Part shown: piece by piece, positions 1-64,000 of the stretch
How the letters are laid out: every line of letters starts with the position of its first letter
Position numbering within the stretch: the stretch's first letter is position 1
NCBI GenBank assembly: GCA_027078365.1
Contig: JALWYQ010000001.1
Location: forward strand, 124,001-188,000
Length of the DNA: 64,000 bases
Reading direction: 5' to 3'
Source of the DNA: Phycisphaerae bacterium
GTDB taxonomy: Bacteria; Planctomycetota; Phycisphaerae; Sedimentisphaerales; Sedimentisphaeraceae
The notes under the pieces: generated by a model
What the model was told of the DNA's origin: nothing
Database searches by the model: none
The model's input: the letters and a program-made list of their open reading frames with translations, nothing else
Made by a program: the position numbers and the translations under genes

Positions 1-583
1 CGGTCAATCCAAAACGGGCGTTACGATTATAACTCTTGCCCAGCGCATGGACGCTGGAGAGATGCTCGGCAAGGCAGAAATAGATATTGCTCCTAGCGAT
101 ACTGCAAGCAGTGTCCATGACAAGCTCAGTGTCATCTCAGCACCATTACTAATAGAAACTCTTGAAAAGATTGAATCTGGAACCGTTACCTACCAGGTGC
201 AGGACGAATCAAAGGTGACAATTGCTCCAAAACTCAAAAAGAGCGATGGTTACATAGATTTTGCCCAATCTGGAGAAAAAATAGTCAATCTAATTCGTGG
301 AATGTGGTCTTGGCCGGGGGCTCAGTGCGAATATCTATCTGCCGCTAGTGGCAAGAAAATACGTGTTACCATAGCGCAGGCGTCTGTGGTTGATATTGCA
401 TCTAAAGAGAGTCTCGAAGCTGGCAGCTTTGATGACAATATGAATGTCGTCTGCAGAGACTCGGCACTGAAAATCGAAAAGATTAAACCTGCTGGTAGCT
501 CTCTGATGGACTTTAAGTCCTTCTTAAATGGGCGCAGGGCTAGTCGAGATGATAAGTTTTTAAGTATTAATAGTGGTCTATAA
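1..583 (+). CDS. fmt: Methionyl-tRNA formyltransferase, C-terminal part (5' end outside window)
   Basis: The reading frame is open from base 2, giving GQSKTGVTIITLAQRMDAGE before the first internal Met. This matches the end of the Fmt catalytic domain, which typically reads TGVTIM...MDAG, and is followed by the C-terminal tRNA-binding domain (KKSDGYIDF, then LIRGMWSWPGA). Fmt formylates Met-tRNAi using 10-formyl-tetrahydrofolate before translation initiation. The catalytic N-terminal half is outside the window. The TAA stop directly abuts the ATG of rsmB, so the two are almost certainly co-transcribed and translationally coupled. The fmt-rsmB order is common in bacteria. The function is secure from the conserved segment and the neighbour. 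Confidence 0.9.
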   Translation, partial: GQSKTGVTIITLAQRMDAGEMLGKAEIDIAPSDTASSVHDKLSVISAPLLIETLEKIESGTVTYQVQDESKVTIAPKLKKSDGYIDFAQSGEKIVNLIRGMWSWPGAQCEYLSAASGKKIRVTIAQASVVDIASKESLEAGSFDDNMNVVCRDSALKIEKIKPAGSSLMDFKSFLNGRRASRDDKFLSINSGL

Positions 584-1948
584 ATGCAATCACGGCTCAA
601 TCTCACAGCACGTCAGGTAGCACTCAAGGTCCTAGGTAATTTTAACGTAAACGCTCATGATGCATCAGAATTACTTAACAGGCATTTATCTAGTACAAAT
701 GAAAAACCAAAGACCTGTGAGCTTGTTTACGGAACAATCCGAAATCTCTCCCTGCTAGATTATGTGTTGACCAAAACGGCTGTTTTTGAGCCAACAAGAG
801 TTAATAAAAGGCTTCTAAATACAATACGTATAGGAGCTTACGAACTTTTATTCTCGAAATCTACTCCAGATTATGCTATCGTTGATCAGGCGGTTAATGC
901 CATAGAGTCAAAAAAGGCGAGAGGGTTTGTCAACGCAATTTTAAGGAATATGGCAAGGTCAATCGCGCAGCGCAGCTTCGAGTGCGAGCCTCTTTTTGAC
1001 TCTAAAACACTACCAACTAGTCCAAATAGTTGTGTTGTATTTAGCCGTGATATATTTCCAGATCCTCAAACGAGTTTGAGTAAGTATCTCTCCATAGTCT
1101 TTTCAATACCAAAGTGGCTCATAGAGCAGTGGTTGAGTGAATTTTCATCCAAACAAACCATCGATATTTGTTTTGGTTCAAACAGACGTCCTAGCATTTA
1201 TCTGCGCAGCAATACCGTCAAGATAACGGCAAATGAGCTTCGTGAGCGTCTTGAATTAAATAAGATTAAGTGTGAATTGATTGAATCGGGACCTATGCTC
1301 AAACTCTCTAGTAATGTTTCAATAGAGCAACTAGAAGAATTTAGACAGGGCTTATTTACCGTCCAAGATATTACTGCTGCGAAGGTTGCGCCTATTTTAG
1401 ACCCTAGCCCATCGGATGTTATTGGTGATATCTGCGCTGCGCCTGGGACAAAAACAACCCACATTGCCGAACTTATGGGTAATAGCGGTAAGGTTATTGC
1501 AACCGATATTGACGCTAGCCGTCTTGAGAAGGTAGCTTCAAGTGCAAAAAGGTTAGGTCTTAGCATCATAGAAGTGGCCGATTTTAACAGTGCATTTGAT
1601 TATCTCAACCAATCGCACGCACGGAGCGTTCTGCTTGATGTACCCTGTTCTAACACGGGGGTTATGGCAAAGCGATGTGAGCTGCGCCACAGGATAACTG
1701 CCTCTGCAATAGAGGCTCTTGCTGATATCCAGTTTAACTTGCTAAATCGGGTGGCAAATGAGCTTAGTTCTTGTAGGAAAATATGTTACAGCACATGTAG
1801 TATCATGTCGGATGAAAACTCACAGGTTATTAAACGCTTTCTCGATTGCCATAGAGATTTTAGCATCACCCGTAGCGAGCTAACCTTGCCATCAGCTATA
1901 AGTTACGGTAGGGACGGTGGTTACGTTGCGATCTTGACTCGCAATTAG
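584..1948 (+). CDS. rsmB: 16S rRNA (cytosine-967-C5)-methyltransferase RsmB/Sun
   Basis: A 454-residue protein with an N-terminal NusB-like RNA-binding domain (about residues 1-135) and a C-terminal SAM-dependent methyltransferase domain. The SAM-binding loop reads DICAAPGTKTTHIAEL near residue 282. The motif IV cysteine loop reads LLDVPCSNTGVMAKR near residue 350, and the second conserved cysteine is in CYSTCS near residue 400. Both cysteines used by RNA m5C methyltransferases are present. It methylates C967 of 16S rRNA. The ATG follows the fmt stop with no gap, and the length is normal for the family. Confidence 0.92.
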   Translation: MQSRLNLTARQVALKVLGNFNVNAHDASELLNRHLSSTNEKPKTCELVYGTIRNLSLLDYVLTKTAVFEPTRVNKRLLNTIRIGAYELLFSKSTPDYAIVDQAVNAIESKKARGFVNAILRNMARSIAQRSFECEPLFDSKTLPTSPNSCVVFSRDIFPDPQTSLSKYLSIVFSIPKWLIEQWLSEFSSKQTIDICFGSNRRPSIYLRSNTVKITANELRERLELNKIKCELIESGPMLKLSSNVSIEQLEEFRQGLFTVQDITAAKVAPILDPSPSDVIGDICAAPGTKTTHIAELMGNSGKVIATDIDASRLEKVASSAKRLGLSIIEVADFNSAFDYLNQSHARSVLLDVPCSNTGVMAKRCELRHRITASAIEALADIQFNLLNRVANELSSCRKICYSTCSIMSDENSQVIKRFLDCHRDFSITRSELTLPSAISYGRDGGYVAILTRN

Positions 1949-1986
1949 CCGTTAATCTCACAGTAAAAGTAGCTTGTATAACAAAT

Positions 1987-2096
1987 CTTTCCACAAGTTT
2001 TCCACAAAAGCGAGTTACGTTGTGTAAAGGCTGTGGAGTAAAGTTTTTTTTTGTTCGTAACTCTAGTAATGGTATTAACTACTAACATGTGGAAAA
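1987..2096. promoter_or_regulatory. Cluster of four DnaA-box-like sites upstream of dnaA
   Basis: Four 9-mers close to the DnaA-box consensus TTATNCACA lie in the 273-base gap before dnaA: CTTTCCACA at 1987-1995, TTTTCCACA at 1998-2006, TGTGGAGTA (reverse) at 2032-2040 and TGTGGAAAA (reverse, giving TTTTCCACA) at 2088-2096. Two point each way around a T-rich stretch at 2044-2052. This suits dnaA autoregulation and could be all or part of oriC. The boxes are off-consensus at position 3 (T for A), so the match is suggestive rather than proven. Confidence 0.55.
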
Positions 2097-2221
2097 GAAT
2101 CTGCTCAAAACGAGATTGATTTCGTCGATTCAGCCCTCTATCATTAAGGCAGAATTGTTAGCCAATTCTACTTTAAGGACAGGACAAGAATAGTAGCTAT
2201 AGGCTTGGAGTTATTTGCAAT

Positions 2222-3646
2222 ATGAACGCAACAATCACGGATGAAATAGCCGATATTTACGAGCAGCTCTTATCAATTCTTGGAGCGCAAAAATATAATA
2301 TCTGGTTTAAGAATTCTACCAAGTTATCACTTTACGATGAATATATAAAGGTTTCGGTCCCCAACAAATTTGTTGCAAGTTGGATTGAGAATCATTTTAG
2401 CTCTGCCATTATCTCTGCTGTATCAAATGTAGTGGGCAAGAGTGTCGAGATTGCATTTAGTATAGAACCAGAATTGGCTGGTCGCAAAAAGGTCTCGCAG
2501 TTATCAAAATCTGATTCTAAAAAAAGAGAATCTACTCTATCCAAGACAAATAGTGGCTCTAAGTATGCTACGCTTAATAAGGCTACTAGCCAAAAGCGAC
2601 AATACAAACTCAATCTTGACGATTTTGTTGTTGGTCCTTGCAACAAGGTTGCCTACAGCGCGTCAAGGGCTATCGTCGAGAATCCGGAAACGCTTTTTAA
2701 CCCACTCTTCTTGCACGGTAGTTACGGCATTGGCAAAACCCATCTTTTACAGGGAGTTTGCAATCAAGTTGCTAAGGTTCGTCCGAATGCAAAATGTATT
2801 TACGTTTCTGCTGAAGAGTTTACTAACCAGTATGTCACATCTCTTCGAAGTGGAAAGCTCGAAGATTTTCGCAAGAAATTTCGAAGTGCAGACGTCTTAG
2901 CTATCGATGATATCCATTTTTTGGCGAACAAAAAATCGACACAAGAGGAGTTCTTGCATACCTTTAACACGATTGATTTAGCCAATAAACAGGTTATTCT
3001 AGCTAGCGATGCGCACCCTAAAATGATTTCCCAGCTGACAGAATCACTGGTCAATCGCTTCGTTTCTGGTATGGTTGTTAAGCTAGATAAGCCAAGCTAT
3101 GAGACGAGACTAAATATTGCACGTCGCCGTGCTGAGAGTATGAATGTTAAACTCTCAGACGACGTTTTATCCTTTGTTGCCAAAAAGGTTACCAAAAGTG
3201 TACGCGAACTAGAGGGTGCGATTCTAAAGCTAAGCGCATATTCAAAGATATCTGGAGACAATCTAGGCATTAACGCAGTTAGACAGATATTGAAAGATGG
3301 TGTTGCCAGTGCTGATGTTAGTGCTAATGTCTCTGAGATTAAGGCGGCTGTCGCAGCCTATTTTGAGGTTAGTGAGGCTCAGATTGCCTCTTCAGCCAAG
3401 ACAAAGAGCGTCTCTTTGGCCAGAAGTGTTACAATGTATCTTGTTAGAGAACTAAGCAATCTCTCTTATCCAGAGATTGGCAAGATGATAGGCAACAAAA
3501 ATCATGCTACTGTCATAGGGGCGTACAAGAAAATCTCCAAGGCACTATCCGAAGATGCAGAATTTTCTTGGAAAAGCAACAATGAGTTTTTCACTTGCCG
3601 AGCAAGAGAGATAATAACCTCCCTAAAGCAAACCCTAGGCGTTTGA
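2222..3646 (+). CDS. dnaA: Chromosomal replication initiator protein DnaA
   Basis: A 474-residue protein of normal length. Domain I spans about residues 1-85, followed by a Ser/Lys-rich linker. The AAA+ domain has Walker A GSYGIGKTHLL and Walker B VLAIDDIHFL with the expected sensor region LVNRFVSGMVV. Domain IV carries the DnaA signature helix-turn-helix in the form IGNKNHATV, where many relatives have GGRDHTTV. It opens oriC and loads the helicase. DnaA-box-like sites precede it. There is no dnaN downstream, so this is not the classical dnaA-dnaN arrangement. A small hairpin (GGCTG-GAAAA-CAGCC, 3648-3662) follows the stop without a clear U-run. Confidence 0.96.
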   Translation: MNATITDEIADIYEQLLSILGAQKYNIWFKNSTKLSLYDEYIKVSVPNKFVASWIENHFSSAIISAVSNVVGKSVEIAFSIEPELAGRKKVSQLSKSDSKKRESTLSKTNSGSKYATLNKATSQKRQYKLNLDDFVVGPCNKVAYSASRAIVENPETLFNPLFLHGSYGIGKTHLLQGVCNQVAKVRPNAKCIYVSAEEFTNQYVTSLRSGKLEDFRKKFRSADVLAIDDIHFLANKKSTQEEFLHTFNTIDLANKQVILASDAHPKMISQLTESLVNRFVSGMVVKLDKPSYETRLNIARRRAESMNVKLSDDVLSFVAKKVTKSVRELEGAILKLSAYSKISGDNLGINAVRQILKDGVASADVSANVSEIKAAVAAYFEVSEAQIASSAKTKSVSLARSVTMYLVRELSNLSYPEIGKMIGNKNHATVIGAYKKISKALSEDAEFSWKSNNEFFTCRAREIITSLKQTLGV

Positions 3647-4144
3647 TGGCTGGAAAACAGCCCATTCCGTCGGTTTATTCATGAATAGCATGTGGCTGAG
3701 TAAACGTATGGCAGTTGCAATCAGCTTTCAGCCCAGCGTAGAGGCCCGAGTTCCTTGTGTGTTCTAGGGCTAAAAAGATGTGGTGTTTCAAGCCCTCAAT
3801 GTTAATGGACTCTTCTTGCAGTTTCGGCTCAATCGCTTCTTGGTGGTGAAAGGATCGCAAAAAAAGAGCGGCGACCAAAGGACCGCCGCTTTCCAGCTCA
3901 CTTTATAGATGGCTGGTACTTTAAGGAGGAGGAGTGTGAATTTATTAGTTAGCCTGTTCTTTTAGCTTTACTTATTAACTTTTGCAATACTCAATTCAAT
4001 ATACGCAGTTAGAAAAGTAAGGTTCGCCCCTTGTCATAGAAAAAAGTTTTTTTAACGTATTTAAGAGGGGTTTTTAGTCGGGTGTTTTGCCTAAGTTATT
4101 GTAGTGTATAGGTTTATGCTTTTGTGGCGGTTTGCTGCTGATTG
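3647..4144. other. 498-base gap without a convincing gene
   Basis: No convincing protein gene. An open frame on the minus strand (3675-3878) begins inside a terminator hairpin at a TTG and resembles nothing I recognise. On the plus strand a near-perfect Shine-Dalgarno run (AAGGAGGAGG, 3923-3932) precedes a GTG-initiated ten-codon frame at 3936-3965 (MNLLVSLFF). Read on the minus strand the same run is CCTCCTCC. A minus-strand terminator lies at 3859-3890, so a small minus-strand RNA or a long 3' UTR of the gene at 4145-4633 is plausible. Confidence 0.4.
3859..3890 (-). terminator. Rho-independent terminator, minus strand
   Basis: Read on the minus strand, AGCGGCG (3890-3884) pairs with CGCCGCT (3873-3867) across a 10-base loop, followed by C and then seven T (3865-3859). 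It would end transcription coming from the gene at 4145-4633 or from a small RNA starting in the gap. Confidence 0.75.
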
Positions 4145-4633
4145 TCAAAAGTTTTCAGAACTTTCTACTATTCCGCCAAACAGACCAAACGCTATAAGAA
4201 CTAGCAATGCTCCGAGTGCAAATATCATCATCTTTGGTTTTGGTTGGTTTATTCTCTCTAGCCAAGCAGGAACTCTGTAGATGTTCGTTGTCGGAGTTTC
4301 TTGAGCGTCTAAATCGTTGATATTGATTTCAATTTCTGAATTTACCCTAGGGTAATACACTTGATCATCACTCTTTGGCATCTCGCCAAATTGAACGGTG
4401 CGCAATCTCTCGATTGCCTTTGGGTGAGATCTAGCGAATTCAATCTGTTCTGTGTATTTTTTGTATTTTTCCTCTAGATGTTGAATCTGCAATTTAGTTT
4501 GGTAGAGAAGATTCTTGTTGTAATAATACTCCAGAGCCTCCTGGCTAAGCGCTGTTGCGGCGATTGCAAGGATACCGATTGTAAAAAAACTGCAAAATAG
4601 AAGTGTCTGTGTTAGCTGTCTAAATTTATCCAT
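4145..4633 (-). CDS. Small membrane protein with coiled coil (FtsB/DivIC-like architecture, uncertain)
   Basis: A 162-residue protein. An N-terminal membrane segment (about residues 10-30, LLFCSFFTIGILAIAATAL) is followed by a charged heptad-like helix (LLYQTKLQIQHLEEKYKKY). After a short motif AIERLRTVQFGEMPKSDDQ and an acidic linker comes a second membrane segment near the C-terminus (MMIFALGALLVLIAFGLFG). One membrane helix plus a coiled coil plus a conserved basic-aromatic motif resembles septum-formation initiator proteins, but the second membrane helix is not typical of FtsB/DivIC. Function is therefore unassigned. It lies downstream of, and in the same direction as, the GAF-like gene at 4838-5482. 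Confidence 0.6.
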   Translation of the reverse strand: MDKFRQLTQTLLFCSFFTIGILAIAATALSQEALEYYYNKNLLYQTKLQIQHLEEKYKKYTEQIEFARSHPKAIERLRTVQFGEMPKSDDQVYYPRVNSEIEININDLDAQETPTTNIYRVPAWLERINQPKPKMMIFALGALLVLIAFGLFGGIVESSENF

Positions 4634-4837
4634 ACTAGAGTTATCGTTATATTCTATTTTTAGCCTTAATTAATGCAAGCTCATCGAATAAACGAAAGTT
4701 TTTTTCTAGAGGGTTGATTTTAATGGCTACTTTTTGTTAGCAAGTAAACGCCATCTAGTAGTAAAGCGGTAACGTCTTATTGGTAAATATAGCGACTATT
4801 GTTTTGTGTGGCTAAGCGGCGAAGGCGTCTGCCTATA

Positions 4838-5482
4838 TTAATCGACTCCTTGGGTGACAGGTATTTGAGTTCTTGTCAGGGCTTTGGCAATTCCAGAAGA
4901 AGTTGACGCAAGCATTTCAAGTTGCATCTTGGTTAAAGGATTTTCTATTGAACGCCAAACCAAAATAAAACCTACCGTAGGGCCAAACTTAATTAGTGGT
5001 ATTGCCGCTATTGTTATGTCTCTCAATAGTGAGAGATTCTCTTGGATTGCCATCTCTGCCATATCTTCGACATTACAAACCGACGTTGATTGTGCAATAT
5101 TGTTGCACAACTCAGGGCTAAAACAGGCTTCAAGCTGATGTTGGTTGACTGGCAATTCAAAGAACTGATTATCCGAGTGATACACAAAGGCTTCAGCCTC
5201 GCTGAGATAAATCGATATGCGCATATCCTTAAATGTTGAAGTGAAAGTCCTCTCAATGGCCTCAAAAACTTGCTTCTGGCTGTTGCAACTGATTAACTTT
5301 TCAAACATTCGTGAAGAAAAGCATACCTGTTCAAGCTTACTAGAAAAGATGGTGTGCGCATCAACCATATCTTTACAGAGCAAGTCAATCTTCTTTTGCT
5401 GATCTCTGTACTTGCGTTTCATTGCACGCACTAGGTTGCGTACACGTTTGCGTCTATGACTTGGCTTTGTTTTATCTTTCAT
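4838..5482 (-). CDS. GAF-domain-like protein with basic N-terminus
   Basis: A 214-residue soluble protein. The first 35 residues are strongly basic and helical (HRRKRVRNLVRAMKRKYRDQ). Residues about 55-205 look like a GAF sensor domain: an FEKLISCNSQKQVFEAIER helix, alternating strands (MRISIYL, EAFVYHS), and the closing pattern IAAIPLIKFGPTVGFILVW followed by an LTKMQLEMLASTSSGIAKAL helix. GAF domains bind small ligands or act in signalling dimers. No output domain is present, so this could be a stand-alone sensor or partner. The basic N-terminus might contact nucleic acid or phospholipid, which is inference. Confidence 0.65.
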   Translation of the reverse strand: MKDKTKPSHRRKRVRNLVRAMKRKYRDQQKKIDLLCKDMVDAHTIFSSKLEQVCFSSRMFEKLISCNSQKQVFEAIERTFTSTFKDMRISIYLSEAEAFVYHSDNQFFELPVNQHQLEACFSPELCNNIAQSTSVCNVEDMAEMAIQENLSLLRDITIAAIPLIKFGPTVGFILVWRSIENPLTKMQLEMLASTSSGIAKALTRTQIPVTQGVD

Positions 5483-5716
5483 CTCAGTTCCATTACAACT
5501 GCAACAGCTTATAAATATCTAATCCCTCGTGAATGCAAAATACCCACTTAGCATTTTCAAGGGCAAGGTTTTGGTATATCTTGCTGTAATATCTCGACTA
5601 GCTAAAGGAGCTACTTAACCTCAAAGCAATCTAGAATATTTTCTTGCGCTAACTATTGTTTGCTATTTTGCAGGAGTAGATTGCTTGCAAAAAATATTGA
5701 GAGGGTGATTTTGTCC

Positions 5717-5745
5717 TTTAGCTTTTATCTTTCAATGCTTATAAT
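5717..5745 (+). promoter_or_regulatory. Candidate sigma70-type promoter for pssA, possibly giving a leaderless mRNA
   Basis: A perfect -10 TATAAT at 5740-5745 is preceded at 17-base spacing by a weak -35 TTTAGC (5717-5722). The pssA ATG is at 5752, only six bases after the -10, so transcription would start at or next to the start codon. No Shine-Dalgarno lies between. Confidence 0.55.
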
Positions 5746-5751
5746 TCCGGC

Positions 5752-6630
5752 ATGAGCAATAAAAAAGAAAAGTATATACTCAAGCAGACTAGTCGTCGCC
5801 GGTTGAAATACATCTCGGTGTTACCATCATTTATAACGATTTTAAACGCCATGGCAGGTCTTGCAGCGATTACAATTGCTAGCAAAGGCTTTGAAGGTGG
5901 AGTTATAAAATTCAAGATTCCAGGGCTATTATTCACCAATTTTGGGCTTGCAGGTCTGATGATTTTCGTTGCTATGATAGCAGATATGCTCGATGGGAGG
6001 GTTGCGCGTATGAGCCATTCTACCTCCGAGTTTGGTGCGCAGCTTGATAGCCTTTGCGATGTAGTCAGCTTTGGTATTGCACCTGTATTTTTAGCTTACA
6101 AATATCTCACCTACGAACTTAACAATCTCGTTAGACCTCCGATGCTTATGGAGGGTTTCTTGTTTAGATTTATCTGGCTTTGCTGCGCGGTCTATTTGGC
6201 ATGTGCCGTGATAAGATTGGCAAGGTTTAACGTTGAAAACGACGAAGATGATAGCTCTCACATGAAATTCTCAGGCCTTCCTTCTCCAGCGGCAGCGGGG
6301 GCGGTGATTTGCTTGATTGTCTTTATTCAAGACCTTTACATACTGCCGGGTCCAGATAGTAGTGTTTACCACTATTCTAGACTTGCGGTGGTTTATCTCT
6401 TACCTTTCGTGGTGCTTGGTTCTGGTCTTCTTATGGTAAGCAGAATCACCTATCCACACCTACTCAATCAATATTTAAGGGGCAAAAAGCCGCTAACCCA
6501 TCTGGTTTGGGCGGTTATTGTAATCACTCTAATTATTTGGAGTTTAGCAGCTGCCTTGGTGATTTCGTTTATTGGATTTGCGCTCTTTGGAGTTGCAAGA
6601 ACTCTTCTTATGAAGATGCGCAAAGGGTAA
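5752..6630 (+). CDS. pssA: CDP-diacylglycerol--serine O-phosphatidyltransferase
   Basis: A 292-residue integral membrane protein. The CDP-alcohol phosphatidyltransferase signature DGxxARxxxxxxxxGxxxDxxxD is present as DGRVARMSHSTSEFGAQLDS followed by LCD, near residues 83-106. Several hydrophobic segments follow. The N-terminal basic stretch before VLPSFITILNAMAGLAAI is usual for PssA. It makes phosphatidylserine, the precursor of phosphatidylethanolamine. No psd (decarboxylase) neighbours it. The ATG at 5752 is chosen because it gives the expected N-terminus, although it implies a leaderless transcript from the TATAAT just upstream. Confidence 0.9.
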   Translation: MSNKKEKYILKQTSRRRLKYISVLPSFITILNAMAGLAAITIASKGFEGGVIKFKIPGLLFTNFGLAGLMIFVAMIADMLDGRVARMSHSTSEFGAQLDSLCDVVSFGIAPVFLAYKYLTYELNNLVRPPMLMEGFLFRFIWLCCAVYLACAVIRLARFNVENDEDDSSHMKFSGLPSPAAAGAVICLIVFIQDLYILPGPDSSVYHYSRLAVVYLLPFVVLGSGLLMVSRITYPHLLNQYLRGKKPLTHLVWAVIVITLIIWSLAAALVISFIGFALFGVARTLLMKMRKG

Positions 6631-6773
6631 AACGCTTTAACCTTCACACAAATCCTACACTTTCGGCATAGCTTATTTTGTCGCCAAACACTTCTTGTTT
6701 GCACAGCGATTCATCTTAGTGCGCATAATATCAGGTTTTTCTATATTGAAAACGTGAATTTTAACTCTCTATC

Positions 6774-6801
6774 TTGACAAAACTGATAAATAGGTTAATC
6801 T
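6774..6801 (+). promoter_or_regulatory. Sigma70-type promoter upstream of the HTH-receiver gene
   Basis: A consensus -35 TTGACA (6774-6779), a 16-base spacer and TAATCT (6796-6801) lie about 60 bases ahead of the start codon at 6865. Confidence 0.6.
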
Positions 6802-6821
6802 GGGGAGATATGGCAATTTAG

Positions 6822-6836
6822 AGGGTCGGAGACCCT
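6822..6836 (+). promoter_or_regulatory. 5' UTR hairpin with a GGA loop
   Basis: AGGGTC-GGA-GACCCT forms a six-pair stem presenting GGA in the loop, in the leader between the promoter and the Shine-Dalgarno (AGGAAAAGGA). GGA in a hairpin loop is the core of CsrA/RsmA binding sites. Whether this organism uses CsrA cannot be told from the window. Confidence 0.35.
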
Positions 6837-6864
6837 TTGGTGATATAGGAAAAGGATTCTTGAG

Positions 6865-7431
6865 ATGAAAAAGCTATTTACTACAGGTCAAGCAGCAGAA
6901 ATTTGTAACATATCGCAACAGACTATCATAAGGTGTTTTGATTCTGGCAAACTAGAAGGCTTTAAGATACCTGGCTCTAGATTTCGAAGGATACCGTATG
7001 CGAGCCTTCTAAAATTTATGCAGGAAAATGGTATCCCTCTAGACAACCTCAAAATGGACAAGAAGAGGATTCTGATTGTCGATGACGACCCAGATATCAT
7101 AGAGCTCTTAGAAGATGTTTTTGGTAGGGATGAGCGTTTCGAGGTCAAAACCGCTTCGACTGGTTATGAGGCGGGTATGGAGACTCAGAAATTCAAGCCA
7201 GATTTGATTATACTTGACTACATGCTTCCAGATGTCAACGGCAATATTGTCTGCAAATCCATCAAGGACAATCCAGACTTTAAGGATACCAAGATTATAA
7301 TCGTTAGTGGAGTTATCAATCCAGAGGAGATTCAAGGCCTACTAAATGCTGGAGCAGAAGAGTTTATTAACAAGCCATTTAGCGTTTCGAAGATTTTAGA
7401 TACTGTCTCAAAATTGCTGAAGGTTTCATAG
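6865..7431 (+). CDS. Response regulator with N-terminal excisionase-type HTH
   Basis: A 188-residue protein with reversed domain order. Residues 1-60 form a MerR/excisionase-like helix-turn-helix (FTTGQAAEICNISQQTIIRC, then GFKIPGSRFRRIPYASLLKFM). Residues about 68-188 form a receiver domain with the acidic pair in ILIVDDDPDI, the phosphoacceptor Asp in DLIILDYMLPD, Ser in IIIVSG and Lys in FINKPF. It lies 33 bases ahead of a histidine kinase gene in the same direction, its probable partner. Phosphorylation is expected to control DNA binding. The fusion order differs from the usual receiver-then-effector layout. Confidence 0.85.
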   Translation: MKKLFTTGQAAEICNISQQTIIRCFDSGKLEGFKIPGSRFRRIPYASLLKFMQENGIPLDNLKMDKKRILIVDDDPDIIELLEDVFGRDERFEVKTASTGYEAGMETQKFKPDLIILDYMLPDVNGNIVCKSIKDNPDFKDTKIIIVSGVINPEEIQGLLNAGAEEFINKPFSVSKILDTVSKLLKVS

Positions 7432-7464
7432 GTTGCACGATAATTTTAAACTTAGGTTTCATTT

Positions 7465-9690
7465 ATGCTGAAGAACAACTTAAAATCTAATATTTCAGCA
7501 AGAGAAATTCAGACGGTATTTGATAATATCTCAGATTTCCATGCTCTAGCGCCTGTGGTTGCTAAGGGATTAACTGTTTCTATTGGAGAGAGTACTAACT
7601 TAGCAGAACTTGCCTCTATTGTTGAAACAGACCCAGCATTGGCTACTCATCTCTATCTGGCTGCGCATGAAAATAATGTTTGTCTGGAGTCTGATGAAAT
7701 TTCTGTTCTTGATATCTTAAATGCGCTACCTATAGAAACTATTCGTTCAATATTTCTTGACGTCAAATTAGTTGCAGATTCTGAATCTAATGAAAACTTT
7801 AGAGAGCTGCGCAAACGCTTATATATAAATTCGATTGCAATTGCCTGTTGTAGCGAACTTATTGCTGATTCAATAGAAACCAATATCACTGCCGGCCATG
7901 CATACTTAGCAGCCTTGCTATTTAATATTGGCAAGTATGCCTTTTTGCAGGAGTTCCCGAAGAGCTACGAAAAGATTGTTAAAGAAGCAACCGCCACGAG
8001 AATAGGGCTCTCTTCTGTTGAGCATAAATATTTTGGTTTAGACCACAACCTAGTTGGCAAACGCATTGCCAGCAGAATGCATTTTGGCTCTGATATTGCT
8101 GAGGCGATTTGGCTTGCTCAAACCTCATCAGCCTTTAGCGGCAACACCCTAGAGGTCTCAACCTTAACTAGAATTGTTGGGCTTTCTCACAAAATAGTTT
8201 CAAACAGTAGCTACGCCTTTGGTTATGACGTGCAAAACGCCGTACCTGTTGAACAATTGGCGCAGAGTCTTAATCTTAGCTCTAGCAGTTTAGAGTCAAT
8301 AAAACACAGATTACAGCCGGCTCTTGAAGCCCGTGTTATAGCAACAAACATTGACGGTGAAACTCTCAGCTTAGAATCTTTTGAATCTCTGCGCAGCTCA
8401 ATAAGAAGAATTCTCGAAGAGAATAAATATTTGAGCAAAGAAAATAGCAAGCTCTCTCTAGATGCTAGCTATAACAATTTTATTTCTATGTTTGTAAGCA
8501 GTATAAAAGATTCATGGACCCTCCAAGATATTGCCTCTGAGTTTACGAAAAGATTTGCCAAAGAATTTAATCTCTCCAATGTATCTCTGTGTCTATTAAA
8601 TGATATAGAAGATGGTTATGTTAATGTCATAACCACCAAGGAAAATATCTCATCAACGCGAAACGTTGCAAAGATATCTAATGCCTCTCAGATTTACAAT
8701 CTAGCGTTAGAGGGTAACAAGATTTTTTCAGGTAGCGAAGATCGTTTCGAGTTGCTCTTTAAGGAAATAGCCTCTAGCGTTAACCGTGCAAATGCCGGAA
8801 TTGTTTGTTTGTCTGAAAAGATGCAAAAAATTGCTTGGCTAATATTTGAAGTCTCACAGCAATCACCAAGTGTCTTTGACGATGCGATTGGCAAGGTGTT
8901 TGAGATGCTCTCAAAGATGCTAAATTTGTCTATCACTAAAGAGAGGCAAGAAAAACTCTCCGAAAGTTTTGTTTGTGCTATCAGTAAACTTCAAGAAAAT
9001 CAAAAAGAACTTATTGAACGCAATGCGCATCTAGCTCTCGCCGAGATGGCAGCAGGAGCAGCTCATGAGTTCAACAATCCTCTCTCAGTTATTTCTGGTC
9101 GTGCGCAAATCTTGCTCCAAAGCGAAACTGACGCCGAGAAGAAAAAAATGCTAGAGCAGATTCAAGCCAAAAGCAATGATATCTCTGATATGGTAAAATC
9201 AATATTGAGTTTTGCCAAACCTAGAGAAGCGATTATTGCAACGCTTTCTCTGCGCGAATTAATAGATGAATCTGTAAAATATGCCATACGTAAAAAAGGG
9301 ATTTCAGAGATAAGCATAAATCTCGCTAGTCCAGCAGAATTGCCTAAAATAGCTGGCGACAAAGATCAGCTAATAGAAGCGATTGGAAATATTATTATTA
9401 ATGCAATTGAATCCTTCGATTCTGGAGTTGGAGATATCTCTATAGAATTGTATTACGTTGCCTTGAGTAATAAGGCTGGCATTCAGATTAGCGATAACGG
9501 TTGCGGTATGGATAGTAGCGTAATTGCTAACGCAACAAAACCTTTCTATTCTCATAAAAAAGCAGGGCGTCAACCAGGTCTCGGTTTAGCGATTGCGCAA
9601 AGACTCTTCGAATTAAATAATGCGCAGCTATCTATTGAGAGTAAGCCTTCAGTTGGAACCAAGGTGGAAATTTTAATTCCAATAGCATAG
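7465..9690 (+). CDS. HDOD-domain sensor histidine kinase
   Basis: A 741-residue soluble protein. The N-terminal third resembles an HDOD domain (FHALAPVVAKGLTV; ASIVETDPALATHLYLAA; AGHAYLAALLFNIGKYAF; VEHKYFGLDHNLVGKRIA). The middle (about 340-500) is GAF-like. The C-terminus is a kinase core with H-box AAHEFNNPLSVISGRAQILL near residue 533, N-box DQLIEAIGNIIINAIESF, G1 SDNGCGM and G2 GLGLAIAQRLF. No membrane segment is seen, so it would sense a cytoplasmic cue. It follows the HTH-receiver gene and probably phosphorylates it. Confidence 0.88.
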   Translation: MLKNNLKSNISAREIQTVFDNISDFHALAPVVAKGLTVSIGESTNLAELASIVETDPALATHLYLAAHENNVCLESDEISVLDILNALPIETIRSIFLDVKLVADSESNENFRELRKRLYINSIAIACCSELIADSIETNITAGHAYLAALLFNIGKYAFLQEFPKSYEKIVKEATATRIGLSSVEHKYFGLDHNLVGKRIASRMHFGSDIAEAIWLAQTSSAFSGNTLEVSTLTRIVGLSHKIVSNSSYAFGYDVQNAVPVEQLAQSLNLSSSSLESIKHRLQPALEARVIATNIDGETLSLESFESLRSSIRRILEENKYLSKENSKLSLDASYNNFISMFVSSIKDSWTLQDIASEFTKRFAKEFNLSNVSLCLLNDIEDGYVNVITTKENISSTRNVAKISNASQIYNLALEGNKIFSGSEDRFELLFKEIASSVNRANAGIVCLSEKMQKIAWLIFEVSQQSPSVFDDAIGKVFEMLSKMLNLSITKERQEKLSESFVCAISKLQENQKELIERNAHLALAEMAAGAAHEFNNPLSVISGRAQILLQSETDAEKKKMLEQIQAKSNDISDMVKSILSFAKPREAIIATLSLRELIDESVKYAIRKKGISEISINLASPAELPKIAGDKDQLIEAIGNIIINAIESFDSGVGDISIELYYVALSNKAGIQISDNGCGMDSSVIANATKPFYSHKKAGRQPGLGLAIAQRLFELNNAQLSIESKPSVGTKVEILIPIA

Positions 9691-9796
9691 TTTCCAATGT
9701 TGACATCGTAGCGTTATTGCGGTATCTATTGTAATAGCGGTTGGGTTAGAAAATTGCCACCGATTCTAAATTTGTTATGAGATTAGAGAGTCTTTT

Positions 9797-10561
9797 ATGT
9801 TTAAGCGGATATTATCATTCTATATTTTTCTTGCTCTATCGATGCTTGTAGGTTGTTCTAATGATTACAAGCCAACACTCAGCAGAGAAGCAAAATTCTT
9901 TGCTCCGGTTTACGAACCTGTCAACAGCCGTGTTGCTATTGCGACAAGCAATCAAGGCAGAGATATAGAATGTATAATACATGGCTATGGAGATGATACC
10001 ATACTGTTTATCGCATCTATCCATGGCGATGAAACCGCTGGCACATTTCTCTTAGAGTCATTGGATACTTATTTAAAAGAGCACCCTGAATTTCTCGTTG
10101 GCAAGCAGCTCATCATTATCCCTGTTGCAAATCCAGACGGCTTTGCAGCTGGGAGTAGATTTAACGCAAATGGAGTGGATATAAACAGAAACTTCCCAGC
10201 GGATAACAGAGTAAACAATAAAATCAACGGCTTTGCAGGCCTGAGCGAACCAGAATCAAGAGCAATAGATTCTGTTATACGTATATATAAACCCAACCGG
10301 ATAATCGTTTTCCACGAACCTCTAGATTGTATCGATTACGACGGTCCAGCACAAAACCTTGCGCAATTGCTTTCGAAAACATGCAAACTCAAAGTCAAAA
10401 AACTTGGCGCAAGAGAAGGCTCACTAGGGGCCTATGCCGGAGAAGATCTTGGAATTAAAGTTGTTACTGTTGAGCTTCCAGAAGAAGCAAAAAATCTAAG
10501 CCAAACTCAACTCTGGCAACAATATGCAAAACTTATCTTTACAGCAATCAACGGCCGCTAA
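9797..10561 (+). CDS. Lipoprotein zinc carboxypeptidase, murein peptide amidase A-like (M14 family)
   Basis: A 254-residue protein with a lipoprotein signal (residues 1-20, lipobox LVGC). The M14/MpaA zinc site is visible: HGDE in IASIHGDETAG supplies His and Glu, followed by VANPDGFAAGSRFNANGVDI with NRNFP, the substrate-binding Arg region. The third zinc ligand is probably the His in IIVFHEP, and VTVELPEE is at the catalytic Glu position. MpaA removes meso-diaminopimelate from murein tripeptides. A lipid-anchored form would act in the periplasm, unlike cytoplasmic E. coli MpaA. A succinylglutamate-desuccinylase-like activity is an alternative. Confidence 0.8.
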   Translation: MFKRILSFYIFLALSMLVGCSNDYKPTLSREAKFFAPVYEPVNSRVAIATSNQGRDIECIIHGYGDDTILFIASIHGDETAGTFLLESLDTYLKEHPEFLVGKQLIIIPVANPDGFAAGSRFNANGVDINRNFPADNRVNNKINGFAGLSEPESRAIDSVIRIYKPNRIIVFHEPLDCIDYDGPAQNLAQLLSKTCKLKVKKLGAREGSLGAYAGEDLGIKVVTVELPEEAKNLSQTQLWQQYAKLIFTAINGR

Positions 10562-10595
10562 CATCTAAGGTATTCATTTCAATAGGCAAACAAGA

Positions 10596-11255
10596 GTGAA
10601 AAGAATTCAAGACATTCCAGTAAATGAACGCCCAAGAGAAAAACTTTTATTAAAGGGCGCAAAAAGCTTAACGGACACAGAACTCTTAGCAATTATTTTG
10701 GGAAGGGGAACAGTAAAAAACGATGTGCTCTCACTTTCTAAAAAAATTGTTGAAGTGATAGATAAAAAAGGAATGGACTTCCTGCCGGAGGACATAACAG
10801 AGATTGATGGAATTGGCCAAGCAAAGGCCACTACAATTGCGGCCGCTTTGGAGTTTGTGCGCAGAAGAATAAAACCTGAAGGGGTAAAGATTAAATCTCC
10901 ATCTGACGTGCTTCCCTTAATACAGCATTACAGCGATCGCAAACAAGAGCATTTTCTAACCATCTCACTCAACGGCGCAAACGAAGTCTTAAACGTAAGG
11001 GTTGTTACGATTGGTCTTGTAAATCAAAGTCAAGTACATCCGCGCGAAGTATTTGCAGATGCCTTGGTGGATAGAGCGTCTGCAATTATTATTGCGCACA
11101 ACCATCCATCGGGAAACTTAACGCCTAGCCCAGAAGATATTGAAGTTACCAACATTATTGTAGAAGCTGGTAAGATACTAGGCATAAAACTATTAGACCA
11201 TATCGTCTTTAGCAAAAAGGGAAGCTATTCATTTAAGCAAAACTCTAGGCTCTAG
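10596..11255 (+). CDS. radC: RadC family JAMM-motif protein
   Basis: A 219-residue protein of normal length. An N-terminal helix-hairpin-helix-like region (LTDTELLAIILGRG; EITEIDGIGQAKATTIAAAL) precedes an MPN/JAMM metalloprotease-like domain whose motif reads IIIAHNHPSGNLTPSPED near residues 164-181. The family is widespread, and its biochemical role is unsettled despite the old DNA-repair name. The start is GTG at 10596, placed by family alignment, with a weak upstream AGG. Confidence 0.92.
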   Translation: MKRIQDIPVNERPREKLLLKGAKSLTDTELLAIILGRGTVKNDVLSLSKKIVEVIDKKGMDFLPEDITEIDGIGQAKATTIAAALEFVRRRIKPEGVKIKSPSDVLPLIQHYSDRKQEHFLTISLNGANEVLNVRVVTIGLVNQSQVHPREVFADALVDRASAIIIAHNHPSGNLTPSPEDIEVTNIIVEAGKILGIKLLDHIVFSKKGSYSFKQNSRL

Positions 11256-11311
11256 ATTTTCTTATGGTTGCTCTAGCTGTAAAGAGATAGCTGCGCTACT
11301 ATACTCTGCTT

Positions 11312-11662
11312 CTACGAAAATTTACTTCTAAAGACAAAATATACTGCCCCAAGAATACAAAGCCCAGCGTATAGGTAATCCATCTTCAGCGGTTCCTTCA
11401 TGTAGAAGATTGAAAATGGAACAAACACCGTCAGAGTAATTATCTCTTGAAGGATTTTAAGTTGGCCAATCGAGAGAACCGTAAAGCCGATACGATTTGC
11501 TGGCACTTGAAACATATATTCAAACAAGGCAATCGACCAGCTAATAAGCGCAGCGATAATCCAAGGTTTACTGCCAAGTTCTTTAAGATGCGCATACCAA
11601 GCAAACGTCATGAAAACATTACTACAAAATAAAAGAAGTACTGTGATTATAACCTGTTGCAT
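11312..11662 (-). CDS. DUF486 family small membrane protein (DMT superfamily)
   Basis: A 116-residue protein with four hydrophobic segments. Family-typical stretches are FAWYAHLKELGSKPWIIAAL, IALFEYMFQVPANRIG, QLKILQEIITLTVFVPFSIF and YAGLCILGAVYF. DUF486 proteins resemble half-size drug/metabolite transporters, and their substrate is unknown. It is transcribed opposite to radC and the ArsR operon. Confidence 0.88.
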   Translation of the reverse strand: MQQVIITVLLLFCSNVFMTFAWYAHLKELGSKPWIIAALISWSIALFEYMFQVPANRIGFTVLSIGQLKILQEIITLTVFVPFSIFYMKEPLKMDYLYAGLCILGAVYFVFRSKFS

Positions 11663-11812
11663 TATTAAATCCTCGAGACAAAAATTTTAAAAGCAAACTC
11701 AGAGTCTAATCTAGAAGTAAATGTAGGTCAATAAATTATAAACTGTTTGAAGCGGCTAGCAGCAAGCTGTCAGGCTAGGATTGTTAGCAATTTCAAATCG
11801 TCAAAAAAGTTA

Positions 11813-11858
11813 TTGACTCCTGCACAACATTTGGTTATTATGCCATATGTGCAAATGT
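11813..11858 (+). promoter_or_regulatory. Promoter with overlapping inverted-repeat operator for the ArsR-FmdE-TauE operon
   Basis: TTGACT (11813-11818), a 17-base spacer and TATTAT (11836-11841) form a strong sigma70-like promoter. An inverted repeat, ACATTTG (11827-11833) and CAAATGT (11852-11858), brackets the -10. This position suits autorepression by the ArsR protein encoded 13 bases downstream. Confidence 0.65.
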
Positions 11859-11870
11859 AAGGGCTAACTT

Positions 11871-12191
11871 ATGAACAGAAAAGAAAAACTCATATACGAT
11901 GCAAGGGCTAAGATTTTCAAAGCACTCGCGCATCCAACGCGATTATGGATAACTCAGAAGTTAGTGGATTCTGAGCGCTGCGTCTGTGAATTTGTAGATG
12001 AACTTGATGTGGACTTTTCTACAATCTCGAAGCACCTATCGGTATTAAAGCAAGCTGGAATTGTTGAAGATGATAAACGAGGCAAGCAAGTTTATTACCG
12101 ATTGAAAGTTCCTTGCATTCTCAAGTTTATGCATTGCGTTGAAGCAGTCATTGAGTATCAAGCTAAAGAGCACAATAAGCTAATTAAATAA
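11871..12191 (+). CDS. ArsR/SmtB family repressor with CVC motif
   Basis: A 106-residue winged-helix protein. The fold is visible as KIFKALAHPTRLWITQKL, then ERCVCEFVDEL, the recognition helix region FSTISKHLSVLKQAGIV and the wing KRGKQVYYRL. Cysteines at 37 and 39 (CVC, as in the As(III) site of E. coli ArsR) and at 82 and 89 are candidate ligands or redox switches. Binding of a soft metal or a reactive sulfur species would release DNA. It heads a cluster with FmdE-like and TauE/SafE-like genes, and an inverted repeat overlaps the promoter. Confidence 0.9.
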   Translation: MNRKEKLIYDARAKIFKALAHPTRLWITQKLVDSERCVCEFVDELDVDFSTISKHLSVLKQAGIVEDDKRGKQVYYRLKVPCILKFMHCVEAVIEYQAKEHNKLIK

Positions 12192-12281
12192 TTTACTTGT
12201 AAATATTGAGATGGAATAATCTGTTAATACGGCGACAACAAATTCAATTGTTGTTGCGGTGATATTTAAAAGGAGAAAAAA

Positions 12282-12866
12282 ATGACAAAAGATCAATTCG
12301 AAATGGCAATGGCTTTTCACGGCCATAAATGTCCTGCGATGCCATTAGGGTTTAGAGCTGCTGAAGCGGCAATGAATAAGCTTGGCGTAAAACGTGCTCA
12401 GGACAAGGAGTTATATGTAATATCTGAGACTGGAAAAGCGCATGCAGCAGGTTGCTTTCTAGATGGAATCATGTCTGCAACTGGATGCACCTATGGTAAA
12501 TCAAATATTGAAAAGAAATATTACAACAAGATGGCATTCACCCTAATTGACACTGTAAACGGCAAAGCAGTACGTGTACAGTTAAAGAGTGATTTTTTTG
12601 GTAATATGCTCAACTCTCCATTTGTTGCCCAGCGCAAACAAGGCATCGCTCCGCAAGATATTTCATCAGAGTTAGCAGACCCGCTCGTCAATAACGTCTT
12701 AAATATGCCAGAAGAGAAATTCCTAGAAATTGGCGAGATAGTTGATTTTGATTTTCCAAAAGGCAAAGGATGTTTCGAAACAGCGATTTGTAATAAATGC
12801 CAAGAGCGTGTATTTGTTAATAAGCTCGTAGACGGAATATGTATTCCTTGTAGAGAAAACAAATAG
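12282..12866 (+). CDS. FmdE family protein with C-terminal zinc ribbon
   Basis: A 194-residue protein. The FmdE domain starts with [20 protein letters not shown] and has a conserved cysteine in [20 protein letters not shown]. The C-terminus has a CxxC...CxxC zinc-ribbon pattern (ICNKCQE and CIPCREN). The family is named after a gene in methanogen formylmethanofuran dehydrogenase operons, but the bacterial role is undefined and molybdenum or metal handling is only suggested. A strong AAGGAG precedes the ATG. It lies between an ArsR repressor and a TauE/SafE permease, suggesting a metal- or sulfur-responsive function. Confidence 0.85.
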
Positions 12867-12919
12867 CCGTTCAACTGCGCTGAGATTAGAATTTCTCTCA
12901 TTAGAGGAGATTAGGGACA

Positions 12920-13717
12920 ATGGAACAAATACTTATTCTTGCTTTGGTTTTCTTATTCGTTTCCATCTTGTTTTCAATGATTGGTATGGGCGGCGGAATC
13001 CTCTACGTCCCTATTCTTCTCTTTGCCGGTTACGGTATGGCACATGCGCCAGGGATTAGTCTTTTATTAATTACAGCAACATCACTGGCGGCGCTTTATA
13101 AATTTTCTAGAAGCCACAAGGTGGATTGGAAGCTTGCATTGGTTATCGATCCACCGACAGATATCATGGCGTTCGTTGGTGGTTATTTTGGTGGACTAGT
13201 ACCAGAATCAATCCTGCGCTCAATATTGGCTCTCGTATTGATGGTAGCGGGAACCTTAATGCTAAAGAAACCATCTCGGGCAATTCTTCCGCCTGTTGGT
13301 AAAAAACAATGGTGGTTATGGCGCCGAGAATTCAATGGGAATCACTATACTGTCAATCTGCCATTGGTATTAACAGCGACTGCACTAATTGGAGTCTTAT
13401 CTGGAATGCTTGGAATCACAGGTGGAATAATCAAGCTACCTATAATGGTCTTGCTCTGCGGCGTGCCGATGGATATCGCAATCGCAACCTCAACCGTCAT
13501 GGTAGCAGTAACCGCATTATCCGGAGTTGCAGGGCATGCGATACATAATCAGGTGGAATGGAAAACAGGACTAATCCTCGCCATCGCCGCAGTAGTAGGC
13601 GGACTAATCGGAAGCCACATATCCATCTCATTCAACAAAGAAAAACTCAAAAAAATATTCGGCGTAATCGTATGGCTAATTGCCATTAGGTTTCTTTTCC
13701 AGGCTATAATGAACTAA
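12920..13717 (+). CDS. TauE/SafE family membrane permease
   Basis: A 265-residue protein with about eight hydrophobic segments and the two-fold family repeat: SILFSMIGMGGGILYVPILL in the first half and VLSGMLGITGGIIKLPIMVL in the second. TauE/SafE proteins are thought to export sulfonates, sulfite or sulfoacetate. It is the third gene of the ArsR-FmdE cluster and the last gene before the defence island. Its stop (13715-13717) is immediately followed by GGAGGCGG, which also occurs at the tmRNA 3' end. Confidence 0.88.
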   Translation: MEQILILALVFLFVSILFSMIGMGGGILYVPILLFAGYGMAHAPGISLLLITATSLAALYKFSRSHKVDWKLALVIDPPTDIMAFVGGYFGGLVPESILRSILALVLMVAGTLMLKKPSRAILPPVGKKQWWLWRREFNGNHYTVNLPLVLTATALIGVLSGMLGITGGIIKLPIMVLLCGVPMDIAIATSTVMVAVTALSGVAGHAIHNQVEWKTGLILAIAAVVGGLIGSHISISFNKEKLKKIFGVIVWLIAIRFLFQAIMN

Positions 13718-14367
13718 GGGAGGCGGTTGTTTTATGCATCAGCACACCATTATTATTTTAGTTTAGAGCTTTATCCTAAAATAACGGATGTTCTTATTTA
13801 AGGGTAAGGAGATTTGAGATAGTTACCAATAAATGTACCACGGTGCTTCAGCGAAACTTTTGCCATCAGCTCAGGTCTGGATATTCTCCCTATCATTCAT
13901 GCCACCGATAAGCATTTTAACTTGCCCGGTAGAACATAGTTTTTGTCATATTCAAAGCAGACCTCTAGAAAATTGTCACTGAAGTGGAATACGTCCTTTG
14001 AATAGGCATGTAGAGTGCGATTCTAGCTAGAACCAAGTATATCCAGCAGATTTGTAGACAATTTTTACTCGCTCGATTTGGGAAAACTCTCGGGCCGATT
14101 GAGTAGAAGTGACGCTATATAGACAATTGCGTAATGATTTTACCACGTAGGGGCTGATCTATAATAGTTTTACCAGAGAGATAACTGTTCTACCAGTTAA
14201 AGATTGATTTTTAACACAGACCTGTTTTGCGTAATGATTTTGCGAGAAATTGGCGATATCTTTGGCATGGAGAGGCTTTCAAACTTCTTCAAAATCTGTA
14301 TAGCTACGTCTTAACGTTCGTGGCTCAGCTCCCCATTCTGTATTTATTAAAATTTTCCTATTTGTGA
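13718..14367. other. 650-base gap at the left edge of the defence island
   Basis: No intact gene. It contains a decayed minus-strand coding fragment (13798-14013), listed separately. Two copies of TTGCGTAATGATTTT occur about 100 bases apart, at 14126-14140 and 14227-14241. The second half is rich in short repeats of the form GTTTTACCA and TTCTACCAG. These look like remnants of decayed mobile or accessory DNA, but I see no terminal inverted repeats or transposase. Confidence 0.5.
13798..14013 (-). pseudogene. Decayed fragment resembling the C-terminal wHTH of an AlbA_2/Fic-type ATP-binding protein
   Basis: One minus-strand frame reads LHAYSKDVFHFSDNFLEVC..., an internal TGA, then IGRISRPELMAKVSLKHRGTFIGNYL and stop. 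The second part resembles the C-terminal winged helix of AlbA_2/AAA_4 and Fic proteins, which typically read SR.ELMEKLGLKHR.TFR.NYL.P. There is no start codon, an internal stop and no upstream domain, so it is a remnant. The match is from memory and covers about 25 residues. Confidence 0.4.
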
Positions 14368-15189
14368 TCACACCATACTGAGTTCAAGTTTATGCTTAAT
14401 CTTTTCCCAGCTTGGGATGACGGAATTAAGGAGCTCATAAAACTCCGGGCTATGATTATTGTGTTTTAGATGACACAATTCATGCGTAACAACATAGTCA
14501 ATACACTCTTTAGATGCTTTGACTAGATTTGTATTGAGGGTTACTGTGCCTCTGCTTGAGAGACTACCCCACCTTTTTTGCATTTGCTTAATGGACAGTT
14601 TAGGCTTGCTAATACCAAGGTTATTGAATTTCATCCAACAACGATCCATACTTTGCGCAAATTGAATCTGTGCCTTTTTCAAGTACCATTGATTTAAAAG
14701 TTTCTTGGTTATATCTGGAGTTGGCTTATTCTGGCAAGTGACATAAAAAAAGCCACGAGATAATTTGACGCAATTTTCCGGTCCTTCAGATAGCTTTAAA
14801 CGGTACTGCTTTCCAAGATACAGATGAGTCTCACCGCTGACGTAACATCGATCAGGTGTCTTTGGATTAAATTGATTGAAATAATTCAACTGTCTGAGAA
14901 TCCATCGCGCCCTCTTAATTATCTTTCTTTCTATCAATGTGATGTCTGATTGCAAGGGTGCTTTTACAACAACTGTACTGTCAGGGTGTACGGCAATTTC
15001 CATTGTTTTTCTTTTAACATGAATTAAGTTGTACTCAATTTCCTTTGAGCCATATTTAACCGCTAATTTGCGCGAACCGTCACTAATGTTTTTTGGAACC
15101 ACTAATTTGCACGAATTTGCACGAATTTTTTTTGGGGCTACAGATAAATGTGGATTAACATGTGTTTCTTTCAATTTCTTATTCATCAT
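14368..15189 (-). CDS. YgjP-like metallopeptidase (DUF45) coupled to hsdR
   Basis: A 273-residue protein. From about residue 45 it matches the YgjP family: EIEYNLIHVKRKTMEIAV; KIIKRARWILRQLNYF; KQMQKRWGSLSSRGTVTLN; and the zinc site VVTHELCHLKHNNHSPEFYE near residue 238. The first 45 residues are not family sequence. They include IRANSCKLVVPKNISDGSRK, which is the translation of the island's iteron repeat (15068-15135). The start overlaps the hsdR stop by four bases, so expression is coupled. YgjP-like genes are common next to type I restriction genes, where their role is not established. Confidence 0.85.
   Translation of the reverse strand: MMNKKLKETHVNPHLSVAPKKIRANSCKLVVPKNISDGSRKLAVKYGSKEIEYNLIHVKRKTMEIAVHPDSTVVVKAPLQSDITLIERKIIKRARWILRQLNYFNQFNPKTPDRCYVSGETHLYLGKQYRLKLSEGPENCVKLSRGFFYVTCQNKPTPDITKKLLNQWYLKKAQIQFAQSMDRCWMKFNNLGISKPKLSIKQMQKRWGSLSSRGTVTLNTNLVKASKECIDYVVTHELCHLKHNNHSPEFYELLNSVIPSWEKIKHKLELSMV
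15068..15135 (+). repeat. Iteron repeat copy inside the YgjP-like gene
   Basis: Plus strand shows CACTAAT, GGAACCACTAATTTG and two CACGAATTT-type units in the same order as intergenic copies. It is translated in frame as the extra N-terminal segment of the YgjP-like protein (about residues 18-40). Confidence 0.75.
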
Positions 15190-18100
15190 TTACTACTCGT
15201 CATTCTGAATTTTGCTACCTGTAATACTTTTGCAATAATACCATCCATCTGATCCAGCGACAATTCAATGCCTTTCTCTGTTTTGAGTTCATCGTAGAGG
15301 TAATCATCAATTTCGTTTTCAGTTTGTTTCTGAGCGTCTTCATCGTCCCAAAATTGAACTTTTGTATGCTTTTGAAGAATACCGTGTATTGCAATTGCAG
15401 TGTCGGCGGTGATTGATTCAAGATTTTCTTCACTTAAGTTATATTTTTTAAAGAACGGTTTTAATACACCATAATAGGCCATGGCATCCTCGTTGCCGGA
15501 GAGTTTCTCAGGTATATCATCATGAACTTTACCAACAACTTTATCGCGAACCTCTACTACTTTGTTCAGATAATCTAGCTCAGAGATTCTCTGAGCTCTG
15601 AAATCTTCAATTACTTGCTGGATTAGTTTTGAGAACTTTTCGTAAAACGCAGGATCCTCGTCTAGCTTTTCAGTGATCACCCTCTTTGTAGCGTGTGCAA
15701 TCGTATCTGCTTTTGACGCGGTAGTTTTTGAGCTACCGTATATATCATGGCTTTCCTTGATTTTAATAAAGGAGGCATCGTCAAAGATATTAACTGGTTT
15801 ATTGAGTTGGACAACTTCATTGGCTTGAATATGGGTATCCAACAGTTTCTTGATTTTTGGTTCATAATCTCGGTAATCAACGGCTTCAGCGTAACGCAAC
15901 TTAACAGATGCCTTAAGTGACTGAAATTTTCTAAGATCAGCCTTGTATCTTGACAAAGTTTTCTCGTCAGTTTCGATCAGGAATTTCTCACAAGATAGTG
16001 CGATACCAAGAGTTTTTCCAAACTCCGAAAGGCGGCTGTAAAACTCTTCTCTGATCTCATCATCTGCAAGCAGTACTTCATAAGCTTCTTCATCGTAAGA
16101 ATTCTTAACAGTTTTGAATATATCCCAAAGATCAGAATATCGGCTTGGCAATTTTTCTATTTCGCTATTAATGGAAGTCAGAGTGCCAACTAGATCGGAT
16201 TCATCAAACCCTTCAAATGCGCTGTACATGGTAAGTGCTTTATCTAGCTCACCGAGGACATTTGCGTAGTCGACAATAAATCCGAACTCCTTGCCTTCAT
16301 GGAGACGGTTGATTCGTGCAATTGCCTGAAGTAGCGTATGCTCTCTAAGAATCCTGCACAAATATAGAACCGCATTTCTTGGTGCGTCAAATCCGGTCAA
16401 CAGCTTATCAACGACAATAAGAATTTCAGGGTCACTGCCATGCTTGAATTGATTGATTAGTTGCTTGGTGTACTCTTGCTCACTGCCATAGCGTTTCATC
16501 ATTTTTTGCCAGAATTTTACGACCTCATCGGTTGTCTCGTCATCGATCTCTTCATAGCCTTCACGCATATCCGGTGGCGAGATAACAACCTCTGAACTGA
16601 CAATACCTATTTCATTCAGATAAGCATTATACTTGATCGCGGATACTTTGTTGGGAGCTACCAACTGTGCTTTGAATCCTGTTCCTTGCCAGTTGGAACG
16701 GAAATGTTCACTAATATCGAAGGCTCTCATGTAAATGACCTGATCCGCCTTATTCAACATTTCAGCACGTGCGTATTTTCGTTTGAGATCGGCTTGCTGC
16801 TCTTTGGTCAACCCTTGTGTATGCCTTTCAAACCATAAATCAACAGCCGACTGATTCTGTGTCATCTCTACATGACGACCTTCATACAAAAGCGGGACGA
16901 CAGCACCATCTTCGACTGCCTGTGTGATTGAATAATGGGGTTCTATTAGCTCACCAAATTTGATAAAATTGTTTTTTTCCTTTTTCAAAAGTGGCGTTCC
17001 TGTAAAACCTAAGTAGCAGGCACGAGGAAACATTTGCCTCATCCGTGCCGAAAAAGAGCCAAACTGAGTGCGGTGGCTTTCATCCACCAGAATAAAGATA
17101 TCGGGAGAATTATCTTGATACTTCTTTGCCGCATACGCCTTCTCAAATTTATGGATAAGGGTTGTGATAATGCCAGATTTTTTTTCAGTCACCAGCTCCA
17201 ACAGATTTCTTCCCGAGGTTGCCCGATTAGCTTCAAGACCGCAGGCAGCAAAAGTATTCCCTAGTTGTCTATCTAGGTCATCACGGTCTGTCACAAGAAC
17301 GATACGCGGATTCAAAATTTCAGGATCCAAGGCCAGATTACGTGCGAGTAGTACCATAGTCAGAGATTTTCCCGAACCTTGGGTGTGCCAGATCACACCG
17401 CCTTTTCGTGAACCGGTACTGTCAAAATGTTTTATCCGATTCAGTGTGGACTTAATGACAAAATACTGCTGATAACGGGCAATCTTTTTTGTGCCTCCAT
17501 CAAACACCGTAAACTTCCACGCCAACTCCAAAAGCCTTTCCGGACGGCAGAGGGAAAAAAGAGCTTTGTCCTGCTCGGTTACAAGACGCTCTTTTGAAAC
17601 CACTAATTCACACGAATTATCACTAATGTTTTTTGACTGCATGACCTCAAATGACTTTGGATCTATTTCAACATCAACAGATACATCTACAATCTTTTTT
17701 AATTTTTTAAATTCGTGTCCATTAGTGTCCATTCGTGGTTCTTTCCACACGGACCAAAATTTTGCAGCAGTTCCAGTGGTTGCGTACATGGCACTGTTCT
17801 TGTTTACAGCCATAACTAGTTGGCTATATATGAAGAGCTTCGGAATATAATCATCGTTTTGGTTTCTGATGGATTGTGAGATAGCTTGCTCTACTTCAAT
17901 TTGCGGCGATTTACATTCGATTACACAGAATGGAATGCCGTTAACAAAGAGAACTATATCCGGTCGGGCGGTCTCTGTACTTCGAGCACGCTCAACACTA
18001 AATTCAACCGTCACGTGAAACCTATTGCGGTCGGGATTGCGCCAGTCGATATAGTTTAGATTGAAGCTTTTTGAGTCACCCTCAATGGTTTGTTCCATAG

Positions 18101-18413
18101 CAGTGCCGAGAGTTACAAAATCATAGATGACCTCATTAGTCTTGAGTAGTCCGTCGTATTTGATATTTTTCAGCTTTTGGATAGCCGACTGTACATTCTC
18201 CTCGCTGAAGAGATACTCGCAACCTTTGTATCGAATGCGGTTGATTTTCTTGAGTTGGTTGCGCAGAATATTTTCCAATAAGACATTTGAGCTTCGCCCC
18301 TGACGTTCCTTCAATGCTTCTTCTGGAGAGATATATTCATAGCCCATCGCTACTAGTAGTTGCACTGCTGGTAGCTGGCTTGTTAGTTTTTCATTTGTTT
18401 GAAAATTGCACAT
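15186..18413 (-). CDS. hsdR: Type I restriction endonuclease subunit R
   Basis: A 1075-residue motor/nuclease subunit of normal size. The PD-(D/E)xK nuclease motif is RPDIVLFVNGIPFCVIECKS near residues 145-165. Walker A is TQGSGKS near 343 and the DEAD-like box DESHRTQFG near 443. Helicase domain 2 shows VDKLLTGFDAPRNAVLYL and QAIARINR. With HsdM and HsdS it would cleave unmodified DNA after translocation. Two copies of the island repeat are translated in frame (about residues 220-230 and 260-272) in the variable linker between nuclease and motor domains. The gene is intact. A third repeat copy lies just upstream of its start. Confidence 0.93.
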   Translation of the reverse strand: MCNFQTNEKLTSQLPAVQLLVAMGYEYISPEEALKERQGRSSNVLLENILRNQLKKINRIRYKGCEYLFSEENVQSAIQKLKNIKYDGLLKTNEVIYDFVTLGTAMEQTIEGDSKSFNLNYIDWRNPDRNRFHVTVEFSVERARSTETARPDIVLFVNGIPFCVIECKSPQIEVEQAISQSIRNQNDDYIPKLFIYSQLVMAVNKNSAMYATTGTAAKFWSVWKEPRMDTNGHEFKKLKKIVDVSVDVEIDPKSFEVMQSKNISDNSCELVVSKERLVTEQDKALFSLCRPERLLELAWKFTVFDGGTKKIARYQQYFVIKSTLNRIKHFDSTGSRKGGVIWHTQGSGKSLTMVLLARNLALDPEILNPRIVLVTDRDDLDRQLGNTFAACGLEANRATSGRNLLELVTEKKSGIITTLIHKFEKAYAAKKYQDNSPDIFILVDESHRTQFGSFSARMRQMFPRACYLGFTGTPLLKKEKNNFIKFGELIEPHYSITQAVEDGAVVPLLYEGRHVEMTQNQSAVDLWFERHTQGLTKEQQADLKRKYARAEMLNKADQVIYMRAFDISEHFRSNWQGTGFKAQLVAPNKVSAIKYNAYLNEIGIVSSEVVISPPDMREGYEEIDDETTDEVVKFWQKMMKRYGSEQEYTKQLINQFKHGSDPEILIVVDKLLTGFDAPRNAVLYLCRILREHTLLQAIARINRLHEGKEFGFIVDYANVLGELDKALTMYSAFEGFDESDLVGTLTSINSEIEKLPSRYSDLWDIFKTVKNSYDEEAYEVLLADDEIREEFYSRLSEFGKTLGIALSCEKFLIETDEKTLSRYKADLRKFQSLKASVKLRYAEAVDYRDYEPKIKKLLDTHIQANEVVQLNKPVNIFDDASFIKIKESHDIYGSSKTTASKADTIAHATKRVITEKLDEDPAFYEKFSKLIQQVIEDFRAQRISELDYLNKVVEVRDKVVGKVHDDIPEKLSGNEDAMAYYGVLKPFFKKYNLSEENLESITADTAIAIHGILQKHTKVQFWDDEDAQKQTENEIDDYLYDELKTEKGIELSLDQMDGIIAKVLQVAKFRMTSSK
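17598..17634 (+). repeat. Iteron repeat copy inside hsdR (plus orientation)
   Basis: AAACCACTAATTCACACGAA followed by TTATCACTAAT keeps the CAC(T/G)AAT units. It is read in the hsdR frame as NISDNSCELVVSK. Confidence 0.75.
17708..17746 (-). repeat. Iteron repeat copy inside hsdR (minus orientation)
   Basis: On the minus strand CACGAATGGA-CACTAATGGA-CACGAATTTA gives three units at exact 10-base period. It is read in frame as EPRMDTNGHEF. Confidence 0.8.
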
Positions 18414-18426
18414 GTGTAATCCTTTT

Positions 18427-18488
18427 AACCACTAAAGATGCTAGTTTTTGGAACCACTAATGGACACTAATAAACACTAATTTTTTTT
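18427..18488 (+). repeat. Iteron repeat copy upstream of hsdR
   Basis: A degenerate AACCACTAAAGATGCTAG is followed by the core CACTAATGGA-CACTAATAAA-CACTAATTTT (18455-18484). It sits between the AlbA_2 gene and hsdR, in the opposite orientation to the copies at 23.9-25.5 kb. It is followed by CCATAGAAAACACAGA, which resembles the companion repeat at 23.8 kb. Confidence 0.8.
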
Positions 18489-18559
18489 GACCATAGAAAA
18501 CACAGATGGTTATTTGCTTTATTTTTGTGTGTTCTGTTGTTGTGCTTAACTTTCATAAC

Positions 18560-19912
18560 TTAGCCCTTATTGCTTTCTATTATTTTCCAGTATCCTTCTT
18601 TACGACCACCTACTCGATGCAAGAAACCTTCGGCCTGAAGTTTCTGAATGTTGCGTTGAATAGACCGTTCCGTAACACCAATTTGTTCAGCCAGTTCGGG
18701 AATAGTGATCGATGGAGTTTCTCGACAGGCATCCAGAATCATACCCGACGTTTTCCCGACGTTTTCCCGACGCTTTCCCGACATATCTTCCGAGACAGAC
18801 TGGCCAGAAACGTGAGGTTTCAGTAGTTCTACTGCTACACCTCCGAAGCGTTCTTCAATCACAGGTTGAGGAAGTCCGTAGCGTTTGCACGCTTCAGTGA
18901 TTTTCTCCACGCCACGGCCCCAAGAGTCAATATAGCCAGCCTTATAGCAAATATCTGCAATTAGAGGGTTTCTTGGAAAAGATTCGTGCAGTTGAAACAG
19001 TTTTTCAATCGACAATTCCACTGGTAAAGTACCGGCATTCCACAGCGATATCCGGTCATTCATAACTCTGAGCTGAGTCATACTGCCCATGTAATTTCGA
19101 TGCACCATCGCATTGAGCAACATCTCTCGTAGAGCGGGAACGGGGTATTCAAGTTCTTCAATACGCCTTAGCCCCTCAAAGCGAATTGGCTTGATCAGAA
19201 ACTTTTTCTCTAGTTGCTCCATCACATCACGCAGCATCTGAAACAGATTTCCCTCGCATACTTCCTGAAATCGCATGTCCACTACGCTTTCACCAAATCG
19301 TCCAATTTTTACAAACAGATTGGGGTAGAACTTACTAGGGTCTTTGCCGAACAATACTAAAGCTGCGTTGGTTAATCCGTCGTCGGTGAGCAGATGTAGT
19401 TTTTTCAGAGTGTCTTCAGTGGAAAGCTCAGAAATATCTGGCAAGCGACCGGCGGTAGTAGATTCCCTTTTGAATAGCTCAATGGTCGTATCGTCGATGT
19501 CGTTCAATGTTGCCTTTTCTTCTACCACCCGATCCCAGGTCATGCCCATCTTTTTCAGTAAAAATTCCGTCAGTGCATGGCCTTTCAGCTCCTGCTTTAC
19601 CGAGCCTGACCTCCAGTAGTAGGAACCGCGCAAGGAGATTGGAACCGTTGATGGTTCTACGACAATTTCCAGATAGGTTTTGCCGTCCTCTTCCATCAGG
19701 TTGATGTGCGGCATCAACCCCAGCTGATCACGGATCTTATTCGGTAGATCTTCAAGTAGTTTCTTGGCGTTCGGCAAATCGACGATTTTACCTCGGTCAT
19801 CTTTTCCGATAAAAATCCGCCCACCCTGCGCATTGGCAAAACCACAGATCCATTTCAGATAATCATCTTGCCATGATTGTTTGAATTCGATATTTTGTGA
19901 TTCGGAAGTCAT
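18560..19912 (-). CDS. AlbA_2 (AAA_4) ATP-binding/transcriptional regulator-like protein with C-terminal wHTH
   Basis: About 450 residues. The N-terminal AlbA_2 (Schlafen-like) domain reads NIEFKQSW...WICGFANAQGGRIFIGKDD. The central domain includes LREMLLNAMVHRNY and ITEACKRYGLPQPVIEERFG. The C-terminal winged helix is SITIPELAEQIGVTERSIQR. The start is set at 19912, because ATG there overlaps the herA stop by four bases and gives the usual start MTSESQNIEFKQ. Such proteins often accompany restriction and defence genes. Tight coupling to sir2-herA suggests a third component or regulator of that module. An 11-bp tandem repeat (18742-18782) encodes the SGKRRENVGKTSG linker before the wHTH. Confidence 0.82.
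   Translation of the reverse strand: MTSESQNIEFKQSWQDDYLKWICGFANAQGGRIFIGKDDRGKIVDLPNAKKLLEDLPNKIRDQLGLMPHINLMEEDGKTYLEIVVEPSTVPISLRGSYYWRSGSVKQELKGHALTEFLLKKMGMTWDRVVEEKATLNDIDDTTIELFKRESTTAGRLPDISELSTEDTLKKLHLLTDDGLTNAALVLFGKDPSKFYPNLFVKIGRFGESVVDMRFQEVCEGNLFQMLRDVMEQLEKKFLIKPIRFEGLRRIEELEYPVPALREMLLNAMVHRNYMGSMTQLRVMNDRISLWNAGTLPVELSIEKLFQLHESFPRNPLIADICYKAGYIDSWGRGVEKITEACKRYGLPQPVIEERFGGVAVELLKPHVSGQSVSEDMSGKRRENVGKTSGMILDACRETPSITIPELAEQIGVTERSIQRNIQKLQAEGFLHRVGGRKEGYWKIIESNKG
18742..18782. repeat. 11-bp tandem repeat within the AlbA_2 gene
   Basis: About three and a half copies of the unit CGTCGGGAAAA (minus strand). Because 11 is not a multiple of three, successive copies are read in different frames. 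It encodes the flexible linker before the C-terminal wHTH, and a one-unit change would shift the frame and remove the wHTH. Confidence 0.75.
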
Positions 19913-21588
19913 TTTTGCTGTTTCCTTAAAGATTCCACAGCCTGTTCTATTCCTCTTTCTGACTTTGTCTTTTCCCACTCATCCCAAAAATCAACAGTTG
20001 CACTGTTTGGTTTAACACTTGGTGGATCAACTTTTATGCGGCTCGGTAAAAGAGACGCATCGCCTACGATCAAGCTTTCGCCAATATCAAGTACTGGTAG
20101 CATTTCAGAAAAATCACCGAGATTATCAGGAAACAATCGCTTTATAACATTTTGATCGTCAGGATTTGTTAGTCGCATAGCGATGAAGTTTCCACATTGG
20201 CTCAGTACTGTTTTATTCACATCCGATGGACGTTGACTAATCACAACGAGAGATAATCCATATTTCCGCCCCTCTTTTGCGATTCGCTCGAAACTTGCTA
20301 ACCCTTTTTCCTCCATACTACCTTTTAAGCTTGCCGGAATATAAAGGTGCGCTTCATCGCAAAACAATGCTACAGGATGTCTTTTTTTATCATCCATCCA
20401 TTGTTGAACAGAAAAAACCAAACGACCTATCAAACCAGAAATTAGAGGAAGTATGTCAGAGGGAACTTCTGAAAAATCGATAATCTTAAGTCCTTTTCCA
20501 TTACCGAAATCCAAGAGATTGGTAAGCAATGAGTTGAGCCAATCGTAAGCCAAAAGTTTGTCGTCTGCATTAAATATGAAATTTAAACGTTTATCTGACT
20601 GCTTGCTTTTCAGGCGTTGAATAAAGCGAGTTAACTTTCCATGAAGAGGCCCCTGTCTTTCCGACCTTGCTCCTGGAACCATTTCAGTGTCTTTTTCCCG
20701 TAAAGAAGAAAGAACTTTGCTAATTTCGTATGGAATTGGGCTTTCGACGGTAAAATTATCCAGCACATCTTGTTTATGCTCTGCTTCAAGTTTTTCCTTC
20801 TTGTACTTAATAATTAGATCAAAAAGTGTACGTGATTGATTAGGAGCATTGCTGTCACTGCGATCAAGCAGGAGAGACTCAATTTCCTCATAGGATAAAA
20901 GCCAGTATGGAAGAAAAATAATGTTGTTTTCATCTGGCTTATCAGAAGGTCCGGCAATCTTCAGAAGTGTTGTGTTTGGTAGTTTCTTTAGAGGTTTATA
21001 TTCACCGTGAAGGTCAAAAACCAAACTATTGATTGATTTTAGTTGGGTCGCCTTTTCTAGAATGTTAGCAACCGTCCACGATTTCCCGGAACCAGTTCCT
21101 CCAACGATGACGGCGTGACGTTGAAAAAATTTATTTCCATCCAAATTAGCGTCAGACTCATCAGATATTGTGTATTTCCCTATTTTTAGCGGGTTTTTAC
21201 TGTTAGATGAAATAATGTTCATAAATTCAGAAAGTTCACTACCTTGTAGCAGAAAACAATCAGCATCTATGCTCGGCACAGTGTTAAGCGTTCTCTTGAA
21301 AACATTACGCTCTGTTCCGATCGCATCCATAAGTGTTCCAACAAGATTTACCCGTATCAAATTTTCTACAACTAAATCCGGATCTGACTGATCATCAATT
21401 TTTTCGGAAACAGCTTTTCGCATAATCTTTGAAATCAAACCGATAATTTTCTCACCGGTTTTTGTAGAACGAATTTGAACGATTTGATTGATCTGAACGC
21501 TATTCAACAGTTCTTCATTATCTACTTGTACAGAAATATTTCCTGTATCTACGCTCTGAACTTTTCCAATTAAAATCTCATTACTCAT
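19909..21588 (-). CDS. herA: HerA-like ATPase (DUF87) of a SIR2-HerA type defence module
   Basis: About 559 residues. An N-terminal barrel-like region (EILIGKVQSVDTGNISVQV; GEKIIGLISKI) resembles the HAS-barrel of HerA. Walker A is VGGTGSGKSWTVANIL near residue 166. Walker B is HPVALFCDEAHLYIPAS near 411, followed by RIAKEGRKYGLSLVVISQRP and NKTVLSQCGNFIAMRL, all typical of HerA/FtsK-type hexameric translocases. The ATG at 21588 is preferred over an upstream TTG because the sir2 stop is one base away. SIR2-HerA pairs are known antiphage systems (Nezha type) in which both proteins form a complex that depletes NAD or degrades DNA. Here the pair sits inside an hsd operon. Confidence 0.87.
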   Translation of the reverse strand: MSNEILIGKVQSVDTGNISVQVDNEELLNSVQINQIVQIRSTKTGEKIIGLISKIMRKAVSEKIDDQSDPDLVVENLIRVNLVGTLMDAIGTERNVFKRTLNTVPSIDADCFLLQGSELSEFMNIISSNSKNPLKIGKYTISDESDANLDGNKFFQRHAVIVGGTGSGKSWTVANILEKATQLKSINSLVFDLHGEYKPLKKLPNTTLLKIAGPSDKPDENNIIFLPYWLLSYEEIESLLLDRSDSNAPNQSRTLFDLIIKYKKEKLEAEHKQDVLDNFTVESPIPYEISKVLSSLREKDTEMVPGARSERQGPLHGKLTRFIQRLKSKQSDKRLNFIFNADDKLLAYDWLNSLLTNLLDFGNGKGLKIIDFSEVPSDILPLISGLIGRLVFSVQQWMDDKKRHPVALFCDEAHLYIPASLKGSMEEKGLASFERIAKEGRKYGLSLVVISQRPSDVNKTVLSQCGNFIAMRLTNPDDQNVIKRLFPDNLGDFSEMLPVLDIGESLIVGDASLLPSRIKVDPPSVKPNSATVDFWDEWEKTKSERGIEQAVESLRKQQK

Positions 21589-21589
21589 A

Positions 21590-22552
21590 TTACAAGATCT
21601 CCATAAATTTATTGAGTTGCCAATAATCATCGTCAATTATCAGCGTTTCTTTGGATTCATCTTTCCCTGTTTTTATTAGAACTGATGTTTGTCCTGTGGT
21701 TTCACTTTCTTGCAGCAAAATATATTTCTGAGCATTTTTTAGTTCATCGCGACAACTTTGGGTGATTTTCTTTGTGATCAATACTAAAGGTGTTCCACTA
21801 TTGACCTTTTCTTTGATCTTTGGTGTCAAGTGTTCATCATTGAACCCAAAGCCCACGACAAGAAAACTTGATGCGTTATTTATGAGGTTGTCTGATTTCT
21901 GAATTAAATCACGATACGGAGTTTTGTATGCTTCTTGGTATTTATTTTTCCCAGGAGAAATAATAACTGGCTCAGAGCTTTCGCAATCCATCATTAGATA
22001 TCGAACACTGCTGTCAACTCGAAACCAGCTAAGAGAGCCATGTACCTTTATCAGGTTTGTAATATTTTTATCGGTGAAAAGGTCTCCATTGAATATATTA
22101 AATTCACGCTCTCCAAAGCCGTCTGTGAATGGGATACCGTAAAATCCCATCACATGTTCAATGACTCGGTCATAATTGGTCGTAATAATGTTTACAACTT
22201 GAGGATGCACGGATCGGATTTTCTCAATCATGTTTTTTATGCTATCAAACGTGTCCGTCTCGCCATTAACCAATTTACGACGTACTTTGGCATCCGCATT
22301 ATTGACAGTATTCCAAATTATTCTTCTTATTTCAGGCATTTGATCGTTGTATTTAGCTTTCCCCAATTCAGTCTCCAAATTTTCATTAGTTTGGTTAAAA
22401 TTGTGCAATTTATTTTTCAGTGTATTATTCAGATCTTCCATTGTCGGCAACCCAAACGGCACTGTTGCCCCTGCCCCCCAGATAATAACAGGTGGATTCT
22501 TCAGAAATGTTTGAATTGTTGAAAAAGTCTTTTCTTTTGATTGATCACTCAT
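21590..22552 (-). CDS. SIR2-like NADase-family defence protein
   Basis: A 320-residue protein with the SIR2_2 pattern: the nucleotide loop VIIWGAGATVPFGLPTMEDL near residue 18, IITTNYDRVIEHVMGF (the conserved TTNYD), LIKVHGSLSW (the catalytic-type His) and LVVGFGFNDEHL. Bacterial SIR2-like defence proteins hydrolyse NAD+ upon phage infection. Its start codon shares one base with the hsdS stop (TAATG) and its stop is one base from herA, so hsdS, sir2 and herA are translationally linked. The NADase activity is family knowledge, not shown by the sequence. Confidence 0.86.
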   Translation of the reverse strand: MSDQSKEKTFSTIQTFLKNPPVIIWGAGATVPFGLPTMEDLNNTLKNKLHNFNQTNENLETELGKAKYNDQMPEIRRIIWNTVNNADAKVRRKLVNGETDTFDSIKNMIEKIRSVHPQVVNIITTNYDRVIEHVMGFYGIPFTDGFGEREFNIFNGDLFTDKNITNLIKVHGSLSWFRVDSSVRYLMMDCESSEPVIISPGKNKYQEAYKTPYRDLIQKSDNLINNASSFLVVGFGFNDEHLTPKIKEKVNSGTPLVLITKKITQSCRDELKNAQKYILLQESETTGQTSVLIKTGKDESKETLIIDDDYWQLNKFMEIL

Positions 22553-23748
22553 TATTCATACTTCCTTACTACATTTGGCTTAATTCTCCACTCACCTGTC
22601 AACAGACGCTGCATCAGCCCGCGTTTTTGGGTTTTGTATTTTTCTGTGAGTTGCTTCAACAGGTCGATTTCCTGCTGGGCGTCGGATAAGGCTTCAGCGA
22701 TTTGCTTTTGTTCTTCAATAGATGGAAGAGGCATTTTAACTTCACTAAAATGCGGAAATTTAAGATTCCATGTATCTGAGGTTAACCCCTGCGAATATCT
22801 ATAAAATCGATGAATCATAAATGGCATCTTGAACAGATATGCGACAAACTGCGGGTACAGTTTCTCTCCCGGGATACAAATTGTATAGGCAGGGCTCACG
22901 ATCCCCTCCATTGTTGAAAGGGCGGAGACTCCTTGCCACATCCTCATCGTGTTATAGCCAATATCTCCAGGACAAATCCGAAGATATTTAGATTTATCCT
23001 TGTTGGATGTGTCTTTCCTGTTCGTGTCTTCACGAGGGATCACCCCTTCGCCATTTGTTATGGAAAGAAGTGGTAAATCATCTCGCTTGGTTTCTTTACG
23101 TTCCTTGAAAAGTGATTTTGTCCTTACCTGTTTCCATTTACCTTCTACGGTAGGCACATAAATCAGATCATTTAGTAGTCGTTTAAACCGTTTTTCTTTT
23201 ACCTGAATCAGCTGTTCAGTTTTTTCGATGGCCTCATCCCAGGTGGAGAGTAGATCTGCAATGGCTTTTTGCTCTGGGAGTGGGGGAAAAGGTATCTTGA
23301 CTTTGTCGTAAGTTTCAGTTGTCAGTCCAAACCTTGTGATCCCATTTGCGTATCTATAAAAGTCATACGATATTCTTGGATGCGTCAGTGAAAGGGATAG
23401 AAATCTTCCATCTACATGTTTCTTTGGTCTCAATATTGTTAAATGATATCCGCAAAGCAATTTTTTTCTAACACTTTGGATATATGTTGGTATTCCAATG
23501 TCATCAGCGCTTTCAGAATCTTTTGTTATTACAACATCGTTAGGGCAAAGCGAAAATCGATCAATTTCCCCTTGTTTAGCAGTTGCTTTCATAAACTGCA
23601 TATTTTTAGTAATTATAGAGTTGTAATATACATCAGTATAGTTGCACAAAACCACTGGTATTTCGTCTGGCATTGTTTTTTTGTCGACTGGACTGGTGAT
23701 TACTTTTGTTATAGCACTTATTGCTTTTTCTGAAAAGATTTTACTCAT
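22552..23748 (-). CDS. hsdS: Type I restriction-modification specificity subunit (full length)
   Basis: About 398 residues with the usual two-fold layout. Target-recognition domain 1 spans about 1-150, with conserved helix 1 at PLPEQKAIADLLSTWDEAIE. Domain 2 spans about 195-345, with helix 2 at PSIEEQKQIAEALSDAQQEI and the closing KRGLMQRLLTGEWRI. It would fix the recognition sequence of the HsdM/HsdR complex. The start at 23748 is chosen for its Shine-Dalgarno (GGGGAGG seven bases upstream). It is separated from hsdM by three small cassette-like genes and immediately followed by sir2. Confidence 0.9.
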   Translation of the reverse strand: MSKIFSEKAISAITKVITSPVDKKTMPDEIPVVLCNYTDVYYNSIITKNMQFMKATAKQGEIDRFSLCPNDVVITKDSESADDIGIPTYIQSVRKKLLCGYHLTILRPKKHVDGRFLSLSLTHPRISYDFYRYANGITRFGLTTETYDKVKIPFPPLPEQKAIADLLSTWDEAIEKTEQLIQVKEKRFKRLLNDLIYVPTVEGKWKQVRTKSLFKERKETKRDDLPLLSITNGEGVIPREDTNRKDTSNKDKSKYLRICPGDIGYNTMRMWQGVSALSTMEGIVSPAYTICIPGEKLYPQFVAYLFKMPFMIHRFYRYSQGLTSDTWNLKFPHFSEVKMPLPSIEEQKQIAEALSDAQQEIDLLKQLTEKYKTQKRGLMQRLLTGEWRIKPNVVRKYE

Positions 23749-23814
23749 CGCCAAACCTCCCCTGTAATTTTGCGGAGTTTTGAATTATGAAGACTAAGTA
23801 CCAAACTCATTCCC

Positions 23815-23884
23815 AACCATAGAACACACGGAATACACAGAAAAAAACAAATAATCTTTTTCATGTTGTTCTGTGTATTCCGCA
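23815..23884. repeat. Companion inverted repeat
   Basis: CGGAATACACAGAA (near 23829-23842) and its near-complement TTCTGTGTATTCCG (near 23869-23882) face each other across about 26 bases. They follow CCATAGAACACA. Shorter versions (CTGTATGCCCCATGG near 24251; ATGTGTATTCCATGG near 24568) precede other iteron copies, so the two elements travel together. Confidence 0.65.
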
Positions 23885-23889
23885 GTTCA

Positions 23890-23925
23890 AATAATTCGTG
23901 AAAATTAGTGTCCATTAGTGGTTCC
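23890..23925 (-). repeat. Iteron repeat copy at the 3' end of the DinD-like gene
   Basis: On the minus strand GGAACCACTAATGGACACTA continues as ATTTTCACGAATTATT: three CAC(T/G)AAT units spaced ten bases. The DinD-like frame ends inside it as GTTNGH-stop. Confidence 0.85.
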
Positions 23926-24186
23926 CTCCTTTGGAAAGCTTAGAGCCCTTGATCTACCATTCTGGACCATTTTACTGACGTCGGTAAAATGGTTCTCCAC
24001 AGGAACATTGGAATTTTCGCAGGCTATCTTAGCTTTACCAATAACCTCTACAAAATTCTGCCATTTTGTATACCCAAGTTTTTCCATCAAATCCCGGGCA
24101 TACCAAAATTCTGCTGTTTCCCCCGAAACATGTTGGACAATAGTATCAAATGCGTTTGTCAGTCTGACAATGGTATTTTTATCCAT
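23905..24186 (-). pseudogene. Truncated DinD/BRO-N-like gene ending in a repeat
   Basis: A 93-residue frame. Residues 1-70 match the start of DNA-damage-inducible protein D-like (BRO-N related) proteins: GETAEFWYARDLMEKLGYTK, WQNFVEVIGKAKIACENSNV and ENHFTDVSKMV. Full-length relatives are roughly three times longer. After KMVQNGRSRALSFPKE the frame enters the iteron repeat and ends GTTNGH-stop, so the C-terminal part has been lost and replaced. The start has a GGGGGC upstream. It could still make a short protein, but is most simply a deletion derivative. Confidence 0.7.
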
Positions 24187-24187
24187 T

Positions 24188-24232
24188 TGTTAGCCCCCAG
24201 TTACTAATCCCGTCGAATTTGACGGGATTAAA
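24188..24232. repeat. 5' cassette block with perfect palindrome
   Basis: TAATCCCGTC (24205-24214) and GACGGGATTA (24221-24230) form a perfect 10-bp inverted repeat around GAATTT, just upstream of the DinD-like start. A diverged version (TAAATCCGTCGAATTTGA) occupies the same position before the KilA-N gene (about 25415-25460), including the CCATTTGTTA junction at the start codon. Confidence 0.65.
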
Positions 24233-24269
24233 CACCATTTCCATGTTGTTCTGTATGCCCCATGGTTCA

Positions 24270-24305
24270 AATAATTCGTGAAAATTAGTGTTCATTAGTG
24301 GTTCC
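24270..24305 (-). repeat. Iteron repeat copy between DinD-like and DUF1016 genes
   Basis: Same core as the copy at 23890-23925, with one change (GAACAC for GGACAC), in the same orientation. It lies 20 bases past the stop of the DUF1016 remnant. Confidence 0.85.
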
Positions 24306-24325
24306 TTTACTTTTCTTTGCAGGTC

Positions 24326-24544
24326 TCATTTGTTCAATTGTGACACCAGTGGTGACACAATCTCAAAATCAGGAAATTGCTCCGCAGATTGCATGTTGAT
24401 ACGTTTCTCAACTTGCCAATAGGTTAGTGTAATGACACTGTTTACTGCTATTACAGCCTGATGCTTTCCCTGTTCAATAAGTTTGCGCAGATCATTTAAC
24501 AGGGCGTTTGTGTTATTATCAAATAATTGATTACTATCACTCAT
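24326..24544 (-). pseudogene. Internally deleted DUF1016 (YhcG-like) nuclease gene
   Basis: A 72-residue frame. LLNDLRKLIEQGKHQAVIAV and LTYWQVEKRINMQ match the N-terminal domain of DUF1016/YhcG proteins (usually over 300 residues, with a C-terminal PD-(D/E)xK domain). Directly after this the frame jumps to AEQFPDFEIVSPLVSQL, a stretch that in relatives lies some 25-30 residues further on, and stops. The middle of the N-terminal domain and the whole nuclease domain are missing. ATG at 24544 is preferred; an upstream extension (MNHGIHIKTWKE) is translated repeat. Confidence 0.75.
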
Positions 24545-24585
24545 CGCTAATTCTTTCCATGTTTTTATGTGTATTCCATGGTTCA

Positions 24586-24621
24586 AATAATTCGTGAAAA
24601 TTAGTGTCCATTAGTGGTTCC
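24586..24621 (-). repeat. Iteron repeat copy at the 3' end of the KilA-N gene
   Basis: The same 36-bp core as at 23890-23925. The KilA-N frame ends in it as RGNH-stop, a different reading frame from the DinD-like and half-HsdS ends. Confidence 0.85.
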
Positions 24622-25414
24622 CTCTCAGCTGTTTCGTGGTTCTATCCTTCACCAGCAATTTCATTTGCTGAATAGCCGTCTGGTTCAGTCGTTGCAATCG
24701 TTCAGGCTGGCTTAATCCCTCCTGAATAAAATGAGCATTCAAATTCTCCAGATTAGCTAGGCATACCAGTTGAGAGACATTGGCGAAATCTCGAATATTA
24801 CCTTTTTCACCAGGGTTTTCATCACGCCACTGCTTCGCGGTTTTGCCAAAGAGTGCCATATTAAGAATATCTGCTTCGGAAGCGTAAACCAGATTGATCT
24901 GTTCTTTGCCGAGTTCCTGCGGAATCAGGTGTTCTTTAATGGCGTCGGTATGAATGCGGTAGTTGATTTTGGTGAGTTGACGCCTGACGTCCCAGCCAAG
25001 CTGCTTAAGCTCTTCATTTTTAAGCCGTTGAAATTCTTTAACAAGATAAATTTTAAACTCTGCACTAATCCACATACCAAATTCAAAAGCAATGTCCGGA
25101 TGTGCATAGGTGCCTCCGTATCTTCCTGCTTTTGCCTGTAAACCGATGGCATTAGTTTTTGCTACCCACTCTTTGACACTTATCTTGTAGCTATTAAGCC
25201 CTGCCTGACTTTTAATTGTGGCGAATTCGCCATAATTAAAATCGGGGTTATGAACTCGTTCCCATATCCCAAGGTATTCAACAGTGTTACGATTTCGAAG
25301 CCAATCTGTGATGAAAAAATTTCCATCTTTTGAACGTAGCATGTCGGTAAGAGAGATGTAATTCTCTTTGGTTATGCGAATTTCTTCGTTCAAAACGGTG
25401 ATTGTTTTAGCCAT
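24611..25414 (-). CDS. KilA-N domain protein
   Basis: A 267-residue protein. The N-terminal KilA-N domain is visible in ENYISLTDML, WLRNRNTVEYLGIWERVHNP and GRYGGTYAHPDIAFEFGMWI. The C-terminal half is helical and includes LVYASEADILNMALFGKTAK and QERLQRLNQTAIQQMKLLV-type sequence. KilA-N is a DNA-binding domain common in phage and mobile-element proteins, and similar genes occur in restriction loci. Its last residues (RGNH) are encoded by an iteron repeat copy, and its 5' flank shares a block with the DinD-like gene. The start has GGGAG eleven bases upstream. Confidence 0.85.
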   Translation of the reverse strand: MAKTITVLNEEIRITKENYISLTDMLRSKDGNFFITDWLRNRNTVEYLGIWERVHNPDFNYGEFATIKSQAGLNSYKISVKEWVAKTNAIGLQAKAGRYGGTYAHPDIAFEFGMWISAEFKIYLVKEFQRLKNEELKQLGWDVRRQLTKINYRIHTDAIKEHLIPQELGKEQINLVYASEADILNMALFGKTAKQWRDENPGEKGNIRDFANVSQLVCLANLENLNAHFIQEGLSQPERLQRLNQTAIQQMKLLVKDRTTKQLRGNH

Positions 25415-25495
25415 TTGTTAACTCCCAATTTCTAAATCCGTCGAATTTGAAGAATTTAAAATGTCTTTTTGCTTCGTTCTTTTTGCGGTTCTCAA

Positions 25496-25531
25496 AATAA
25501 TTCGTGAAAATTAGTGTACATTAGTGGTTAC
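25496..25531 (-). repeat. Iteron repeat copy at the 3' end of hsdM
   Basis: The same core, with GGTAACC for GGAACC and GTACAC for GGACAC. The hsdM stop codon TAA is the first in-frame codon of the repeat. Confidence 0.85.
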
Positions 25532-27123
25532 CTCTGAATCTGCTGAAGCTTCTCAGCCATCTTACCCCGCACCTCTGCTAGCTCTTTCTCTAATGCGTCA
25601 ATCTCCTTTTGAACCTCATCAATATCAATGGGTTCTTCTTCCTCAAAGGTATCCACATAACGGGGGATATTGAGGTTAAAATCATTTTCCTTGATCTCTT
25701 CAAATTCGGCTACATGGGCGTATTTTTCTACCTCCTTACGCTCCTTGTAAGTGCGCATAATCTTTTCAATATGTTCTTCGCTGAGCGTGTTCTGATTTTT
25801 AGCTGATACAAACTCCCTACTGGCATCAATAAACAATACACTGGATTCGTGTTTATTTGTGTCCATTCGTACTTGTTCTCTTCCCCGATCAAAGACCAAA
25901 ATTGCCACCGGAATATTGGTGGTCGGGAAGAGATTGCCCGGCAGTCCAATCACTGCATCAAGTAAATTTTCCTCTATCATCTTCCGGCGAATGCGACCTT
26001 CGGCTGCGCCTCGGAACAGAACGCCATGGGGAACTACAACGGCAACTCGTCCCTCTTTTTCAAGGGCGGTTTCCACCATATGGCTAATAAAAGCCCAGTC
26101 TCCTTTGCTTTTAGGTGGCACCCCGCGCCAGAAGCGGTTGTACTGATCACTCTCGGCATTTTCAGCGCCCCATTTGTCTAATGAGAATGGTGGATTGGCC
26201 ACCACGCAGTTGAATTTCATGAGCCGATCATTTTCCACCAACAGTGGACTGTTCAGAGTGTCGCCCCATTCAATCCTGGCACTGTCAAAGCTGTGCAGGA
26301 ACATGTTCATTCGGCAAAGCGCCCATGTGCTACCGTTGGATTCCTGTCCGAAGAGGGCAAAGTTACGTTTTTCGCGATCATCTTTAGCATTTCTGGCCAC
26401 CTCACGAGCAGCCTGAACCAAAAGACCACCCGATCCACAGGCCGGATCGCAGATACGATCTCCCGGTTTTGGGCCTGCCAGCTTTGCTACCAGTTCGGTT
26501 ACCTTCAGTGGAGTAAAGAACTCTCCAGCCTTCTTTCCAGAATCAGAGGCAAAACGCTCAATCAGGTAAATATAGGTGTTACCGATTACATCCTCGGATA
26601 CGAAGCTAGGCTTCATGTTGAGCTGAGGTTTATGAAAATCCTCTAGCAGTTGTTTCAGGCGGCGGTTGCGGTCTTTGGTTTTACCGAGATTGGCTTCACT
26701 GTTGAAATCGATGTTACGAAAAACACCTTCAAGCTTGCTCTTGTTACTTTCTTCAATGTGGTCGAGGACAATGTTGATCAGTTCACCGATATTTGCAGTG
26801 GATCGGCGTTCATAAAGGCTGTAATAGGTGGCAGGGAACTCGTCGAGAACCGTCTCTTCGCCTGTTTTATCATTTTTTTCGGTGAGTTTCACCACGGGGA
26901 GAACAAAACGCTCACGCTTCAGCTTGCGGCGAATACGGACATCATCATCCCCATACTGCTTCCGGTAGGCCTCGTAATGATCCAGCCACACATCGGATAT
27001 ATACTTTAAAAACAGCATCACAAGGATGTAGTCTTTGTACTGCGCTGGATCAACAACACCTCTGAAGGTGTCACATGCCGCCCAGGCCGCGTTGTTGATG
27101 TCTTTTTGATCAATCTTGTTCAT
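25528..27123 (-). CDS. hsdM: Type I restriction-modification methyltransferase subunit M
   Basis: About 531 residues. The helical N-terminal domain starts DINNAAWAACDTFRGVVDPA. The SAM motif DPACGSGGLL is near residue 228 and the N6-adenine catalytic motif NPPF (CVVANPPFSLDKWG) near 308. A C-terminal coiled coil reads EEEPIDIDEVQKEIDALEKE. It methylates adenine in the HsdS-defined site. The ATG at 27123 has AAGGAG seven bases upstream. Near residue 420 the segment REQVRMDTNKHESSVLFID contains translated iteron repeat in a normally variable loop. Upstream lies a 46-bp tandem repeat. Confidence 0.93.
   Translation of the reverse strand: MNKIDQKDINNAAWAACDTFRGVVDPAQYKDYILVMLFLKYISDVWLDHYEAYRKQYGDDDVRIRRKLKRERFVLPVVKLTEKNDKTGEETVLDEFPATYYSLYERRSTANIGELINIVLDHIEESNKSKLEGVFRNIDFNSEANLGKTKDRNRRLKQLLEDFHKPQLNMKPSFVSEDVIGNTYIYLIERFASDSGKKAGEFFTPLKVTELVAKLAGPKPGDRICDPACGSGGLLVQAAREVARNAKDDREKRNFALFGQESNGSTWALCRMNMFLHSFDSARIEWGDTLNSPLLVENDRLMKFNCVVANPPFSLDKWGAENAESDQYNRFWRGVPPKSKGDWAFISHMVETALEKEGRVAVVVPHGVLFRGAAEGRIRRKMIEENLLDAVIGLPGNLFPTTNIPVAILVFDRGREQVRMDTNKHESSVLFIDASREFVSAKNQNTLSEEHIEKIMRTYKERKEVEKYAHVAEFEEIKENDFNLNIPRYVDTFEEEEPIDIDEVQKEIDALEKELAEVRGKMAEKLQQIQR
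25848..25878 (-). repeat. Diverged iteron repeat copy inside hsdM
   Basis: On the minus strand TACGAATGGA-CACAAATAAA-CACGAATCCA keeps three units at 10-base period. It is read in frame as RMDTNKHES. Confidence 0.7.
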
Positions 27124-27140
27124 GTGATACTCCTTAATTT

Positions 27141-27313
27141 TAACCACTAATGGATACTAATTTCCACGAATATATTAAGTGCTTGTGAATCACTAATGGA
27201 CACTAATTTCCACGAATATATTAAGTGCTTGTGAATCACTAATGGACACTAATTTGCACGAATATGTTAAAGTTTTCGTAAACCATGAAAGGGTACTAAT
27301 TTTTACTAATATT
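27141..27313 (+). repeat. 46-bp tandem repeat built on the iteron core, upstream of hsdM
   Basis: Three copies begin at 27145, 27191 and 27237, exactly 46 bases apart. Each has CACTAATGGA-CACTAATTTC-CACGAATATA followed by TTAAGTGCTTGTGAAT, then a decayed tail with TACTAATTTTTACTAAT. It fills the space between the GxxExxY gene and the hsdM start and is inverted relative to the neighbouring single copies. Confidence 0.9.
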
Positions 27314-27315
27314 TT

Positions 27316-27699
27316 TTATAGAACGATTCGTTCCCATTCTAGGGTGGCATGTTTGAAATTTAGTAAAATCCCAACTCGAAGGCCGGTAATCTTTAAGTAA
27401 TTAATAATTTGTGCCCTTTCGTTATTTCCGATTTTCTCAATTGTTTTTAAATCCACAATGATTTTATCAAATACCAGCAGATCAGGAATATACTCACCTA
27501 CTTTTACCGATTTGTAAACGACTTCATATCTAGGTTGCTGAGTATAAGGAATCCCATTTTGTCGAAACTCTACGACCATCGCATTTTCATAGGGTTTTTC
27601 GAACAATCCATGCCCCAGCGTATTTAATACCTCCATGGCACACCCTACAATCTGATAAACCTCATTCTTGAGGAATAATTCGTGTTCATTAGTGTCCAT
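27316..27699 (-). CDS. GxxExxY protein
   Basis: A 127-residue protein of the GxxExxY family: VYQIVGCAMEVLNTLGHGLF, then EKPYENAMVVEF, IPYTQQPRYEVVYKSVKVGE and IPDLLVFDKIIVDLKTIEKI. The VGEYIPDLLV...IIVDLK pattern resembles a PD-(D/E)xK nuclease core. No biochemical role is established that I know of. Its start codon and first residues (MDTNEHELF) are translated iteron repeat, and its start lies 11 bases inside the end of the half-HsdS gene. It is read in a different frame of the same repeat that ends the half-HsdS gene. Confidence 0.85.
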   Translation of the reverse strand: MDTNEHELFLKNEVYQIVGCAMEVLNTLGHGLFEKPYENAMVVEFRQNGIPYTQQPRYEVVYKSVKVGEYIPDLLVFDKIIVDLKTIEKIGNNERAQIINYLKITGLRVGILLNFKHATLEWERIVL

Positions 27700-27709
27700 T
27701 AGTGGTTCC
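27674..27709 (-). repeat. Iteron repeat copy supplying both a stop and a start codon
   Basis: On the minus strand CACTAATGGA-CACTAATGAA-CACGAATTAT. Read in one frame it ends the half-HsdS gene (GTTNGH-stop); in another it gives ATG and MDTNEHE of the GxxExxY gene. Confidence 0.88.
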
Positions 27710-28279
27710 TCTGGTCAGTTGCATTAGCACTGTCGAAATGTATTGCTCTCGTTTTTCCGCTAGCGAGCTTAATATGATTTGTTCCTTAGCGGATAACGAT
27801 GCCAGCTCAACGATATTTTTTTGTTGTTCCAAAGGTGGTAGCAAAACTTCCAGGTCTTCAATTGTTTGCTTGCTGATCATTTTTTGAACTGTACCCATGG
27901 CTCTACTGGTCAGAAAAGCTTGGACATCTCGCTGATTGATGTACCAGTTCAGATATTCAGGTAAAATCTTATCCGGCTTTATTACCCTTATCCTTAATAA
28001 AGGAGCGGCAACAATAGCCTTACTCGGATCTTCGAGAAGAATCGTTGCAGTGGTTAGAGATCCACGCGATCTGAAAACCAAATCACCTTTCTTCGCAAAG
28101 TGATGTTCTTTTACGGCTTTCATATCAACCTTTACTAGGTTATCGCAGTCGACCGTGTTGTTATCGAGAAGGTCTTTCATCTGAATAACCGCAACTTCAC
28201 CACGTTGAGAGGTTTCGAGGCGGGACCGAAACGAGTATCCCATCTGTATGGTTGCCAGGTTTTTTATTTTCATCTTCAT
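27689..28279 (-). CDS. Half-length type I specificity subunit (single TRD)
   Basis: About 196 residues with a single target-recognition domain (LATIQMGYSFRSRLETS...EHHFAKKGDLVFRSRGSL) and a single conserved helix (LPPLEQQKNIVELASLSAKE), half the size of the full HsdS in the same operon. Half-length S subunits can work as dimers in some systems. The start at 28279 has AAGGTG five bases upstream. The last residues GTTNGH come from an iteron repeat, so the original 3' end is uncertain. It is the first gene of the island operon. Confidence 0.82.
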   Translation of the reverse strand: MKMKIKNLATIQMGYSFRSRLETSQRGEVAVIQMKDLLDNNTVDCDNLVKVDMKAVKEHHFAKKGDLVFRSRGSLTTATILLEDPSKAIVAAPLLRIRVIKPDKILPEYLNWYINQRDVQAFLTSRAMGTVQKMISKQTIEDLEVLLPPLEQQKNIVELASLSAKEQIILSSLAEKREQYISTVLMQLTRGTTNGH

Positions 28280-28296
28280 TTTTGCACCTTGCAAAA

Positions 28297-28377
28297 TGCA
28301 GTAATGTTATTTCTGTATAACATTCGCAAGTCGAAGGTGTTTGTCAAATGTTTTTTTGCAAAATTATCATTACTGCA
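28297..28377 (-). promoter_or_regulatory. Promoter/operator region of the defence island operon
   Basis: AATGTTAT (28303-28310) and ATAACATT (28317-28324) form an 8-bp inverted repeat with a six-base gap, 24 bases upstream of the start at 28279. A second, wider inverted repeat pairs TGCAGTAATG (28297-28306) with CATTACTGCA (28368-28377). On the minus strand a consensus -35 TTGACA lies at 28347-28342, but no -10 at ideal spacing is clear. The layout suggests repressor control of the operon. Confidence 0.5.
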
Positions 28378-28455
28378 CTTTCAGGGAGGGGTTGCGTTTG
28401 GGGAATTGTCAGTTGATGCCACTTGCGTCTACCGGGGTCTTTGTCCCGCGAAAAA

Positions 28456-28807
28456 TGGAGGCGGCGGGATTTGAACCCGCGTCCTGTGATATTTCATGCA
28501 AGGTTTCTACATGCTTAGTCGTTTGTTTAATCTCGCCATCGCAAACGTCAAACGACAGACTTTTGCAATGACCAGTTCGTAAATCTTGCCCGATTGGTCC
28601 GAACAAGCCAACCAAGCCAGCTCGCTTTTTGACGCCAAGCTAACTCTCACGAGCAAAGAGTTAGGTGGCGGGCCGCTCTAATTAGGCAGCCATTGCGTAG
28701 TTATTTACGCCAATTAAAATTTAATTGAGAGATTTTTAACGGGCCAACTCTCATCCCGTGCATGCTACACTTGCAATCCAATTATCCAGTCGATACCAGT
28801 CGCCCCC
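28456..28807 (-). ncRNA. ssrA: tmRNA (transfer-messenger RNA)
   Basis: On the minus strand the 5' end GGGGGCGACTGGTATCGAC pairs with the 3' end CGCCTCC-A to form the tRNA-like acceptor stem, and the T arm reads GCGGGTTCAAATCCCGC. CCA is not fully encoded. The tag frame lies at 28711-28682 and reads GVNNYAMAA-stop (resume codon probably GGC), ending in the expected small hydrophobic residues. It rescues stalled ribosomes with SmpB. A T5 run follows the 3' end. The defence island begins right after this 3' end. Confidence 0.93.
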
Positions 28808-28869
28808 CGATTGGAAAGCCTTCATTATAGCAGGTTTTTAGGTTGAGACAAGCTGCTCTTTAAAAACTG

Positions 28870-29610
28870 CTATAAGCCAGCGATTGCTTGAAGGTTTATC
28901 GTTGAGATTGCTTCGGTTATTTCTTCTGGTAAGATTAGTTTTTCAGTGTCTAGCCTTTCGCTATATGGCACGATTGCTAGGATTTCGACTTTGCCCTGAG
29001 TTGCGATGATTTCTGCGTTGTTTTCGGTCACGATATCGGCGGTATCAATGTCGTAACCGTTAATTATCACGCCGGCGACGTATATCCCTCTTGACCTTAG
29101 TGCATCGATTGTTAGTAGGGTGTGGTTAATTGTTCCGAGATTTGGCCTTGCTACGACTATTGTGGCTAAATCCAGATTGCTTGCAAAATCGAGCAAATCT
29201 ATCGAGTCGCTAAGCGGGACGCGGATTCCGCCGATTCCCTCAACTACAACGATATCACTTTCTTTGCAGATGTTAGAGTATGCGCAGCTTAGGGTTTCAA
29301 AGTCTATTTTTCGGTGCTCTAGCTGCTCGCAAAGTATTGGCGCAGCAGGGGTTGCGTATGTTATTGGGCTTATTAGCGATAGCGGCAAGTCTGTTTGGCT
29401 ACAATGGGCGAGAAACTCTGTGTCGCTGTTTACCAAACCTTCTCTCTCCCTGCGGCAACCGCTAGCGAATGGTTTGAATGGGGCGACTTTTAATCCCTGC
29501 GCAGCTAGCTTTGCGCAGATTGCGCCAGAAACGACGGTTTTGCCGACGCCGGTGTCTGTGGCTGTGATAAAAAGACCTGCTTTTTTGGGTAATTTCAAAC
29601 TCAAAGACAT
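28870..29610 (-). CDS. bioD: Dethiobiotin synthetase
   Basis: About 246 residues. The P-loop is FITATDTGVGKTVVSGAI near residue 13. Other family motifs are KVAPFKPFASGCRR (the Lys of the carbamate site), VVVEGIGGIRVPLS and ARPNLGTINHTLLTIDALRS. It closes the ureido ring of biotin using ATP and CO2. The ATG at 29610 is chosen because GAGG lies six bases upstream; an in-frame ATG at 29649 has no such site. No other bio genes are in the window. Confidence 0.92.
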   Translation of the reverse strand: MSLSLKLPKKAGLFITATDTGVGKTVVSGAICAKLAAQGLKVAPFKPFASGCRREREGLVNSDTEFLAHCSQTDLPLSLISPITYATPAAPILCEQLEHRKIDFETLSCAYSNICKESDIVVVEGIGGIRVPLSDSIDLLDFASNLDLATIVVARPNLGTINHTLLTIDALRSRGIYVAGVIINGYDIDTADIVTENNAEIIATQGKVEILAIVPYSERLDTEKLILPEEITEAISTINLQAIAGL

Positions 29611-29790
29611 AGTAAACCTCAAGGATATTGCTAAAAAAGAGGCTTTCATTATAAAGTAGAGATGAGTTTTGATACAGGTTCTTATTGAAAAAAACTACTT
29701 TTGCGCTGATAATTGCAACAGATGGGTTGCAAATGAATTTTAGAAGCTGCCTAGACTATTAATAACTAAATTTGAGTATTGCTTGCTAAG

Positions 29791-31860
29791 ATGCCACTGG
29801 ATTTAAATACAGAAATCAAATTCGTTAAGGGGGTTGGCCCAAGAAGGGCTAAGTCTTTCGAGAAGCTTGGAGTTTTGCGTCTTGGAGACTTGCTGGAGTA
29901 TTTTCCACGTAGCTGGAATTTTTTGCCTGAGCCGGTCAAGATTAACCAAGTCTATGAAAATCAAGAGGTTACGGTAGTTGGTTTTATCGAGAGCTGCGAT
30001 TTTCTCAGGTTCAGACGCCCGCCGGTATTTGAGATTCGCGTTGTTGATGAGACTTCTTCGCTTAGGGTTATCTGGTTTAATGGTGGTTATTTGGCAAATC
30101 AACTTCACGTTGGTATGCGCGTTGCTCTCTCGGGAAAGGTTTCTAAATATAAGCATCAGCTTCAACTCAATAATCCCAAGTTTCGCATTCTAGGCGAAGA
30201 TGACCAAGCTCAGATTGCTACACTTGGTGGTGCGCAGTATCCTGCAACGGCGGATTTATCTAGTAACCAAATCAAGAAGGTAATCCATAATGTCTGTGCA
30301 GAACTCTGCGCAAGTAAGAAGGAAATTTTTACAAGGGAGTTTCGAGACCAAAGAAGGCTTATAGAACGCAAGGATGCCTATCGATTGATACATCTCGCTC
30401 GCGATGAAGAGGACCTTGAAAAGGCAAAGCGCACGCTCAAATACGAAGAGCTTTTTCTCATGCAGCTTGGGCTTGCTATTAGAAGGAGCAAGACTAAGAG
30501 TTTCTCACCGTCTGCGATTATGAAGTTTAACGATACGCTCGACTCGCATATTCGTCGCCGCTTTCCGTTTATGCTCACTCAAGACCAAGACAATGCAATC
30601 GCAGAGATTGTTGCCGATATGCGCAAAGCACAGCCTATGAATAGACTCTTGCAAGGAGATGTTGGCTCTGGAAAGACTGTTGTGGCTGTCTATGCGGCGC
30701 TTTTGGCAGTGGCGAATAAAACTCAGGTGGCTATTATGGCGCCAACGGAGATTCTTGCCGAGCAGCATTATCTCAATATTACAAGATACCTTGAAGGCTC
30801 GCGCGTCAACTGTATGCTCTTAAAAGGCGGCCTGACTGGCAAGAAGAGAAGTGATGCCCTTGAGAAGATTGCTAGCGGGGAGATTGATATTGTTATTGGT
30901 ACAGTTGCGCTTATTCAAGATGATGTTGTTTATAAGAATCTTGGCTTAATCGTGATTGATGAACAGCACAAATTTGGAGTGGACCAAAGGGCGAGACTGC
31001 GCAAGGGTAAACTTCCGCATTGCTTGGTTATGACGGCGACCCCAATCCCGCGCACGCTAACAATGACGGCGTTTGGCGATCTCGATGTGTCGATTATAAA
31101 GGGCGCTCCACCTGGGCGAGGCAAGGTTACGACCCGTTTGGTGCAGCCTGATGATAGAGAGAAGGCGTTTGAATTTATCCGTGCTAGGCTAAGGGCTAAG
31201 AAGCAGGCATATTTTGTGTATCCAAGAATTACAGATGATGATGCCAATGGCCAGAAGAAGGCGGCGGTTAATGAGTATGAGTTGCTCAAGAATGAGGTTT
31301 TTCCAGAGTTCAATGTTGGATTGTTGCATGGTCAGATGCCACAGGCAGAGAAACAAGAGGTTATGGAGGGATTCAGAAGCGGCGACTTGGACATTCTCGT
31401 TTCGACTGTGGTGATAGAAGTTGGCGTTGACGTACCAAATGCGACGATAATGGTTATTGAGGCGGCAAATCATTTTGGGCTTGCTCAATTGCATCAGCTT
31501 AGAGGTAGAATTGGTCGTGGAATGAGTAATTCCTACTGCTTCCTATTTGGAGACACTGATAACGAAGCGGCGCTTGAGAGGTTAAAAATGATGCAACGCA
31601 GTAATGACGGCTTTGCCATAGCGGAGTTTGACCTCGCTCTGCGCGGGCCAGGGGAATTGTTTAGCACTCGCCAGCATGGTTTGCCTGATCTAAAGATTGC
31701 TGATATAATCAAAGACTACAATCTTTTAAACATGGCGAGAAACGATGCGTTTGAGATGATTAAACAAGACCCTAATCTGTCATTGCCTGAGAACTTAAAC
31801 TTGAGGGAAGTTTTAATCTCTAAGCTTGGTGATAAGCTAGGGCTTACTGATATTGGCTGA
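29791..31860 (+). CDS. recG: ATP-dependent DNA helicase RecG
   Basis: About 689 residues, normal for RecG. The N-terminal wedge domain begins IKFVKGVGPRRAKSFEKLGV. The helicase core has Walker A LLQGDVGSGKTVVAVYAALL near 285, DEQH in LGLIVIDEQHKFGVDQRARL, TATPIPRTL, STVVIEVGVDVPNATIMVIE and QLHQLRGRIGRG. The C-terminal region LALRGPGELFSTRQHGLP is typical. RecG regresses stalled forks and processes branched DNA. A TTG at 29779 could also start the frame, but ATG at 29791 fits the family better. Confidence 0.95.
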   Translation: MPLDLNTEIKFVKGVGPRRAKSFEKLGVLRLGDLLEYFPRSWNFLPEPVKINQVYENQEVTVVGFIESCDFLRFRRPPVFEIRVVDETSSLRVIWFNGGYLANQLHVGMRVALSGKVSKYKHQLQLNNPKFRILGEDDQAQIATLGGAQYPATADLSSNQIKKVIHNVCAELCASKKEIFTREFRDQRRLIERKDAYRLIHLARDEEDLEKAKRTLKYEELFLMQLGLAIRRSKTKSFSPSAIMKFNDTLDSHIRRRFPFMLTQDQDNAIAEIVADMRKAQPMNRLLQGDVGSGKTVVAVYAALLAVANKTQVAIMAPTEILAEQHYLNITRYLEGSRVNCMLLKGGLTGKKRSDALEKIASGEIDIVIGTVALIQDDVVYKNLGLIVIDEQHKFGVDQRARLRKGKLPHCLVMTATPIPRTLTMTAFGDLDVSIIKGAPPGRGKVTTRLVQPDDREKAFEFIRARLRAKKQAYFVYPRITDDDANGQKKAAVNEYELLKNEVFPEFNVGLLHGQMPQAEKQEVMEGFRSGDLDILVSTVVIEVGVDVPNATIMVIEAANHFGLAQLHQLRGRIGRGMSNSYCFLFGDTDNEAALERLKMMQRSNDGFAIAEFDLALRGPGELFSTRQHGLPDLKIADIIKDYNLLNMARNDAFEMIKQDPNLSLPENLNLREVLISKLGDKLGLTDIG

Positions 31861-31912
31861 TTAAAAGGGCGTTGAACTAGCAACCAGTTATCTTAACAAG
31901 GAAGTTTGTTAG

Positions 31913-33703
31913 ATGGTAATAGCGTATAAAAATAAAAAGTTAGAAAATACAATCATAACATTAAACTTTATCGTCGCCTCTTGTGTTATCGCTACGTTTG
32001 TGATGTTGTTTGGTTTTAAGGAACCGCTCATAAAGGCAACGTTTTTGTACAACGTTCAAGTTGTGGCGTTTATATTCTTTGTGTTGGAAAAGGTTGTTCG
32101 TTTCTTTAATGCCGTCTCGAGGAAAGAGTTTCTTAAAACCTATTGGTCTGAGATTCCTCTTTTGCTTCTGCTCTTTGTTGCGACCTTTTTTGCTTATAAT
32201 CTCAATCTATTTAATGGTCATGGCAAGATTGTCATGCTTGGTATATATCTAATCGTTCAGGTGGTTGATAAACTCTGTAGGACCTGTGTTAATCTCGCCG
32301 CAACCGGACGAAATCCAATGCGCACACTTATTTTAACCTTTGTGGTCTTGATAATTGGTGGGGCGGGATTTTTGTCGTTGCCTAGATCTTACAATTGTGA
32401 GCGTATGGAGTTTGTTGATGCTGTTTTTACAGCAACTAGCGCAGCCTGCGTGACTGGTTTGGTTGTTAAGGATACTGGTCAAGACTTTTCAAAGATGGGA
32501 CAGATTGTCATTCTCTTTTTGATTCAGCTTGGCGGGCTTGGAATTGTGATTTTCGGTGCGGTATTTTCTCTGTTGCTTGGTCAAGCGTTTTCTGTGCGAG
32601 ACTCGGTTGCGATGCAGGATTTGTTGAATACCAACACCCTTGATCGAATTGGAAATATGATAGGTTTTATTTTTACCACAACTATTATTGTCGAGGCTAT
32701 CGGAGCTATTGGAATGCTGGGCATGTGGAATGATGCTCAAGGTAGCGACCTTACTGGAGGTCATCAGATTTATTACAGTATATTCCATTCGATAAGCGCT
32801 TTTTGTAATGCGGGTTTTTCACTCTTTTCGAATAGTCTAACATCTTACAGCAGTAGCTGGGAGACTTTTGGAGTAGTTTGTCCTCTGATTGTCGTGGGCG
32901 GTCTTGGCTTTAGTGTGCTATACAATATTGCAAATGTTATTGTTAGTAGGGTTAGATTCATAGCTTACAAGGTTAAGTACAAAAGAGAAGCAATCTGCCC
33001 GTTCTCACCTCGCAAATTTACTCTTCAGACAAAGATAGTTGTCTTAGCGAGTTTTGCATTAATAGTCATCGGAGCAGTCGGATTTCTTATTTTCAATATT
33101 GGAGAATCTTCCTTGGCTGCGCAGGCGCATACTAGTGTTGGCAGTAGAGTTGCAGATGCATTCTTCCAGAGTGTAACTGCTAGAACAGCTGGATTTAATA
33201 CCGTCGATAATGCGGCACTTTCTGAGGCAGGGAAGTTGTGGTCGATTATTTTAATGCTCATAGGTGGTTCTCCAGGTTCGACTGCCGGTGGTATGAAAAC
33301 GGTGACCATTGTTGTTATAATGATGGCTGCCTACGCAACTATGGTAAAGAGACGAGAGGTTGAAATATTTAAGAGATCGATAAGATACTCTATTGTTGGT
33401 AGAGCTTTAACCGTTGTTGTATTTTTTGTGGTTATATATTTTCTGATTGTATTTAGCCTTTGCATAACAGAGAGACACAGCGGCTTTCCAATAATAGATA
33501 TAATGTTCGAGGCGGCTAGCGCTCTTGGAACGGTTGGGCTTAGTTGCGGCGTTACGAGTTCTTTGACAGTGGCGGGTAAATTTATTATGATTGCAGCGAT
33601 GTTGATAGGTCGTTTGGGGCCGTTAACATTGCTTGCTTCTTTGACATTTAATCTAAAGACAGCCAAGTATAGCTATGCCGATGAGGCGATAGTGGTTGGC
33701 TAG
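31913..33703 (+). CDS. trkH: TrkH/KtrB-type potassium uptake protein
   Basis: A 596-residue membrane protein with four filter-like P-loop repeats around TATSAACVTGLVVKDTGQDF, FHSISAFCNAGFSLFSNSLT, SVTARTAGFNTVDNAALSEA and AASALGTVGLSCGVTSSLTV. The loop GGSPGSTAGGMKTVT is characteristic of the family. An N-terminal extension of about 130 residues with further hydrophobic segments precedes the core, making it longer than a minimal KtrB. AAGGAAG precedes the start. The regulatory subunit gene follows 56 bases downstream. Confidence 0.92.
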   Translation: MVIAYKNKKLENTIITLNFIVASCVIATFVMLFGFKEPLIKATFLYNVQVVAFIFFVLEKVVRFFNAVSRKEFLKTYWSEIPLLLLLFVATFFAYNLNLFNGHGKIVMLGIYLIVQVVDKLCRTCVNLAATGRNPMRTLILTFVVLIIGGAGFLSLPRSYNCERMEFVDAVFTATSAACVTGLVVKDTGQDFSKMGQIVILFLIQLGGLGIVIFGAVFSLLLGQAFSVRDSVAMQDLLNTNTLDRIGNMIGFIFTTTIIVEAIGAIGMLGMWNDAQGSDLTGGHQIYYSIFHSISAFCNAGFSLFSNSLTSYSSSWETFGVVCPLIVVGGLGFSVLYNIANVIVSRVRFIAYKVKYKREAICPFSPRKFTLQTKIVVLASFALIVIGAVGFLIFNIGESSLAAQAHTSVGSRVADAFFQSVTARTAGFNTVDNAALSEAGKLWSIILMLIGGSPGSTAGGMKTVTIVVIMMAAYATMVKRREVEIFKRSIRYSIVGRALTVVVFFVVIYFLIVFSLCITERHSGFPIIDIMFEAASALGTVGLSCGVTSSLTVAGKFIMIAAMLIGRLGPLTLLASLTFNLKTAKYSYADEAIVVG

Positions 33704-33759
33704 TTATCAGAGAGATATGATAAAAGGCTTGTGTGTTACACAACTTTAGGAAGGCTATT

Positions 33760-34434
33760 ATGAAACGATTTGCAGTGATAGGACTTGGACGGTTTGGTAA
33801 AAAATTAGCGAACGATCTTGCGCTCAGCGGAGCAGAGGTTATTGCTATAGACATCAAACGCGACGAAATCGATAATATTAAAGACCAAGTTTCACTAGCT
33901 GTTAGACTTGATAGTACAGATGAGGATGCCCTTAGAGCGCAAGGCATAGAGAAGGTAGATGCGGCGATTGTTAGTATTGGTCAGGGAAGAGGTGGCTTTG
34001 AGGCTGCGATACTTACCGTTGTTAATCTCAAAAATCTTGGAGTAAAGGAGATCTTTGCAAGAAGTGAATCTCTTATTGGCGGTCAGGTTCTTGAGGCGAT
34101 AGGAGCCAATCAGGTTATTTATCCAGAGATTGAAAGTGCGCAGAGATGGGCGTACAAGCTTATTGCTCCTCAGGTTGGAGAGAAGATTGATTTTGCTCCG
34201 GGTTATAGCCTTGCAAGGGTTGTTGCTCCAGAGAGTTTTGACGGCAAGACCGTTATGGAAATTCAGCTTAGGCAAAAATATAACGTTAACCTCGTTGCTA
34301 TAAAGCGAGTCGAAGACGGTAAGGAATCTGAACGTATATTTAACGTTCCGCATCCAGATACAAAGATACTCAAGGGAGATATTCTGATGGTTGTTGGCGC
34401 AGGCGGAGATATTGCGAGTATCCCTGAGAATTAA
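33760..34434 (+). CDS. trkA: TrkA/KtrA-type potassium channel regulatory subunit
   Basis: About 224 residues. An N-terminal RCK_N Rossmann domain (MKRFAVIGLGRFGKKLANDL, then VIAIDIKRDEI and VDAAIVSIGQG) is followed by an RCK_C domain (about 135-224: YSLARVVAPESFDGKTVMEI; GDILMVVGAGGDI). It gates the TrkH partner in response to nucleotides. The ATG at 33760 has AGGAAGG just upstream. The gene ends 14 bases from the convergent pseudouridine synthase gene. Confidence 0.92.
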   Translation: MKRFAVIGLGRFGKKLANDLALSGAEVIAIDIKRDEIDNIKDQVSLAVRLDSTDEDALRAQGIEKVDAAIVSIGQGRGGFEAAILTVVNLKNLGVKEIFARSESLIGGQVLEAIGANQVIYPEIESAQRWAYKLIAPQVGEKIDFAPGYSLARVVAPESFDGKTVMEIQLRQKYNVNLVAIKRVEDGKESERIFNVPHPDTKILKGDILMVVGAGGDIASIPEN

Positions 34435-34448
34435 TGACTGAGTTTGGT

Positions 34449-35504
34449 TTAGTCTAGGCTTCTGACTTCGCGCAGAAGCTTTAGCATATTTTCCATATCT
34501 TCTGGTAAATCGGCAGTGAAGGTCATGCGTTTTTGTGATTTTGGGTGGTCGATTTCTAGTTTCCAAGCGTGTAGGGCAGGTCTGCCAATTACCGGTTCTT
34601 GAGGTTGAGGCTCCTGAGCTCTAACTTGCCACTCATACACATCCTTGCCTCCATAGGTGTTATCACCGACGATAGGGTGTTTGATGTGGCTCATATGTAC
34701 CCTAATCTGGTGCGTTCTACCGGTGAGAATGTCAATATCCACTAGAGCAAATCCTTTAAACCTCTCTGCTACCCTATAGATGGTTATCGCTTCCTTTCCT
34801 TCATTGGGACGCACGGCCTGCTTTTCTCTAATTGTCGGGTGTACACCGATATTGTTTTTTATCATATCGGCATCTAATTCTGGATTGCCGTGGATTATAG
34901 CTTTGTACGTTTTCTTCGTGGTTCGCTTTTGGAATTGGTCTGCGAGTTTCCACTGGGCTTCGTCGTTTTTTGCTACGATAATCGCCCCCGTTGTATTTCT
35001 ATCAAGGCGATGTACGATGCCAGGTCTGAAATCTTCACTTCCGCTAGAGAGGTTTTTTGTGTAATAGACAAGTGCATTAACAAGCGTACCGGATTTATAG
35101 CCTCTTGCAGGATGTACAATTAAATCTTTTTGCTTGTTGATAACGATGATGTCGTCGTCTTCGTATATAATGTTGAGCGGAATGTTTTCGGGGGTAATCT
35201 CTTTTGATACCGGCTCGGGCAGTGTGATAGAGATTGACTCGCCGCTATTTAGGGCATAGGAGGGCTTAACCGCTTTGTTGTTGACGAGAACCTGCTTTTC
35301 TTTAATCATTTTTTGTATCATGGTTCTTGAGAATGTTGTGATGCGCCCGTTTAGGTATTGGTCTAGTCTGCGGTGTTTGAGGTTTTGCCCAACGCGCAGC
35401 TTTAACTTCTCGCCGCCTTTGGAATTTTTTAAGAGTTCGGCAAGTTCGCTTGTGTTTTGGTATTTCTCATCTTCAGCGCAAATCTGTATTTCATTCTCTG
35501 ACAT
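34449..35504 (-). CDS. rluD: RluA/RluD family 23S rRNA pseudouridine synthase
   Basis: A 351-residue protein. An S4 RNA-binding domain (RRLDQYLNGRITTFSRTMIQ) precedes the catalytic domain, with motif I IIVINKQKDLIVHPARGYKS, the catalytic Asp in GIVHRLDRNTTGAIIVAKN, and motifs III-IV LVDIDILTGRTHQIRVHMSH. HRLDxxTTG rather than TSG is a conservative variant. RluD modifies helix 69 of 23S rRNA, but RluC-like specificity cannot be excluded from sequence. About 45 residues precede the S4 domain, an acidic N-terminal extension. Confidence 0.88.
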   Translation of the reverse strand: MSENEIQICAEDEKYQNTSELAELLKNSKGGEKLKLRVGQNLKHRRLDQYLNGRITTFSRTMIQKMIKEKQVLVNNKAVKPSYALNSGESISITLPEPVSKEITPENIPLNIIYEDDDIIVINKQKDLIVHPARGYKSGTLVNALVYYTKNLSSGSEDFRPGIVHRLDRNTTGAIIVAKNDEAQWKLADQFQKRTTKKTYKAIIHGNPELDADMIKNNIGVHPTIREKQAVRPNEGKEAITIYRVAERFKGFALVDIDILTGRTHQIRVHMSHIKHPIVGDNTYGGKDVYEWQVRAQEPQPQEPVIGRPALHAWKLEIDHPKSQKRMTFTADLPEDMENMLKLLREVRSLD

Positions 35505-35556
35505 GTTCTTATTCCAGAATGATTAATTAAAAATAGCTAGTAATTGGTTATGTAGA

Positions 35557-35588
35557 AATGGCGTTATTATCAATAAATAACGCCATTT
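35557..35588. terminator. AT-flanked hairpin downstream of the TPR protein gene
   Basis: AAATGGCGTTATT (35557-35569) and AATAACGCCATTT (35576-35588) form a 13-bp stem with a six-base loop. It lies between the minus-strand gene at 35622-36374 and the next minus-strand gene. The U-tract is weak on both strands, so termination efficiency is uncertain. Confidence 0.6.
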
Positions 35589-35621
35589 TGTGTCAGTCTA
35601 GTTGTATCTTGCAGACAATCT

Positions 35622-36374
35622 TTATTTTGCTTCTGCATTGTTTTCTGCTGGTTTTACTTCTTCTTTTTTAGTCTCTTCTTTGCTTTCAGGAGCAACTTCT
35701 TTAAAGGTGTATTTTACCTTAGCATCGTTGAGTAAAGTGATTCTTTGCTGTGCTAATTTTGAAACAAAGTTGCTTTGATAGTCAGGATTGTCTGCGATTT
35801 TTCTGTATTGAGCTTCTGCAGAGTCAAAGTCTCTGACTTCTTCGCTACAAATAGCGATACCAAATTTTGCAAGCGCTTCAATGGTCTTGTTAGAGTCAGC
35901 TTTTTCTAGAGCGGCCTCATATTTGGCTTTTGCTTCTGCAATCTGAGATTTTAAGTCGTTTTCGTTGATGATGCCTTTCTTATAGTGCAAATCGCTGCGC
36001 AATGCATCACCGGCCTTTATGAGAGCTAAAGCTGCGATAGAATCACGCTTTACATCTTCTGCGGCAGCAGCAATGCTATCGGCGTTATTTAAGAAACCTG
36101 AGGTCTTGTTGCCACGTACGGCAGCTACCTTATCCATCATCTGCTGGTCGTATAGCTTTGTTAGCTTAACTTGAGAAGCTAAATCTCTAACGACAATCTT
36201 TTGGGTATCTCTAAATAGCCACATCCCGATACCGATGATAATCAGCAAGACGCATATAGCCTCAAACCAGTGAGTTTTTAGGTACGCTGGAGTGTTTTTT
36301 ATATGTTTTGGCGCTTCTGCTAACCACAGTGCTAAATCGTTTCTTTTTAATTCGTGACGATGTTCTGAGTCCAT
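35622..36374 (-). CDS. Membrane-anchored TPR-like protein
   Basis: A 250-residue protein. After the N-terminal MDSEHRHELKRNDLALWLAE comes one membrane helix (about 33-50, FEAICVLLIIIGIGMWLF), then helical repeats containing AKAKYEAALEKADSNKTIEA and FDSAEAQYRKIADNPDYQSN, which look like TPR units. It ends in a Glu/Lys-rich tail. The topology resembles YfgM-type Sec-associated proteins, but the start motif is one I associate with planctomycete proteins of unknown function. The role is not known. It diverges from the S55 peptidase gene. Confidence 0.75.
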   Translation of the reverse strand: MDSEHRHELKRNDLALWLAEAPKHIKNTPAYLKTHWFEAICVLLIIIGIGMWLFRDTQKIVVRDLASQVKLTKLYDQQMMDKVAAVRGNKTSGFLNNADSIAAAAEDVKRDSIAALALIKAGDALRSDLHYKKGIINENDLKSQIAEAKAKYEAALEKADSNKTIEALAKFGIAICSEEVRDFDSAEAQYRKIADNPDYQSNFVSKLAQQRITLLNDAKVKYTFKEVAPESKEETKKEEVKPAENNAEAK

Positions 36375-36658
36375 CTTTGCCCTCTATATTTAAGTTTTCT
36401 AATTTAACTCATTGTTTAGCCATACGGCAAAAGTATCTGGTTATTATAGAAACTTTGCTTTAGGCTTGCAATAGCTCTTTGGCAACAATAAGATTTTAGC
36501 TGAAATCATTTTATAAAGTTAGCGAATATAATCTATTTTGGCTAAGCTATTAAATCGGCTTTTAATCTATGGCACTTTAAAATCGCTCTTAATGTGTCAT
36601 AACGGCGTTTTGGGTTGTGCTAACATTTTCTGTTGAGATGGATTTAACAAGGATATTG

Positions 36659-38482
36659 ATGAAAAAAAATACATTTCCAATATACAGGCATTTCTATTTT
36701 GTTTTCCTTTTTGTACTCTTTTTGCCAATATTGCTTCAGGCAGGTTTCTCTTTTGATAATCAGAGATACATTCCTATTGATGACATCAAGCCGGGAATGA
36801 AGGGGTATGTACTGAGTGTTTATTCGGGAACTAATATAGAAAAGTTCCCGATTGAAGTAGTCAGTGTAGTTAAAAATAATCGTATTGGGAAGAATGCGAT
36901 ATTCGTTATGGGAACAGACCCTAGATTTGTTCATACCGGTCCGGTTGAGGGCTGTAGCGGTTCGCCAGTATATATAAATGGTAAGATTGCCGGCGCCCTT
37001 GCGTTTGGCTGGAGCTACTCCAAAGACCCACTCTACGGAGTTACCCCAATATCTGAGATGCTAAAGGTTGCCCACGGAGAAGAAACGACAGCTCAGAAAC
37101 CGCACCATGCAAGCAGTAAACTAGATGTCTCTGCTGGCGTATCGCTAGAGGTTGCGTACAAATCATTGCTCAGCTCTCTAAAATCAGAGAAGTCTCTTGC
37201 TACTAATAGCTTTGGTGAGATTGGTTTTCCTATGGTTACTTCGCTATCAAATAGTGCCTGCGCAGAGATTGAAGAGTTGGGTTCTGTTTTTGGGGCAAAT
37301 TTAATTAGTAGTGATATCACGACTGTTCCAGCGGAAAAAGTTGCACAAGATTGCAAACTCAAGCCAGGAGCGGTCTTGGCGATTCCACTGATCTCTGGTG
37401 ACATAAAGATGGCAGCGATAGGAACTGTTACTGATGTCGTTGGAGACGATGTTTTGGCATTTGGCCATGCCTTTACTGGTCGAGGTCGTGTTAATTTGCC
37501 GATGGCAAGCGGATTTATCCATACAGTTGTGGCAAATAACGTTAGTAGTTTTAAGTACGGTCAGTCTCTTAATGCTATCGGGGCGATTAAGTCAGATGAG
37601 TCAACTGCTGTCTTTGGAAAGATAGGGGAAACTGCTCCGACGATACCAGTTTCCATTACACTCGATAGATTTGATACACAAAAGCCTAAGACTTACAACT
37701 GTAAGATTGCAGTTGACCCAGACTATACACCGATTTTAGTTCAAACCCTCATTTCCGGCGTAGCTTTGGAGCGTGGCGGATTTCCCATTCATCATACCAT
37801 AAAATATTGGGCGAGAATAAATTTTGATGACGGCGAAGCCTTGGAGTTTAACGATATCACCAGTGATGGAGGAGTATATCAACTGCTAAAGAACATTGTT
37901 GGTTCGGTGATGCTTCTATCTGATAATCCATTCCATCAATCCGTTATCAATAGTATTGATATCAAGATGGATTTGCTTGATGAAGATAAAATGGCGACCA
38001 TCTGGGATGTAGAGGTTTCTAAGACAGAACTAAAGGCCTCAGAAGCTATGAACGTTTTGGTAACTATAGATACTTTTGGTTCAGAGAAATTTCAATACGA
38101 TTTTTCTGTAAAGGTTCCTGACAACGCTCCAAAGGGAAAATATATGTTGTTTGTTGGTGGCAAGAAGCGTTTTATTGATTTTGAAAGAGATAATTTGCCA
38201 TACCTCTATAAAGCAGAGAGTTTTGCATCTATGATAAAAATAATCAAACGCCTCTCCAAAGAAAGAAGCGATGAAATTTATTGCGCTCTTATCTGTCCAA
38301 AGAATGGAATCTCTCTTGAGACTGCACCGCTTTATAGCTTGCCAATATCAAAACAATTGCCGCTTGTTGACCAACGCCACGGTATGCGTGTAAAGAAAAT
38401 TGGCAAGTGGCTAGTTTCAAAAAAGAAGTGTGGCTATGTTGTTAATGGAATGAAAAAGATAGAAATAAAAGTTGTTGAATAG
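36659..38482 (+). CDS. Secreted SpoIVB-like (S55) peptidase-domain protein
   Basis: About 607 residues. A signal-like N-terminus (FYFVFLFVLFLPILLQAGFS) is followed by an S55-type domain: DDIKPGMKGYVLSVYSGTNI, VEGCSGSPVYINGKIAGALA (the Ser of GCSGSP matches the S55 nucleophile region), and FGHAFTGRGRVNLPMASGFI. The C-terminal 250 residues include Ig-like strands (LKASEAMNVLVTIDTF). In Bacillus, SpoIVB is a signalling protease. Here the substrate is unknown and there is no PDZ obvious to me. The ATG at 36659 is preferred for its AGGA and signal peptide. It is followed by a beta-propeller protein gene. Confidence 0.8.
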   Translation: MKKNTFPIYRHFYFVFLFVLFLPILLQAGFSFDNQRYIPIDDIKPGMKGYVLSVYSGTNIEKFPIEVVSVVKNNRIGKNAIFVMGTDPRFVHTGPVEGCSGSPVYINGKIAGALAFGWSYSKDPLYGVTPISEMLKVAHGEETTAQKPHHASSKLDVSAGVSLEVAYKSLLSSLKSEKSLATNSFGEIGFPMVTSLSNSACAEIEELGSVFGANLISSDITTVPAEKVAQDCKLKPGAVLAIPLISGDIKMAAIGTVTDVVGDDVLAFGHAFTGRGRVNLPMASGFIHTVVANNVSSFKYGQSLNAIGAIKSDESTAVFGKIGETAPTIPVSITLDRFDTQKPKTYNCKIAVDPDYTPILVQTLISGVALERGGFPIHHTIKYWARINFDDGEALEFNDITSDGGVYQLLKNIVGSVMLLSDNPFHQSVINSIDIKMDLLDEDKMATIWDVEVSKTELKASEAMNVLVTIDTFGSEKFQYDFSVKVPDNAPKGKYMLFVGGKKRFIDFERDNLPYLYKAESFASMIKIIKRLSKERSDEIYCALICPKNGISLETAPLYSLPISKQLPLVDQRHGMRVKKIGKWLVSKKKCGYVVNGMKKIEIKVVE

Positions 38483-38569
38483 ATTTTAAACGATTCTTAA
38501 TTGCAACGTCATCTGCGCGTGGTTGTTTTTAAGGCATGTCGTTATCAAACTAATTACAATGGAGTTGTT

Positions 38570-40783
38570 ATGAGATTTTTAAGCTGTATTATTTTGCTGA
38601 GTTTTTCTAGTTGTTTGTTTGCGGTCAACAGCTCAATTGTGCGACATTCTCGCGCAGATGATTTTGCCGCTGCAAAGCCCAACAATATCGTGATTAATTC
38701 TCAAGGAAATATTAGTCTTGCCAATGAATCACACTGCTTGTTAAAAGACATTCCAGATACTTGGGTAATAAACACAGTATTAACAAAGACAGAATCCGAT
38801 GGCAAGGAGGCTATCTTTTTTGGAACAAGCCCAAATGGAATTCTCTATAAATACAAAGATGGCAGGCTAGAGACCTTCTACAAGAAAGCACAAAAAAAAC
38901 TAGATGCCGCAACAGATTCTGTTGCAGATCCAAATGAAGCTGGTAAAAAAATCGAGAAAGAAGAGAAGGTGACTAACGAACACATCTTTGCTCTTGCGCT
39001 TGATAGAGATGGCAACCTACTCGCGGCTGTTAGTGGCGAAGATTGTAGAGTCGTTAAATTTAGAGAAGATGGCAAGTCTCATGTTGTGTGTGAATTAGAC
39101 GATGCTTTCTATATTTTTGCACTGTATGTAAACGATGCTGGTGATATTTTCTTGGCGACAGGGCCTGAGGGAAAAATCTATAAGATAGACTCTGGAACTA
39201 ATGAGCCTAAAGTGTTTGCAAGTTTAAAAGAGAGAAATATTCTTTCATTGGCAGCTGATAAAGAAGGTAACCTCTATGCAGGTGCCGACGAGAATGGAGT
39301 GTTGTATAAGTTTGATATGCTCACAAAAAAGCAATCGGTTGTTTTTGACTCTAAACAAAATGACATTACCGCAATTGTCTTTGACGATGATGGCAATCTC
39401 TATTTTTCCGCAGCAAATGCCAAGGCGATGCCAAAGTCGGATAATGCCAAGCATGTAGCTAAAAGTACTAAAGCCGGTTCTGCTGATGTCAAAGATGATG
39501 TAAAGAGATTTAGTAAGTCGCAAGGAGTTTTCAAGATTCAGATTGCCAATAGCAATCGCGGTAAACGTACATCGTCTAGGACTAAGAAATCTGAAGATAG
39601 CAAAAATAGTAGTGTTGTGTATAAAATATCACCTAAAGGATTTTCATCAAAAGTGTACAGCCAATCGACGCTGTTTTTATCTATGCTCTATGATGACAAT
39701 AAACTCTTAGTTGCAACCTCTAATGCAGGGGAGTTGATTACTATAGATACAAAAACAGATATCGCAACTCAAAGCACACCACAAAAGGATGCCAAACAGA
39801 TAACTGCCATTGCTAAATATGGTGAAGGGTTCACTGTTGCTACGGCTAACCAAGCGATGCTTGTAGGTATCAGTAAGCATTTGGCCAAACAGGGTGAGCT
39901 GATTTCATCTTTAATTGATGCCAAGCAACCTGCTCTGTGGGGGAAAATTCAGCTTGATGCAGACATCCCAACCGGCGCAAGTATTAAGGTCTCGTTTAGA
40001 AGTTCCAATACTTCAAAGGAGGATGATAATCTATTTAGCGTATGGAGCGAACCTAGAGAGATTGTTTCTCCTTTAAATATTGATTGTCCGGTCGGAAGAT
40101 TTCTTCAATACAAGCTTATCCTAACAGGTGATAATGATGAGACGCCGCTTGTTCGAGAAATTGCAATCTCTAATCTCATAGAGAATATTGCTCCAGAGAT
40201 TGTGTCAATTTCAACTTCAAGCCCACGCGATAAAGGGGCAGTTGTGTTAGTTAGCTTCTTGGCTAAAGATAAAAACAAAGACAAGTTGAGTTATCAGTTA
40301 GATTTTCGACTAGTTGATTCTAGTCGTTGGATTCTCATTGATGATAAAATTAAAAAATCGCCATTTGAATGGGATAGCCGAACTGTTAGCGATGGTGTTT
40401 ATCAACTTCGATTAAGGGTTGATGATGCAAAAAGCAACTCTCCTACAACAACAAAGTCGGCTAGTTGGATTAGCGATCCAGTAGTGGTTGATAATACCGC
40501 TCCAGTTGTTGCAAGTAGTGATGTTGCCGTAGAAGATTCCAAAGCGATAATAAAAGTTTCTTTGGAAGATCAACTCAGTATGATAGCGTCTTTTGCCTTT
40601 ACAGTTGATAGCAGTAAAGATTGGATATCTACAATACCAGACGACTTAGTATTTGATACGAGTAAAGAGGAATTCACTATTGTTACCGACGAGCTAGAAA
40701 AGGCCGATCATGTCGTAACTATCAAAGCTAGCGATGATGCTGGCAATGTTGTCTATAAAAGTTTTTATGTAACGATAGAGTAG
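38570..40783 (+). CDS. Secreted beta-propeller protein
   Basis: About 737 residues. A signal peptide (MRFLSCIILLSFSSCLFAV) precedes repeated propeller blades of the form ALDRDGNLLAAVSGEDCRVV, VNDAGDIFLATGPEGKIYKI, ADKEGNLYAGADENGVLYKF and FDDDGNLYFSAAN. A Lys/Ser-rich insertion (about 305-365) interrupts the blades. The C-terminal part contains two Ig-like modules (KDKNKDKLSYQLDFRLVDSS; YQLRLRVDDAKSNSPTT). Enzymatic residues are not apparent. Likely an exported binding or scaffold protein. ATG at 38570 has GGAG five bases upstream. Paired with the S55 gene 88 bases upstream. Confidence 0.8.
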   Translation: MRFLSCIILLSFSSCLFAVNSSIVRHSRADDFAAAKPNNIVINSQGNISLANESHCLLKDIPDTWVINTVLTKTESDGKEAIFFGTSPNGILYKYKDGRLETFYKKAQKKLDAATDSVADPNEAGKKIEKEEKVTNEHIFALALDRDGNLLAAVSGEDCRVVKFREDGKSHVVCELDDAFYIFALYVNDAGDIFLATGPEGKIYKIDSGTNEPKVFASLKERNILSLAADKEGNLYAGADENGVLYKFDMLTKKQSVVFDSKQNDITAIVFDDDGNLYFSAANAKAMPKSDNAKHVAKSTKAGSADVKDDVKRFSKSQGVFKIQIANSNRGKRTSSRTKKSEDSKNSSVVYKISPKGFSSKVYSQSTLFLSMLYDDNKLLVATSNAGELITIDTKTDIATQSTPQKDAKQITAIAKYGEGFTVATANQAMLVGISKHLAKQGELISSLIDAKQPALWGKIQLDADIPTGASIKVSFRSSNTSKEDDNLFSVWSEPREIVSPLNIDCPVGRFLQYKLILTGDNDETPLVREIAISNLIENIAPEIVSISTSSPRDKGAVVLVSFLAKDKNKDKLSYQLDFRLVDSSRWILIDDKIKKSPFEWDSRTVSDGVYQLRLRVDDAKSNSPTTTKSASWISDPVVVDNTAPVVASSDVAVEDSKAIIKVSLEDQLSMIASFAFTVDSSKDWISTIPDDLVFDTSKEEFTIVTDELEKADHVVTIKASDDAGNVVYKSFYVTIE

Positions 40784-40787
40784 TTTT

Positions 40788-41651
40788 ATGAGACAGATTA
40801 AATACGAAACGATAGTAAATGCAGTTGCTAAGCTGTGTATAGATTCTTGTCATAAATTGCCAGAAGATGTTCTATTGGCTCTAAAGGAAGCGCAGAGAAG
40901 AGAGTCAAATCCACGTGCTGCGCGTATAATTGAAAAGCTTATTGAAAATGCTAACCTCGCAAGTAGCGAGATGATTCCGATATGTCAGGATACCGGTCTC
41001 TCTATTGTATTTGTAGAGAAGGGTAGCGAAGTTTTCATTGAACCTCCTAAAGATAATCCCTCTGCAACAATAGACGATGCGATAAACGCAGGTGTTGAAC
41101 TTGGCTATAAGGAAGGTTTGTTGCGTAAGAGTGTAGTTTCTGAACCTTTAAATAAAAGAGAAAACACTAAGACGAATACTCCGGCTATCATTCATCACTT
41201 TGTAACAAGCGGAGATAGATTGAAACTAAGCGTTATGACTAAAGGTGGTGGTTGCGAGAATAAGAGCCAATTTAAAATGTTTAATCCGACTGAAGATAAA
41301 GCTGTTATTGTTAATTGGATTAAAGATGTAGTCATCGAAGCCGGCGCAAATGCATGCCCACCATTTGTTATTGGTGTTGGTATTGGTGGGGACTTTGAGC
41401 AATGTTGTTTGATTAGTAAAAAAGCATTGCTTAGAAAATTAGACGATAGTAATAGCGACAGTTTTTACGCAGAGATGGAAAAAGAAATCCTATCATTGAT
41501 AAACGCAAGTTCTCTTGGCGCTCAGGGTTTGGGTGGCGACACGACTGCTCTTGCCGTAAAGATTGAAACTGCTCCATGTCATATTGCATCGCTACCGGTT
41601 GCTGTCAATATTGAATGCCATGCGCATAGACACAAAGAGATTGTTCTCTGA
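40788..41651 (+). CDS. Class I fumarate hydratase, alpha (catalytic) subunit
   Basis: A 287-residue protein equal to the alpha half of a two-subunit class I fumarase/L(+)-tartrate dehydratase. The [4Fe-4S] cluster cysteines are visible in MIPICQDTGLSIVF, GGGCENKSQF and ANACPPFVIGVGIGGDFEQC. SLGAQGLGGDTTALAVKIET is the conserved C-terminal signature. It converts fumarate to malate. The beta subunit gene is not adjacent and not in the window. The next gene is convergent across a terminator. Tartrate dehydratase specificity is possible. Confidence 0.88.
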   Translation: MRQIKYETIVNAVAKLCIDSCHKLPEDVLLALKEAQRRESNPRAARIIEKLIENANLASSEMIPICQDTGLSIVFVEKGSEVFIEPPKDNPSATIDDAINAGVELGYKEGLLRKSVVSEPLNKRENTKTNTPAIIHHFVTSGDRLKLSVMTKGGGCENKSQFKMFNPTEDKAVIVNWIKDVVIEAGANACPPFVIGVGIGGDFEQCCLISKKALLRKLDDSNSDSFYAEMEKEILSLINASSLGAQGLGGDTTALAVKIETAPCHIASLPVAVNIECHAHRHKEIVL

Positions 41652-41674
41652 AAAGGTGTCTGACACCTTTTTGG
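41651..41674. terminator. Bidirectional terminator between fumarase and GH130 genes
   Basis: AAAAGGTGTC-T-GACACCTTTT (41651-41671) is a perfect palindrome, followed by TTGGTTTTT on the plus strand and preceded by AAAA for the minus strand. It serves the two convergent genes. Confidence 0.85.
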
Positions 41675-41677
41675 TTT

Positions 41678-42631
41678 TTACACCTCAGGGCAGGATAGGA
41701 TGTAGTCTTTTATTTTGTCCATATCCGCTATCGCTACGGCTACTTTGTCATCGGCTGCGCCGTAGTATAGATAGAGCTGGTTTGTTGCTTTGTTGACTAT
41801 CGCTCCGGTTGCAAATACTACATCACCAACATCGCCTAGCCTTTCATAGTCAGTTTGAGGACCAAAAACCCACTCTTCGCCTCTGCGCAAGACCTTCCAA
41901 GGTCTTTCAAGGTCTAAGAGGGCCATACCAGTTCTATAAATTTGGCCGGCTACTGTCTTTCTTACGCCGTGGTAGATTATTAGCCATCCGTATTCTGTTT
42001 CGATAGGTTGGCAACCTAAGCCAATTCTTTGGCTGTCCCAATAGGCGTGGCGTGTTTCCAGAAGAACTCTATGGTCGCCCCAGTGTCTTAGGTCTGGTGA
42101 CATACTCATCCAGATGTGCGCTTCACCGCGTACGATAGGCCTGTGTATAAGGCAGAACATACCGTTAAATCGTCTTGGGAAAAGGCAGGCATCCTTGTCT
42201 TCAGGTGGAAGCAATGAGCCTAGTCTTGCAAACGATTTGAAATTTTTCGTTATTGCCAGAGATACTTCAGGGCCACCTAGTCCAAAGGAAACATACGTAA
42301 TTGCGTATTGTTTTTGCTCTTCTAGCCAGACTATGCGAGGGTCTTCAAGCCCCCATCTTTCTTCCCTCTTGGAGTGGTCCGGTTGCATTGTTGGTTTTGG
42401 GTCAATCTTCCAGTTTGTTAGACCGTCTTTACTTCTTGCAATTGTTAGGTGAGAAAAACCCCTTAGAGATTCAACTCTGTTTAGTAGGATTACTTCTCCG
42501 TTGACAATCGCCGCAGCTGGATTCATTACGGAGTTTATTGGATATGGCCAATCATCTCTAGTTAGGATTGGATTCTTATCGTATCTCTTGAAAAGATCAA
42601 ATGCTAATTTTTCTCTGTGGTAGTCTTGCAT
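41678..42631 (-). CDS. GH130 family glycoside phosphorylase/hydrolase
   Basis: A 317-residue five-bladed propeller enzyme. Family features: KNPILTRDDWPYPINSVMNP, ILLNRVESLRGFSHLTIARS, EERWGLEDPRIVWLEEQKQY (the ED of the family active-site loop), LFPRRFNGMFCLIHRP and GWLIIYHGVRKT. GH130 members phosphorolyse beta-1,4- or beta-1,2-mannosides. The exact substrate cannot be read from sequence. It lacks a signal peptide, so it is cytoplasmic. Confidence 0.9.
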   Translation of the reverse strand: MQDYHREKLAFDLFKRYDKNPILTRDDWPYPINSVMNPAAAIVNGEVILLNRVESLRGFSHLTIARSKDGLTNWKIDPKPTMQPDHSKREERWGLEDPRIVWLEEQKQYAITYVSFGLGGPEVSLAITKNFKSFARLGSLLPPEDKDACLFPRRFNGMFCLIHRPIVRGEAHIWMSMSPDLRHWGDHRVLLETRHAYWDSQRIGLGCQPIETEYGWLIIYHGVRKTVAGQIYRTGMALLDLERPWKVLRRGEEWVFGPQTDYERLGDVGDVVFATGAIVNKATNQLYLYYGAADDKVAVAIADMDKIKDYILSCPEV

Positions 42632-42762
42632 GTTATGTCTCCATCAGAATGCCATTTGAACCAACAATTATATCGTCTATTTGCCAACAGTTAAATCATC
42701 CAAAATAATAAAACTGCAAAGAATATATTGGCCGCACTTGCGCAATAGTTTAAGAGTTTCCA

Positions 42763-43338
42763 TCAGAATTCGATTCTACCTTCTCTTGCAAAATGATACA
42801 ACATTGCCCAAGCTTTGGCAGCTATATTTTTCTGAGAATTTAAGAGCTCTGCGATTTCTTGTGAGTCCATCAGTAGAACCTCTATATCTTCTGTCGCTTC
42901 AAGAAATTTGTTCGTTATTTCTCCGCTTGCTTCAACTAAAACCATATGATTAGATTCATCACTCATGCCGGCACTCGAAAAGACTCTAGGGCTAATCTCT
43001 ACGATTCTATCAACTTTCAATCCAGTCTCTTCCTTGAGCTCTCTTCGAACAGCCTCTTCTATAGTTTCGCCTTTATCTATTAATCCAGCCGCGAAGCCGT
43101 ATAGATAATCACCAATGGGAACTCTAAACTCACGAATTACAACCAGTTTGTTTCCAGATGGAGTTTTAACAATTGGTATAATGACAACGGCATCTACAAT
43201 ATGAGCGTCCGTAATTGGCTTTTCTTTACGCGAACACATAACCCAGCTACCTGATTTGCCATCCTTTTCATATGAGACGTGGAAAAGGTTGAGCCATTTG
43301 GAGTTGGTTAATTTCTTTAGTGAGAATTCAAAAGCCAT
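42763..43338 (-). CDS. NUDIX hydrolase
   Basis: A 191-residue protein. The Nudix box G(x5)E(x7)REUxEExGU is complete: GLIDKGETIEEAVRRELKEE then TGL, near residues 84-106. Surrounding strands (NKLVVIREFRVPIGDYLYGF; VFSSAGMSDESNHMVLVEAS) resemble ADP-ribose/ADP-sugar pyrophosphatases. It would cleave a nucleoside diphosphate linked to another moiety. It lies downstream of no obvious partner. Confidence 0.9.
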   Translation of the reverse strand: MAFEFSLKKLTNSKWLNLFHVSYEKDGKSGSWVMCSRKEKPITDAHIVDAVVIIPIVKTPSGNKLVVIREFRVPIGDYLYGFAAGLIDKGETIEEAVRRELKEETGLKVDRIVEISPRVFSSAGMSDESNHMVLVEASGEITNKFLEATEDIEVLLMDSQEIAELLNSQKNIAAKAWAMLYHFAREGRIEF

Positions 43339-43508
43339 GTTAGTCCTTCAATATATCTCGTGCATTAAAGAGTTTCTAATTTCTCTTGAGTTTAGCAAAG
43401 CTATAATTGTATTGCAATGCCAATGCCGCTCTTTCTAGTCTAATATTCTTCTTGAAGGATAATTAAAGTGGGGTAGAATGAGCTATCAATATTATTGAGG
43501 AGTTTTCT

Positions 43509-43991
43509 ATGCAAGATAATTCGAGTCTGATAGCGCAGTCGGCAGTTACAACTCGCTATGTAGTTATGCCTCATCAGGCAAATCCAAACGGAACAGCATT
43601 TGGTGGAGCTATACTTTCGTGGATAGATGTGGTAGCTTCTATGGCGGCCCAGAGATATTGCCGCAGACCAGTTGCTACGGTGCAAATAGACAGTGTCTCT
43701 TTTTTAACCCCAATAGAGATTGGCGACCACGTTATTCTAAAGGCCAGTGTGAATTATACTGGCAATACATCACTTGAAGTTGGTGTGATTGTTTTTCGTG
43801 AGGATCCACTTACTGGTGAGAGGCAAAAGGCGACTAGGGCATACCTGACTTTTGTTGCCTTCGACGAAAATTCTAAACCAATGCAGGTTAAAAAGATTGA
43901 GCCTCAAACTCCAGATGAATTGCGCAGATTCGAGCAGGCAAAGAAGAGGGTGGCCCTTAGAAAACAAAATCGTATTGAGCGTGGAGTGTAG
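43509..43991 (+). CDS. Acyl-CoA thioesterase (hotdog fold)
   Basis: A 160-residue hotdog-fold protein of the YciA/BACH type. It shows VMPHQANPNGTAFGGAILSW with DVVASMAA (the conserved N-x-x-G-x-x-F-G-G and Asp), VATVQIDSVSFLTPIEIGD and a closing TRAYLTFVAFDEN. It hydrolyses acyl-CoA to free acid and CoA. A good GAGGAG precedes the ATG. The long Arg/Lys-rich tail (RRFEQAKKRVALRKQNR) is usual for this subgroup. Confidence 0.9.
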   Translation: MQDNSSLIAQSAVTTRYVVMPHQANPNGTAFGGAILSWIDVVASMAAQRYCRRPVATVQIDSVSFLTPIEIGDHVILKASVNYTGNTSLEVGVIVFREDPLTGERQKATRAYLTFVAFDENSKPMQVKKIEPQTPDELRRFEQAKKRVALRKQNRIERGV

Positions 43992-44077
43992 ATGGTGGTT
44001 TTACTTGGATAGCGGCGGCTGGAAACCTCTACTTGCCGCCAAAGAGGATTGGTAAGACTTTATATATAGAAAAAAAA

Positions 44078-44106
44078 CCAGATGCCCCTCCGAAGCTCTG
44101 GCTTTT
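44078..44106 (+). terminator. Candidate terminator after the thioesterase gene
   Basis: CCAGA and TCTGG enclose a 14-base loop and are followed by CTTTTT. The stem is short, so the call is tentative. Confidence 0.4.
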
Positions 44107-44174
44107 TCCACGTCTTTCAACGCTTATTTTGTAAAGCGGGGCACCTCGATCCTCTGAGGATACCCGGCTATATT

Positions 44175-44501
44175 TTAGTCTATAAACTGTATCGCAATCT
44201 TAATCAGTCCGCGATCAATCAAGTGGTTTCTATCTACCCTTATAACTTTGCCACTTTTAATCCTCGCAAAGCGACCTTTTTGCATTGCAAGAGCCTTTGT
44301 GCGTGGAAAGTTAATCTCGATTTCGCTACCGTCTTTTATAGGTGTTGTCATAGGGACTGCCATATACACGCCACCTTTGCTTACGTTAACGCTTCTGCCG
44401 TTAACAAATCTGTTTGCTTCAGGTAACCACACGCTTACTGGCCATGAAAGATCAGCACGCGCATCCATTCTGTGTTCTACTTTCACTGTTGTTGTTGCCA
44501 T
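44175..44501 (-). CDS. PilZ-domain protein
   Basis: A 108-residue single-domain protein. The c-di-GMP-binding motifs are recognisable: the N-terminal Arg-rich segment EHRMDARADLSWPVSVWL (near RxxxR) and NVSKGGVYMAVPM (the D/NxSxxG motif). It probably senses cyclic di-GMP and relays to a motility or surface partner. No diguanylate cyclase is in the window. Confidence 0.82.
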   Translation of the reverse strand: MATTTVKVEHRMDARADLSWPVSVWLPEANRFVNGRSVNVSKGGVYMAVPMTTPIKDGSEIEINFPRTKALAMQKGRFARIKSGKVIRVDRNHLIDRGLIKIAIQFID

Positions 44502-44743
44502 ACTAAAGTCCCTTTTAAATCTGTCAATATCGCAATTGAATAACCATTGCTTGTATCGGCGATGTTAAGATAGGAAGTTTACGTAAAATGAGGAGATTGG
44601 AGTGTTTTTTTTGTGGTAAAGATTAAATCTTGTTTTCGACTTGTCTGTTAGGATTATTCTGGGACGTTTGGTGAAAAAATTTTTCTATTTTCACGAGATG
44701 TTAATCTAGGGAAGGTGGAAAAGTGGCTTCAAAACAGATTATT

Positions 44744-45070
44744 TTATTTGAGCCAGTCGTTAAGATGTGTTGCAAGCAACTCTATATCTCGTCTTTGCAT
44801 GATGTGGTTGCGCAGAGAGTCTTTGATTTTTAGCTTTACCAAGGCGTTATCTACCCTTTCCCAGAGTTTTTCAGCCTTTTTATCACTTTCGCAGAGATAT
44901 AGCTGCGTTATTAACTCGCCTAGCTTAGTTAGCATGATGTTGTCTAGATTGTTGTAATAGTTGCTTATTATCTTCTTCTGGTGCGCACTATATTCTCGTT
45001 TAGCCACAGTAAACTCCGTTCCAAAATTATCAAGAGGATGATATATACATTTTTCGACCTCAATTTTCAA
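44744..45070 (-). CDS. Hypothetical small helical protein
   Basis: A 108-residue protein, predicted mainly helical. It contains AKREYSAHQKKIISNYYNNL, TKLGELITQLYLCESDKKAE and NHIMQRRDIELLATHLNDWL. No domain recognised. It is intact, lacks signal or membrane segments, and runs opposite to the ArsR-RND operon. An even distribution of charged residues and a good frame suggest a real gene. Confidence 0.6.
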   Translation of the reverse strand: MKIEVEKCIYHPLDNFGTEFTVAKREYSAHQKKIISNYYNNLDNIMLTKLGELITQLYLCESDKKAEKLWERVDNALVKLKIKDSLRNHIMQRRDIELLATHLNDWLK

Positions 45071-45184
45071 ACCATCTTACATATTAAATATGATTTTTAA
45101 CTGCCTGCTAGTGTGACTACTTGGTTTTTGCAGGTGCAACCAAATATTTTGATGATTTTTTTGAAAATTTGCGTTAATGGGCTA

Positions 45185-45213
45185 TTGAATAAATATTTAA
45201 ATATCGATATATT
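45185..45213 (+). promoter_or_regulatory. Candidate promoter and AT-rich operator of the ArsR-DUF302-RND operon
   Basis: TTGAAT (45185-45190), a 17-base spacer and TATATT (45208-45213). The -10 lies in an extended AT alternating tract with imperfect dyads (ATATATTCATATATAT), typical of ArsR-family operators. The ArsR start follows at 45250 with TGGAGG upstream. Confidence 0.5.
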
Positions 45214-45249
45214 CATATATATAGATTTCTAGATATATGGAGGCTTAAT

Positions 45250-45537
45250 ATGAAATTTGATATTGATTCAGCAGAATCAGTAGCTCAGACATTGAAGGCC
45301 ATTGCGCATCCAATTCGCCTATTAATTTTAGATACACTTGAAGAATCAGAAAAGTGTGTTGGTCAGGTTGCTGACGACGTTGGCGTTTTGCAATCGGTTG
45401 CATCAGGACACCTTGGTATTATGAAGGATAGGGGAGTTGTTACTGCGCGAAGGTGTGGAACGAAGGTCTATTACGCTATTGCCAATGTAAATGTTATACG
45501 AGTGATGCATTGTATTTTTGATAATTGTCAAAAGTGA
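45250..45537 (+). CDS. ArsR/SmtB family repressor
   Basis: A 95-residue winged-helix protein: TLKAIAHPIRLLILDTLEES, the helix-turn-helix LQSVASGHLGIMKDRGVV and the wing RCGTKVYYAI. Cysteines are at 36 (EKCVGQ), 69, 88 (VMHC) and 93. Cys36 near alpha-2/3 and Cys88 near the C-terminal helix occupy places that in SqrR/BigR-type sensors form a sulfur-responsive pair, while metal binding is the alternative. It heads an operon with DUF302, an RND exporter and a LolA-like gene. Confidence 0.88.
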   Translation: MKFDIDSAESVAQTLKAIAHPIRLLILDTLEESEKCVGQVADDVGVLQSVASGHLGIMKDRGVVTARRCGTKVYYAIANVNVIRVMHCIFDNCQK

Positions 45538-45549
45538 AAGGCTTCTATT

Positions 45550-46074
45550 ATGAACGAAAATGTAAACACAGAAAAAATGCAGACAAATGTCAAAACAAAA
45601 CACAAGTATGCTTCATTTTTAGTCGGAGTTGTTGTTGGCGCTTTACTCGTTGTAATATTCGCAATGTGGTTTATTCCATCTGCGATGCTAGAAACTAATG
45701 AGTGTATTTACGGAATTGATGAAACAGTCTCTAAGCTACAGGACAATATCATTGCTCACGGTTGGAAAGTTTCTGGAGTTAGAGACCTTAAAAAATCAAT
45801 GGCGAAAGATTCTGTTAATCTTGACTATGAGGTTCGCTTAGTAAAATTGTGTAATGCGCATTACGCCAAGCAGGTTCTAGATAAGGACCGCTACGTTTCA
45901 GCTATGATGCCATGTACCATAAGTGTTTGGCAGGGCGATGATGGCAAGATTTATCTCACGCGTATCAATATGAAGTTGATGGCAAAGATGTTTGGTGGTA
46001 ATGTTGCAAAGGTCATGGGTGGAGCGGTTGCTAAGCAAGAACATGAGATTGTTAAGGGGTTGATTAAAGACTAG
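45550..46074 (+). CDS. DUF302 protein with N-terminal membrane anchor
   Basis: A 174-residue protein. One membrane helix (about 18-42, FLVGVVVGALLVVIFAMWFI) precedes a DUF302-like domain: ETVSKLQDNIIAHGWKVSGV, VKLCNAHYAKQVLDKDRYVS, MPCTISVWQGDDGKIYLTRI. DUF302 has no defined activity, but often occurs with heavy-metal or sulfur genes. The pair of conserved cysteines (LCNAHYAK and MMPCTISV) may be functional. It sits 12 bases after the ArsR gene. Confidence 0.82.
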   Translation: MNENVNTEKMQTNVKTKHKYASFLVGVVVGALLVVIFAMWFIPSAMLETNECIYGIDETVSKLQDNIIAHGWKVSGVRDLKKSMAKDSVNLDYEVRLVKLCNAHYAKQVLDKDRYVSAMMPCTISVWQGDDGKIYLTRINMKLMAKMFGGNVAKVMGGAVAKQEHEIVKGLIKD

Positions 46075-46128
46075 CTAGATTTAGTGACTTCTGAAAAATA
46101 TAACTTTAAGGATAGCTTGAGGTAAGAT

Positions 46129-48993
46129 ATGAAATTATTTAATAAGGATATTGATCGTAGGTTAGTCGAATACTCTGTAGCGCATCACAAAAAGATAACA
46201 TTGGTTATGTTGATTGCTACTGTTATCCTTGCCTGTTTTATACCAAAGGTTCAGGTAGATACAGACCCAGAAAATATGTTGAGCTCTGATGAACCGGTTA
46301 GAGTTTATCATCACAAGATGAAAAAAGAGTTTACGATATACGATCTCGTCGTGCTTGGTATTGTTAATGAAACTAACCCGCACGGTGTGTATAATCCAGA
46401 GACCCTTAAAAAGGTTTACGATTTAACTCAGTTCGTCAAGACGCTCAATTGGAAGGAGAATGGTGAAGAGGTTGGTGTTGTTGGTCCTGAAGTAATGGCG
46501 CCATCAGAAGTGGACCACGTTAGCAATCTCGGCATGGGAACAATCAGCTTTGAGTGGTTGGTGAAAACACCACCTAAAACTCAAAAGGAGGCGGACGAGT
46601 TTAAAATCAAGGCCAAATCAAATCCTCTTCTCTTGGATACAGTTTTCTCTAGAGACGACAAAGCCGTTGCAATCTATATTCCGCTGACAAGTAAAGATGT
46701 TGGCTATCGAGTTTATAAACAGATAAATAAGTACATAAAAGAACACTACTCTGGTTCTCAAGAAAAGTTTTATCTTTCAGGCTTGCCTGTCGCTGAAGAT
46801 ACATTTGGTGTGGAGATGTTTTTGCAGATGGTAATCTCTGCACCAATGGCGATGCTTGTAGTGTTTCTCTTAATGCTTGCATTCTTTAGGAAGATTATAC
46901 TCGTTATATCACCTATGATTGTAGCAATCATTTCGATTATATGCACTATGGGACTTCTAATTGCATTTGGCTATTCAATCCACATCATGACTTCAATGAT
47001 ACCAATCTTCTTGATGCCAATTGCAGTGGTAGATTCAGTTCATATCCTCAGTGAGTTCTTCGATAGATACACTCCAGAGAGAGGACGCCGTGCAGTTATA
47101 ATTGAGGTTATGCATGAATTGTTTGTTCCTATGCTCTATACATCTCTAACCTCTGCGGCTGGCTTTGCGTCTTTAGCGCTGACGCCGATTCCTCCGGTTC
47201 AGATTTTTGGCTTATTCGTGGCGGTGGGAATTATGATAGCATGGATATGCACGGTTACGTTTGTTCCTGCTTATGTAATGATGATTAGTGAGAAGTCTCT
47301 TGCTAACTTTGGTAATTCTACAGGAAAGATTTCCAGAGAGAGCCCAATGGCAAGGTCTCTTCATTGGTTGGGTCGCTTTGTTTTTAAGCATGCTAAATCT
47401 GTTATAGTTGCATCTGTTTTGATTTCGATTATTTCTGTAATCGGTATCACGAAGATTCACGTTAACGATAACCCAGTTAGGTGGTTTACGCTCAGACACC
47501 CAATTCGTATTGCTGATATTGAGCTTAATAAGCATTTCGGTGGTACCTATATGAGTTATCTTGTTTTAGACCAGAAGCAAGATGATACAGACCTTGTTAG
47601 CTATGCGCAGAATTTGAGCAAAGACTTTGACGCTCAGATTCCAAAATGGAAAGAGCAGGGTTATGCAAATGTAGATAAGGTAGCTTCTCAAATGAAGGAG
47701 TTATTCCTCAAATTATCAAAAACTGCAAAATCAAAAAGTGAGCTTTTAAATGCAGTATTTGATGAGGCCTATGAGCGTAGTTTTAATGCCGATTCGGGAG
47801 ACGAGGTTGAGACTTGGGATGTCGTTGGAGAATATTTTGGTCTCAAAGATGAGGCACTCAAACAATTTAAACAGCCAGAGAATCTGCGATATATTTCCAA
47901 ACTACAAAAGTATTTATTGGATAGTGGTTTGGTTGGTAAGAGTAATTCTTTGAGTGATATTGTAAAGAAAATCTATCAAGAGTTGATTGATGGTAAACAA
48001 AGCAATTACAGAATTCCAGATTCTTCAAGAGCTGTTGCTCAATGCTTAATGCAATATCAAAGCGGGCATAAACCTTACGATCTTTGGCATTTTGTTACAA
48101 ACGATTTTAGGCATGCAAATATCTGGCTTCAACTCAAAAGCGGTGATAACAAGGACATGAAAAAAGTTATTGCTGTTGTAAATGAATTCATAAAGAAGAA
48201 TCCTATACCAAATAATCTTGAACTGCATTGGGCAGGTCTAACGTATATTAATGTAGTGTGGCAAGAAAAAATGGTCTTTGGAATGCTCCAGTCATTTATG
48301 GGTAGTTTTCTTGTTGTATTTGTGATGATGGTGTTGTTGTTCCGTTCTGTTGGTTGGGGGCTTTTGTGTATGACTCCTCTTACCATAACGATTCTATTGA
48401 TATATGGAGCAACGGGTTTTGTTGGTAAAGATTACGATATGCCAACGGCAGTGCTTAGTTCGCTAACACTTGGAATGGCGGTTGACTTTGCTATTCACTT
48501 TATCCAGAGAGTACGTGCCACCCATGTTGGCAACAGTAGTTGGAGAGGCACAAACAAGATAATGTTTGGTGAACCAGCTAGAGCTATTTCGAGAAATGTA
48601 ATTGTTATTGCAGTTGGCTTCTTGCCACTTTTAGCGGCTGGCTTGGTGCCTTACAAAACAGTTGGTATTATGCTCTGTTGTATTATGGCACTCTCAGGTT
48701 CTATCACGCTTGTATTATTACCTGCAATGATAAAGGTTTGGCGCAGCAGGCTCTTCTGTGAGTGTAAGAGTGTTCGCTGTGCAAGCTGTAGTTTCATTAT
48801 GTGCAGTGTTGTATCTGTGTCTATGCTGATAATAGTAGTTCTTTGTGTAGAACAATACATTAAATCTGGCCTTTCTGAGCTTCTTATGATAGCAGGCGCA
48901 ACTGGCTTGGTCTTGCTAATTGCTAGCTATCTATTTACGAGACGCAAAAGGTGTAGAGATTTGCAAGAGTTAAAAGAAAGTGATGGGGTCTAA
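46129..48993 (+). CDS. RND/MMPL family exporter with a cytoplasmic cysteine cluster
   Basis: A 954-residue protein with the two-fold RND layout: a first membrane helix (ITLVMLIATVILACFIP), a large periplasmic loop, a five-helix bundle (from about 230, SAPMAMLVVFLLMLAFFRK; IPIFLMPIAVVDSVHILSEF), a second loop and second bundle (VLSSLTLGMAVDFAIHFIQR). Unusually, near residues 875-892 a segment between membrane helices reads LFCECKSVRCASCSFIMC: five cysteines spaced CxCx4Cx2Cx4C. Such proteins export lipids or hydrophobic compounds, often with a LolA-like partner, which follows. Size is typical of MMPL/HpnN-like exporters. Confidence 0.87.
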   Translation: MKLFNKDIDRRLVEYSVAHHKKITLVMLIATVILACFIPKVQVDTDPENMLSSDEPVRVYHHKMKKEFTIYDLVVLGIVNETNPHGVYNPETLKKVYDLTQFVKTLNWKENGEEVGVVGPEVMAPSEVDHVSNLGMGTISFEWLVKTPPKTQKEADEFKIKAKSNPLLLDTVFSRDDKAVAIYIPLTSKDVGYRVYKQINKYIKEHYSGSQEKFYLSGLPVAEDTFGVEMFLQMVISAPMAMLVVFLLMLAFFRKIILVISPMIVAIISIICTMGLLIAFGYSIHIMTSMIPIFLMPIAVVDSVHILSEFFDRYTPERGRRAVIIEVMHELFVPMLYTSLTSAAGFASLALTPIPPVQIFGLFVAVGIMIAWICTVTFVPAYVMMISEKSLANFGNSTGKISRESPMARSLHWLGRFVFKHAKSVIVASVLISIISVIGITKIHVNDNPVRWFTLRHPIRIADIELNKHFGGTYMSYLVLDQKQDDTDLVSYAQNLSKDFDAQIPKWKEQGYANVDKVASQMKELFLKLSKTAKSKSELLNAVFDEAYERSFNADSGDEVETWDVVGEYFGLKDEALKQFKQPENLRYISKLQKYLLDSGLVGKSNSLSDIVKKIYQELIDGKQSNYRIPDSSRAVAQCLMQYQSGHKPYDLWHFVTNDFRHANIWLQLKSGDNKDMKKVIAVVNEFIKKNPIPNNLELHWAGLTYINVVWQEKMVFGMLQSFMGSFLVVFVMMVLLFRSVGWGLLCMTPLTITILLIYGATGFVGKDYDMPTAVLSSLTLGMAVDFAIHFIQRVRATHVGNSSWRGTNKIMFGEPARAISRNVIVIAVGFLPLLAAGLVPYKTVGIMLCCIMALSGSITLVLLPAMIKVWRSRLFCECKSVRCASCSFIMCSVVSVSMLIIVVLCVEQYIKSGLSELLMIAGATGLVLLIASYLFTRRKRCRDLQELKESDGV

Positions 48994-48996
48994 ATT

Positions 48997-49791
48997 ATGA
49001 AAAAGATAACCATAATAATATCGGTTCTGGCTTTGACAGGAGTTTCTTTGGCAGTAGAGTCTGCAAAGCTATCTGTTGCGGAGATAGTTAATAAGGCAAA
49101 TATTGCAGCTTACTATCAAGGTAAAGACGCAAAGGCTAGAGTTCATATGGATATCATTGGCGATAATGGTTCTAGGAAAGTGCGCGATTTTATAATCCTA
49201 CGTAAAACCATTGTTGATGGTGGAGACCAGAAATTCTATGTTTACTTTAACAGTCCTGCTGACATAAGGCGTATGGTATTTATGGTGCATAAACATGTTG
49301 GCGAAGGGAATCAGGATGACCGTTGGCTGTATTTGCCAAGCTTAGATTTGGTAAATAGAATTGCCGCTGGTGATAAGCGTACAAGCTTTGTTGGGTCTGA
49401 TTATTTCTACGAAGATGTTTCCGGTAGAGACTTATCTGAAGACACACACGAACTTGTTGGTGAAACCGATAAGTACTACATAATAAGGAACACCCCCAAA
49501 AAACCAGATGAGGTTGAATTCAACTATTACGACTTGAGCATTGATAAGAAAACATTCTTGCCAATAAAGATATTCTTTTATGACAAGAGCAATATTCTCT
49601 ACCGTAAGATTGAAGTCTTAAAGGTTGCTATTATTCAAGGTCATCCAACAGCTATAGATATATTAGTTACAAACCTTGCAGCAAAAAGTAAGACTCGCAT
49701 GGTTTTCACGGGCGTAAAATACGACATTGGTTTGCCTGACATCTTTACAGAGAGATATTTAAGGGTTGCTCCGCGTAAATATCTTAGGTGA
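48997..49791 (+). CDS. LolA-like outer-membrane lipoprotein-sorting protein
   Basis: A 264-residue protein with signal peptide (residues 1-20). LolA-like features: VAEIVNKANIAAYYQGKDAK, VRDFIILRKTIVDGGDQKFY, DDRWLYLPSLDLVNRIAAGD and RTSFVGSDYFYEDVSGRDLS, then KPDEVEFNYYDLSIDKKTFL. It would carry a lipid or lipoprotein from the RND exporter encoded four bases upstream across the periplasm. A strong terminator follows. Confidence 0.87.
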   Translation: MKKITIIISVLALTGVSLAVESAKLSVAEIVNKANIAAYYQGKDAKARVHMDIIGDNGSRKVRDFIILRKTIVDGGDQKFYVYFNSPADIRRMVFMVHKHVGEGNQDDRWLYLPSLDLVNRIAAGDKRTSFVGSDYFYEDVSGRDLSEDTHELVGETDKYYIIRNTPKKPDEVEFNYYDLSIDKKTFLPIKIFFYDKSNILYRKIEVLKVAIIQGHPTAIDILVTNLAAKSKTRMVFTGVKYDIGLPDIFTERYLRVAPRKYLR

Positions 49792-49831
49792 TAACGGTAG
49801 TTGCTATGCGTTGCTACTTAGAAATTTTGGT

Positions 49832-49864
49832 CGCAGATACGTGATTGTATCTGCGGCTTTTTTT
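49832..49864 (+). terminator. Terminator of the ArsR-RND operon
   Basis: CGCAGATAC and GTATCTGCG enclose a six-base loop, then GC and seven T. Confidence 0.9.
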
Positions 49865-49921
49865 GAGGTTTTTTGTTTTGTCTAGCCCTAATTTTGCGGT
49901 AAGGGGTTAGCGAAATTAATT

Positions 49922-50545
49922 CTAAAGTTTGATACTCGTTAGTTCTTCACTTATGGCGTATTTAACAAGCTCGGGAATGCTGTTAATATTCAACTTATCC
50001 ATAATCTGACGCCTACCGGCATCGATGGTTTTTGTGCTGACGTTTAATTCTCTCGCTATTTCTTTAGAAGACTTTCCGTTTGCGATGAGTTTGATTATGC
50101 TAATTTCTCTCTCTGTTAGAGAAAAGCTACCGTCATCTAAGAGGCACTCGCTAACTATAGTCGGCGAAACATACACTTGACCAGTCATAACGGTTTCTAT
50201 TGCGGCAACGAGTTCCTCGAATGCCCTTTCCTTTGGCACATAACCACGAGCTCCTGCCTTGAGAGCTTCAGAGACAAACAATTTTTTGGAGTGCATAGAC
50301 AATATTATGACCAGTGAATTATCCAGCTCAAGACAGAATCGCTTTGTGGCATCAATGCCATCCATGTTTGGCATGTTAAGGTCTGTTATTATTACGTTCG
50401 GTTTCAGCTCTTTTGCTAGTTTGATAGCCTCTATTCCATCGCTTGCCTCGCCAACTATCTCGAAGTTGTCTCGCTTCTCTAGCAGTGCACGCAGACCATC
50501 TTTAACTATTTGATGATCGTCAACTAACATTATTTTAATTGCCAT
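49922..50545 (-). CDS. NarL/FixJ-type response regulator
   Basis: A 207-residue protein. Receiver: IMLVDDHQIVKDGLRALLEK, phosphoacceptor in VIITDLNMPNMDGI, ILSMHSKK and VPKERAFEEL. C-terminal LuxR-type HTH: LTEREISIIKLIANGKSSKE then IARELNVSTKTIDAGRRQIM. It forms a pair with the kinase 11 bases upstream. Targets are unknown; the divergent chemotaxis block is a candidate. Confidence 0.93.
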   Translation of the reverse strand: MAIKIMLVDDHQIVKDGLRALLEKRDNFEIVGEASDGIEAIKLAKELKPNVIITDLNMPNMDGIDATKRFCLELDNSLVIILSMHSKKLFVSEALKAGARGYVPKERAFEELVAAIETVMTGQVYVSPTIVSECLLDDGSFSLTEREISIIKLIANGKSSKEIARELNVSTKTIDAGRRQIMDKLNINSIPELVKYAISEELTSIKL

Positions 50546-50556
50546 AGGTAAATTCC

Positions 50557-52359
50557 TCAGTCGTGTATGCTGCTCATTTCAAGTGGGGCTGTCAATATAA
50601 ATTTGCTTCCCTTGTTTATCTCTGAAAAGATTTCAAAGCTTCCATCGATATAATTGAGCCTCTCTTTGATGTTGAATAATCCGAAGTGCTCACCACTGGT
50701 TGTAGTCATAGCGATAGTGTTTATATCAAAGCCAATGCCGTTATCTTTAACTGTAATTATTATATTGCTACCATCTATCTTGACACTAATCTCAACTTCT
50801 GTTGCTTTTGCGTGTTTTTCTATATTTATCAAGAGTTCTTTTACTGCTTGGAAGAGTATTACCTTGATATCTTCAGCTATCTCATATTCGGTATCATCGC
50901 ATATTAGTTTGCAGTTTTTCTCTTCACCGCAACGGATTTCTAACAGTTCTTTGATGGCGGCTCTTAGCCCAAATCTGTAGAGTGTTGCACTGCTTAGCTC
51001 AAAGGTGCACTCCCTTACTTCCTTTAAGACCTTGTTGAGCGCATCTTCGATATTTACTAACAGTTGCGATGCTCCCTTTACATCCTTACACAAATTTTGC
51101 AGTTCTTTTACGTTCAATATTGCAACTACGAGTTCTTGACTTGTATGATCGTGCAGATTTGTTGCGATTTCCCTTCTCTGTCTTTCCTCAATCAAAGATA
51201 GATTCGAAGTCATATGCCTTAGTTCATCGTGGTATTTGGCAATCTCTTTACTCATTAAATTTATATTATTGGCGATTGAGTTAAGCTCGTCCTTGCCTTG
51301 GACTGTTATGTTTGTTGGATTATGAGTGTTTTGGAAATCAATGATGCTGTCATTAATCTTCTTAATCCTTACAAAGACGTACTTCCTAAAAAATAATCTA
51401 ATGCTCCAAAATGATAGAGATATAATAACGATGCAAGAAGCGATGGTGTAGGCTATTATGCGTTGACCAAGATTGTATATTGCTGAAAAATCATATGTTG
51501 CATCGTAAATGGTTGTCGTTCCGTTTGTTGATGTGAGCCTACTTGGCATAATTACTTTTTTTACGACCCTTATATAGCCCTTGTCTTTGTATGTGTAGCC
51601 CTGTGTAGTTAGAGCCTTTTTCATTATCTCCGGGGCGATATTACATTTTTCTCCAATATTAACTAACGACCAGCCGCTTATGTTGTTTAGGTCATAAATG
51701 TCGAATTCTGAGATATATGGGAACTCTATTTCCTTGCGTTTCTCAAAGAAGTTTAATAGAAACGTTGCTAGGGTAGGCGAGTATGTTTGCTTAATGAAAT
51801 CAACAACATCTATTGATACTTCAAGACAATACTCACTTCCTTTAGGGCTGTAATAGGCGTACATGTAAGGTTTGCCATTTTTACTGTTTAGAGCAGCCTG
51901 CGATAATCTGTAATCGCAGTTGCCAAATATCGATAGGAGTTGATTCTTAAGGGCGTTACTGTGGGTAAAGAGATCGTGGTTTATGTCTGGTATAAAAGAT
52001 GAGTTGGTTACAATACCATTAAAGTTGATAAAATATACATGATCTACATTATTAGCCTTTGCGAGAGCTTTAAGTTCCTGCGGGGAAAAGTTTTGTCTTT
52101 TGCTTTCATCTCCGACCTGGGTATATATGTTTTCGAGTGCTTTTGATGTTACGGAAACAACATCGTCTCTGATAGAATTAAAGAACAAGTCATAATCACA
52201 TACTTTCTTGTTAACGTAGGAATCTAGTTCTTTCTGGGACTTGTCCCTCAGATTGTCAATAACCTTATCTGTATATACATAGGATGCGACGCTCAGGACT
52301 ATCCCTGACGTTAGTATGAGTAGAAAAAGAAGTATAAAGAATTTCTTACGCAAAACCAT
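50557..52359 (-). CDS. NarX/DegS-type membrane sensor histidine kinase (HisKA_3)
   Basis: A 600-residue protein. Two membrane helices (about 8-27 and 310-330) flank a large extracytoplasmic sensor, possibly Cache-like (DHVYFINFNGIVTNSSFIPD; YMYAYYSPKGSEYCLEVSID). After a short HAMP-like linker comes the HisKA_3 motif EERQRREIATNLHDHTSQEL, with His in LHDH. The ATPase has KDNGIGFD and GEHFGLFNIKERLNYIDGSF. It phosphorylates the NarL-type regulator encoded downstream. Its ligand is unknown. Confidence 0.88.
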   Translation of the reverse strand: MVLRKKFFILLFLLILTSGIVLSVASYVYTDKVIDNLRDKSQKELDSYVNKKVCDYDLFFNSIRDDVVSVTSKALENIYTQVGDESKRQNFSPQELKALAKANNVDHVYFINFNGIVTNSSFIPDINHDLFTHSNALKNQLLSIFGNCDYRLSQAALNSKNGKPYMYAYYSPKGSEYCLEVSIDVVDFIKQTYSPTLATFLLNFFEKRKEIEFPYISEFDIYDLNNISGWSLVNIGEKCNIAPEIMKKALTTQGYTYKDKGYIRVVKKVIMPSRLTSTNGTTTIYDATYDFSAIYNLGQRIIAYTIASCIVIISLSFWSIRLFFRKYVFVRIKKINDSIIDFQNTHNPTNITVQGKDELNSIANNINLMSKEIAKYHDELRHMTSNLSLIEERQRREIATNLHDHTSQELVVAILNVKELQNLCKDVKGASQLLVNIEDALNKVLKEVRECTFELSSATLYRFGLRAAIKELLEIRCGEEKNCKLICDDTEYEIAEDIKVILFQAVKELLINIEKHAKATEVEISVKIDGSNIIITVKDNGIGFDINTIAMTTTSGEHFGLFNIKERLNYIDGSFEIFSEINKGSKFILTAPLEMSSIHD

Positions 52360-52605
52360 TCTCCATAAAGCTAGCTTAAATATACTACTTAAGGGCTATT
52401 TGCTCAAGTGAAATAGTTATAAACCATAATATTTGTTTGGGAATATTCAGCCTTTCTCGCCATCGTTACTCTTTTTTATGAAAAACAAGCAAGTTTTCAT
52501 TAAATGTAAGCTGGTTATTGTCGAGTTACTACATGCGGTATTGGCTACCAAAAGGTAGCTCGGTTAATGTTTGTAGTTTTTAAGGTTTAGTCATGGAGGA
52601 TTAAT

Positions 52606-53088
52606 ATGGCTATGGTAGAACAAAAGCAAAAATCTTTGTCTGGCAAGTATCTTTCGTTCTTTCTAGATGAAGAGGAATATGGCATTGAGATCCTCAAGGT
52701 TCGTGAGATCTTTGCCTACACATCAATTACTCAGATACCACGTACTCCAGCTTATGTGTTGGGCGTTATCAATCTGCGTGGCAGCGTTATTCCAGTTGTT
52801 GACTTGCGCATCAAGTTTGGAATGGCAAGTAGCGAAATAACAGATTCTTCTTGCATCATTGTTGTTGAGATAAATAATGGCTCAAGTGTCGTTCCAACAG
52901 GAGTCTTGATTGATAGGGTCTCTGAGGTTATGGAGGTCACGCAAGAGCAGATTCAAGAATCACCGGAGTTTGGCTCTAGTATCAATACTGATTTTATTCT
53001 TGGCATGGCCAAGGTTGGCAGCTCAGTCAAGATACTGCTTGATATCGATAGAATATTTGTTGGTTCTAATTTGGATTCACTAGTTTAA
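52606..53088 (+). CDS. cheW: Chemotaxis coupling protein CheW (copy 1)
   Basis: A 160-residue CheW domain protein: YLSFFLDEEEYGIEILKVRE, ITQIPRTPAYVLGVINLRGS, VIPVVDLRIKFGM and a C-terminal VKILLDIDRIF. CheW links receptors to CheA. It is nearly identical, at DNA level too, to the copy at 59144-59626, differing at about eight residues. CheA is not in the window. GGAGG precedes the ATG. Confidence 0.95.
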   Translation: MAMVEQKQKSLSGKYLSFFLDEEEYGIEILKVREIFAYTSITQIPRTPAYVLGVINLRGSVIPVVDLRIKFGMASSEITDSSCIIVVEINNGSSVVPTGVLIDRVSEVMEVTQEQIQESPEFGSSINTDFILGMAKVGSSVKILLDIDRIFVGSNLDSLV

Positions 53089-53108
53089 TTTCTAATGGAG
53101 ATGAAAAA

Positions 53109-54329
53109 ATGAAACTCAAGATTTATTTCATAGCGATGCTGTTACTATCTGCGCAGCTCTCATTGGCACAAGAGGTGGATTTGTTTGGTAGTGGTAGTGA
53201 GGGAATCGATTTTGCCGTTAGCACTACAAATGTCTATCAAAATAATGTGCATGGTGGAACCTCAACACACAATAGACGCGGTAGATTTACAGGTAGCTAC
53301 GATCTTGAGTTGACACTTGATTTTGAGAAGTTGCTTGGCTGGGATAATGCTCAGTTCTACATTGATGCAGCCGGAAGTTATTCAGATGTTAGTATTGATG
53401 ATACATCTATAGGAAGCTTCTTTGGCACAAACGCCGACTCTGGAGAACGCAGAGCCCTTGATGTTACAGAGGCGTGGTATCAGCAGTCTTTCTTTGATAA
53501 GACACTCGAGATGCGCGTTGGTAAGATAAGTTTAACCGGTGGTTTTGAATGCAGAGATGTTCCAGTAGCATTTGACACAAGCTTTTTTGCTAATGATGAG
53601 AACACTCAATTCCTAAACGGCGCGCTTGTCAATAACCCAGCAATTCCATTTCCAGATAATGGCCTTGGATTAGCTATATATTGGAATCCAACAGAATCAT
53701 GGTATGTGTCTTTAGCTGTCTCTGATGCAAAGGCAGATGAGAGAGAGACAGGTTTTAAGACTGCTTTTGATGGAAATGATGATTACTTCTACATTGGAGA
53801 GACCGGTATTGTATCTGCGATAGACTCAGCCAATGGTGAGCTAGTTGGAGCTTACAGAGTTGGTGGTTGGATAGATGGTCAGGACAAGGCAGATTTTGAT
53901 ACTGGCAAAAACTCAAAACATGATGCAGGCTTTTATATCAATTGCGATCAAATGTTGATAAAAGAAAATAATATTGAAGATGACTCTCAAGGTCTCGGTG
54001 TTTTTGCTAGGTATGGCTGGGCTAATGAAGACAGAAACGACATGAAAGAGTTTTGGAGCTTTGGTCTAAGCTACCAAGGCCTGTTTGAAGGTCGCGACGA
54101 CGATGTTCTTGGTGTTGGATTTGCGCATGGGGCGTTTAGCGACAAAGCCGGTGCAAATGATGGCGTTGGTTTCTCGGAGGACAACGAAGAAGTATGCGAA
54201 ATCTTCTACAACGCACAAATCAACGAGTGGCTTTCAATCGCACCTGATTTACAGTATGTGAAAAATCCAGGCGGAAACGGCAATTCTGATGCAGTCGTTT
54301 TAGCTGTTAGAGCACATGTCGAATTTTAA
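53109..54329 (+). CDS. OprB-like carbohydrate porin
   Basis: A 406-residue outer-membrane beta-barrel. A signal peptide (to about 20, SAQLSLAQ) precedes repeated amphipathic strands, with the family stretches FTGSYDLELTLDFEKLLGWD, VTEAWYQQSFFDKTLEMRVG, FLNGALVNNPAIPFPDNGLG and a C-terminal Phe after VRAHVEF, the barrel assembly signal. OprB porins take up sugars. It is placed between CheW and an MCP, which suggests that uptake and sensing of the same nutrients are linked. Confidence 0.82.
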   Translation: MKLKIYFIAMLLLSAQLSLAQEVDLFGSGSEGIDFAVSTTNVYQNNVHGGTSTHNRRGRFTGSYDLELTLDFEKLLGWDNAQFYIDAAGSYSDVSIDDTSIGSFFGTNADSGERRALDVTEAWYQQSFFDKTLEMRVGKISLTGGFECRDVPVAFDTSFFANDENTQFLNGALVNNPAIPFPDNGLGLAIYWNPTESWYVSLAVSDAKADERETGFKTAFDGNDDYFYIGETGIVSAIDSANGELVGAYRVGGWIDGQDKADFDTGKNSKHDAGFYINCDQMLIKENNIEDDSQGLGVFARYGWANEDRNDMKEFWSFGLSYQGLFEGRDDDVLGVGFAHGAFSDKAGANDGVGFSEDNEEVCEIFYNAQINEWLSIAPDLQYVKNPGGNGNSDAVVLAVRAHVEF

Positions 54330-54348
54330 TATTTGAAGGGGATATAGA

Positions 54349-56283
54349 ATGTTTAAGAACATGAAACTATCGACCAAACTCTACGCAGGATTTGCTGTCA
54401 TAATTATTTTGGCAACGGTTGTTGGGGTGTTTAGTATCGTTGGTATGCAGAAGATAAAGGCAAATATGCACGTGTATGCCGACTGGGGCAATGTTGATAT
54501 GGTAATGAATGAAGGTGTCATTGAGAATATTCTTGCTGTTGATGTTGCCTTTGGAGAATACAAAAGCGATACCGAAGAAGTAAATCTAGACAAACTAAAT
54601 GCTGCTCTAGACGAAGCAAATAAGGGTATTGATGAGTGGGCAAGCGTTGTTGCCTCAAAGCCGTCGCTTGCTACGGTTGCTAGCGAAGTGAAGACTTCTA
54701 TTGCTTCGTATAAAAACTCTATTGATAGGTATGTGGTACTATCGAATAACAGAGCTCAAACACTTGCGCAATCAGATGAAATTATTGATAAGTGTTTAGC
54801 CAAACTTAATACCACGATGGAAGATTTTATAGACCCTAGTAAAGAAGATGCCGAGAACGCCAAAGATATTGCAGAGATGGTAAGGTGGGGGCAGATTGAT
54901 ATGGTAATGAATGAATCAGTTATTGCCAACGTTCTCAATCTCAAAACTGCAGCTCACGACTATGCAAACAATGGTGATGCATCTTCTTGGTCAGCTCTAG
55001 AGAATGCTCAAGTTGCGGCGTATGAGGGTCTAAAAGAGTGGCAAGCCGCTATAACTGGTGAAGCGCAGATGCAAGAAGCTGCCAAGGCAATCTACTCTTA
55101 TCTAAGTGAATATGAAGACGTTTGCAAGAAGTGCCAAGATGATGTGTTGGCGCAGGAGAAGTTGCAAAAAGAACTCACTGCAGGCCAAGAGGCGTTATTT
55201 GCTAAGCTAGAAGATATTATGGAGAGAGAAGTTGACCCTGCTAAAGAGGCAGCGGTTACTCAGGCTCAGGCGACTGAGCATGCCTTTGGGGCACTAGCTA
55301 TAATCTTAACAATCGGTGGTATTGTTTTGGGGGCTGGTTTAGCTCTCTTCATTACTCGCTCAATAGTTGGTCCTATCAATAAGGTTATAGCTGATTTGAT
55401 GGAAGAGTCAGATCAAATAACACATGCTTCTAGTCAGCTATCTAGTACTTCTCAATCTCTAGCCGAAGGTGCGACCGAACAGGCGGCCAATCTAGAAGAG
55501 ACTTCATCATCACTAGAAGAGATTTCTTCTATGACTCGCCAGAATTCCGATAGTGCCCAACAGGGAAATATCCTCTCTAAAGAGGCAAGAGATATTGCCG
55601 AGCAGGGTAATGAGGCAATGGCTCGTATGGATAAATCTATTAATGAGATTCAAAAGAGCTCTGATGATACTGCAAAGATTATCAAGGTGATTGATGAGAT
55701 TGCCTTCCAAACAAACCTACTTGCACTAAACGCTGCCGTTGAAGCGGCAAGGGCAGGCGAGGCTGGTAAAGGTTTTGCCGTTGTGGCAGAAGAAGTGCGT
55801 AACCTTGCAATGCGCAGTGCTGAAGCTGCCAAAGACACTTCTAGCATGATTCAAGAATCTGTTACCAACTCTAAACACGGAGTTGAGATTGCTAAAGAAG
55901 TCGCTAGCAAACTTGGTGAAATTACAGAGAAGGCGACACAGGTTAATAATATAGTTAGTGAGATTGCAGCAGCTTCTCAAGAACAGACTCAAGGCGTTTC
56001 ACAGGTCAATGATGCTATTGCTCAAATGGATAAAGTTACTCAGACAAACGCAGCAGCTGCAGAAGAAAGCGCCGCTGCCGCAGCAGAGTTGAGTTCACAG
56101 GCTAACCAGATTAAGTTAGCAGTTGAGACGCTAAACAGAATCGTTACAGGCACAAGCGAAAGGACCTCTAGAAGTTCATCACATCTTAGCCGTAGTGATA
56201 TGAGCTTCCATCAGATTGTTGATGGTGCTAGTAATTCAGATTCAGATGTATCCTTTGAGAATAGCATAGATGCTTTTAATTAG
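54349..56283 (+). CDS. Methyl-accepting chemotaxis protein with duplicated helical sensor
   Basis: A 644-residue receptor. Membrane helices lie at about 12-32 and 316-340. The periplasmic part is all-helical and has an internal repeat: [17 protein letters not shown] (about 45) and [17 protein letters not shown] (about 182), like the two modules of HBM sensor domains. Only a short HAMP-like stub ([14 protein letters not shown]) precedes the signalling domain, whose tip reads [16 protein letters not shown]. The C-terminal tail ends [20 protein letters not shown] then IDAFN, shared with MCP 2. Confidence 0.92.
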
Positions 56284-56695
56284 CAGTAATTAATTCTCTC
56301 TAAATACAAAATGTTCTACTTCTGGCTCTGGTCGAGATAAGACTCTCGCCCAGAGCCACTTCCTTATGTAGATTGTCTATTTTAAAAGGGCTCTGCGCAA
56401 TTGGCGCAGAGCCCTTTTTTGTCTAGATAAGGTCCGATTTTCTTTGTTGTTATAAAAAAAATTCTAGGCTATTCCCTACGAGTAGCTCAAAAGAGACGTC
56501 TAATTTGATTTCTGTATCATGAATTAGAGTAGTTGCCACCGATTAAATAGTTATTTTTTCTTGGCAACGTATTTGATCATAAGAAACCGCCAAACATCAA
56601 ATAAGTATTGTTGAGATATCACCGAGGAGTCAGTTGGTGGCAATTACTAAATAGAGCCTTTAGCTTAAAACTTTTCTAGGGGGGATGGGAGTGTT
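56284..56695 (+). other. 412-base gap with two-hairpin element and conserved flank (copy 1)
   Basis: Contains the paired hairpins at 56323-56420 and then about 120 bases (to near 56545) nearly identical to the gap after MCP 2. From about 56545 the two gaps diverge. No coding sequence is seen. GGGGGGATGGGAG at about 56681-56693 provides the ribosome-binding site of MCP 2. Confidence 0.6.
56323..56420 (+). terminator. Tandem hairpins with shared arm sequence: terminator, possibly attenuator (copy 1)
   Basis: Hairpin 1: TGGCTCTGG (56323-56331) pairs with CCAGAGCCA (56350-56358), extended by CGAGA/TCTCG. Hairpin 2: GGGCTCTGCGC (56388-56398) pairs with GCGCAGAGCCC (56404-56414), followed by T6, a strong intrinsic terminator. 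The 3' arm of hairpin 1 (CAGAGCC) can also pair with the 5' arm of hairpin 2 (GGCTCTG), so the two structures could be mutually exclusive. Confidence 0.75.
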
Positions 56696-58723
56696 ATGAG
56701 GATTAGTACAAAATTCATATTACCAACGATATGTGTTGTTACATTATCTCTATTGATTATTGCGATTTTCACTGGAACGGTGGTGAAGAGGCTCCTCACA
56801 CTAGAAACCGACTGGGCTTACAATAGGGCATTTAAAGTTGCTGACAACTCTGCGAAGGATACTTGTTCGCTTATTAAAAGAAATATTGGTATCATTTCCT
56901 CTAAAGCATTAGATGATGCGACTATTTTCTCTGCTCAGCCAGAAGTGGTTAGTGCTTATAAATTAGCAAATAGCGGAGTTATTGATGATGAAGTGGATCC
57001 TACGGTACAAAAAGCACGCGAGCGATTACGTGAATATATGAAATCAATAAATAATAAACACGTGTCGTATTCTGGCGAGTCACAACTAAAGATACACTTT
57101 CATCTCTCGAATAGTAGAAGCTTCTTGCGTAGCTGGCGCAATCGTCAAGCTAAGAGAAATGGGGAATGGATTGACGTCTCAGATGATTTAACTTCATTTA
57201 GACACTCAGTTGTTAATGCGAATAAACTTTCTAAGAGTATAAAAGGTATTGAAGTTGGCCGCGGAGGTTTTGCTATTAGAGGCATCGTTCCTGTAATAGA
57301 TGAGTCTGGTAATCAATTAGGAACTTGTGAATCTCTTGAGTCATTTAATCGTGTTGTTAAGCAAAGTCAGATACGAAAAGAAGATTTATTTGCAACGTAT
57401 ATGAATGCAGATCTATTACCGATAGCAACCAAATTGCAGGATACTGATAGATATCCAATCATCTCTAATAGATATGTTAAGACAGCATCAACTGCGAGTG
57501 ATATTGTTGATAAACTAGTTACTACATCAGTATTAGAGAGTGGAGCCAAGGGGTTCTCTCTAGTGAAACAAGGCAACTATAGCATTGCATCTTTTCCGAT
57601 TTTTGACTATTCAAAAAGACAAATAGGTGTGATGGTTTATATACAAGATCTGACAGAGACAATTGCAGGTATAGGAAATATAAAACAGCAGGCTGCTTCA
57701 AATATAAGCTCATTATTTGTTAAGATTGCAATATCTGGAGTTATACTGATATCTGTAATAATCGGTAGCATTCTAATAATTCTCAGAAAGACTATCACGA
57801 AACCTATCAGTCAAATTATTCAAAGCTTGCAAGAGGGTTCTGAGCAGGTCGCTAGTGCTGCTTCTCAAGTTTCATCTACCGCTCAAACCTTAGCTGAAGG
57901 AGCAAGTGAACAGGCGGCAAACATGGAAGAGACTTCATCATCACTAGAGGAAATTTCTTCTATGATTAAACAAAACTCAGATAACGCTCAACAGGCAAAC
58001 GCTCTAGCTTCAGATGCAAAGAGAGCTTCAGATGAAGGTAGTAGTTCTATGGCTCGTATGGAGGAGGCGATTGTAAATATTCAGAAATCTTCAGATAAAA
58101 CTGCAAAGATTATCAAGGTGATTGATGAGATTGCCTTCCAGACAAATCTACTTGCACTAAACGCTGCCGTTGAAGCGGCAAGGGCAGGTGAAGCTGGTAA
58201 AGGTTTTGCGGTTGTAGCAGAAGAAGTTCGTAACCTTGCGATGCGCAGTGCCGAAGCGGCGAAGGATACCTCTGTCATGATTGAAGAATCAGTTAAGAAT
58301 TCTAGAGGTGGAGTTGAAATCGCTAAGGAAGTATCTAAGAGTCTCAAAGAGATAACAGAAAAGAGTGCTCAGGTTAATAATCTTATCAGCAAGATTGCCG
58401 CGGCTTCTGAAGAACAAACCCAAGGTGTTGTCCAGATTAACTCTGCAATCACTCAGGTTGATAAGGTTACTCAAGCGACTGCTTCAAATTCTCAAGAGAG
58501 TGCAGCTGCGGCAGAAGAGCTTTCTTCTCAAGCAGATCAGATGAAAGAGATTGTACGGTCTCTAAGTGAACTTGTTGGCGGCAATAGTGTTAGCGCAGTT
58601 CAAAGTCATAGCGACTCCTCTAGCACTAGACTAGATTGTAGCGATATGAGCTTCCATCAGATTGTTGATGGTGCTAGTAATTCAGATGTGTCCTTTGAGA
58701 ATAGTATAGATGCTTTTAATTAG
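56696..58723 (+). CDS. Methyl-accepting chemotaxis protein with large Cache-like sensor
   Basis: A 675-residue receptor. Membrane helices lie at about 8-30 and 340-365. The sensor of about 300 residues contains [40 protein letters not shown] and [20 protein letters not shown], a pattern I associate with dCache-type sensors. The cytoplasmic half is almost identical to that of MCP 3 ([36 protein letters not shown]). It ends [20 protein letters not shown] then AFN. No full HAMP domain is apparent. Confidence 0.92.
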
Positions 58724-59143
58724 CAGTAATTAATTCTCTCTAAATACAAAATGTTCTACTTCTGGCTCTGGTCGAGATAAGACTCTCGCCCAGAGCCACT
58801 TCCTTATATAGATTGTCTATTTTAAAGGGCCCTGCGCAATTGGCGCAGAGCCCTTTTTTGTCTAGATAAGGTCCGATTATATTTGTTGAAATAAAAAAAT
58901 TTCTAGACTATTCCCTACACGTAGCTCAAAAGGGACGTCTAATTTGATTTCTGTATCATGAATTAGAGTAGTTACCACTAATCAGGACAAACTTTGTTCT
59001 GATAGACATGTTTCTTGCTAAAAATAGCCAATTGCTAAAAAAGTAGTGCTAAAGTTTTTCCGAGATTCTAATTAGTAGCAGTTACTAAATAAAGCGGTTT
59101 AGTTTGTGCTCTTAATTATGAAACTTGCTTATGGAGGATTAGT
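58724..59143 (+). other. 420-base gap with two-hairpin element and conserved flank (copy 2)
   Basis: The first 250 bases repeat the gap after MCP 1 with few changes, indicating duplication of the MCP 3' end plus its downstream region. The remainder is unrelated and AT-rich, and contains GGAGG ahead of CheW 2. No gene is seen. Confidence 0.6.
58763..58858 (+). terminator. Tandem hairpins (copy 2), with one mismatch in the terminator stem
   Basis: Hairpin 1 (58763-58798) is identical to copy 1. Hairpin 2 (GGGCCCTGCGC with GCGCAGAGCCC, 58827-58853) carries one T-to-C change that makes a C-A mismatch in the stem, and it also weakens the alternative pairing. T6 follows. Confidence 0.75.
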
Positions 59144-59626
59144 ATGGCTATGGTAGAACAAAAGCAAGAATCTTTGTCTGGCAAGTATCTTTCGTTCTTT
59201 CTAGATGAAGAGGAATATGGCATTGAGATCCTCAAGGTTCGTGAGATCTTTGCCTACACATCAATCACCCAGATACCACGCACCCCAGCCTATGTGTTGG
59301 GCATTATCAATCTGCGTGGTAGTGTTATTCCAGTTGTTGATTTACGCATCAAGTTTGGGATGGCAAGTAGCGAAATAACAGATTCTTCCTGTATCATTGT
59401 TGTTGAGATAAACAATGGCTCAAGCGTTGTTCCAACAGGAGTCTTGGTTGATAGGGTCTCTGAAGTTATGGAGGTCACGCAAGAGCAAATTCAAGAATCA
59501 CCAGAGTTTGGCTCTAGTATCAATACCGATTTTATTTTTGGAATGGCAAAGATAGATAGTTCAGTCAAGATTCTACTGGATATCGATAGAATATTTGTTG
59601 GTTCTAATCTAGATTCATTAATCTAA
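59144..59626 (+). CDS. cheW: Chemotaxis coupling protein CheW (copy 2)
   Basis: A 160-residue near-duplicate of the CheW at 52606-53088, including the ribosome-binding region GGAGGATTA. Differences are conservative (K9E, V/I changes, and FIFGMAKIDSS for FILGMAKVGSS). Two nearly identical CheWs in one cluster could serve different receptor subsets or reflect a recent duplication. It is followed 18 bases later by MCP 3. Confidence 0.95.
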   Translation: MAMVEQKQESLSGKYLSFFLDEEEYGIEILKVREIFAYTSITQIPRTPAYVLGIINLRGSVIPVVDLRIKFGMASSEITDSSCIIVVEINNGSSVVPTGVLVDRVSEVMEVTQEQIQESPEFGSSINTDFIFGMAKIDSSVKILLDIDRIFVGSNLDSLI

Positions 59627-59644
59627 TTTCTGAGGAGAGGTTTT

Positions 59645-61642
59645 ATGTTTAAGAGAATGAAATTGTCAACAAAGTTAATTGTATCGTTTTTACTCGTTGG
59701 AATATTGCCTGCTTGTATTATTGGTATATTGGCTATTAATAGGGCTAGCAATGCATTAGAACGAGAGAGTTTGTCTAAACTTATAGCAATTCGTGATGCT
59801 AAGAAGGTTGAGGTCCAAGATTATTACAATGAAGCAATAGTTGGAATGGAAACGTTTGCGAGAAGCAAAGATGCCAAGGAATTATATGCCAAACTGATTG
59901 AGTATCATGAGAAGATGCACACCAAACCGGACGGTGATTATAATGTAGATACTCCGGAGTATAAAGCAATCTGGGATGAGTATGGCAAGAACTTAGAGGA
60001 GTATAGAGAGGATACTGGATTTTATGATATCTTTATGATTTGCGCAAAGCATGGTCATATTATGTACACGGCTGCGAGAGAATCCGATCTTGGTAAAAAT
60101 CTGCGTCATGGAAGCCTTAGGGGCTCTGGGCTTGCAAAGGTGTTTGAGAAAATTGTTTCACGCAATAGTGCGGCAGTTGCAGATTTTCAACCGTATGCGC
60201 CGAGCAACAACGAACCAGCTTCATTCGCTGGTTGCCCTATCCATGACGATGATGGTAATATTATTGGTGCTATGATTGTTCAGCTTTCGATAGATAGGAT
60301 TAACCATATTATGCAGCAACGGGCTGGTATGGGCAAGACCGGCGAGACCTATCTAGTCGGTAGTGACAAGCTAATGAGAAGCGATTTATTCTTAGACAAA
60401 ACTAACCACTCTATTAAGGCTTCTTTTGCTGGAAATGTAGCAAACAATGGTGTTGATACGGTGGCATCAAATGAGGCTTTATCTGGAAAAACAGATGCGA
60501 AGATTATAACAAACTATAACGGCCATAAAGTTCTCAGCGCATACACTCCAATTAAGATTGGCGATGTAACTTGGGCGCTTATTGCCGAACTCGATGAAGA
60601 TGAGGCATTAGCTGCTGTGCATTTATTCAAACGAATAATGGTAATCTTGCTAATCATATCAGTGTGTATTACTGTGTTTGTTGGATTCTCTATATCTATT
60701 GGCATAGCAAAACCTATCAGTCAAATTATACAAGGCTTGCAAGAAGGTTCTGAGCAGGTCGCTAGTGCTGCTTCTCAAGTTTCATCTACCGCTCAAACCT
60801 TAGCAGAAGGAGCAAGTGAACAGGCGGCAAACATGGAAGAGACTTCATCATCACTAGAGGAAATTTCTTCTATGATTAAGCAAAACTCAGATAACGCTCA
60901 ACAGGCAAATGCTCTAGCTTCAGATGCAAAGAGGGCTTCAGATGAAGGTAGTAGTTCTATGGCTCGTATGGAGGAGGCGATTGTAAATATTCAAAAATCT
61001 TCAGATGAAACTGCAAAGATTATCAAGGTGATTGATGAGATTGCCTTCCAAACAAACCTACTTGCACTAAATGCTGCTGTTGAAGCAGCAAGGGCAGGTG
61101 AAGCTGGTAAAGGTTTTGCGGTGGTAGCAGAAGAAGTACGCAACCTTGCGATGCGCAGTGCCGAAGCGGCTAAGGATACCTCTAGTATGATTGAAGAATC
61201 AGTTAAAAATTCTAGAGGTGGTGTTGAAATAGCTAAGGAAGTATCTAAGAGTCTCAAAGAGATAACAGAAAAGAGTGCTCAGGTTAACAATCTTATCAGT
61301 GAGATTGCTGCTGCTTCTGAAGAACAAACCCAAGGTGTTGTCCAGATTAACTCTGCAATCACTCAGGTTGATAAGGTTACTCAAGCGACTGCTTCAAATT
61401 CTGAAGAGAGTGCAGCTGCGGCAGAAGAGCTTTCTTCTCAAGCAGATCAGATGAAAGAGATTGTACGGTCTCTAAGTGAACTTGTTGGCGGCAATAGTGT
61501 TAGCGCAGCTCAAAGTAATGTTGGTTCTTCCCATACCAACCTTACCCAGAGTGATAGAGCTTTTCATCAGGTAGTAGATTCTAGCGAACTCTCAGAATCG
61601 AGTATCCCTTTTAATGATAATGTAGATGCTTTCAATATATAG
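59645..61642 (+). CDS. Methyl-accepting chemotaxis protein with dCache_1-type sensor
   Basis: A 665-residue receptor. Membrane helices lie at about 12-32 and 335-358. The sensor begins [20 protein letters not shown] and contains [40 protein letters not shown] and [20 protein letters not shown], typical of double-Cache domains that bind amino acids or other small molecules. The signalling domain is almost identical to that of MCP 2. The tail [20 protein letters not shown] then VDAFNI is a diverged form of the shared C-terminal motif. Confidence 0.93.
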
Positions 61643-61665
61643 CTATTGTCTTTTGAGGAGCTAAA

Positions 61666-62178
61666 ATGATTAATGTGGGCATAAAGAAAAATTGCTTTAG
61701 TGACGGCAACTTACATAAAAGTGCTACATATTTTGCGCCGGCACCTAGAGAGTCGAAGGAAGCTCTTTTAGAGCAAATAGAAAAGATTAAAAAAGCTCCA
61801 TTTATACGTGGCTTAGTTAGCACGGTAACAGATATGGCTGTACTATTAAATGATAAAAGACAAATAATAATGGCCAATGATGTGTTTTGTAAGATGGTTG
61901 GTCTGGATGCTACGACTGTAATTGGCATGCGACCAGGCGAAGCGCTCGATTGCAAGAATGTTAGTCAAGGACCATCTGGTTGTGGAACAAGTCCGTATTG
62001 TGCCTCCTGCGGTGCGGTTTTGGCGATATTAAAGAGCCAGAAGTTTAAATCACAATTTACAGATGAGTGTGTGATATACACTAAGGATGGCAAGCAAATA
62101 AAACTTTACATATCTGCCTCAGAATTCATGGCAGAAGGAGAGAGCTTTACTCTTTTGATTGCAAAGCAGAACAAATAA
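61666..62178 (+). CDS. PAS-domain protein with cysteine cluster
   Basis: A 170-residue soluble protein. A PAS fold is suggested by VTDMAVLLNDKRQIIMANDV, FCKMVGLDATTVIGMRPGEA and IKLYISASEFMAEGESFTLL. In the loop after PGEALDC lies GCGTSPYCASCGAVLAIL, so four cysteines are arranged CX11CX6CX2C. That could bind a metal, an iron-sulfur cluster or heme, or act in redox sensing. No output domain is fused. It directly follows MCP 3, and may signal energy or redox state to the chemotaxis system. Confidence 0.8.
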   Translation: MINVGIKKNCFSDGNLHKSATYFAPAPRESKEALLEQIEKIKKAPFIRGLVSTVTDMAVLLNDKRQIIMANDVFCKMVGLDATTVIGMRPGEALDCKNVSQGPSGCGTSPYCASCGAVLAILKSQKFKSQFTDECVIYTKDGKQIKLYISASEFMAEGESFTLLIAKQNK

Positions 62179-62220
62179 AGTAGATATTCTAAGCTTTAAG
62201 TTGCATTACTCTCACTTTTG

Positions 62221-62252
62221 AGCCCTAGACGTAAAACGCTAGGGCTTTTTTT
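62221..62252 (+). terminator. Terminator of the chemotaxis block
   Basis: AGCCCTAG (62221-62228) and CTAGGGCT (62239-62246) form an eight-pair stem followed by a run of T. Confidence 0.9.
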
Positions 62253-62402
62253 ATGACTATGGTGGCCATTTTTGCTCTTGAGGGGCAAAAACAATGTTTT
62301 CTGCTTGAAAAACAACCACCATTTGCATAGAATCGCCCCTCTTATGACGCCGTAGGTGTGCGCATAGGTTGTTAATAGAAACTCTTTTTTTGGGTATGTA
62401 CA

Positions 62403-63821
62403 TTGTTTGATGCTTTAACGGACAAATTTAGTTCTGTATTTCGCTCGCTTTCTGGGCGTGGTAGAATCACCGAGGCCAATGTCTCTGATGCCATGAATCA
62501 GGTGCGCAAAGCCCTCCTTGAAGCAGACGTTAACTACAGTGTAGTAAAGAAGTTCTGTAAAGATGTCAGGCAAGCAGCCCTCGGTGCTGATGTACTAAAG
62601 AGTTTGAAGCCTGGCGAAGTTATGGTCAAGATTGTCCAAGACAAATTGACCGAGCTAATGGGGCCGGTTGACAGTGAAATATATTATGTCTCGCCGGGGC
62701 CAACGGTAATTTTATTAGCTGGTTTGCAGGGTTGCGGTAAAACAACGACTGCAGCTAAACTGGCTAAATTTATCGCTAAGCAGGGCAAAAAACCTATGCT
62801 AGCGGCCGTTGACCTGCAAAGGCCTGCCGCTATTGAGCAACTCAAGAGCTTGGGTACGCAGATTGATATTCCTGTTTACCATGAAGATAGTAAAGATGCG
62901 GTTAGGGTCGCTAAAAACAGCATTAAAGAGGCGAAAAATCTCGGTTGCAATGTTGTGATTTTGGATACCGCTGGCCGATTGCACATAGACCAAGAGATGA
63001 TGGATGAAGTTGCCGCTGTTTCTAAGGCGACAAATCCACAACAGATATATCTTGTCTGTGATGCTATGATGGGGCAAGATGCGGTAACGTCTGCTAAGGA
63101 ATTCAACGACAGGCTCGAACTTGATGGTGTTATACTTACAAAACTAGACGGTGATGCAAGGGGTGGTGCTGCCCTCAGCGTTAAGGCTGTAACGGGTAAG
63201 CCAATCAAGTTTGTTGGTGTTGGCGAGAAAATCGAAAATCTCGAGCTTTTCCATCCGGACAGAATGGCCTCAAGAATCTTGGGTATGGGTGATGTTGTTA
63301 CCCTAGTTGAGAAGGCTCAAGAGCAGTTTGATGAAGATGAAGCCAAAAAATTGCAGAATAAAATGGCCAAAGGCACGTTTGGACTTGATGATTTTCTCTC
63401 ACAAATGAATAAAGTGAGAAAGATGGGCGGTATGATGAGTATGCTCAAGATGCTGCCCGGTATAGGTTCAAAGCTTGGTGATTTAAATATTGATGATAAA
63501 GAATTTAGCAGATTGGAAGCTATTATACATTCCATGACGCCTGCAGAAAGACGTGATCCAGATATTTTGGATGCTTCGAGGAGAAGGCGTATTTCTGCCG
63601 GTAGTGGCACGTCTGTAAACGAGGTTGCTGGTCTTGTTAAGACGTTTAAACGTAGCAGAGACATGATGAAAATGATTTCTGGTGGCGGTGGAATGAATGC
63701 TATGAGTGCTATGCAAGGTATGATGGGTGGCAATGGCGCGGGTATGTTTGGCGGTGGAATGAAAGTTAAACAGCGCAGCAAACGTAAACGTCAGCCAAGA
63801 AAGAAGAGATCGCGGCGGTAA
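62403..63821 (+). CDS. ffh: Signal recognition particle protein Ffh
   Basis: A 472-residue GTPase. The N domain starts MFDALTDKFSSVFRSLSGRG. The G domain has LLAGLQGCGKTTTAAKLAKF near residue 103, DLQRPAAIEQL, VVILDTAGRLHIDQEM and TKLDGDARGGAALS. The methionine-rich M domain (MMSMLKMLPGIGSKLGD; SMTPAERRDPDILDASRRRR) ends in a Gly/Met-rich and basic tail. With 4.5S RNA it delivers ribosomes to FtsY. The TTG start at 62403 is chosen because it gives the standard MFD N-terminus. Confidence 0.95.
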   Translation: MFDALTDKFSSVFRSLSGRGRITEANVSDAMNQVRKALLEADVNYSVVKKFCKDVRQAALGADVLKSLKPGEVMVKIVQDKLTELMGPVDSEIYYVSPGPTVILLAGLQGCGKTTTAAKLAKFIAKQGKKPMLAAVDLQRPAAIEQLKSLGTQIDIPVYHEDSKDAVRVAKNSIKEAKNLGCNVVILDTAGRLHIDQEMMDEVAAVSKATNPQQIYLVCDAMMGQDAVTSAKEFNDRLELDGVILTKLDGDARGGAALSVKAVTGKPIKFVGVGEKIENLELFHPDRMASRILGMGDVVTLVEKAQEQFDEDEAKKLQNKMAKGTFGLDDFLSQMNKVRKMGGMMSMLKMLPGIGSKLGDLNIDDKEFSRLEAIIHSMTPAERRDPDILDASRRRRISAGSGTSVNEVAGLVKTFKRSRDMMKMISGGGGMNAMSAMQGMMGGNGAGMFGGGMKVKQRSKRKRQPRKKRSRR

Positions 63822-63822
63822 T

Positions 63823-64000
63823 ATGGAAAAGCCAACTCTGGAAGAATATCTAGAAAGGCTTGCCTTGATGGTGGATGACGATTTTGGGCAGATGCTCAGG
63901 CGTCAGTTTAAGGATATCTCAGGCTCTAGTGAGCTTGCGATGTTAGCTTCACCAAGTAGCTTGGAATTAGAGCAGCTTACAAGGGCGGTTGCTATTATGA
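63823..64000 (+). CDS. Unknown protein, N-terminal part (runs off the window)
   Basis: An ATG one base after the ffh stop opens a frame that runs to the window end: EKPTLEEYLERLALMVDDDF, GQMLRRQFKDISGSSELAML, then SPSSLELEQLTRAVAIM. No family is recognised. It is not RpsP or TrmD, which often follow ffh. The close spacing indicates co-transcription with ffh. Confidence 0.55.
   Translation, partial: MEKPTLEEYLERLALMVDDDFGQMLRRQFKDISGSSELAMLASPSSLELEQLTRAVAIM

Follow-up and report, generated by a model that had tools for sequence, protein, structure and literature searches.

How do two stretches of repeat DNA come to be translated, in frame and in opposite orientations, within a type I restriction subunit that otherwise appears whole? 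The question is posed by hsdR in the window, the entire 64,000-nucleotide stretch of Phycisphaerae DNA analysed here, for which the first-pass annotation proposed a 30-base, ten-codon element that inserts without disturbing the frame and is adapted to, or filtered for, harmless insertion into coding sequence, in the manner of the Rickettsia palindromic elements (RPEs). Both copies do lie in the linker between nuclease and motor domains, that is, between HSDR_N (which ends at residue 216) and the motor (from about residue 312), and both match the array pattern without a mismatch. The protein is also intact, as had been claimed: its HSDR_N, SWI2/SNF2 and ResIII domains supply the nuclease and motor of a type I HsdR, it scores above the cut-off of the NCBIfam hsdR model, and it is 87% identical to the homologue at locus L034.

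Each array is made of three units of 10 bp, each consisting of CACKAAT and a spacer of 3 bp, with an outer end of ACCAC/GTGGT, and was searched for as ACCAC..A....CAC..A....CAC..A. Allowing up to three mismatches, the repeat 17-mer has 21 matches in the window against 0.16 expected, and across all 2.29 Mb of the genome the 28-base core is matched 17 times and the reversed-pattern control once. Fourteen of the 17 fall inside C1:139060-151705 (window 15060-27705, or 12.6 kb) and the other three lie elsewhere. This island, from 15.0 to 27.7 kb, contains the hsdR, hsdM and hsdS genes of a type I RM system together with SIR2-like, HerA-like and KilA-N genes and a GxxExxY nuclease gene (Table 1). 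Coding copies, first noticed within HsdR, also occur outside it, one in frame in HsdM and two in a YgjP-like gene. Separately, a 77-nt repeat present in three to four copies at 23852-24624 joins a second unit type (ACGGAA/ACAGAA-like, with a period of about 9) to the main array.

Table 1. Genes and arrays of the repeat-bearing island, in window coordinates.
Feature	Coordinates	Strand	Remarks
YgjP-like metallopeptidase gene	14368..15189	-	adjoins hsdR
Two arrays, 39 bp apart	15059..15125 (15059-15086, degraded; 15098-15125)	+	both translated in frame, within the extended N terminus of the YgjP-like product
hsdR, type I restriction endonuclease subunit	15186..18413	-	intact; 1075 aa, single open frame
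Right HsdR array	17592..17630 (pattern match 17599-17626)	+	opposite orientation; reads NISDNSCELVVSK, residues 262-274
Left HsdR array	17709..17741 (pattern match 17712-17739)	-	reads EPRMDTNGHEF, residues 225-235
Array	18453..18480	+	just upstream of hsdR; L050 has an array at a similar place
Three arrays	23895-23922, 24275-24302, 24591-24618	-	in or around gene junctions
Array at hsdM stop	25501..25528	-	
hsdM, N6 adenine methyltransferase subunit	25528..27147	-	
In-frame array inside hsdM	25846..25873	-	reads QVRMDTNKHESS; stands in place of the KGG... loop
Three tandem arrays, 46-bp period	27143..27262	+	next to the GxxExxY gene; the first runs into the initial codons of hsdM, if its longest frame is taken
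GxxExxY / PDDEXK_3 nuclease gene	27316..27699	-	PF13366 / TIGR04256 match
Array at the opposite flank of the GxxExxY gene	27679..27706	-	inverted relative to 27143-27262

We compared the HsdR copies with homologues, 61 of 72 loci entering the alignment (L091, L099, L100, L104, L105, L106, L110 and L116-L119 were left out as partial or more distant, and L041 was left out of the homologue comparison). The left copy adds no codon and aligns without gaps to repeat-free relatives, whose counterparts (EPQMDNGEREF in L034 and L052, EPLMEKGEREF in L035 and L060, EPQMDQNGLEY in L094) have several residues in common with EPRMDTNGHEF. Since repeat-free relatives possess some of the same amino acids, the proposed insertion is partly contradicted at this site. 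The right copy is seven or eight codons longer than the homologues, most of which have no counterpart to it, and the stretch between the two arms is native linker. In DNA of the same register, the array scores 18-25 of 33 at the left site of most close repeat-free homologues, and in L052, L053, L054, L055, L060, L062 and L094 no second in-frame position in hsdR does as well; L112, L059 and L061 score 7-10, the level of chance. Scores of 18-25 imply either an old array that was renewed or a native sequence that was overwritten, and, as far as sequence comparison goes, the left copy could be such a renewed, eroded array, or native sequence, rather than a new arrival.

HsdR was modelled with AlphaFold2 (mean pLDDT 77). 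The right copy falls within a stretch of very low confidence (residues 254-274, pLDDT below 50); the left copy is part of a confidently modelled coil (pLDDT about 85) that leads into a helix at residues 233-245. EcoR124I HsdR (2w00 and others) is the closest solved relative, and the gap between two aligned stretches is about 30 residues there versus about 74 in the window protein.

The remaining coding copies occupy other genes. At the place where the window HsdM has GREQVRMDTNKHESSVLFIDASRE, all 11 homologues compared, which represent several phyla and lack the array, have REKGG and some seven native residues; the net change is two added codons, and the DNA that was replaced is unlike the array, its score being at chance (over its full length, HsdM of L094 and of L112 is 88% identical to that of the window). 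The two YgjP-like arrays have their equivalent in Nitrospira L065, with two arrays at the same place and likewise at 39-bp spacing, and HsdS of L055 reads SRMDTNNHKW at residue 221. We also observed further arrays deep in long ORFs, at L137 453-2591, L133 890-1693 and L249 436-1323, one of these ORFs being Toprim/DnaG_N primase-like.

It had been stated that no stop is read in the tolerated frames. The island consensus is not stop-free, for it holds a stop in four of its six frames and is open in two. Two copies, left HsdR and HsdM, are read in sense, in a frame that is open (MDTN.HE); the antisense copies (right HsdR and the two in the YgjP-like gene) use a frame that in the consensus is closed by TAG at the middle unit. 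The stop-forming base on the array strand is G in all three antisense coding copies and T in all nine other copies (3/3 versus 0/9 changed; Fisher p = 1/220, calculated by hand, with the two YgjP copies possibly being duplicates). This difference indicates that coding copies were filtered by selection, with no need of an adapted element. Of the two possibilities originally offered, filtering is upheld; adaptation is not, since an element with stops in four of six consensus frames was not built for read-through.

A likely source of the arrays is suggested by the GxxExxY gene at 27.2-27.7 kb, a PF13366 ORF for a nuclease of the PD-(D/E)XK type that stands between inverted arrays of CAC units. 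Similar cassettes of about 400 bp, with GxxExxY proteins between oppositely oriented arrays, are found at L126, L134 and L142, and a GxxExxY match is present in 96 of the 199 genomes in our sample of the window's phylum. From the genomes with a match we tested the best-scoring loci, one per genome, in 30 of 96 for GxxExxY, 30 of 66 for PemK and 30 of 102 for PF05635. Flanking inverted repeats beyond those of shuffled sequence, nearly all of them short-unit arrays, surround 26 of the 30 GxxExxY genes as compared with none of 29 PemK genes. With contig-edge loci excluded the GxxExxY count is 22 of 25 at the gene and 0 of 25 at each shift (−750 and +750 bp), and the PemK count is 1 of 28 at each position. 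A fixed-pattern test with at most two mismatches gave inverted pairs at 4/30 GxxExxY and 0/30 PemK loci, counts that are lower because only periods of 9-10 bp were allowed.

The units of the GxxExxY arrays vary (ACAGAG, ACGGAG, ACGAAG, ATGAAG and others), and the two arms of an element tend to resemble each other. In five genomes, 18 of 20 elements have arms that score above the genome's mean cross-element pair; in G012 the arms of all six elements beat every cross pair (33-42 versus 31 or less), and in G142 three of five elements exceed the cross-pair maximum of 28. L280 and L284 are without clear arms, and the arms of L283 are weak. That most of the GxxExxY genes tested lie between matched inverted arrays peculiar to the element suggests a mobile-element role. 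In the open-access literature searched, we found no paper on GxxExxY arrays or stating the function of GxxExxY.

We therefore consider it probable, on balance, that the arrays of GxxExxY cassettes give rise to further copies, that these overwrite DNA in the vicinity, and that selection keeps those survivors that are in frame. In the window, cassette arrays would have been copied to nearby sites during break repair, mostly replacing resident DNA instead of inserting cleanly. Such copies would have reached hsdR (twice), hsdM and the YgjP-like gene and would have been kept at loops and linkers where the frame stayed open. The GxxExxY nuclease, or the repair of breaks that it makes, may both copy arrays to new sites and keep the arms of a pair alike; template switching in a hairpin might do the latter as well. 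If so, the coding copies suggest that arrays can rewrite parts of conserved enzymes with the frame unbroken, through replacement and filtering.

The link between HsdR arms and cassette is suggestive at the level of repeat units. The window genome and the genomes of L065 and L081 (G405 and G415) each have a single GxxExxY match, and its arms share a unit type with those of HsdR, so that the types agree in three of the four genomes with CAC-type linkers. The following observations count against cassette-seeded copying, as does the possibility noted above that the left HsdR copy is a renewed array or native sequence: no target-site duplication was found; the genome of L050 (G392), which may be incomplete, has HsdR arrays but no GxxExxY match; G395, G396 and G420 have GxxExxY and an HsdR without arrays; and the period-7 HsdR arms of L112 are unlike the GxxExxY type and nearer to arrays found at PF05635 genes.

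The HsdR linker is a recurrent site. Inverted arms reach p = 0.002, the floor set by 500 codon shuffles, in five of 58 linkers, the next best value being 0.022 (58 of 62 rows were tested; no linker was obtained from L101, L107, L111 or L121). Four of the five had been spotted by eye before the test, and the fifth, L112, by eye just before it. Their units differ: CACKAAT at period 10 in the window, CACGAAA at period 9 in Nitrospira L065, CACAGAA/CACGGAA at period 9 in Desulfobotulus L081, degraded CACGGAA at period 9 in L050, and AATGGAY at period 7 in Desulfobacter L112. The same two HsdR sites thus hold inverted arrays that match each other within a genome and are unlike between genomes, and with periods of 9 or 7 in the homologues the ten-codon unit is not general. 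Between L053 and L065, DNA identity is about 90% along HsdR and about 50% in the linker block, the most variable part of the protein in this pair. In an HsdR tree of 40 rows, in which L112 carried no label, the four CAC-type linkers fail to group as a single clade; they require three changes, and one change was seen in 0% of 200 bootstrap trees, but support is weak and the bootstrap not settled, so the tree cannot decide between a single origin and several. The CAC-array pattern itself is present in 19 of the 38 genomes with HsdR relatives, at 0-266 copies per genome (controls 0-2). Searches for HsdR in plasmids gave only relatives below 60% identity, viral contigs gave two loci, both without arrays, and a second search, of 395 whole genomes, gave one more close homologue (L152), also without an array.

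These linkers also lend themselves to another reading, which we regard as a serious possibility though not the one we would back: the HsdR linker of this clade held arrays before the clade spread, and gene conversion has since refreshed them, repair rewriting them to match nearby arrays or, by template switching in a hairpin, the opposite arm. Unlike units in matched arms at the same sites would be expected from such rewriting, and the seven repeat-free homologues that fit the array best in its exact register at the left site (L052 and the others named above) argue for it. Refreshing fits poorly with the HsdM copy, where unrelated native DNA was replaced, and with the right HsdR copy, for which most homologues offer no counterpart. 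Conversion may also act alongside the cassette-seeded overwriting that we prefer.

It is unlikely, in our view, that the arrays are instead an RPE-like MITE, a non-autonomous element bounded by terminal inverted repeats, capable of clean insertion and open in frame by design. RPEs are elements of about 150 bp whose open frame specifies a conserved peptide (PMC10969869, PMC2229807). The likeness drawn at the outset is real in part: the window arrays are in-frame repeats within unrelated genes (three genes of one operon), the proteins are intact, and the inverted pair has hairpin potential. However, the unit here is an array of three 10-bp repeats, the coding copies mostly replace DNA, and native linker separates the HsdR arms, which does not fit the insertion of a whole unit of some 100-150 bp. 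Net length changes of the coding copies are 0, +6 and +21/24 bp; all are multiples of three and none is +30, which does not support a clean ten-codon insertion. Nor is there a conserved open frame, given the stopped consensus frames and the use of both orientations. As for bacterial MITEs more generally (ERIC, Correia, RUP), the arrays are similarly small, interspersed and sometimes fused in frame, and inverted ends are present around GxxExxY and in the HsdR linker. They differ in being internally periodic and in varying between elements of one genome. No target-site duplication was seen; in the comparison of L053 with L065 the whole linker block differs, with no clean junction from which an empty site could be read.

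That a hairpin, in mRNA or DNA, is the object of selection in its own right, for HsdR regulation or for protection of the RM island, is in our judgement improbable. In RNA folds of the four CAC-type linkers the arms do pair to close the structure (z of −3.0, −6.3, −4.1 and −4.5), so that an arm-closed hairpin has been kept with four different sequences, but 53 of 58 linkers are without clear arms, and within hsdM the array lacks a second arm with which to pair. Chance resemblance or ordinary divergence of a linker that is in any case variable, as between L053 and L065, was rejected as having next to no likelihood in view of the 21 matches against 0.16 expected, the concentration within 12.6 kb of all but three of the 17 genome-wide matches, and the five linkers at p = 0.002.

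A second family of genes has similar surroundings. PF05635 four-helix-bundle genes (L240-L269) have inverted flanking repeats in 27 of 30 cases, or 26 of 27 without contig-edge loci, mostly as arrays of units of about 7 bp. Members of this family (S23p) are found in 23S rRNA intervening sequences (IVS), cassettes of about 430 bp in which stem-forming inverted repeats enclose a small ORF (PMC4990558). The window cassette, too, is a small ORF between inverted repeats, but its product is GxxExxY (PF13366 / TIGR04256) and not PF05635, its setting is an RM island rather than rRNA, and the repeats around it are 10-bp CAC units. We tentatively extend the proposal, as a conjecture that may well prove wrong, to the idea that GxxExxY nucleases and, separately, PF05635 proteins drive a large class of mobile cassettes with inverted micro-arrays private to each element. 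The nuclease would cut array-like sites and repair would copy the array in, the arms staying matched while the unit drifts; coding DNA could be overwritten, and the HsdR linker would be a recurrent landing site for unlike units.

Two other features of the window deserve mention. A tmRNA gene at 28453-28807, the sole match in an Rfam scan, adjoins the restriction island; tmRNA genes are a common integration place for genomic islands. Several large ORFs at 52593-61258, which are probably paralogous genes, contain direct repeats 300 bp long and as much as 97% alike.

What the first reader, a model, noticed from the sequence alone, without database searches (positions are those of the whole stretch)
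18560..23748. SIR2-HerA type module nested in a type I restriction operon, with an AlbA_2/HTH gene as a possible third component
hsdS, sir2, herA and albA2 are joined by a TAATG overlap, a one-base gap and an ATGA overlap, so they act as one translational unit, followed by hsdR. SIR2-HerA pairs are known antiphage systems. The continuous coupling to hsdS and to an AlbA_2 protein suggests that restriction and NAD-depletion type immunity are made together, or that the AlbA_2 protein regulates or completes the complex. This three-gene version in an hsd operon may be undescribed.
Basis: partly seen in the sequence, partly recalled or inferred. Interest (0 to 1): 0.78.

Follow-up and report, generated by a model that had tools for sequence, protein, structure and literature searches.

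The report
SIR2-HerA defence pair inside restriction operon
A known two-gene anti-phage suicide system (SIR2-HerA) has been slotted into the middle of a DNA-restriction operon, at a spot where many different defence genes come and go; the neighbouring AlbA_2 gene is a separate guest of that spot and not a third part of the system.

Summary
In detail: hsdS, sir2, herA and albA2 are joined by a 1-nt overlap (TAATG), a 1-nt gap and a 4-nt overlap (ATGA). hsdR follows 146 nt later. SIR2 and HerA match PADLOC's SIR2-HerA models over full length, and the NADase Asn126/His171 are invariant in 32 of 32 relatives.

The "AlbA_2 third component" idea is not supported. SIR2-HerA occurs without AlbA_2 at every close relative whose downstream flank could be read. 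Where it is nested between hsdS and hsdR elsewhere, the gene after herA is Abi_C, Fic, an unknown protein or nothing. The closest AlbA_2 relatives sit hsdS-albA2-hsdR without SIR2-HerA. Base composition also differs (GC3 47% against 31-36%).

In 59 hsd operons of the phylum sample, the hsdS-hsdR junction is occupied in 46, by TIR/SLOG, Fic, Abi, RhuM, GmrSD, AlbA_2 or SIR2-HerA genes. The nearest orthologous operons (HsdR 86% and 79% identical) hold a TIR cassette and nothing.

SIR2-HerA entered this slot repeatedly (one clade rejected, pAU 4e-6). Embedding at this site is already described for DarTG2, TgvAB and PrrC. This is a new member of a known kind. A PrrC-like "restriction guard" role is possible but untested.

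The parts
22552..23748 (-). hsdS, specificity subunit (398 aa, two Methylase_S stretches); upstream edge of the slot
   Evidence: Pfam PF01420 9.5e-21, PADLOC Specificity_I 1e-69; ATG start at 23748
21590..22552 (-). sir2, SIR2_2-type NADase (320 aa), catalytic Asn126 and His171 intact
   Evidence: PDLC04092 484.7 bits full length; N126, D128, H171, S173 identical in 32/32 relatives; PDB SIR2-HerA chains 8w9l and 8j4u matched
19909..21588 (-). herA, DUF87 ATPase (559 aa), Walker A GGTGSGKS and Walker B ALFCDEAH intact
   Evidence: PDLC04105 759.5 bits full length; alignment A2; PDB SIR2-HerA complex chains 8wld, 8woc and 8su9
18560..19912 (-). albA2: SLFN_AlbA_2 + HATPase_c_4 (RecG-C-like) + C-terminal winged helix (450 aa); independent slot gene
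   Evidence: Pfam; AF2 model pLDDT 87, best PDB match 3lmm, then Schlafen N-domains and MarR-type wHTH; 41-43% identical genes in hsdS-hsdR slots without SIR2-HerA
15186..18413 (-). hsdR, restriction/translocase subunit (1075 aa); downstream edge of the slot
   Evidence: Pfam HSDR_N, SWI2_SNF2, T1R_D3
25528..27129 (-). hsdM, N6-adenine methylase subunit
   Evidence: Pfam N6_Mtase 3e-107, HsdM_N; 88% identical in L098
27689..28279 (-). half-length HsdS (one Methylase_S domain) ahead of hsdM, conserved in orthologous operons
   Evidence: PF01420 2.9e-12; present ahead of hsdM in L098-L101, L104, L106, L107, L109
14368..15189 (-). YgjP-type metallopeptidase, overlaps hsdR by 4 nt; usual tail gene of this hsd family
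   Evidence: PF01863 4.6e-55; follows hsdR in most operons
23905..25414 (-). second cargo site (hsdM-hsdS gap): KilA-N protein 24611-25414 (PDC-S22), DUF1016-like fragment 24326-24586, DinD/BRO-like fragment 23905-24186, each followed by the same repeat
   Evidence: the two fragments were identified by reading the sequence only

Best explanation
This is a type I restriction-modification operon whose hsdS-hsdR junction is a variable cargo slot, here filled by two unrelated guests. The first is a complete SIR2-HerA (Nezha-type) pair. HerA hexamers and SIR2 subunits form a complex that, when triggered by infection, hydrolyses NAD+ and stops phage growth. The second is an AlbA_2-HATPase-wHTH gene that usually lives in hsd operons by itself, most likely as a nucleic-acid-binding regulator of the operon. 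Shown by sequence: the gene order, the intact catalytic motifs, the variability of the slot and repeated entry of SIR2-HerA into it. Inferred from homologues: NAD+ depletion, complex formation, and that restriction and SIR2-HerA are made from one transcript but act as separate, complementary layers.
For: Junctions. Full-length PADLOC and PDB matches and invariant N126/H171. SIR2-HerA pairs without AlbA_2 on seven plasmids, at the Bacteroidota and other relatives and in the window's own phylum. SIR2-HerA directly after hsdS in L013, L016, L021, L025 and L094, followed by Abi_C, nothing, Fic, contig end and an unknown 350-aa gene. Host hsd genes of these cases are mostly unrelated (HsdR 25-35% identical, except L013/L016 70% and L021/L094 47%). 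SIR2 tree: at least 5 changes of the nested state, single clade rejected with pAU 3.9e-6. Empty slot in the L099 orthologue (HsdR 79%) and a TIR/SLOG cassette in L098 (HsdR 86%). AlbA_2 in hsdS-albA2-hsdR without SIR2-HerA: L057, L119, L120, with ATGA on both sides in L119 and L120. Census: 46 of 59 junctions occupied, AlbA_2 family in 8, SIR2-HerA in 2, both in 1. Precedents: TgvAB protects independently of HsdR nuclease activity (PMC11411939); DarTG2 at hsdS^hsdR (PMC12255303); SIR2 herA alone suffices in V. cholerae (PMC11559045).
Against: No expression or phage data exist for this locus. TgvAB alone protected 10-100 times less than the whole T1RM cluster (PMC11411939), so embedding may matter beyond linkage. 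Two loci carry an AlbA_2-family gene within about 3 kb of a divergent SIR2-HerA pair near other R-M genes (L060, L067), so some loose association cannot be excluded. The AlbA_2 function is only inferred from domains. Some gene contexts were cut by contig ends.
Confidence: 0.77

Rival explanations
1. Restriction guard: SIR2-HerA in the hsdS-hsdR slot is held inactive by, or senses the state of, the type I enzyme, and fires when a phage anti-restriction protein blocks it, as PrrC does inside EcoprrI.
For: Embedded in an hsd locus like prrC, which is invariably hsd-linked and is activated when EcoprrI is inhibited by T4 Stp (PMC3874168; PMC12707154). SIR2-HerA entered the slot several times, always directly after hsdS. 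L013 and L016 kept hsdM-hsdS-sir2-herA-hsdR together while diverging to 70% HsdR identity.
Against: The same SIR2-HerA subfamily also stands alone in most relatives, so it needs no R-M partner. The host hsd families are mostly unrelated, which argues against a specific contact. The slot takes many unrelated guests, and TgvAB in the same kind of slot works without HsdR nuclease activity (PMC11411939).
Confidence: 0.12
2. AlbA_2 is a third component of SIR2-HerA: it completes or regulates the complex.
For: ATGA overlap with herA. Loose proximity of divergent AlbA_2 and SIR2-HerA genes in L060 and L067.
Against: No other SIR2-HerA of this subfamily with a readable flank is followed by AlbA_2. The closest AlbA_2 genes lie in hsd operons without SIR2-HerA. 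GC3 is 0.468 against 0.355 and 0.311. No association in the census (Fisher p = 0.32; little power). ATGA overlaps are a general feature of this slot.
Confidence: 0.05
3. Plain defence-island accretion: the position inside hsd is neutral linkage with no selected benefit from co-expression.
For: Slot contents are very varied, include a transposase-like gene (Y1_Tnp), and decayed fragments lie in the hsdM-hsdS gap.
Against: Same-strand orientation and tight coupling at both edges in most cases (33 of 47 and 34 of 47 within 30 nt). Many guests are defence-like families, and the slot recurs across hsd families.
Confidence: 0.2

Closest known systems
SIR2-HerA / Nezha antiphage system (V. cholerae, E. 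coli; PDB 8w9l, 8wld, 8su9)
   Same: Two adjacent genes, SIR2_2 NADase then HerA DUF87 ATPase; catalytic Asn and His and Walker motifs kept; PADLOC full-length match (PMC11559045)
Defence genes embedded in type I R-M operons: DarTG2 at hsdS^hsdR in EPEC RRDM (PMC12255303), TgvAB in V. cholerae VPI-2 (PMC11411939), PrrC in EcoprrI (PMC12707154), rlo genes of C. jejuni (PMC5183652)
   Same: Unrelated defence gene or gene pair placed among the hsd genes; RRDM also has a metallopeptidase gene downstream
   Different: Cargo is SIR2-HerA plus AlbA_2; no paper found that describes SIR2-HerA there
hsd-linked AlbA_2 genes (hsdS-albA2-hsdR)
   Same: Same domain order AlbA_2 + HATPase_c_4 + C-terminal wHTH-like domain, 41-43% identical, in the same slot (L057, L119, L120)
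   Different: In the window sir2-herA separates hsdS from albA2

Membership tests
SIR2-HerA (Nezha) | Adjacent SIR2-domain and HerA genes in one operon | tested here: met
   21590-22552 and 19909-21588, 1-nt gap; PDLC04092 and PDLC04105 full length
SIR2-HerA (Nezha) | NADase catalytic Asn and His in SIR2 | tested here: met
   TTNYD N126 and VHGS H171, identical in 32/32 relatives; they match by motif the N168/H227 tested in V. cholerae (PMC11559045)
SIR2-HerA (Nezha) | HerA Walker A and B motifs | tested here: met
   GGTGSGKS and ALFCDEAH columns conserved in alignment A2
SIR2-HerA (Nezha) | SIR2-HerA supramolecular complex and NAD+ depletion on infection | not testable with these tools
   Needs biochemistry; only sequence homology was tested
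Three-component SIR2-HerA-AlbA_2 system (proposed) | AlbA_2 co-conserved with SIR2-HerA | tested here: not met
   Absent at other readable SIR2-HerA loci of the subfamily; AlbA_2 found in slots without SIR2-HerA
Defence system embedded at hsdS^hsdR | Unrelated defence gene(s) on the same strand between hsdS and hsdR, with an orthologous operon lacking them | tested here: met
   Empty in L099, TIR/SLOG cassette in L098
PrrC-like restriction guard | Obligate linkage to an hsd locus | tested here: not met
   Most relatives of this SIR2-HerA are outside hsd operons
PrrC-like restriction guard | Activation on inhibition of the R-M enzyme | not testable with these tools
   Needs an anti-restriction protein assay

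The most novel reading that the evidence does not exclude
SIR2-HerA copies that enter the hsdS-hsdR slot act as NAD-depleting guards of the type I enzyme. They are kept quiet while restriction works and released when a phage anti-restriction protein disables it, so the slot is a general socket for restriction-guard effectors (PrrC, SIR2-HerA, TIR, Fic, Abi).
Probability: 0.12. Interest if true: 0.78.

Novelty: new member of a known kind. Interest (0 to 1): 0.4.

Why it matters
It places SIR2-HerA among the systems that repeatedly settle between hsdS and hsdR. It also gives closely related operons with different slot contents (empty, TIR/SLOG, SIR2-HerA + AlbA_2), a natural set for asking whether the slot is mere linkage, shared expression or a guard of restriction. 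It corrects a guess that would have added a false third subunit to SIR2-HerA, and warns that ATGA/TAATG coupling in this slot says little about physical partnership.

Tried and rejected
AlbA_2 as third component: rejected on synteny, composition and census. Integration at the tmRNA 3' end beside the operon (28456): no second copy of the tmRNA end was found in the window, and no integrase was noticed among the ORFs read between 13.7 and 28.3 kb, so this is not shown. Searching Bacteroidota for more nested copies by sampling 395 genomes gave only the seed, too sparse to help. The Fisher test of AlbA_2 and SIR2-HerA co-residence (p = 0.32) has little power with two SIR2-HerA slots. Promoter and terminator scans inside the operon gave no more than chance. 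The bioRxiv paper on embedded defences (10.1101/2024.01.29.577857) is not held, so whether it already lists SIR2-HerA at this site could not be checked.

Full report
Check of the observation. The genes are on the minus strand in the order hsdM (27129-25528), cargo remnants, hsdS (23748-22552), sir2 (22552-21590), herA (21588-19909), albA2 (19912-18560), hsdR (18413-15186), YgjP-type peptidase (15189-14368). The three junctions are as described: TAATG, a one-base gap, and ATGA. hsdR is 146 nt further on, and that gap holds one copy of a dispersed repeat. PADLOC gives SIR2 484.7 bits and HerA 759.5 bits over full length. Solved SIR2-HerA complexes are matched by both proteins. The catalytic Asn126 and His171 are identical in 32 of 32 SIR2 relatives.

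Is AlbA_2 part of the system? On seven plasmids carrying relatives (HerA 51-54% identical to the window's) the pair stands without AlbA_2; six show no hsd genes nearby and one (L006) has a methyltransferase and a helicase gene in the neighbourhood, but not around the pair. A genome-wide scan with the window's HerA gave 19 loci, 18 of them true SIR2-HerA relatives. None of those whose downstream flank could be read has AlbA_2 next to herA. Five further genomes of the window's phylum with HerA relatives (six loci) have none directly joined either; L092 has a weak AlbA_2-like hit 395 nt downstream. The reverse search with AlbA_2 is telling. The closest hsd-borne relatives, 41-43% identical, lie between hsdS and hsdR without SIR2-HerA: L057, and L119 and L120, where both junctions are ATGA overlaps. 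AlbA_2 has third-position GC of 0.468 against 0.355 for sir2 and 0.311 for herA. The AlbA_2 model (pLDDT 87) matches DIP2311 (3lmm) best, then Schlafen N-domains and MarR-type winged helices, which fits a nucleic-acid-binding regulator but proves nothing. Two loci, L060 and L067, have AlbA_2-family genes within about 3 kb of divergent SIR2-HerA pairs near other R-M genes. This is the only other hint of association, and it is loose.

Nesting in hsd operons. SIR2-HerA follows hsdS directly in the window, L013 (Salegentibacter), L016 (Crocinitomicaceae), L021 (Pasteurella atlantica), L025 (Urechidicola, contig ends in herA) and L094 (a genome of the window's phylum). The gene between herA and hsdR is AlbA_2, Abi_C, none, Fic, unreadable, and an unknown 350-aa protein respectively. 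L094 carries a different SIR2 subfamily (PDLC04086 instead of PDLC04092). The host enzymes are mostly unrelated: HsdR 25-35% identical between hosts, except L013/L016 (70%) and L021/L094 (47%). On the SIR2 tree the nested state needs five changes, and a single nested clade (without L094) is rejected, pAU 3.9e-6. Three more pairs lie beside enzymes read as type IIG (L014, L017, L092); that label rests on blast similarity and reading, not on a domain scan.

The slot itself. From a search with the window's HsdR in 294 genomes of its phylum, 59 operons had a readable hsdS-hsdR junction. In 46 the gap exceeds 300 nt. The hsdM-hsdS gap exceeds 300 nt in 25 of 52 readable cases, against 40 of 52 for hsdS-hsdR. 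Slot proteins include AlbA_2/HATPase_c_4 (6 and 8 of 66 scanned, window excluded), Abi_C (7), Fic (4), RhuM (3), GmrSD (3), DUF4268 (3), ThsB-type TIR (3), Abi_2, DUF1016 and others. In 33 of 47 cases the first slot gene lies within 30 nt of hsdS, and in 34 of 47 the last lies within 30 nt of hsdR, so tight coupling is a property of the slot. The two nearest orthologous operons are informative. L099 (HsdR 79%, HsdM 84%) has hsdS overlapping hsdR with nothing between. L098 (HsdR 86%, HsdM 88%) has three TIR genes and a SLOG/TIR gene there. Neither carries the dispersed repeats.

How it most likely works. By homology, SIR2 and HerA form a complex that depletes NAD+ in infected cells. In V. cholerae the pair is enough when the rest of its island is deleted, and Asn/His mutants or loss of HerA abolish or weaken protection (PMC11559045). 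Being made from the hsd operon it would add an abortive layer to restriction. In the V. cholerae VPI-2 island the embedded TgvAB pair protects independently of HsdR nuclease activity, although better within its whole cluster (PMC11411939). PrrC, embedded in EcoprrI, is activated when a phage peptide inhibits the enzyme (PMC3874168, PMC12707154), so a guard role for SIR2-HerA is conceivable. Against it, most relatives live outside hsd operons.

Novelty. Embedding at hsdS^hsdR is described: DarTG2 with the remark that the site may be a recombination hotspot for defence systems (PMC12255303), TgvAB (compared there with RloF between hsdR and hsdS, PMC11411939), PrrC within EcoprrI, and the C. jejuni rlo ORFs (PMC5183652). 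A preprint on embedded defences exists but is not held. I found no paper describing SIR2-HerA there. I therefore rate it a new member of a known kind. The repeated entry of SIR2-HerA into the slot and the slot census are the new observations.

Limits. The phylum census is a sample seeded by one HsdR, gene finding was mechanical, HsdS detection is approximate, and genome names of the G handles are withheld. No statistical null was computed for slot placement beyond the tree test.

Noticed in passing
window 15095-27709 (copies at 15097, 17598, 17709, 18450, 23889, 24269, 24585, 25496, 27142, 27188, 27234, 27674): A 30-45 nt repeat (GGAACCACTAATGGACACTAAT..CACGAATT) occurs between and inside the genes of this operon. 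All 13 genome matches to its core lie in the operon, in a 2.29 Mb assembly; a sample of 294 phylum genomes holds only two isolated one-mismatch hits outside this genome, and close orthologous operons lack it.
   Followed up: partly
window HsdR about 17598-17742, HsdM about 25841-25876, YgjP N-terminus about 15058-15142: Copies of the repeat lie in frame inside coding sequence (peptides MDTNxHE and NSCxLVV..) and replace or lengthen segments relative to L098 and L099, resembling palindromic elements that insert into genes.
   Followed up: partly
window 27689-28279; L098-L101, L104, L106, L107, L109: A half-length HsdS (about 200 aa, one target-recognition domain) precedes hsdM in most operons of this hsd family, besides the full hsdS. 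Its role is not obvious.
   Followed up: partly
window 14368-15189 and most loci: A YgjP-type metallopeptidase gene follows hsdR in nearly all operons of this family; the EPEC RRDM island also ends in a metallopeptidase gene (PMC12255303).
   Followed up: partly
window 23905-25414: The hsdM-hsdS gap holds a KilA-N gene (PDC-S22) and fragments of DUF1016-like and DinD/BRO-like genes, each followed by the same repeat: a second, decaying cargo site.
   Followed up: partly
window 27316-27699: GxxExxY (PDDEXK_3) protein whose start codon and first residues (MDTNEHE) are encoded by a copy of the repeat.
   Followed up: no
L098:6302-10048: Thoeris-like cassette (three TIR genes plus a SLOG/TIR 689-aa protein) in the hsdS-hsdR slot of the closest orthologous operon.
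   Followed up: partly
window 28456-28807: tmRNA gene (tag GVNNYAMAA) directly upstream of the operon; no duplicated tmRNA end was found in the window.
   Followed up: partly
L060:2556-9652 and L067:3981-9631: AlbA_2-family genes within about 3 kb of divergent SIR2-HerA pairs, L060 beside a ResIII-type restriction gene and an Eco57I-type methylase.
   Followed up: partly
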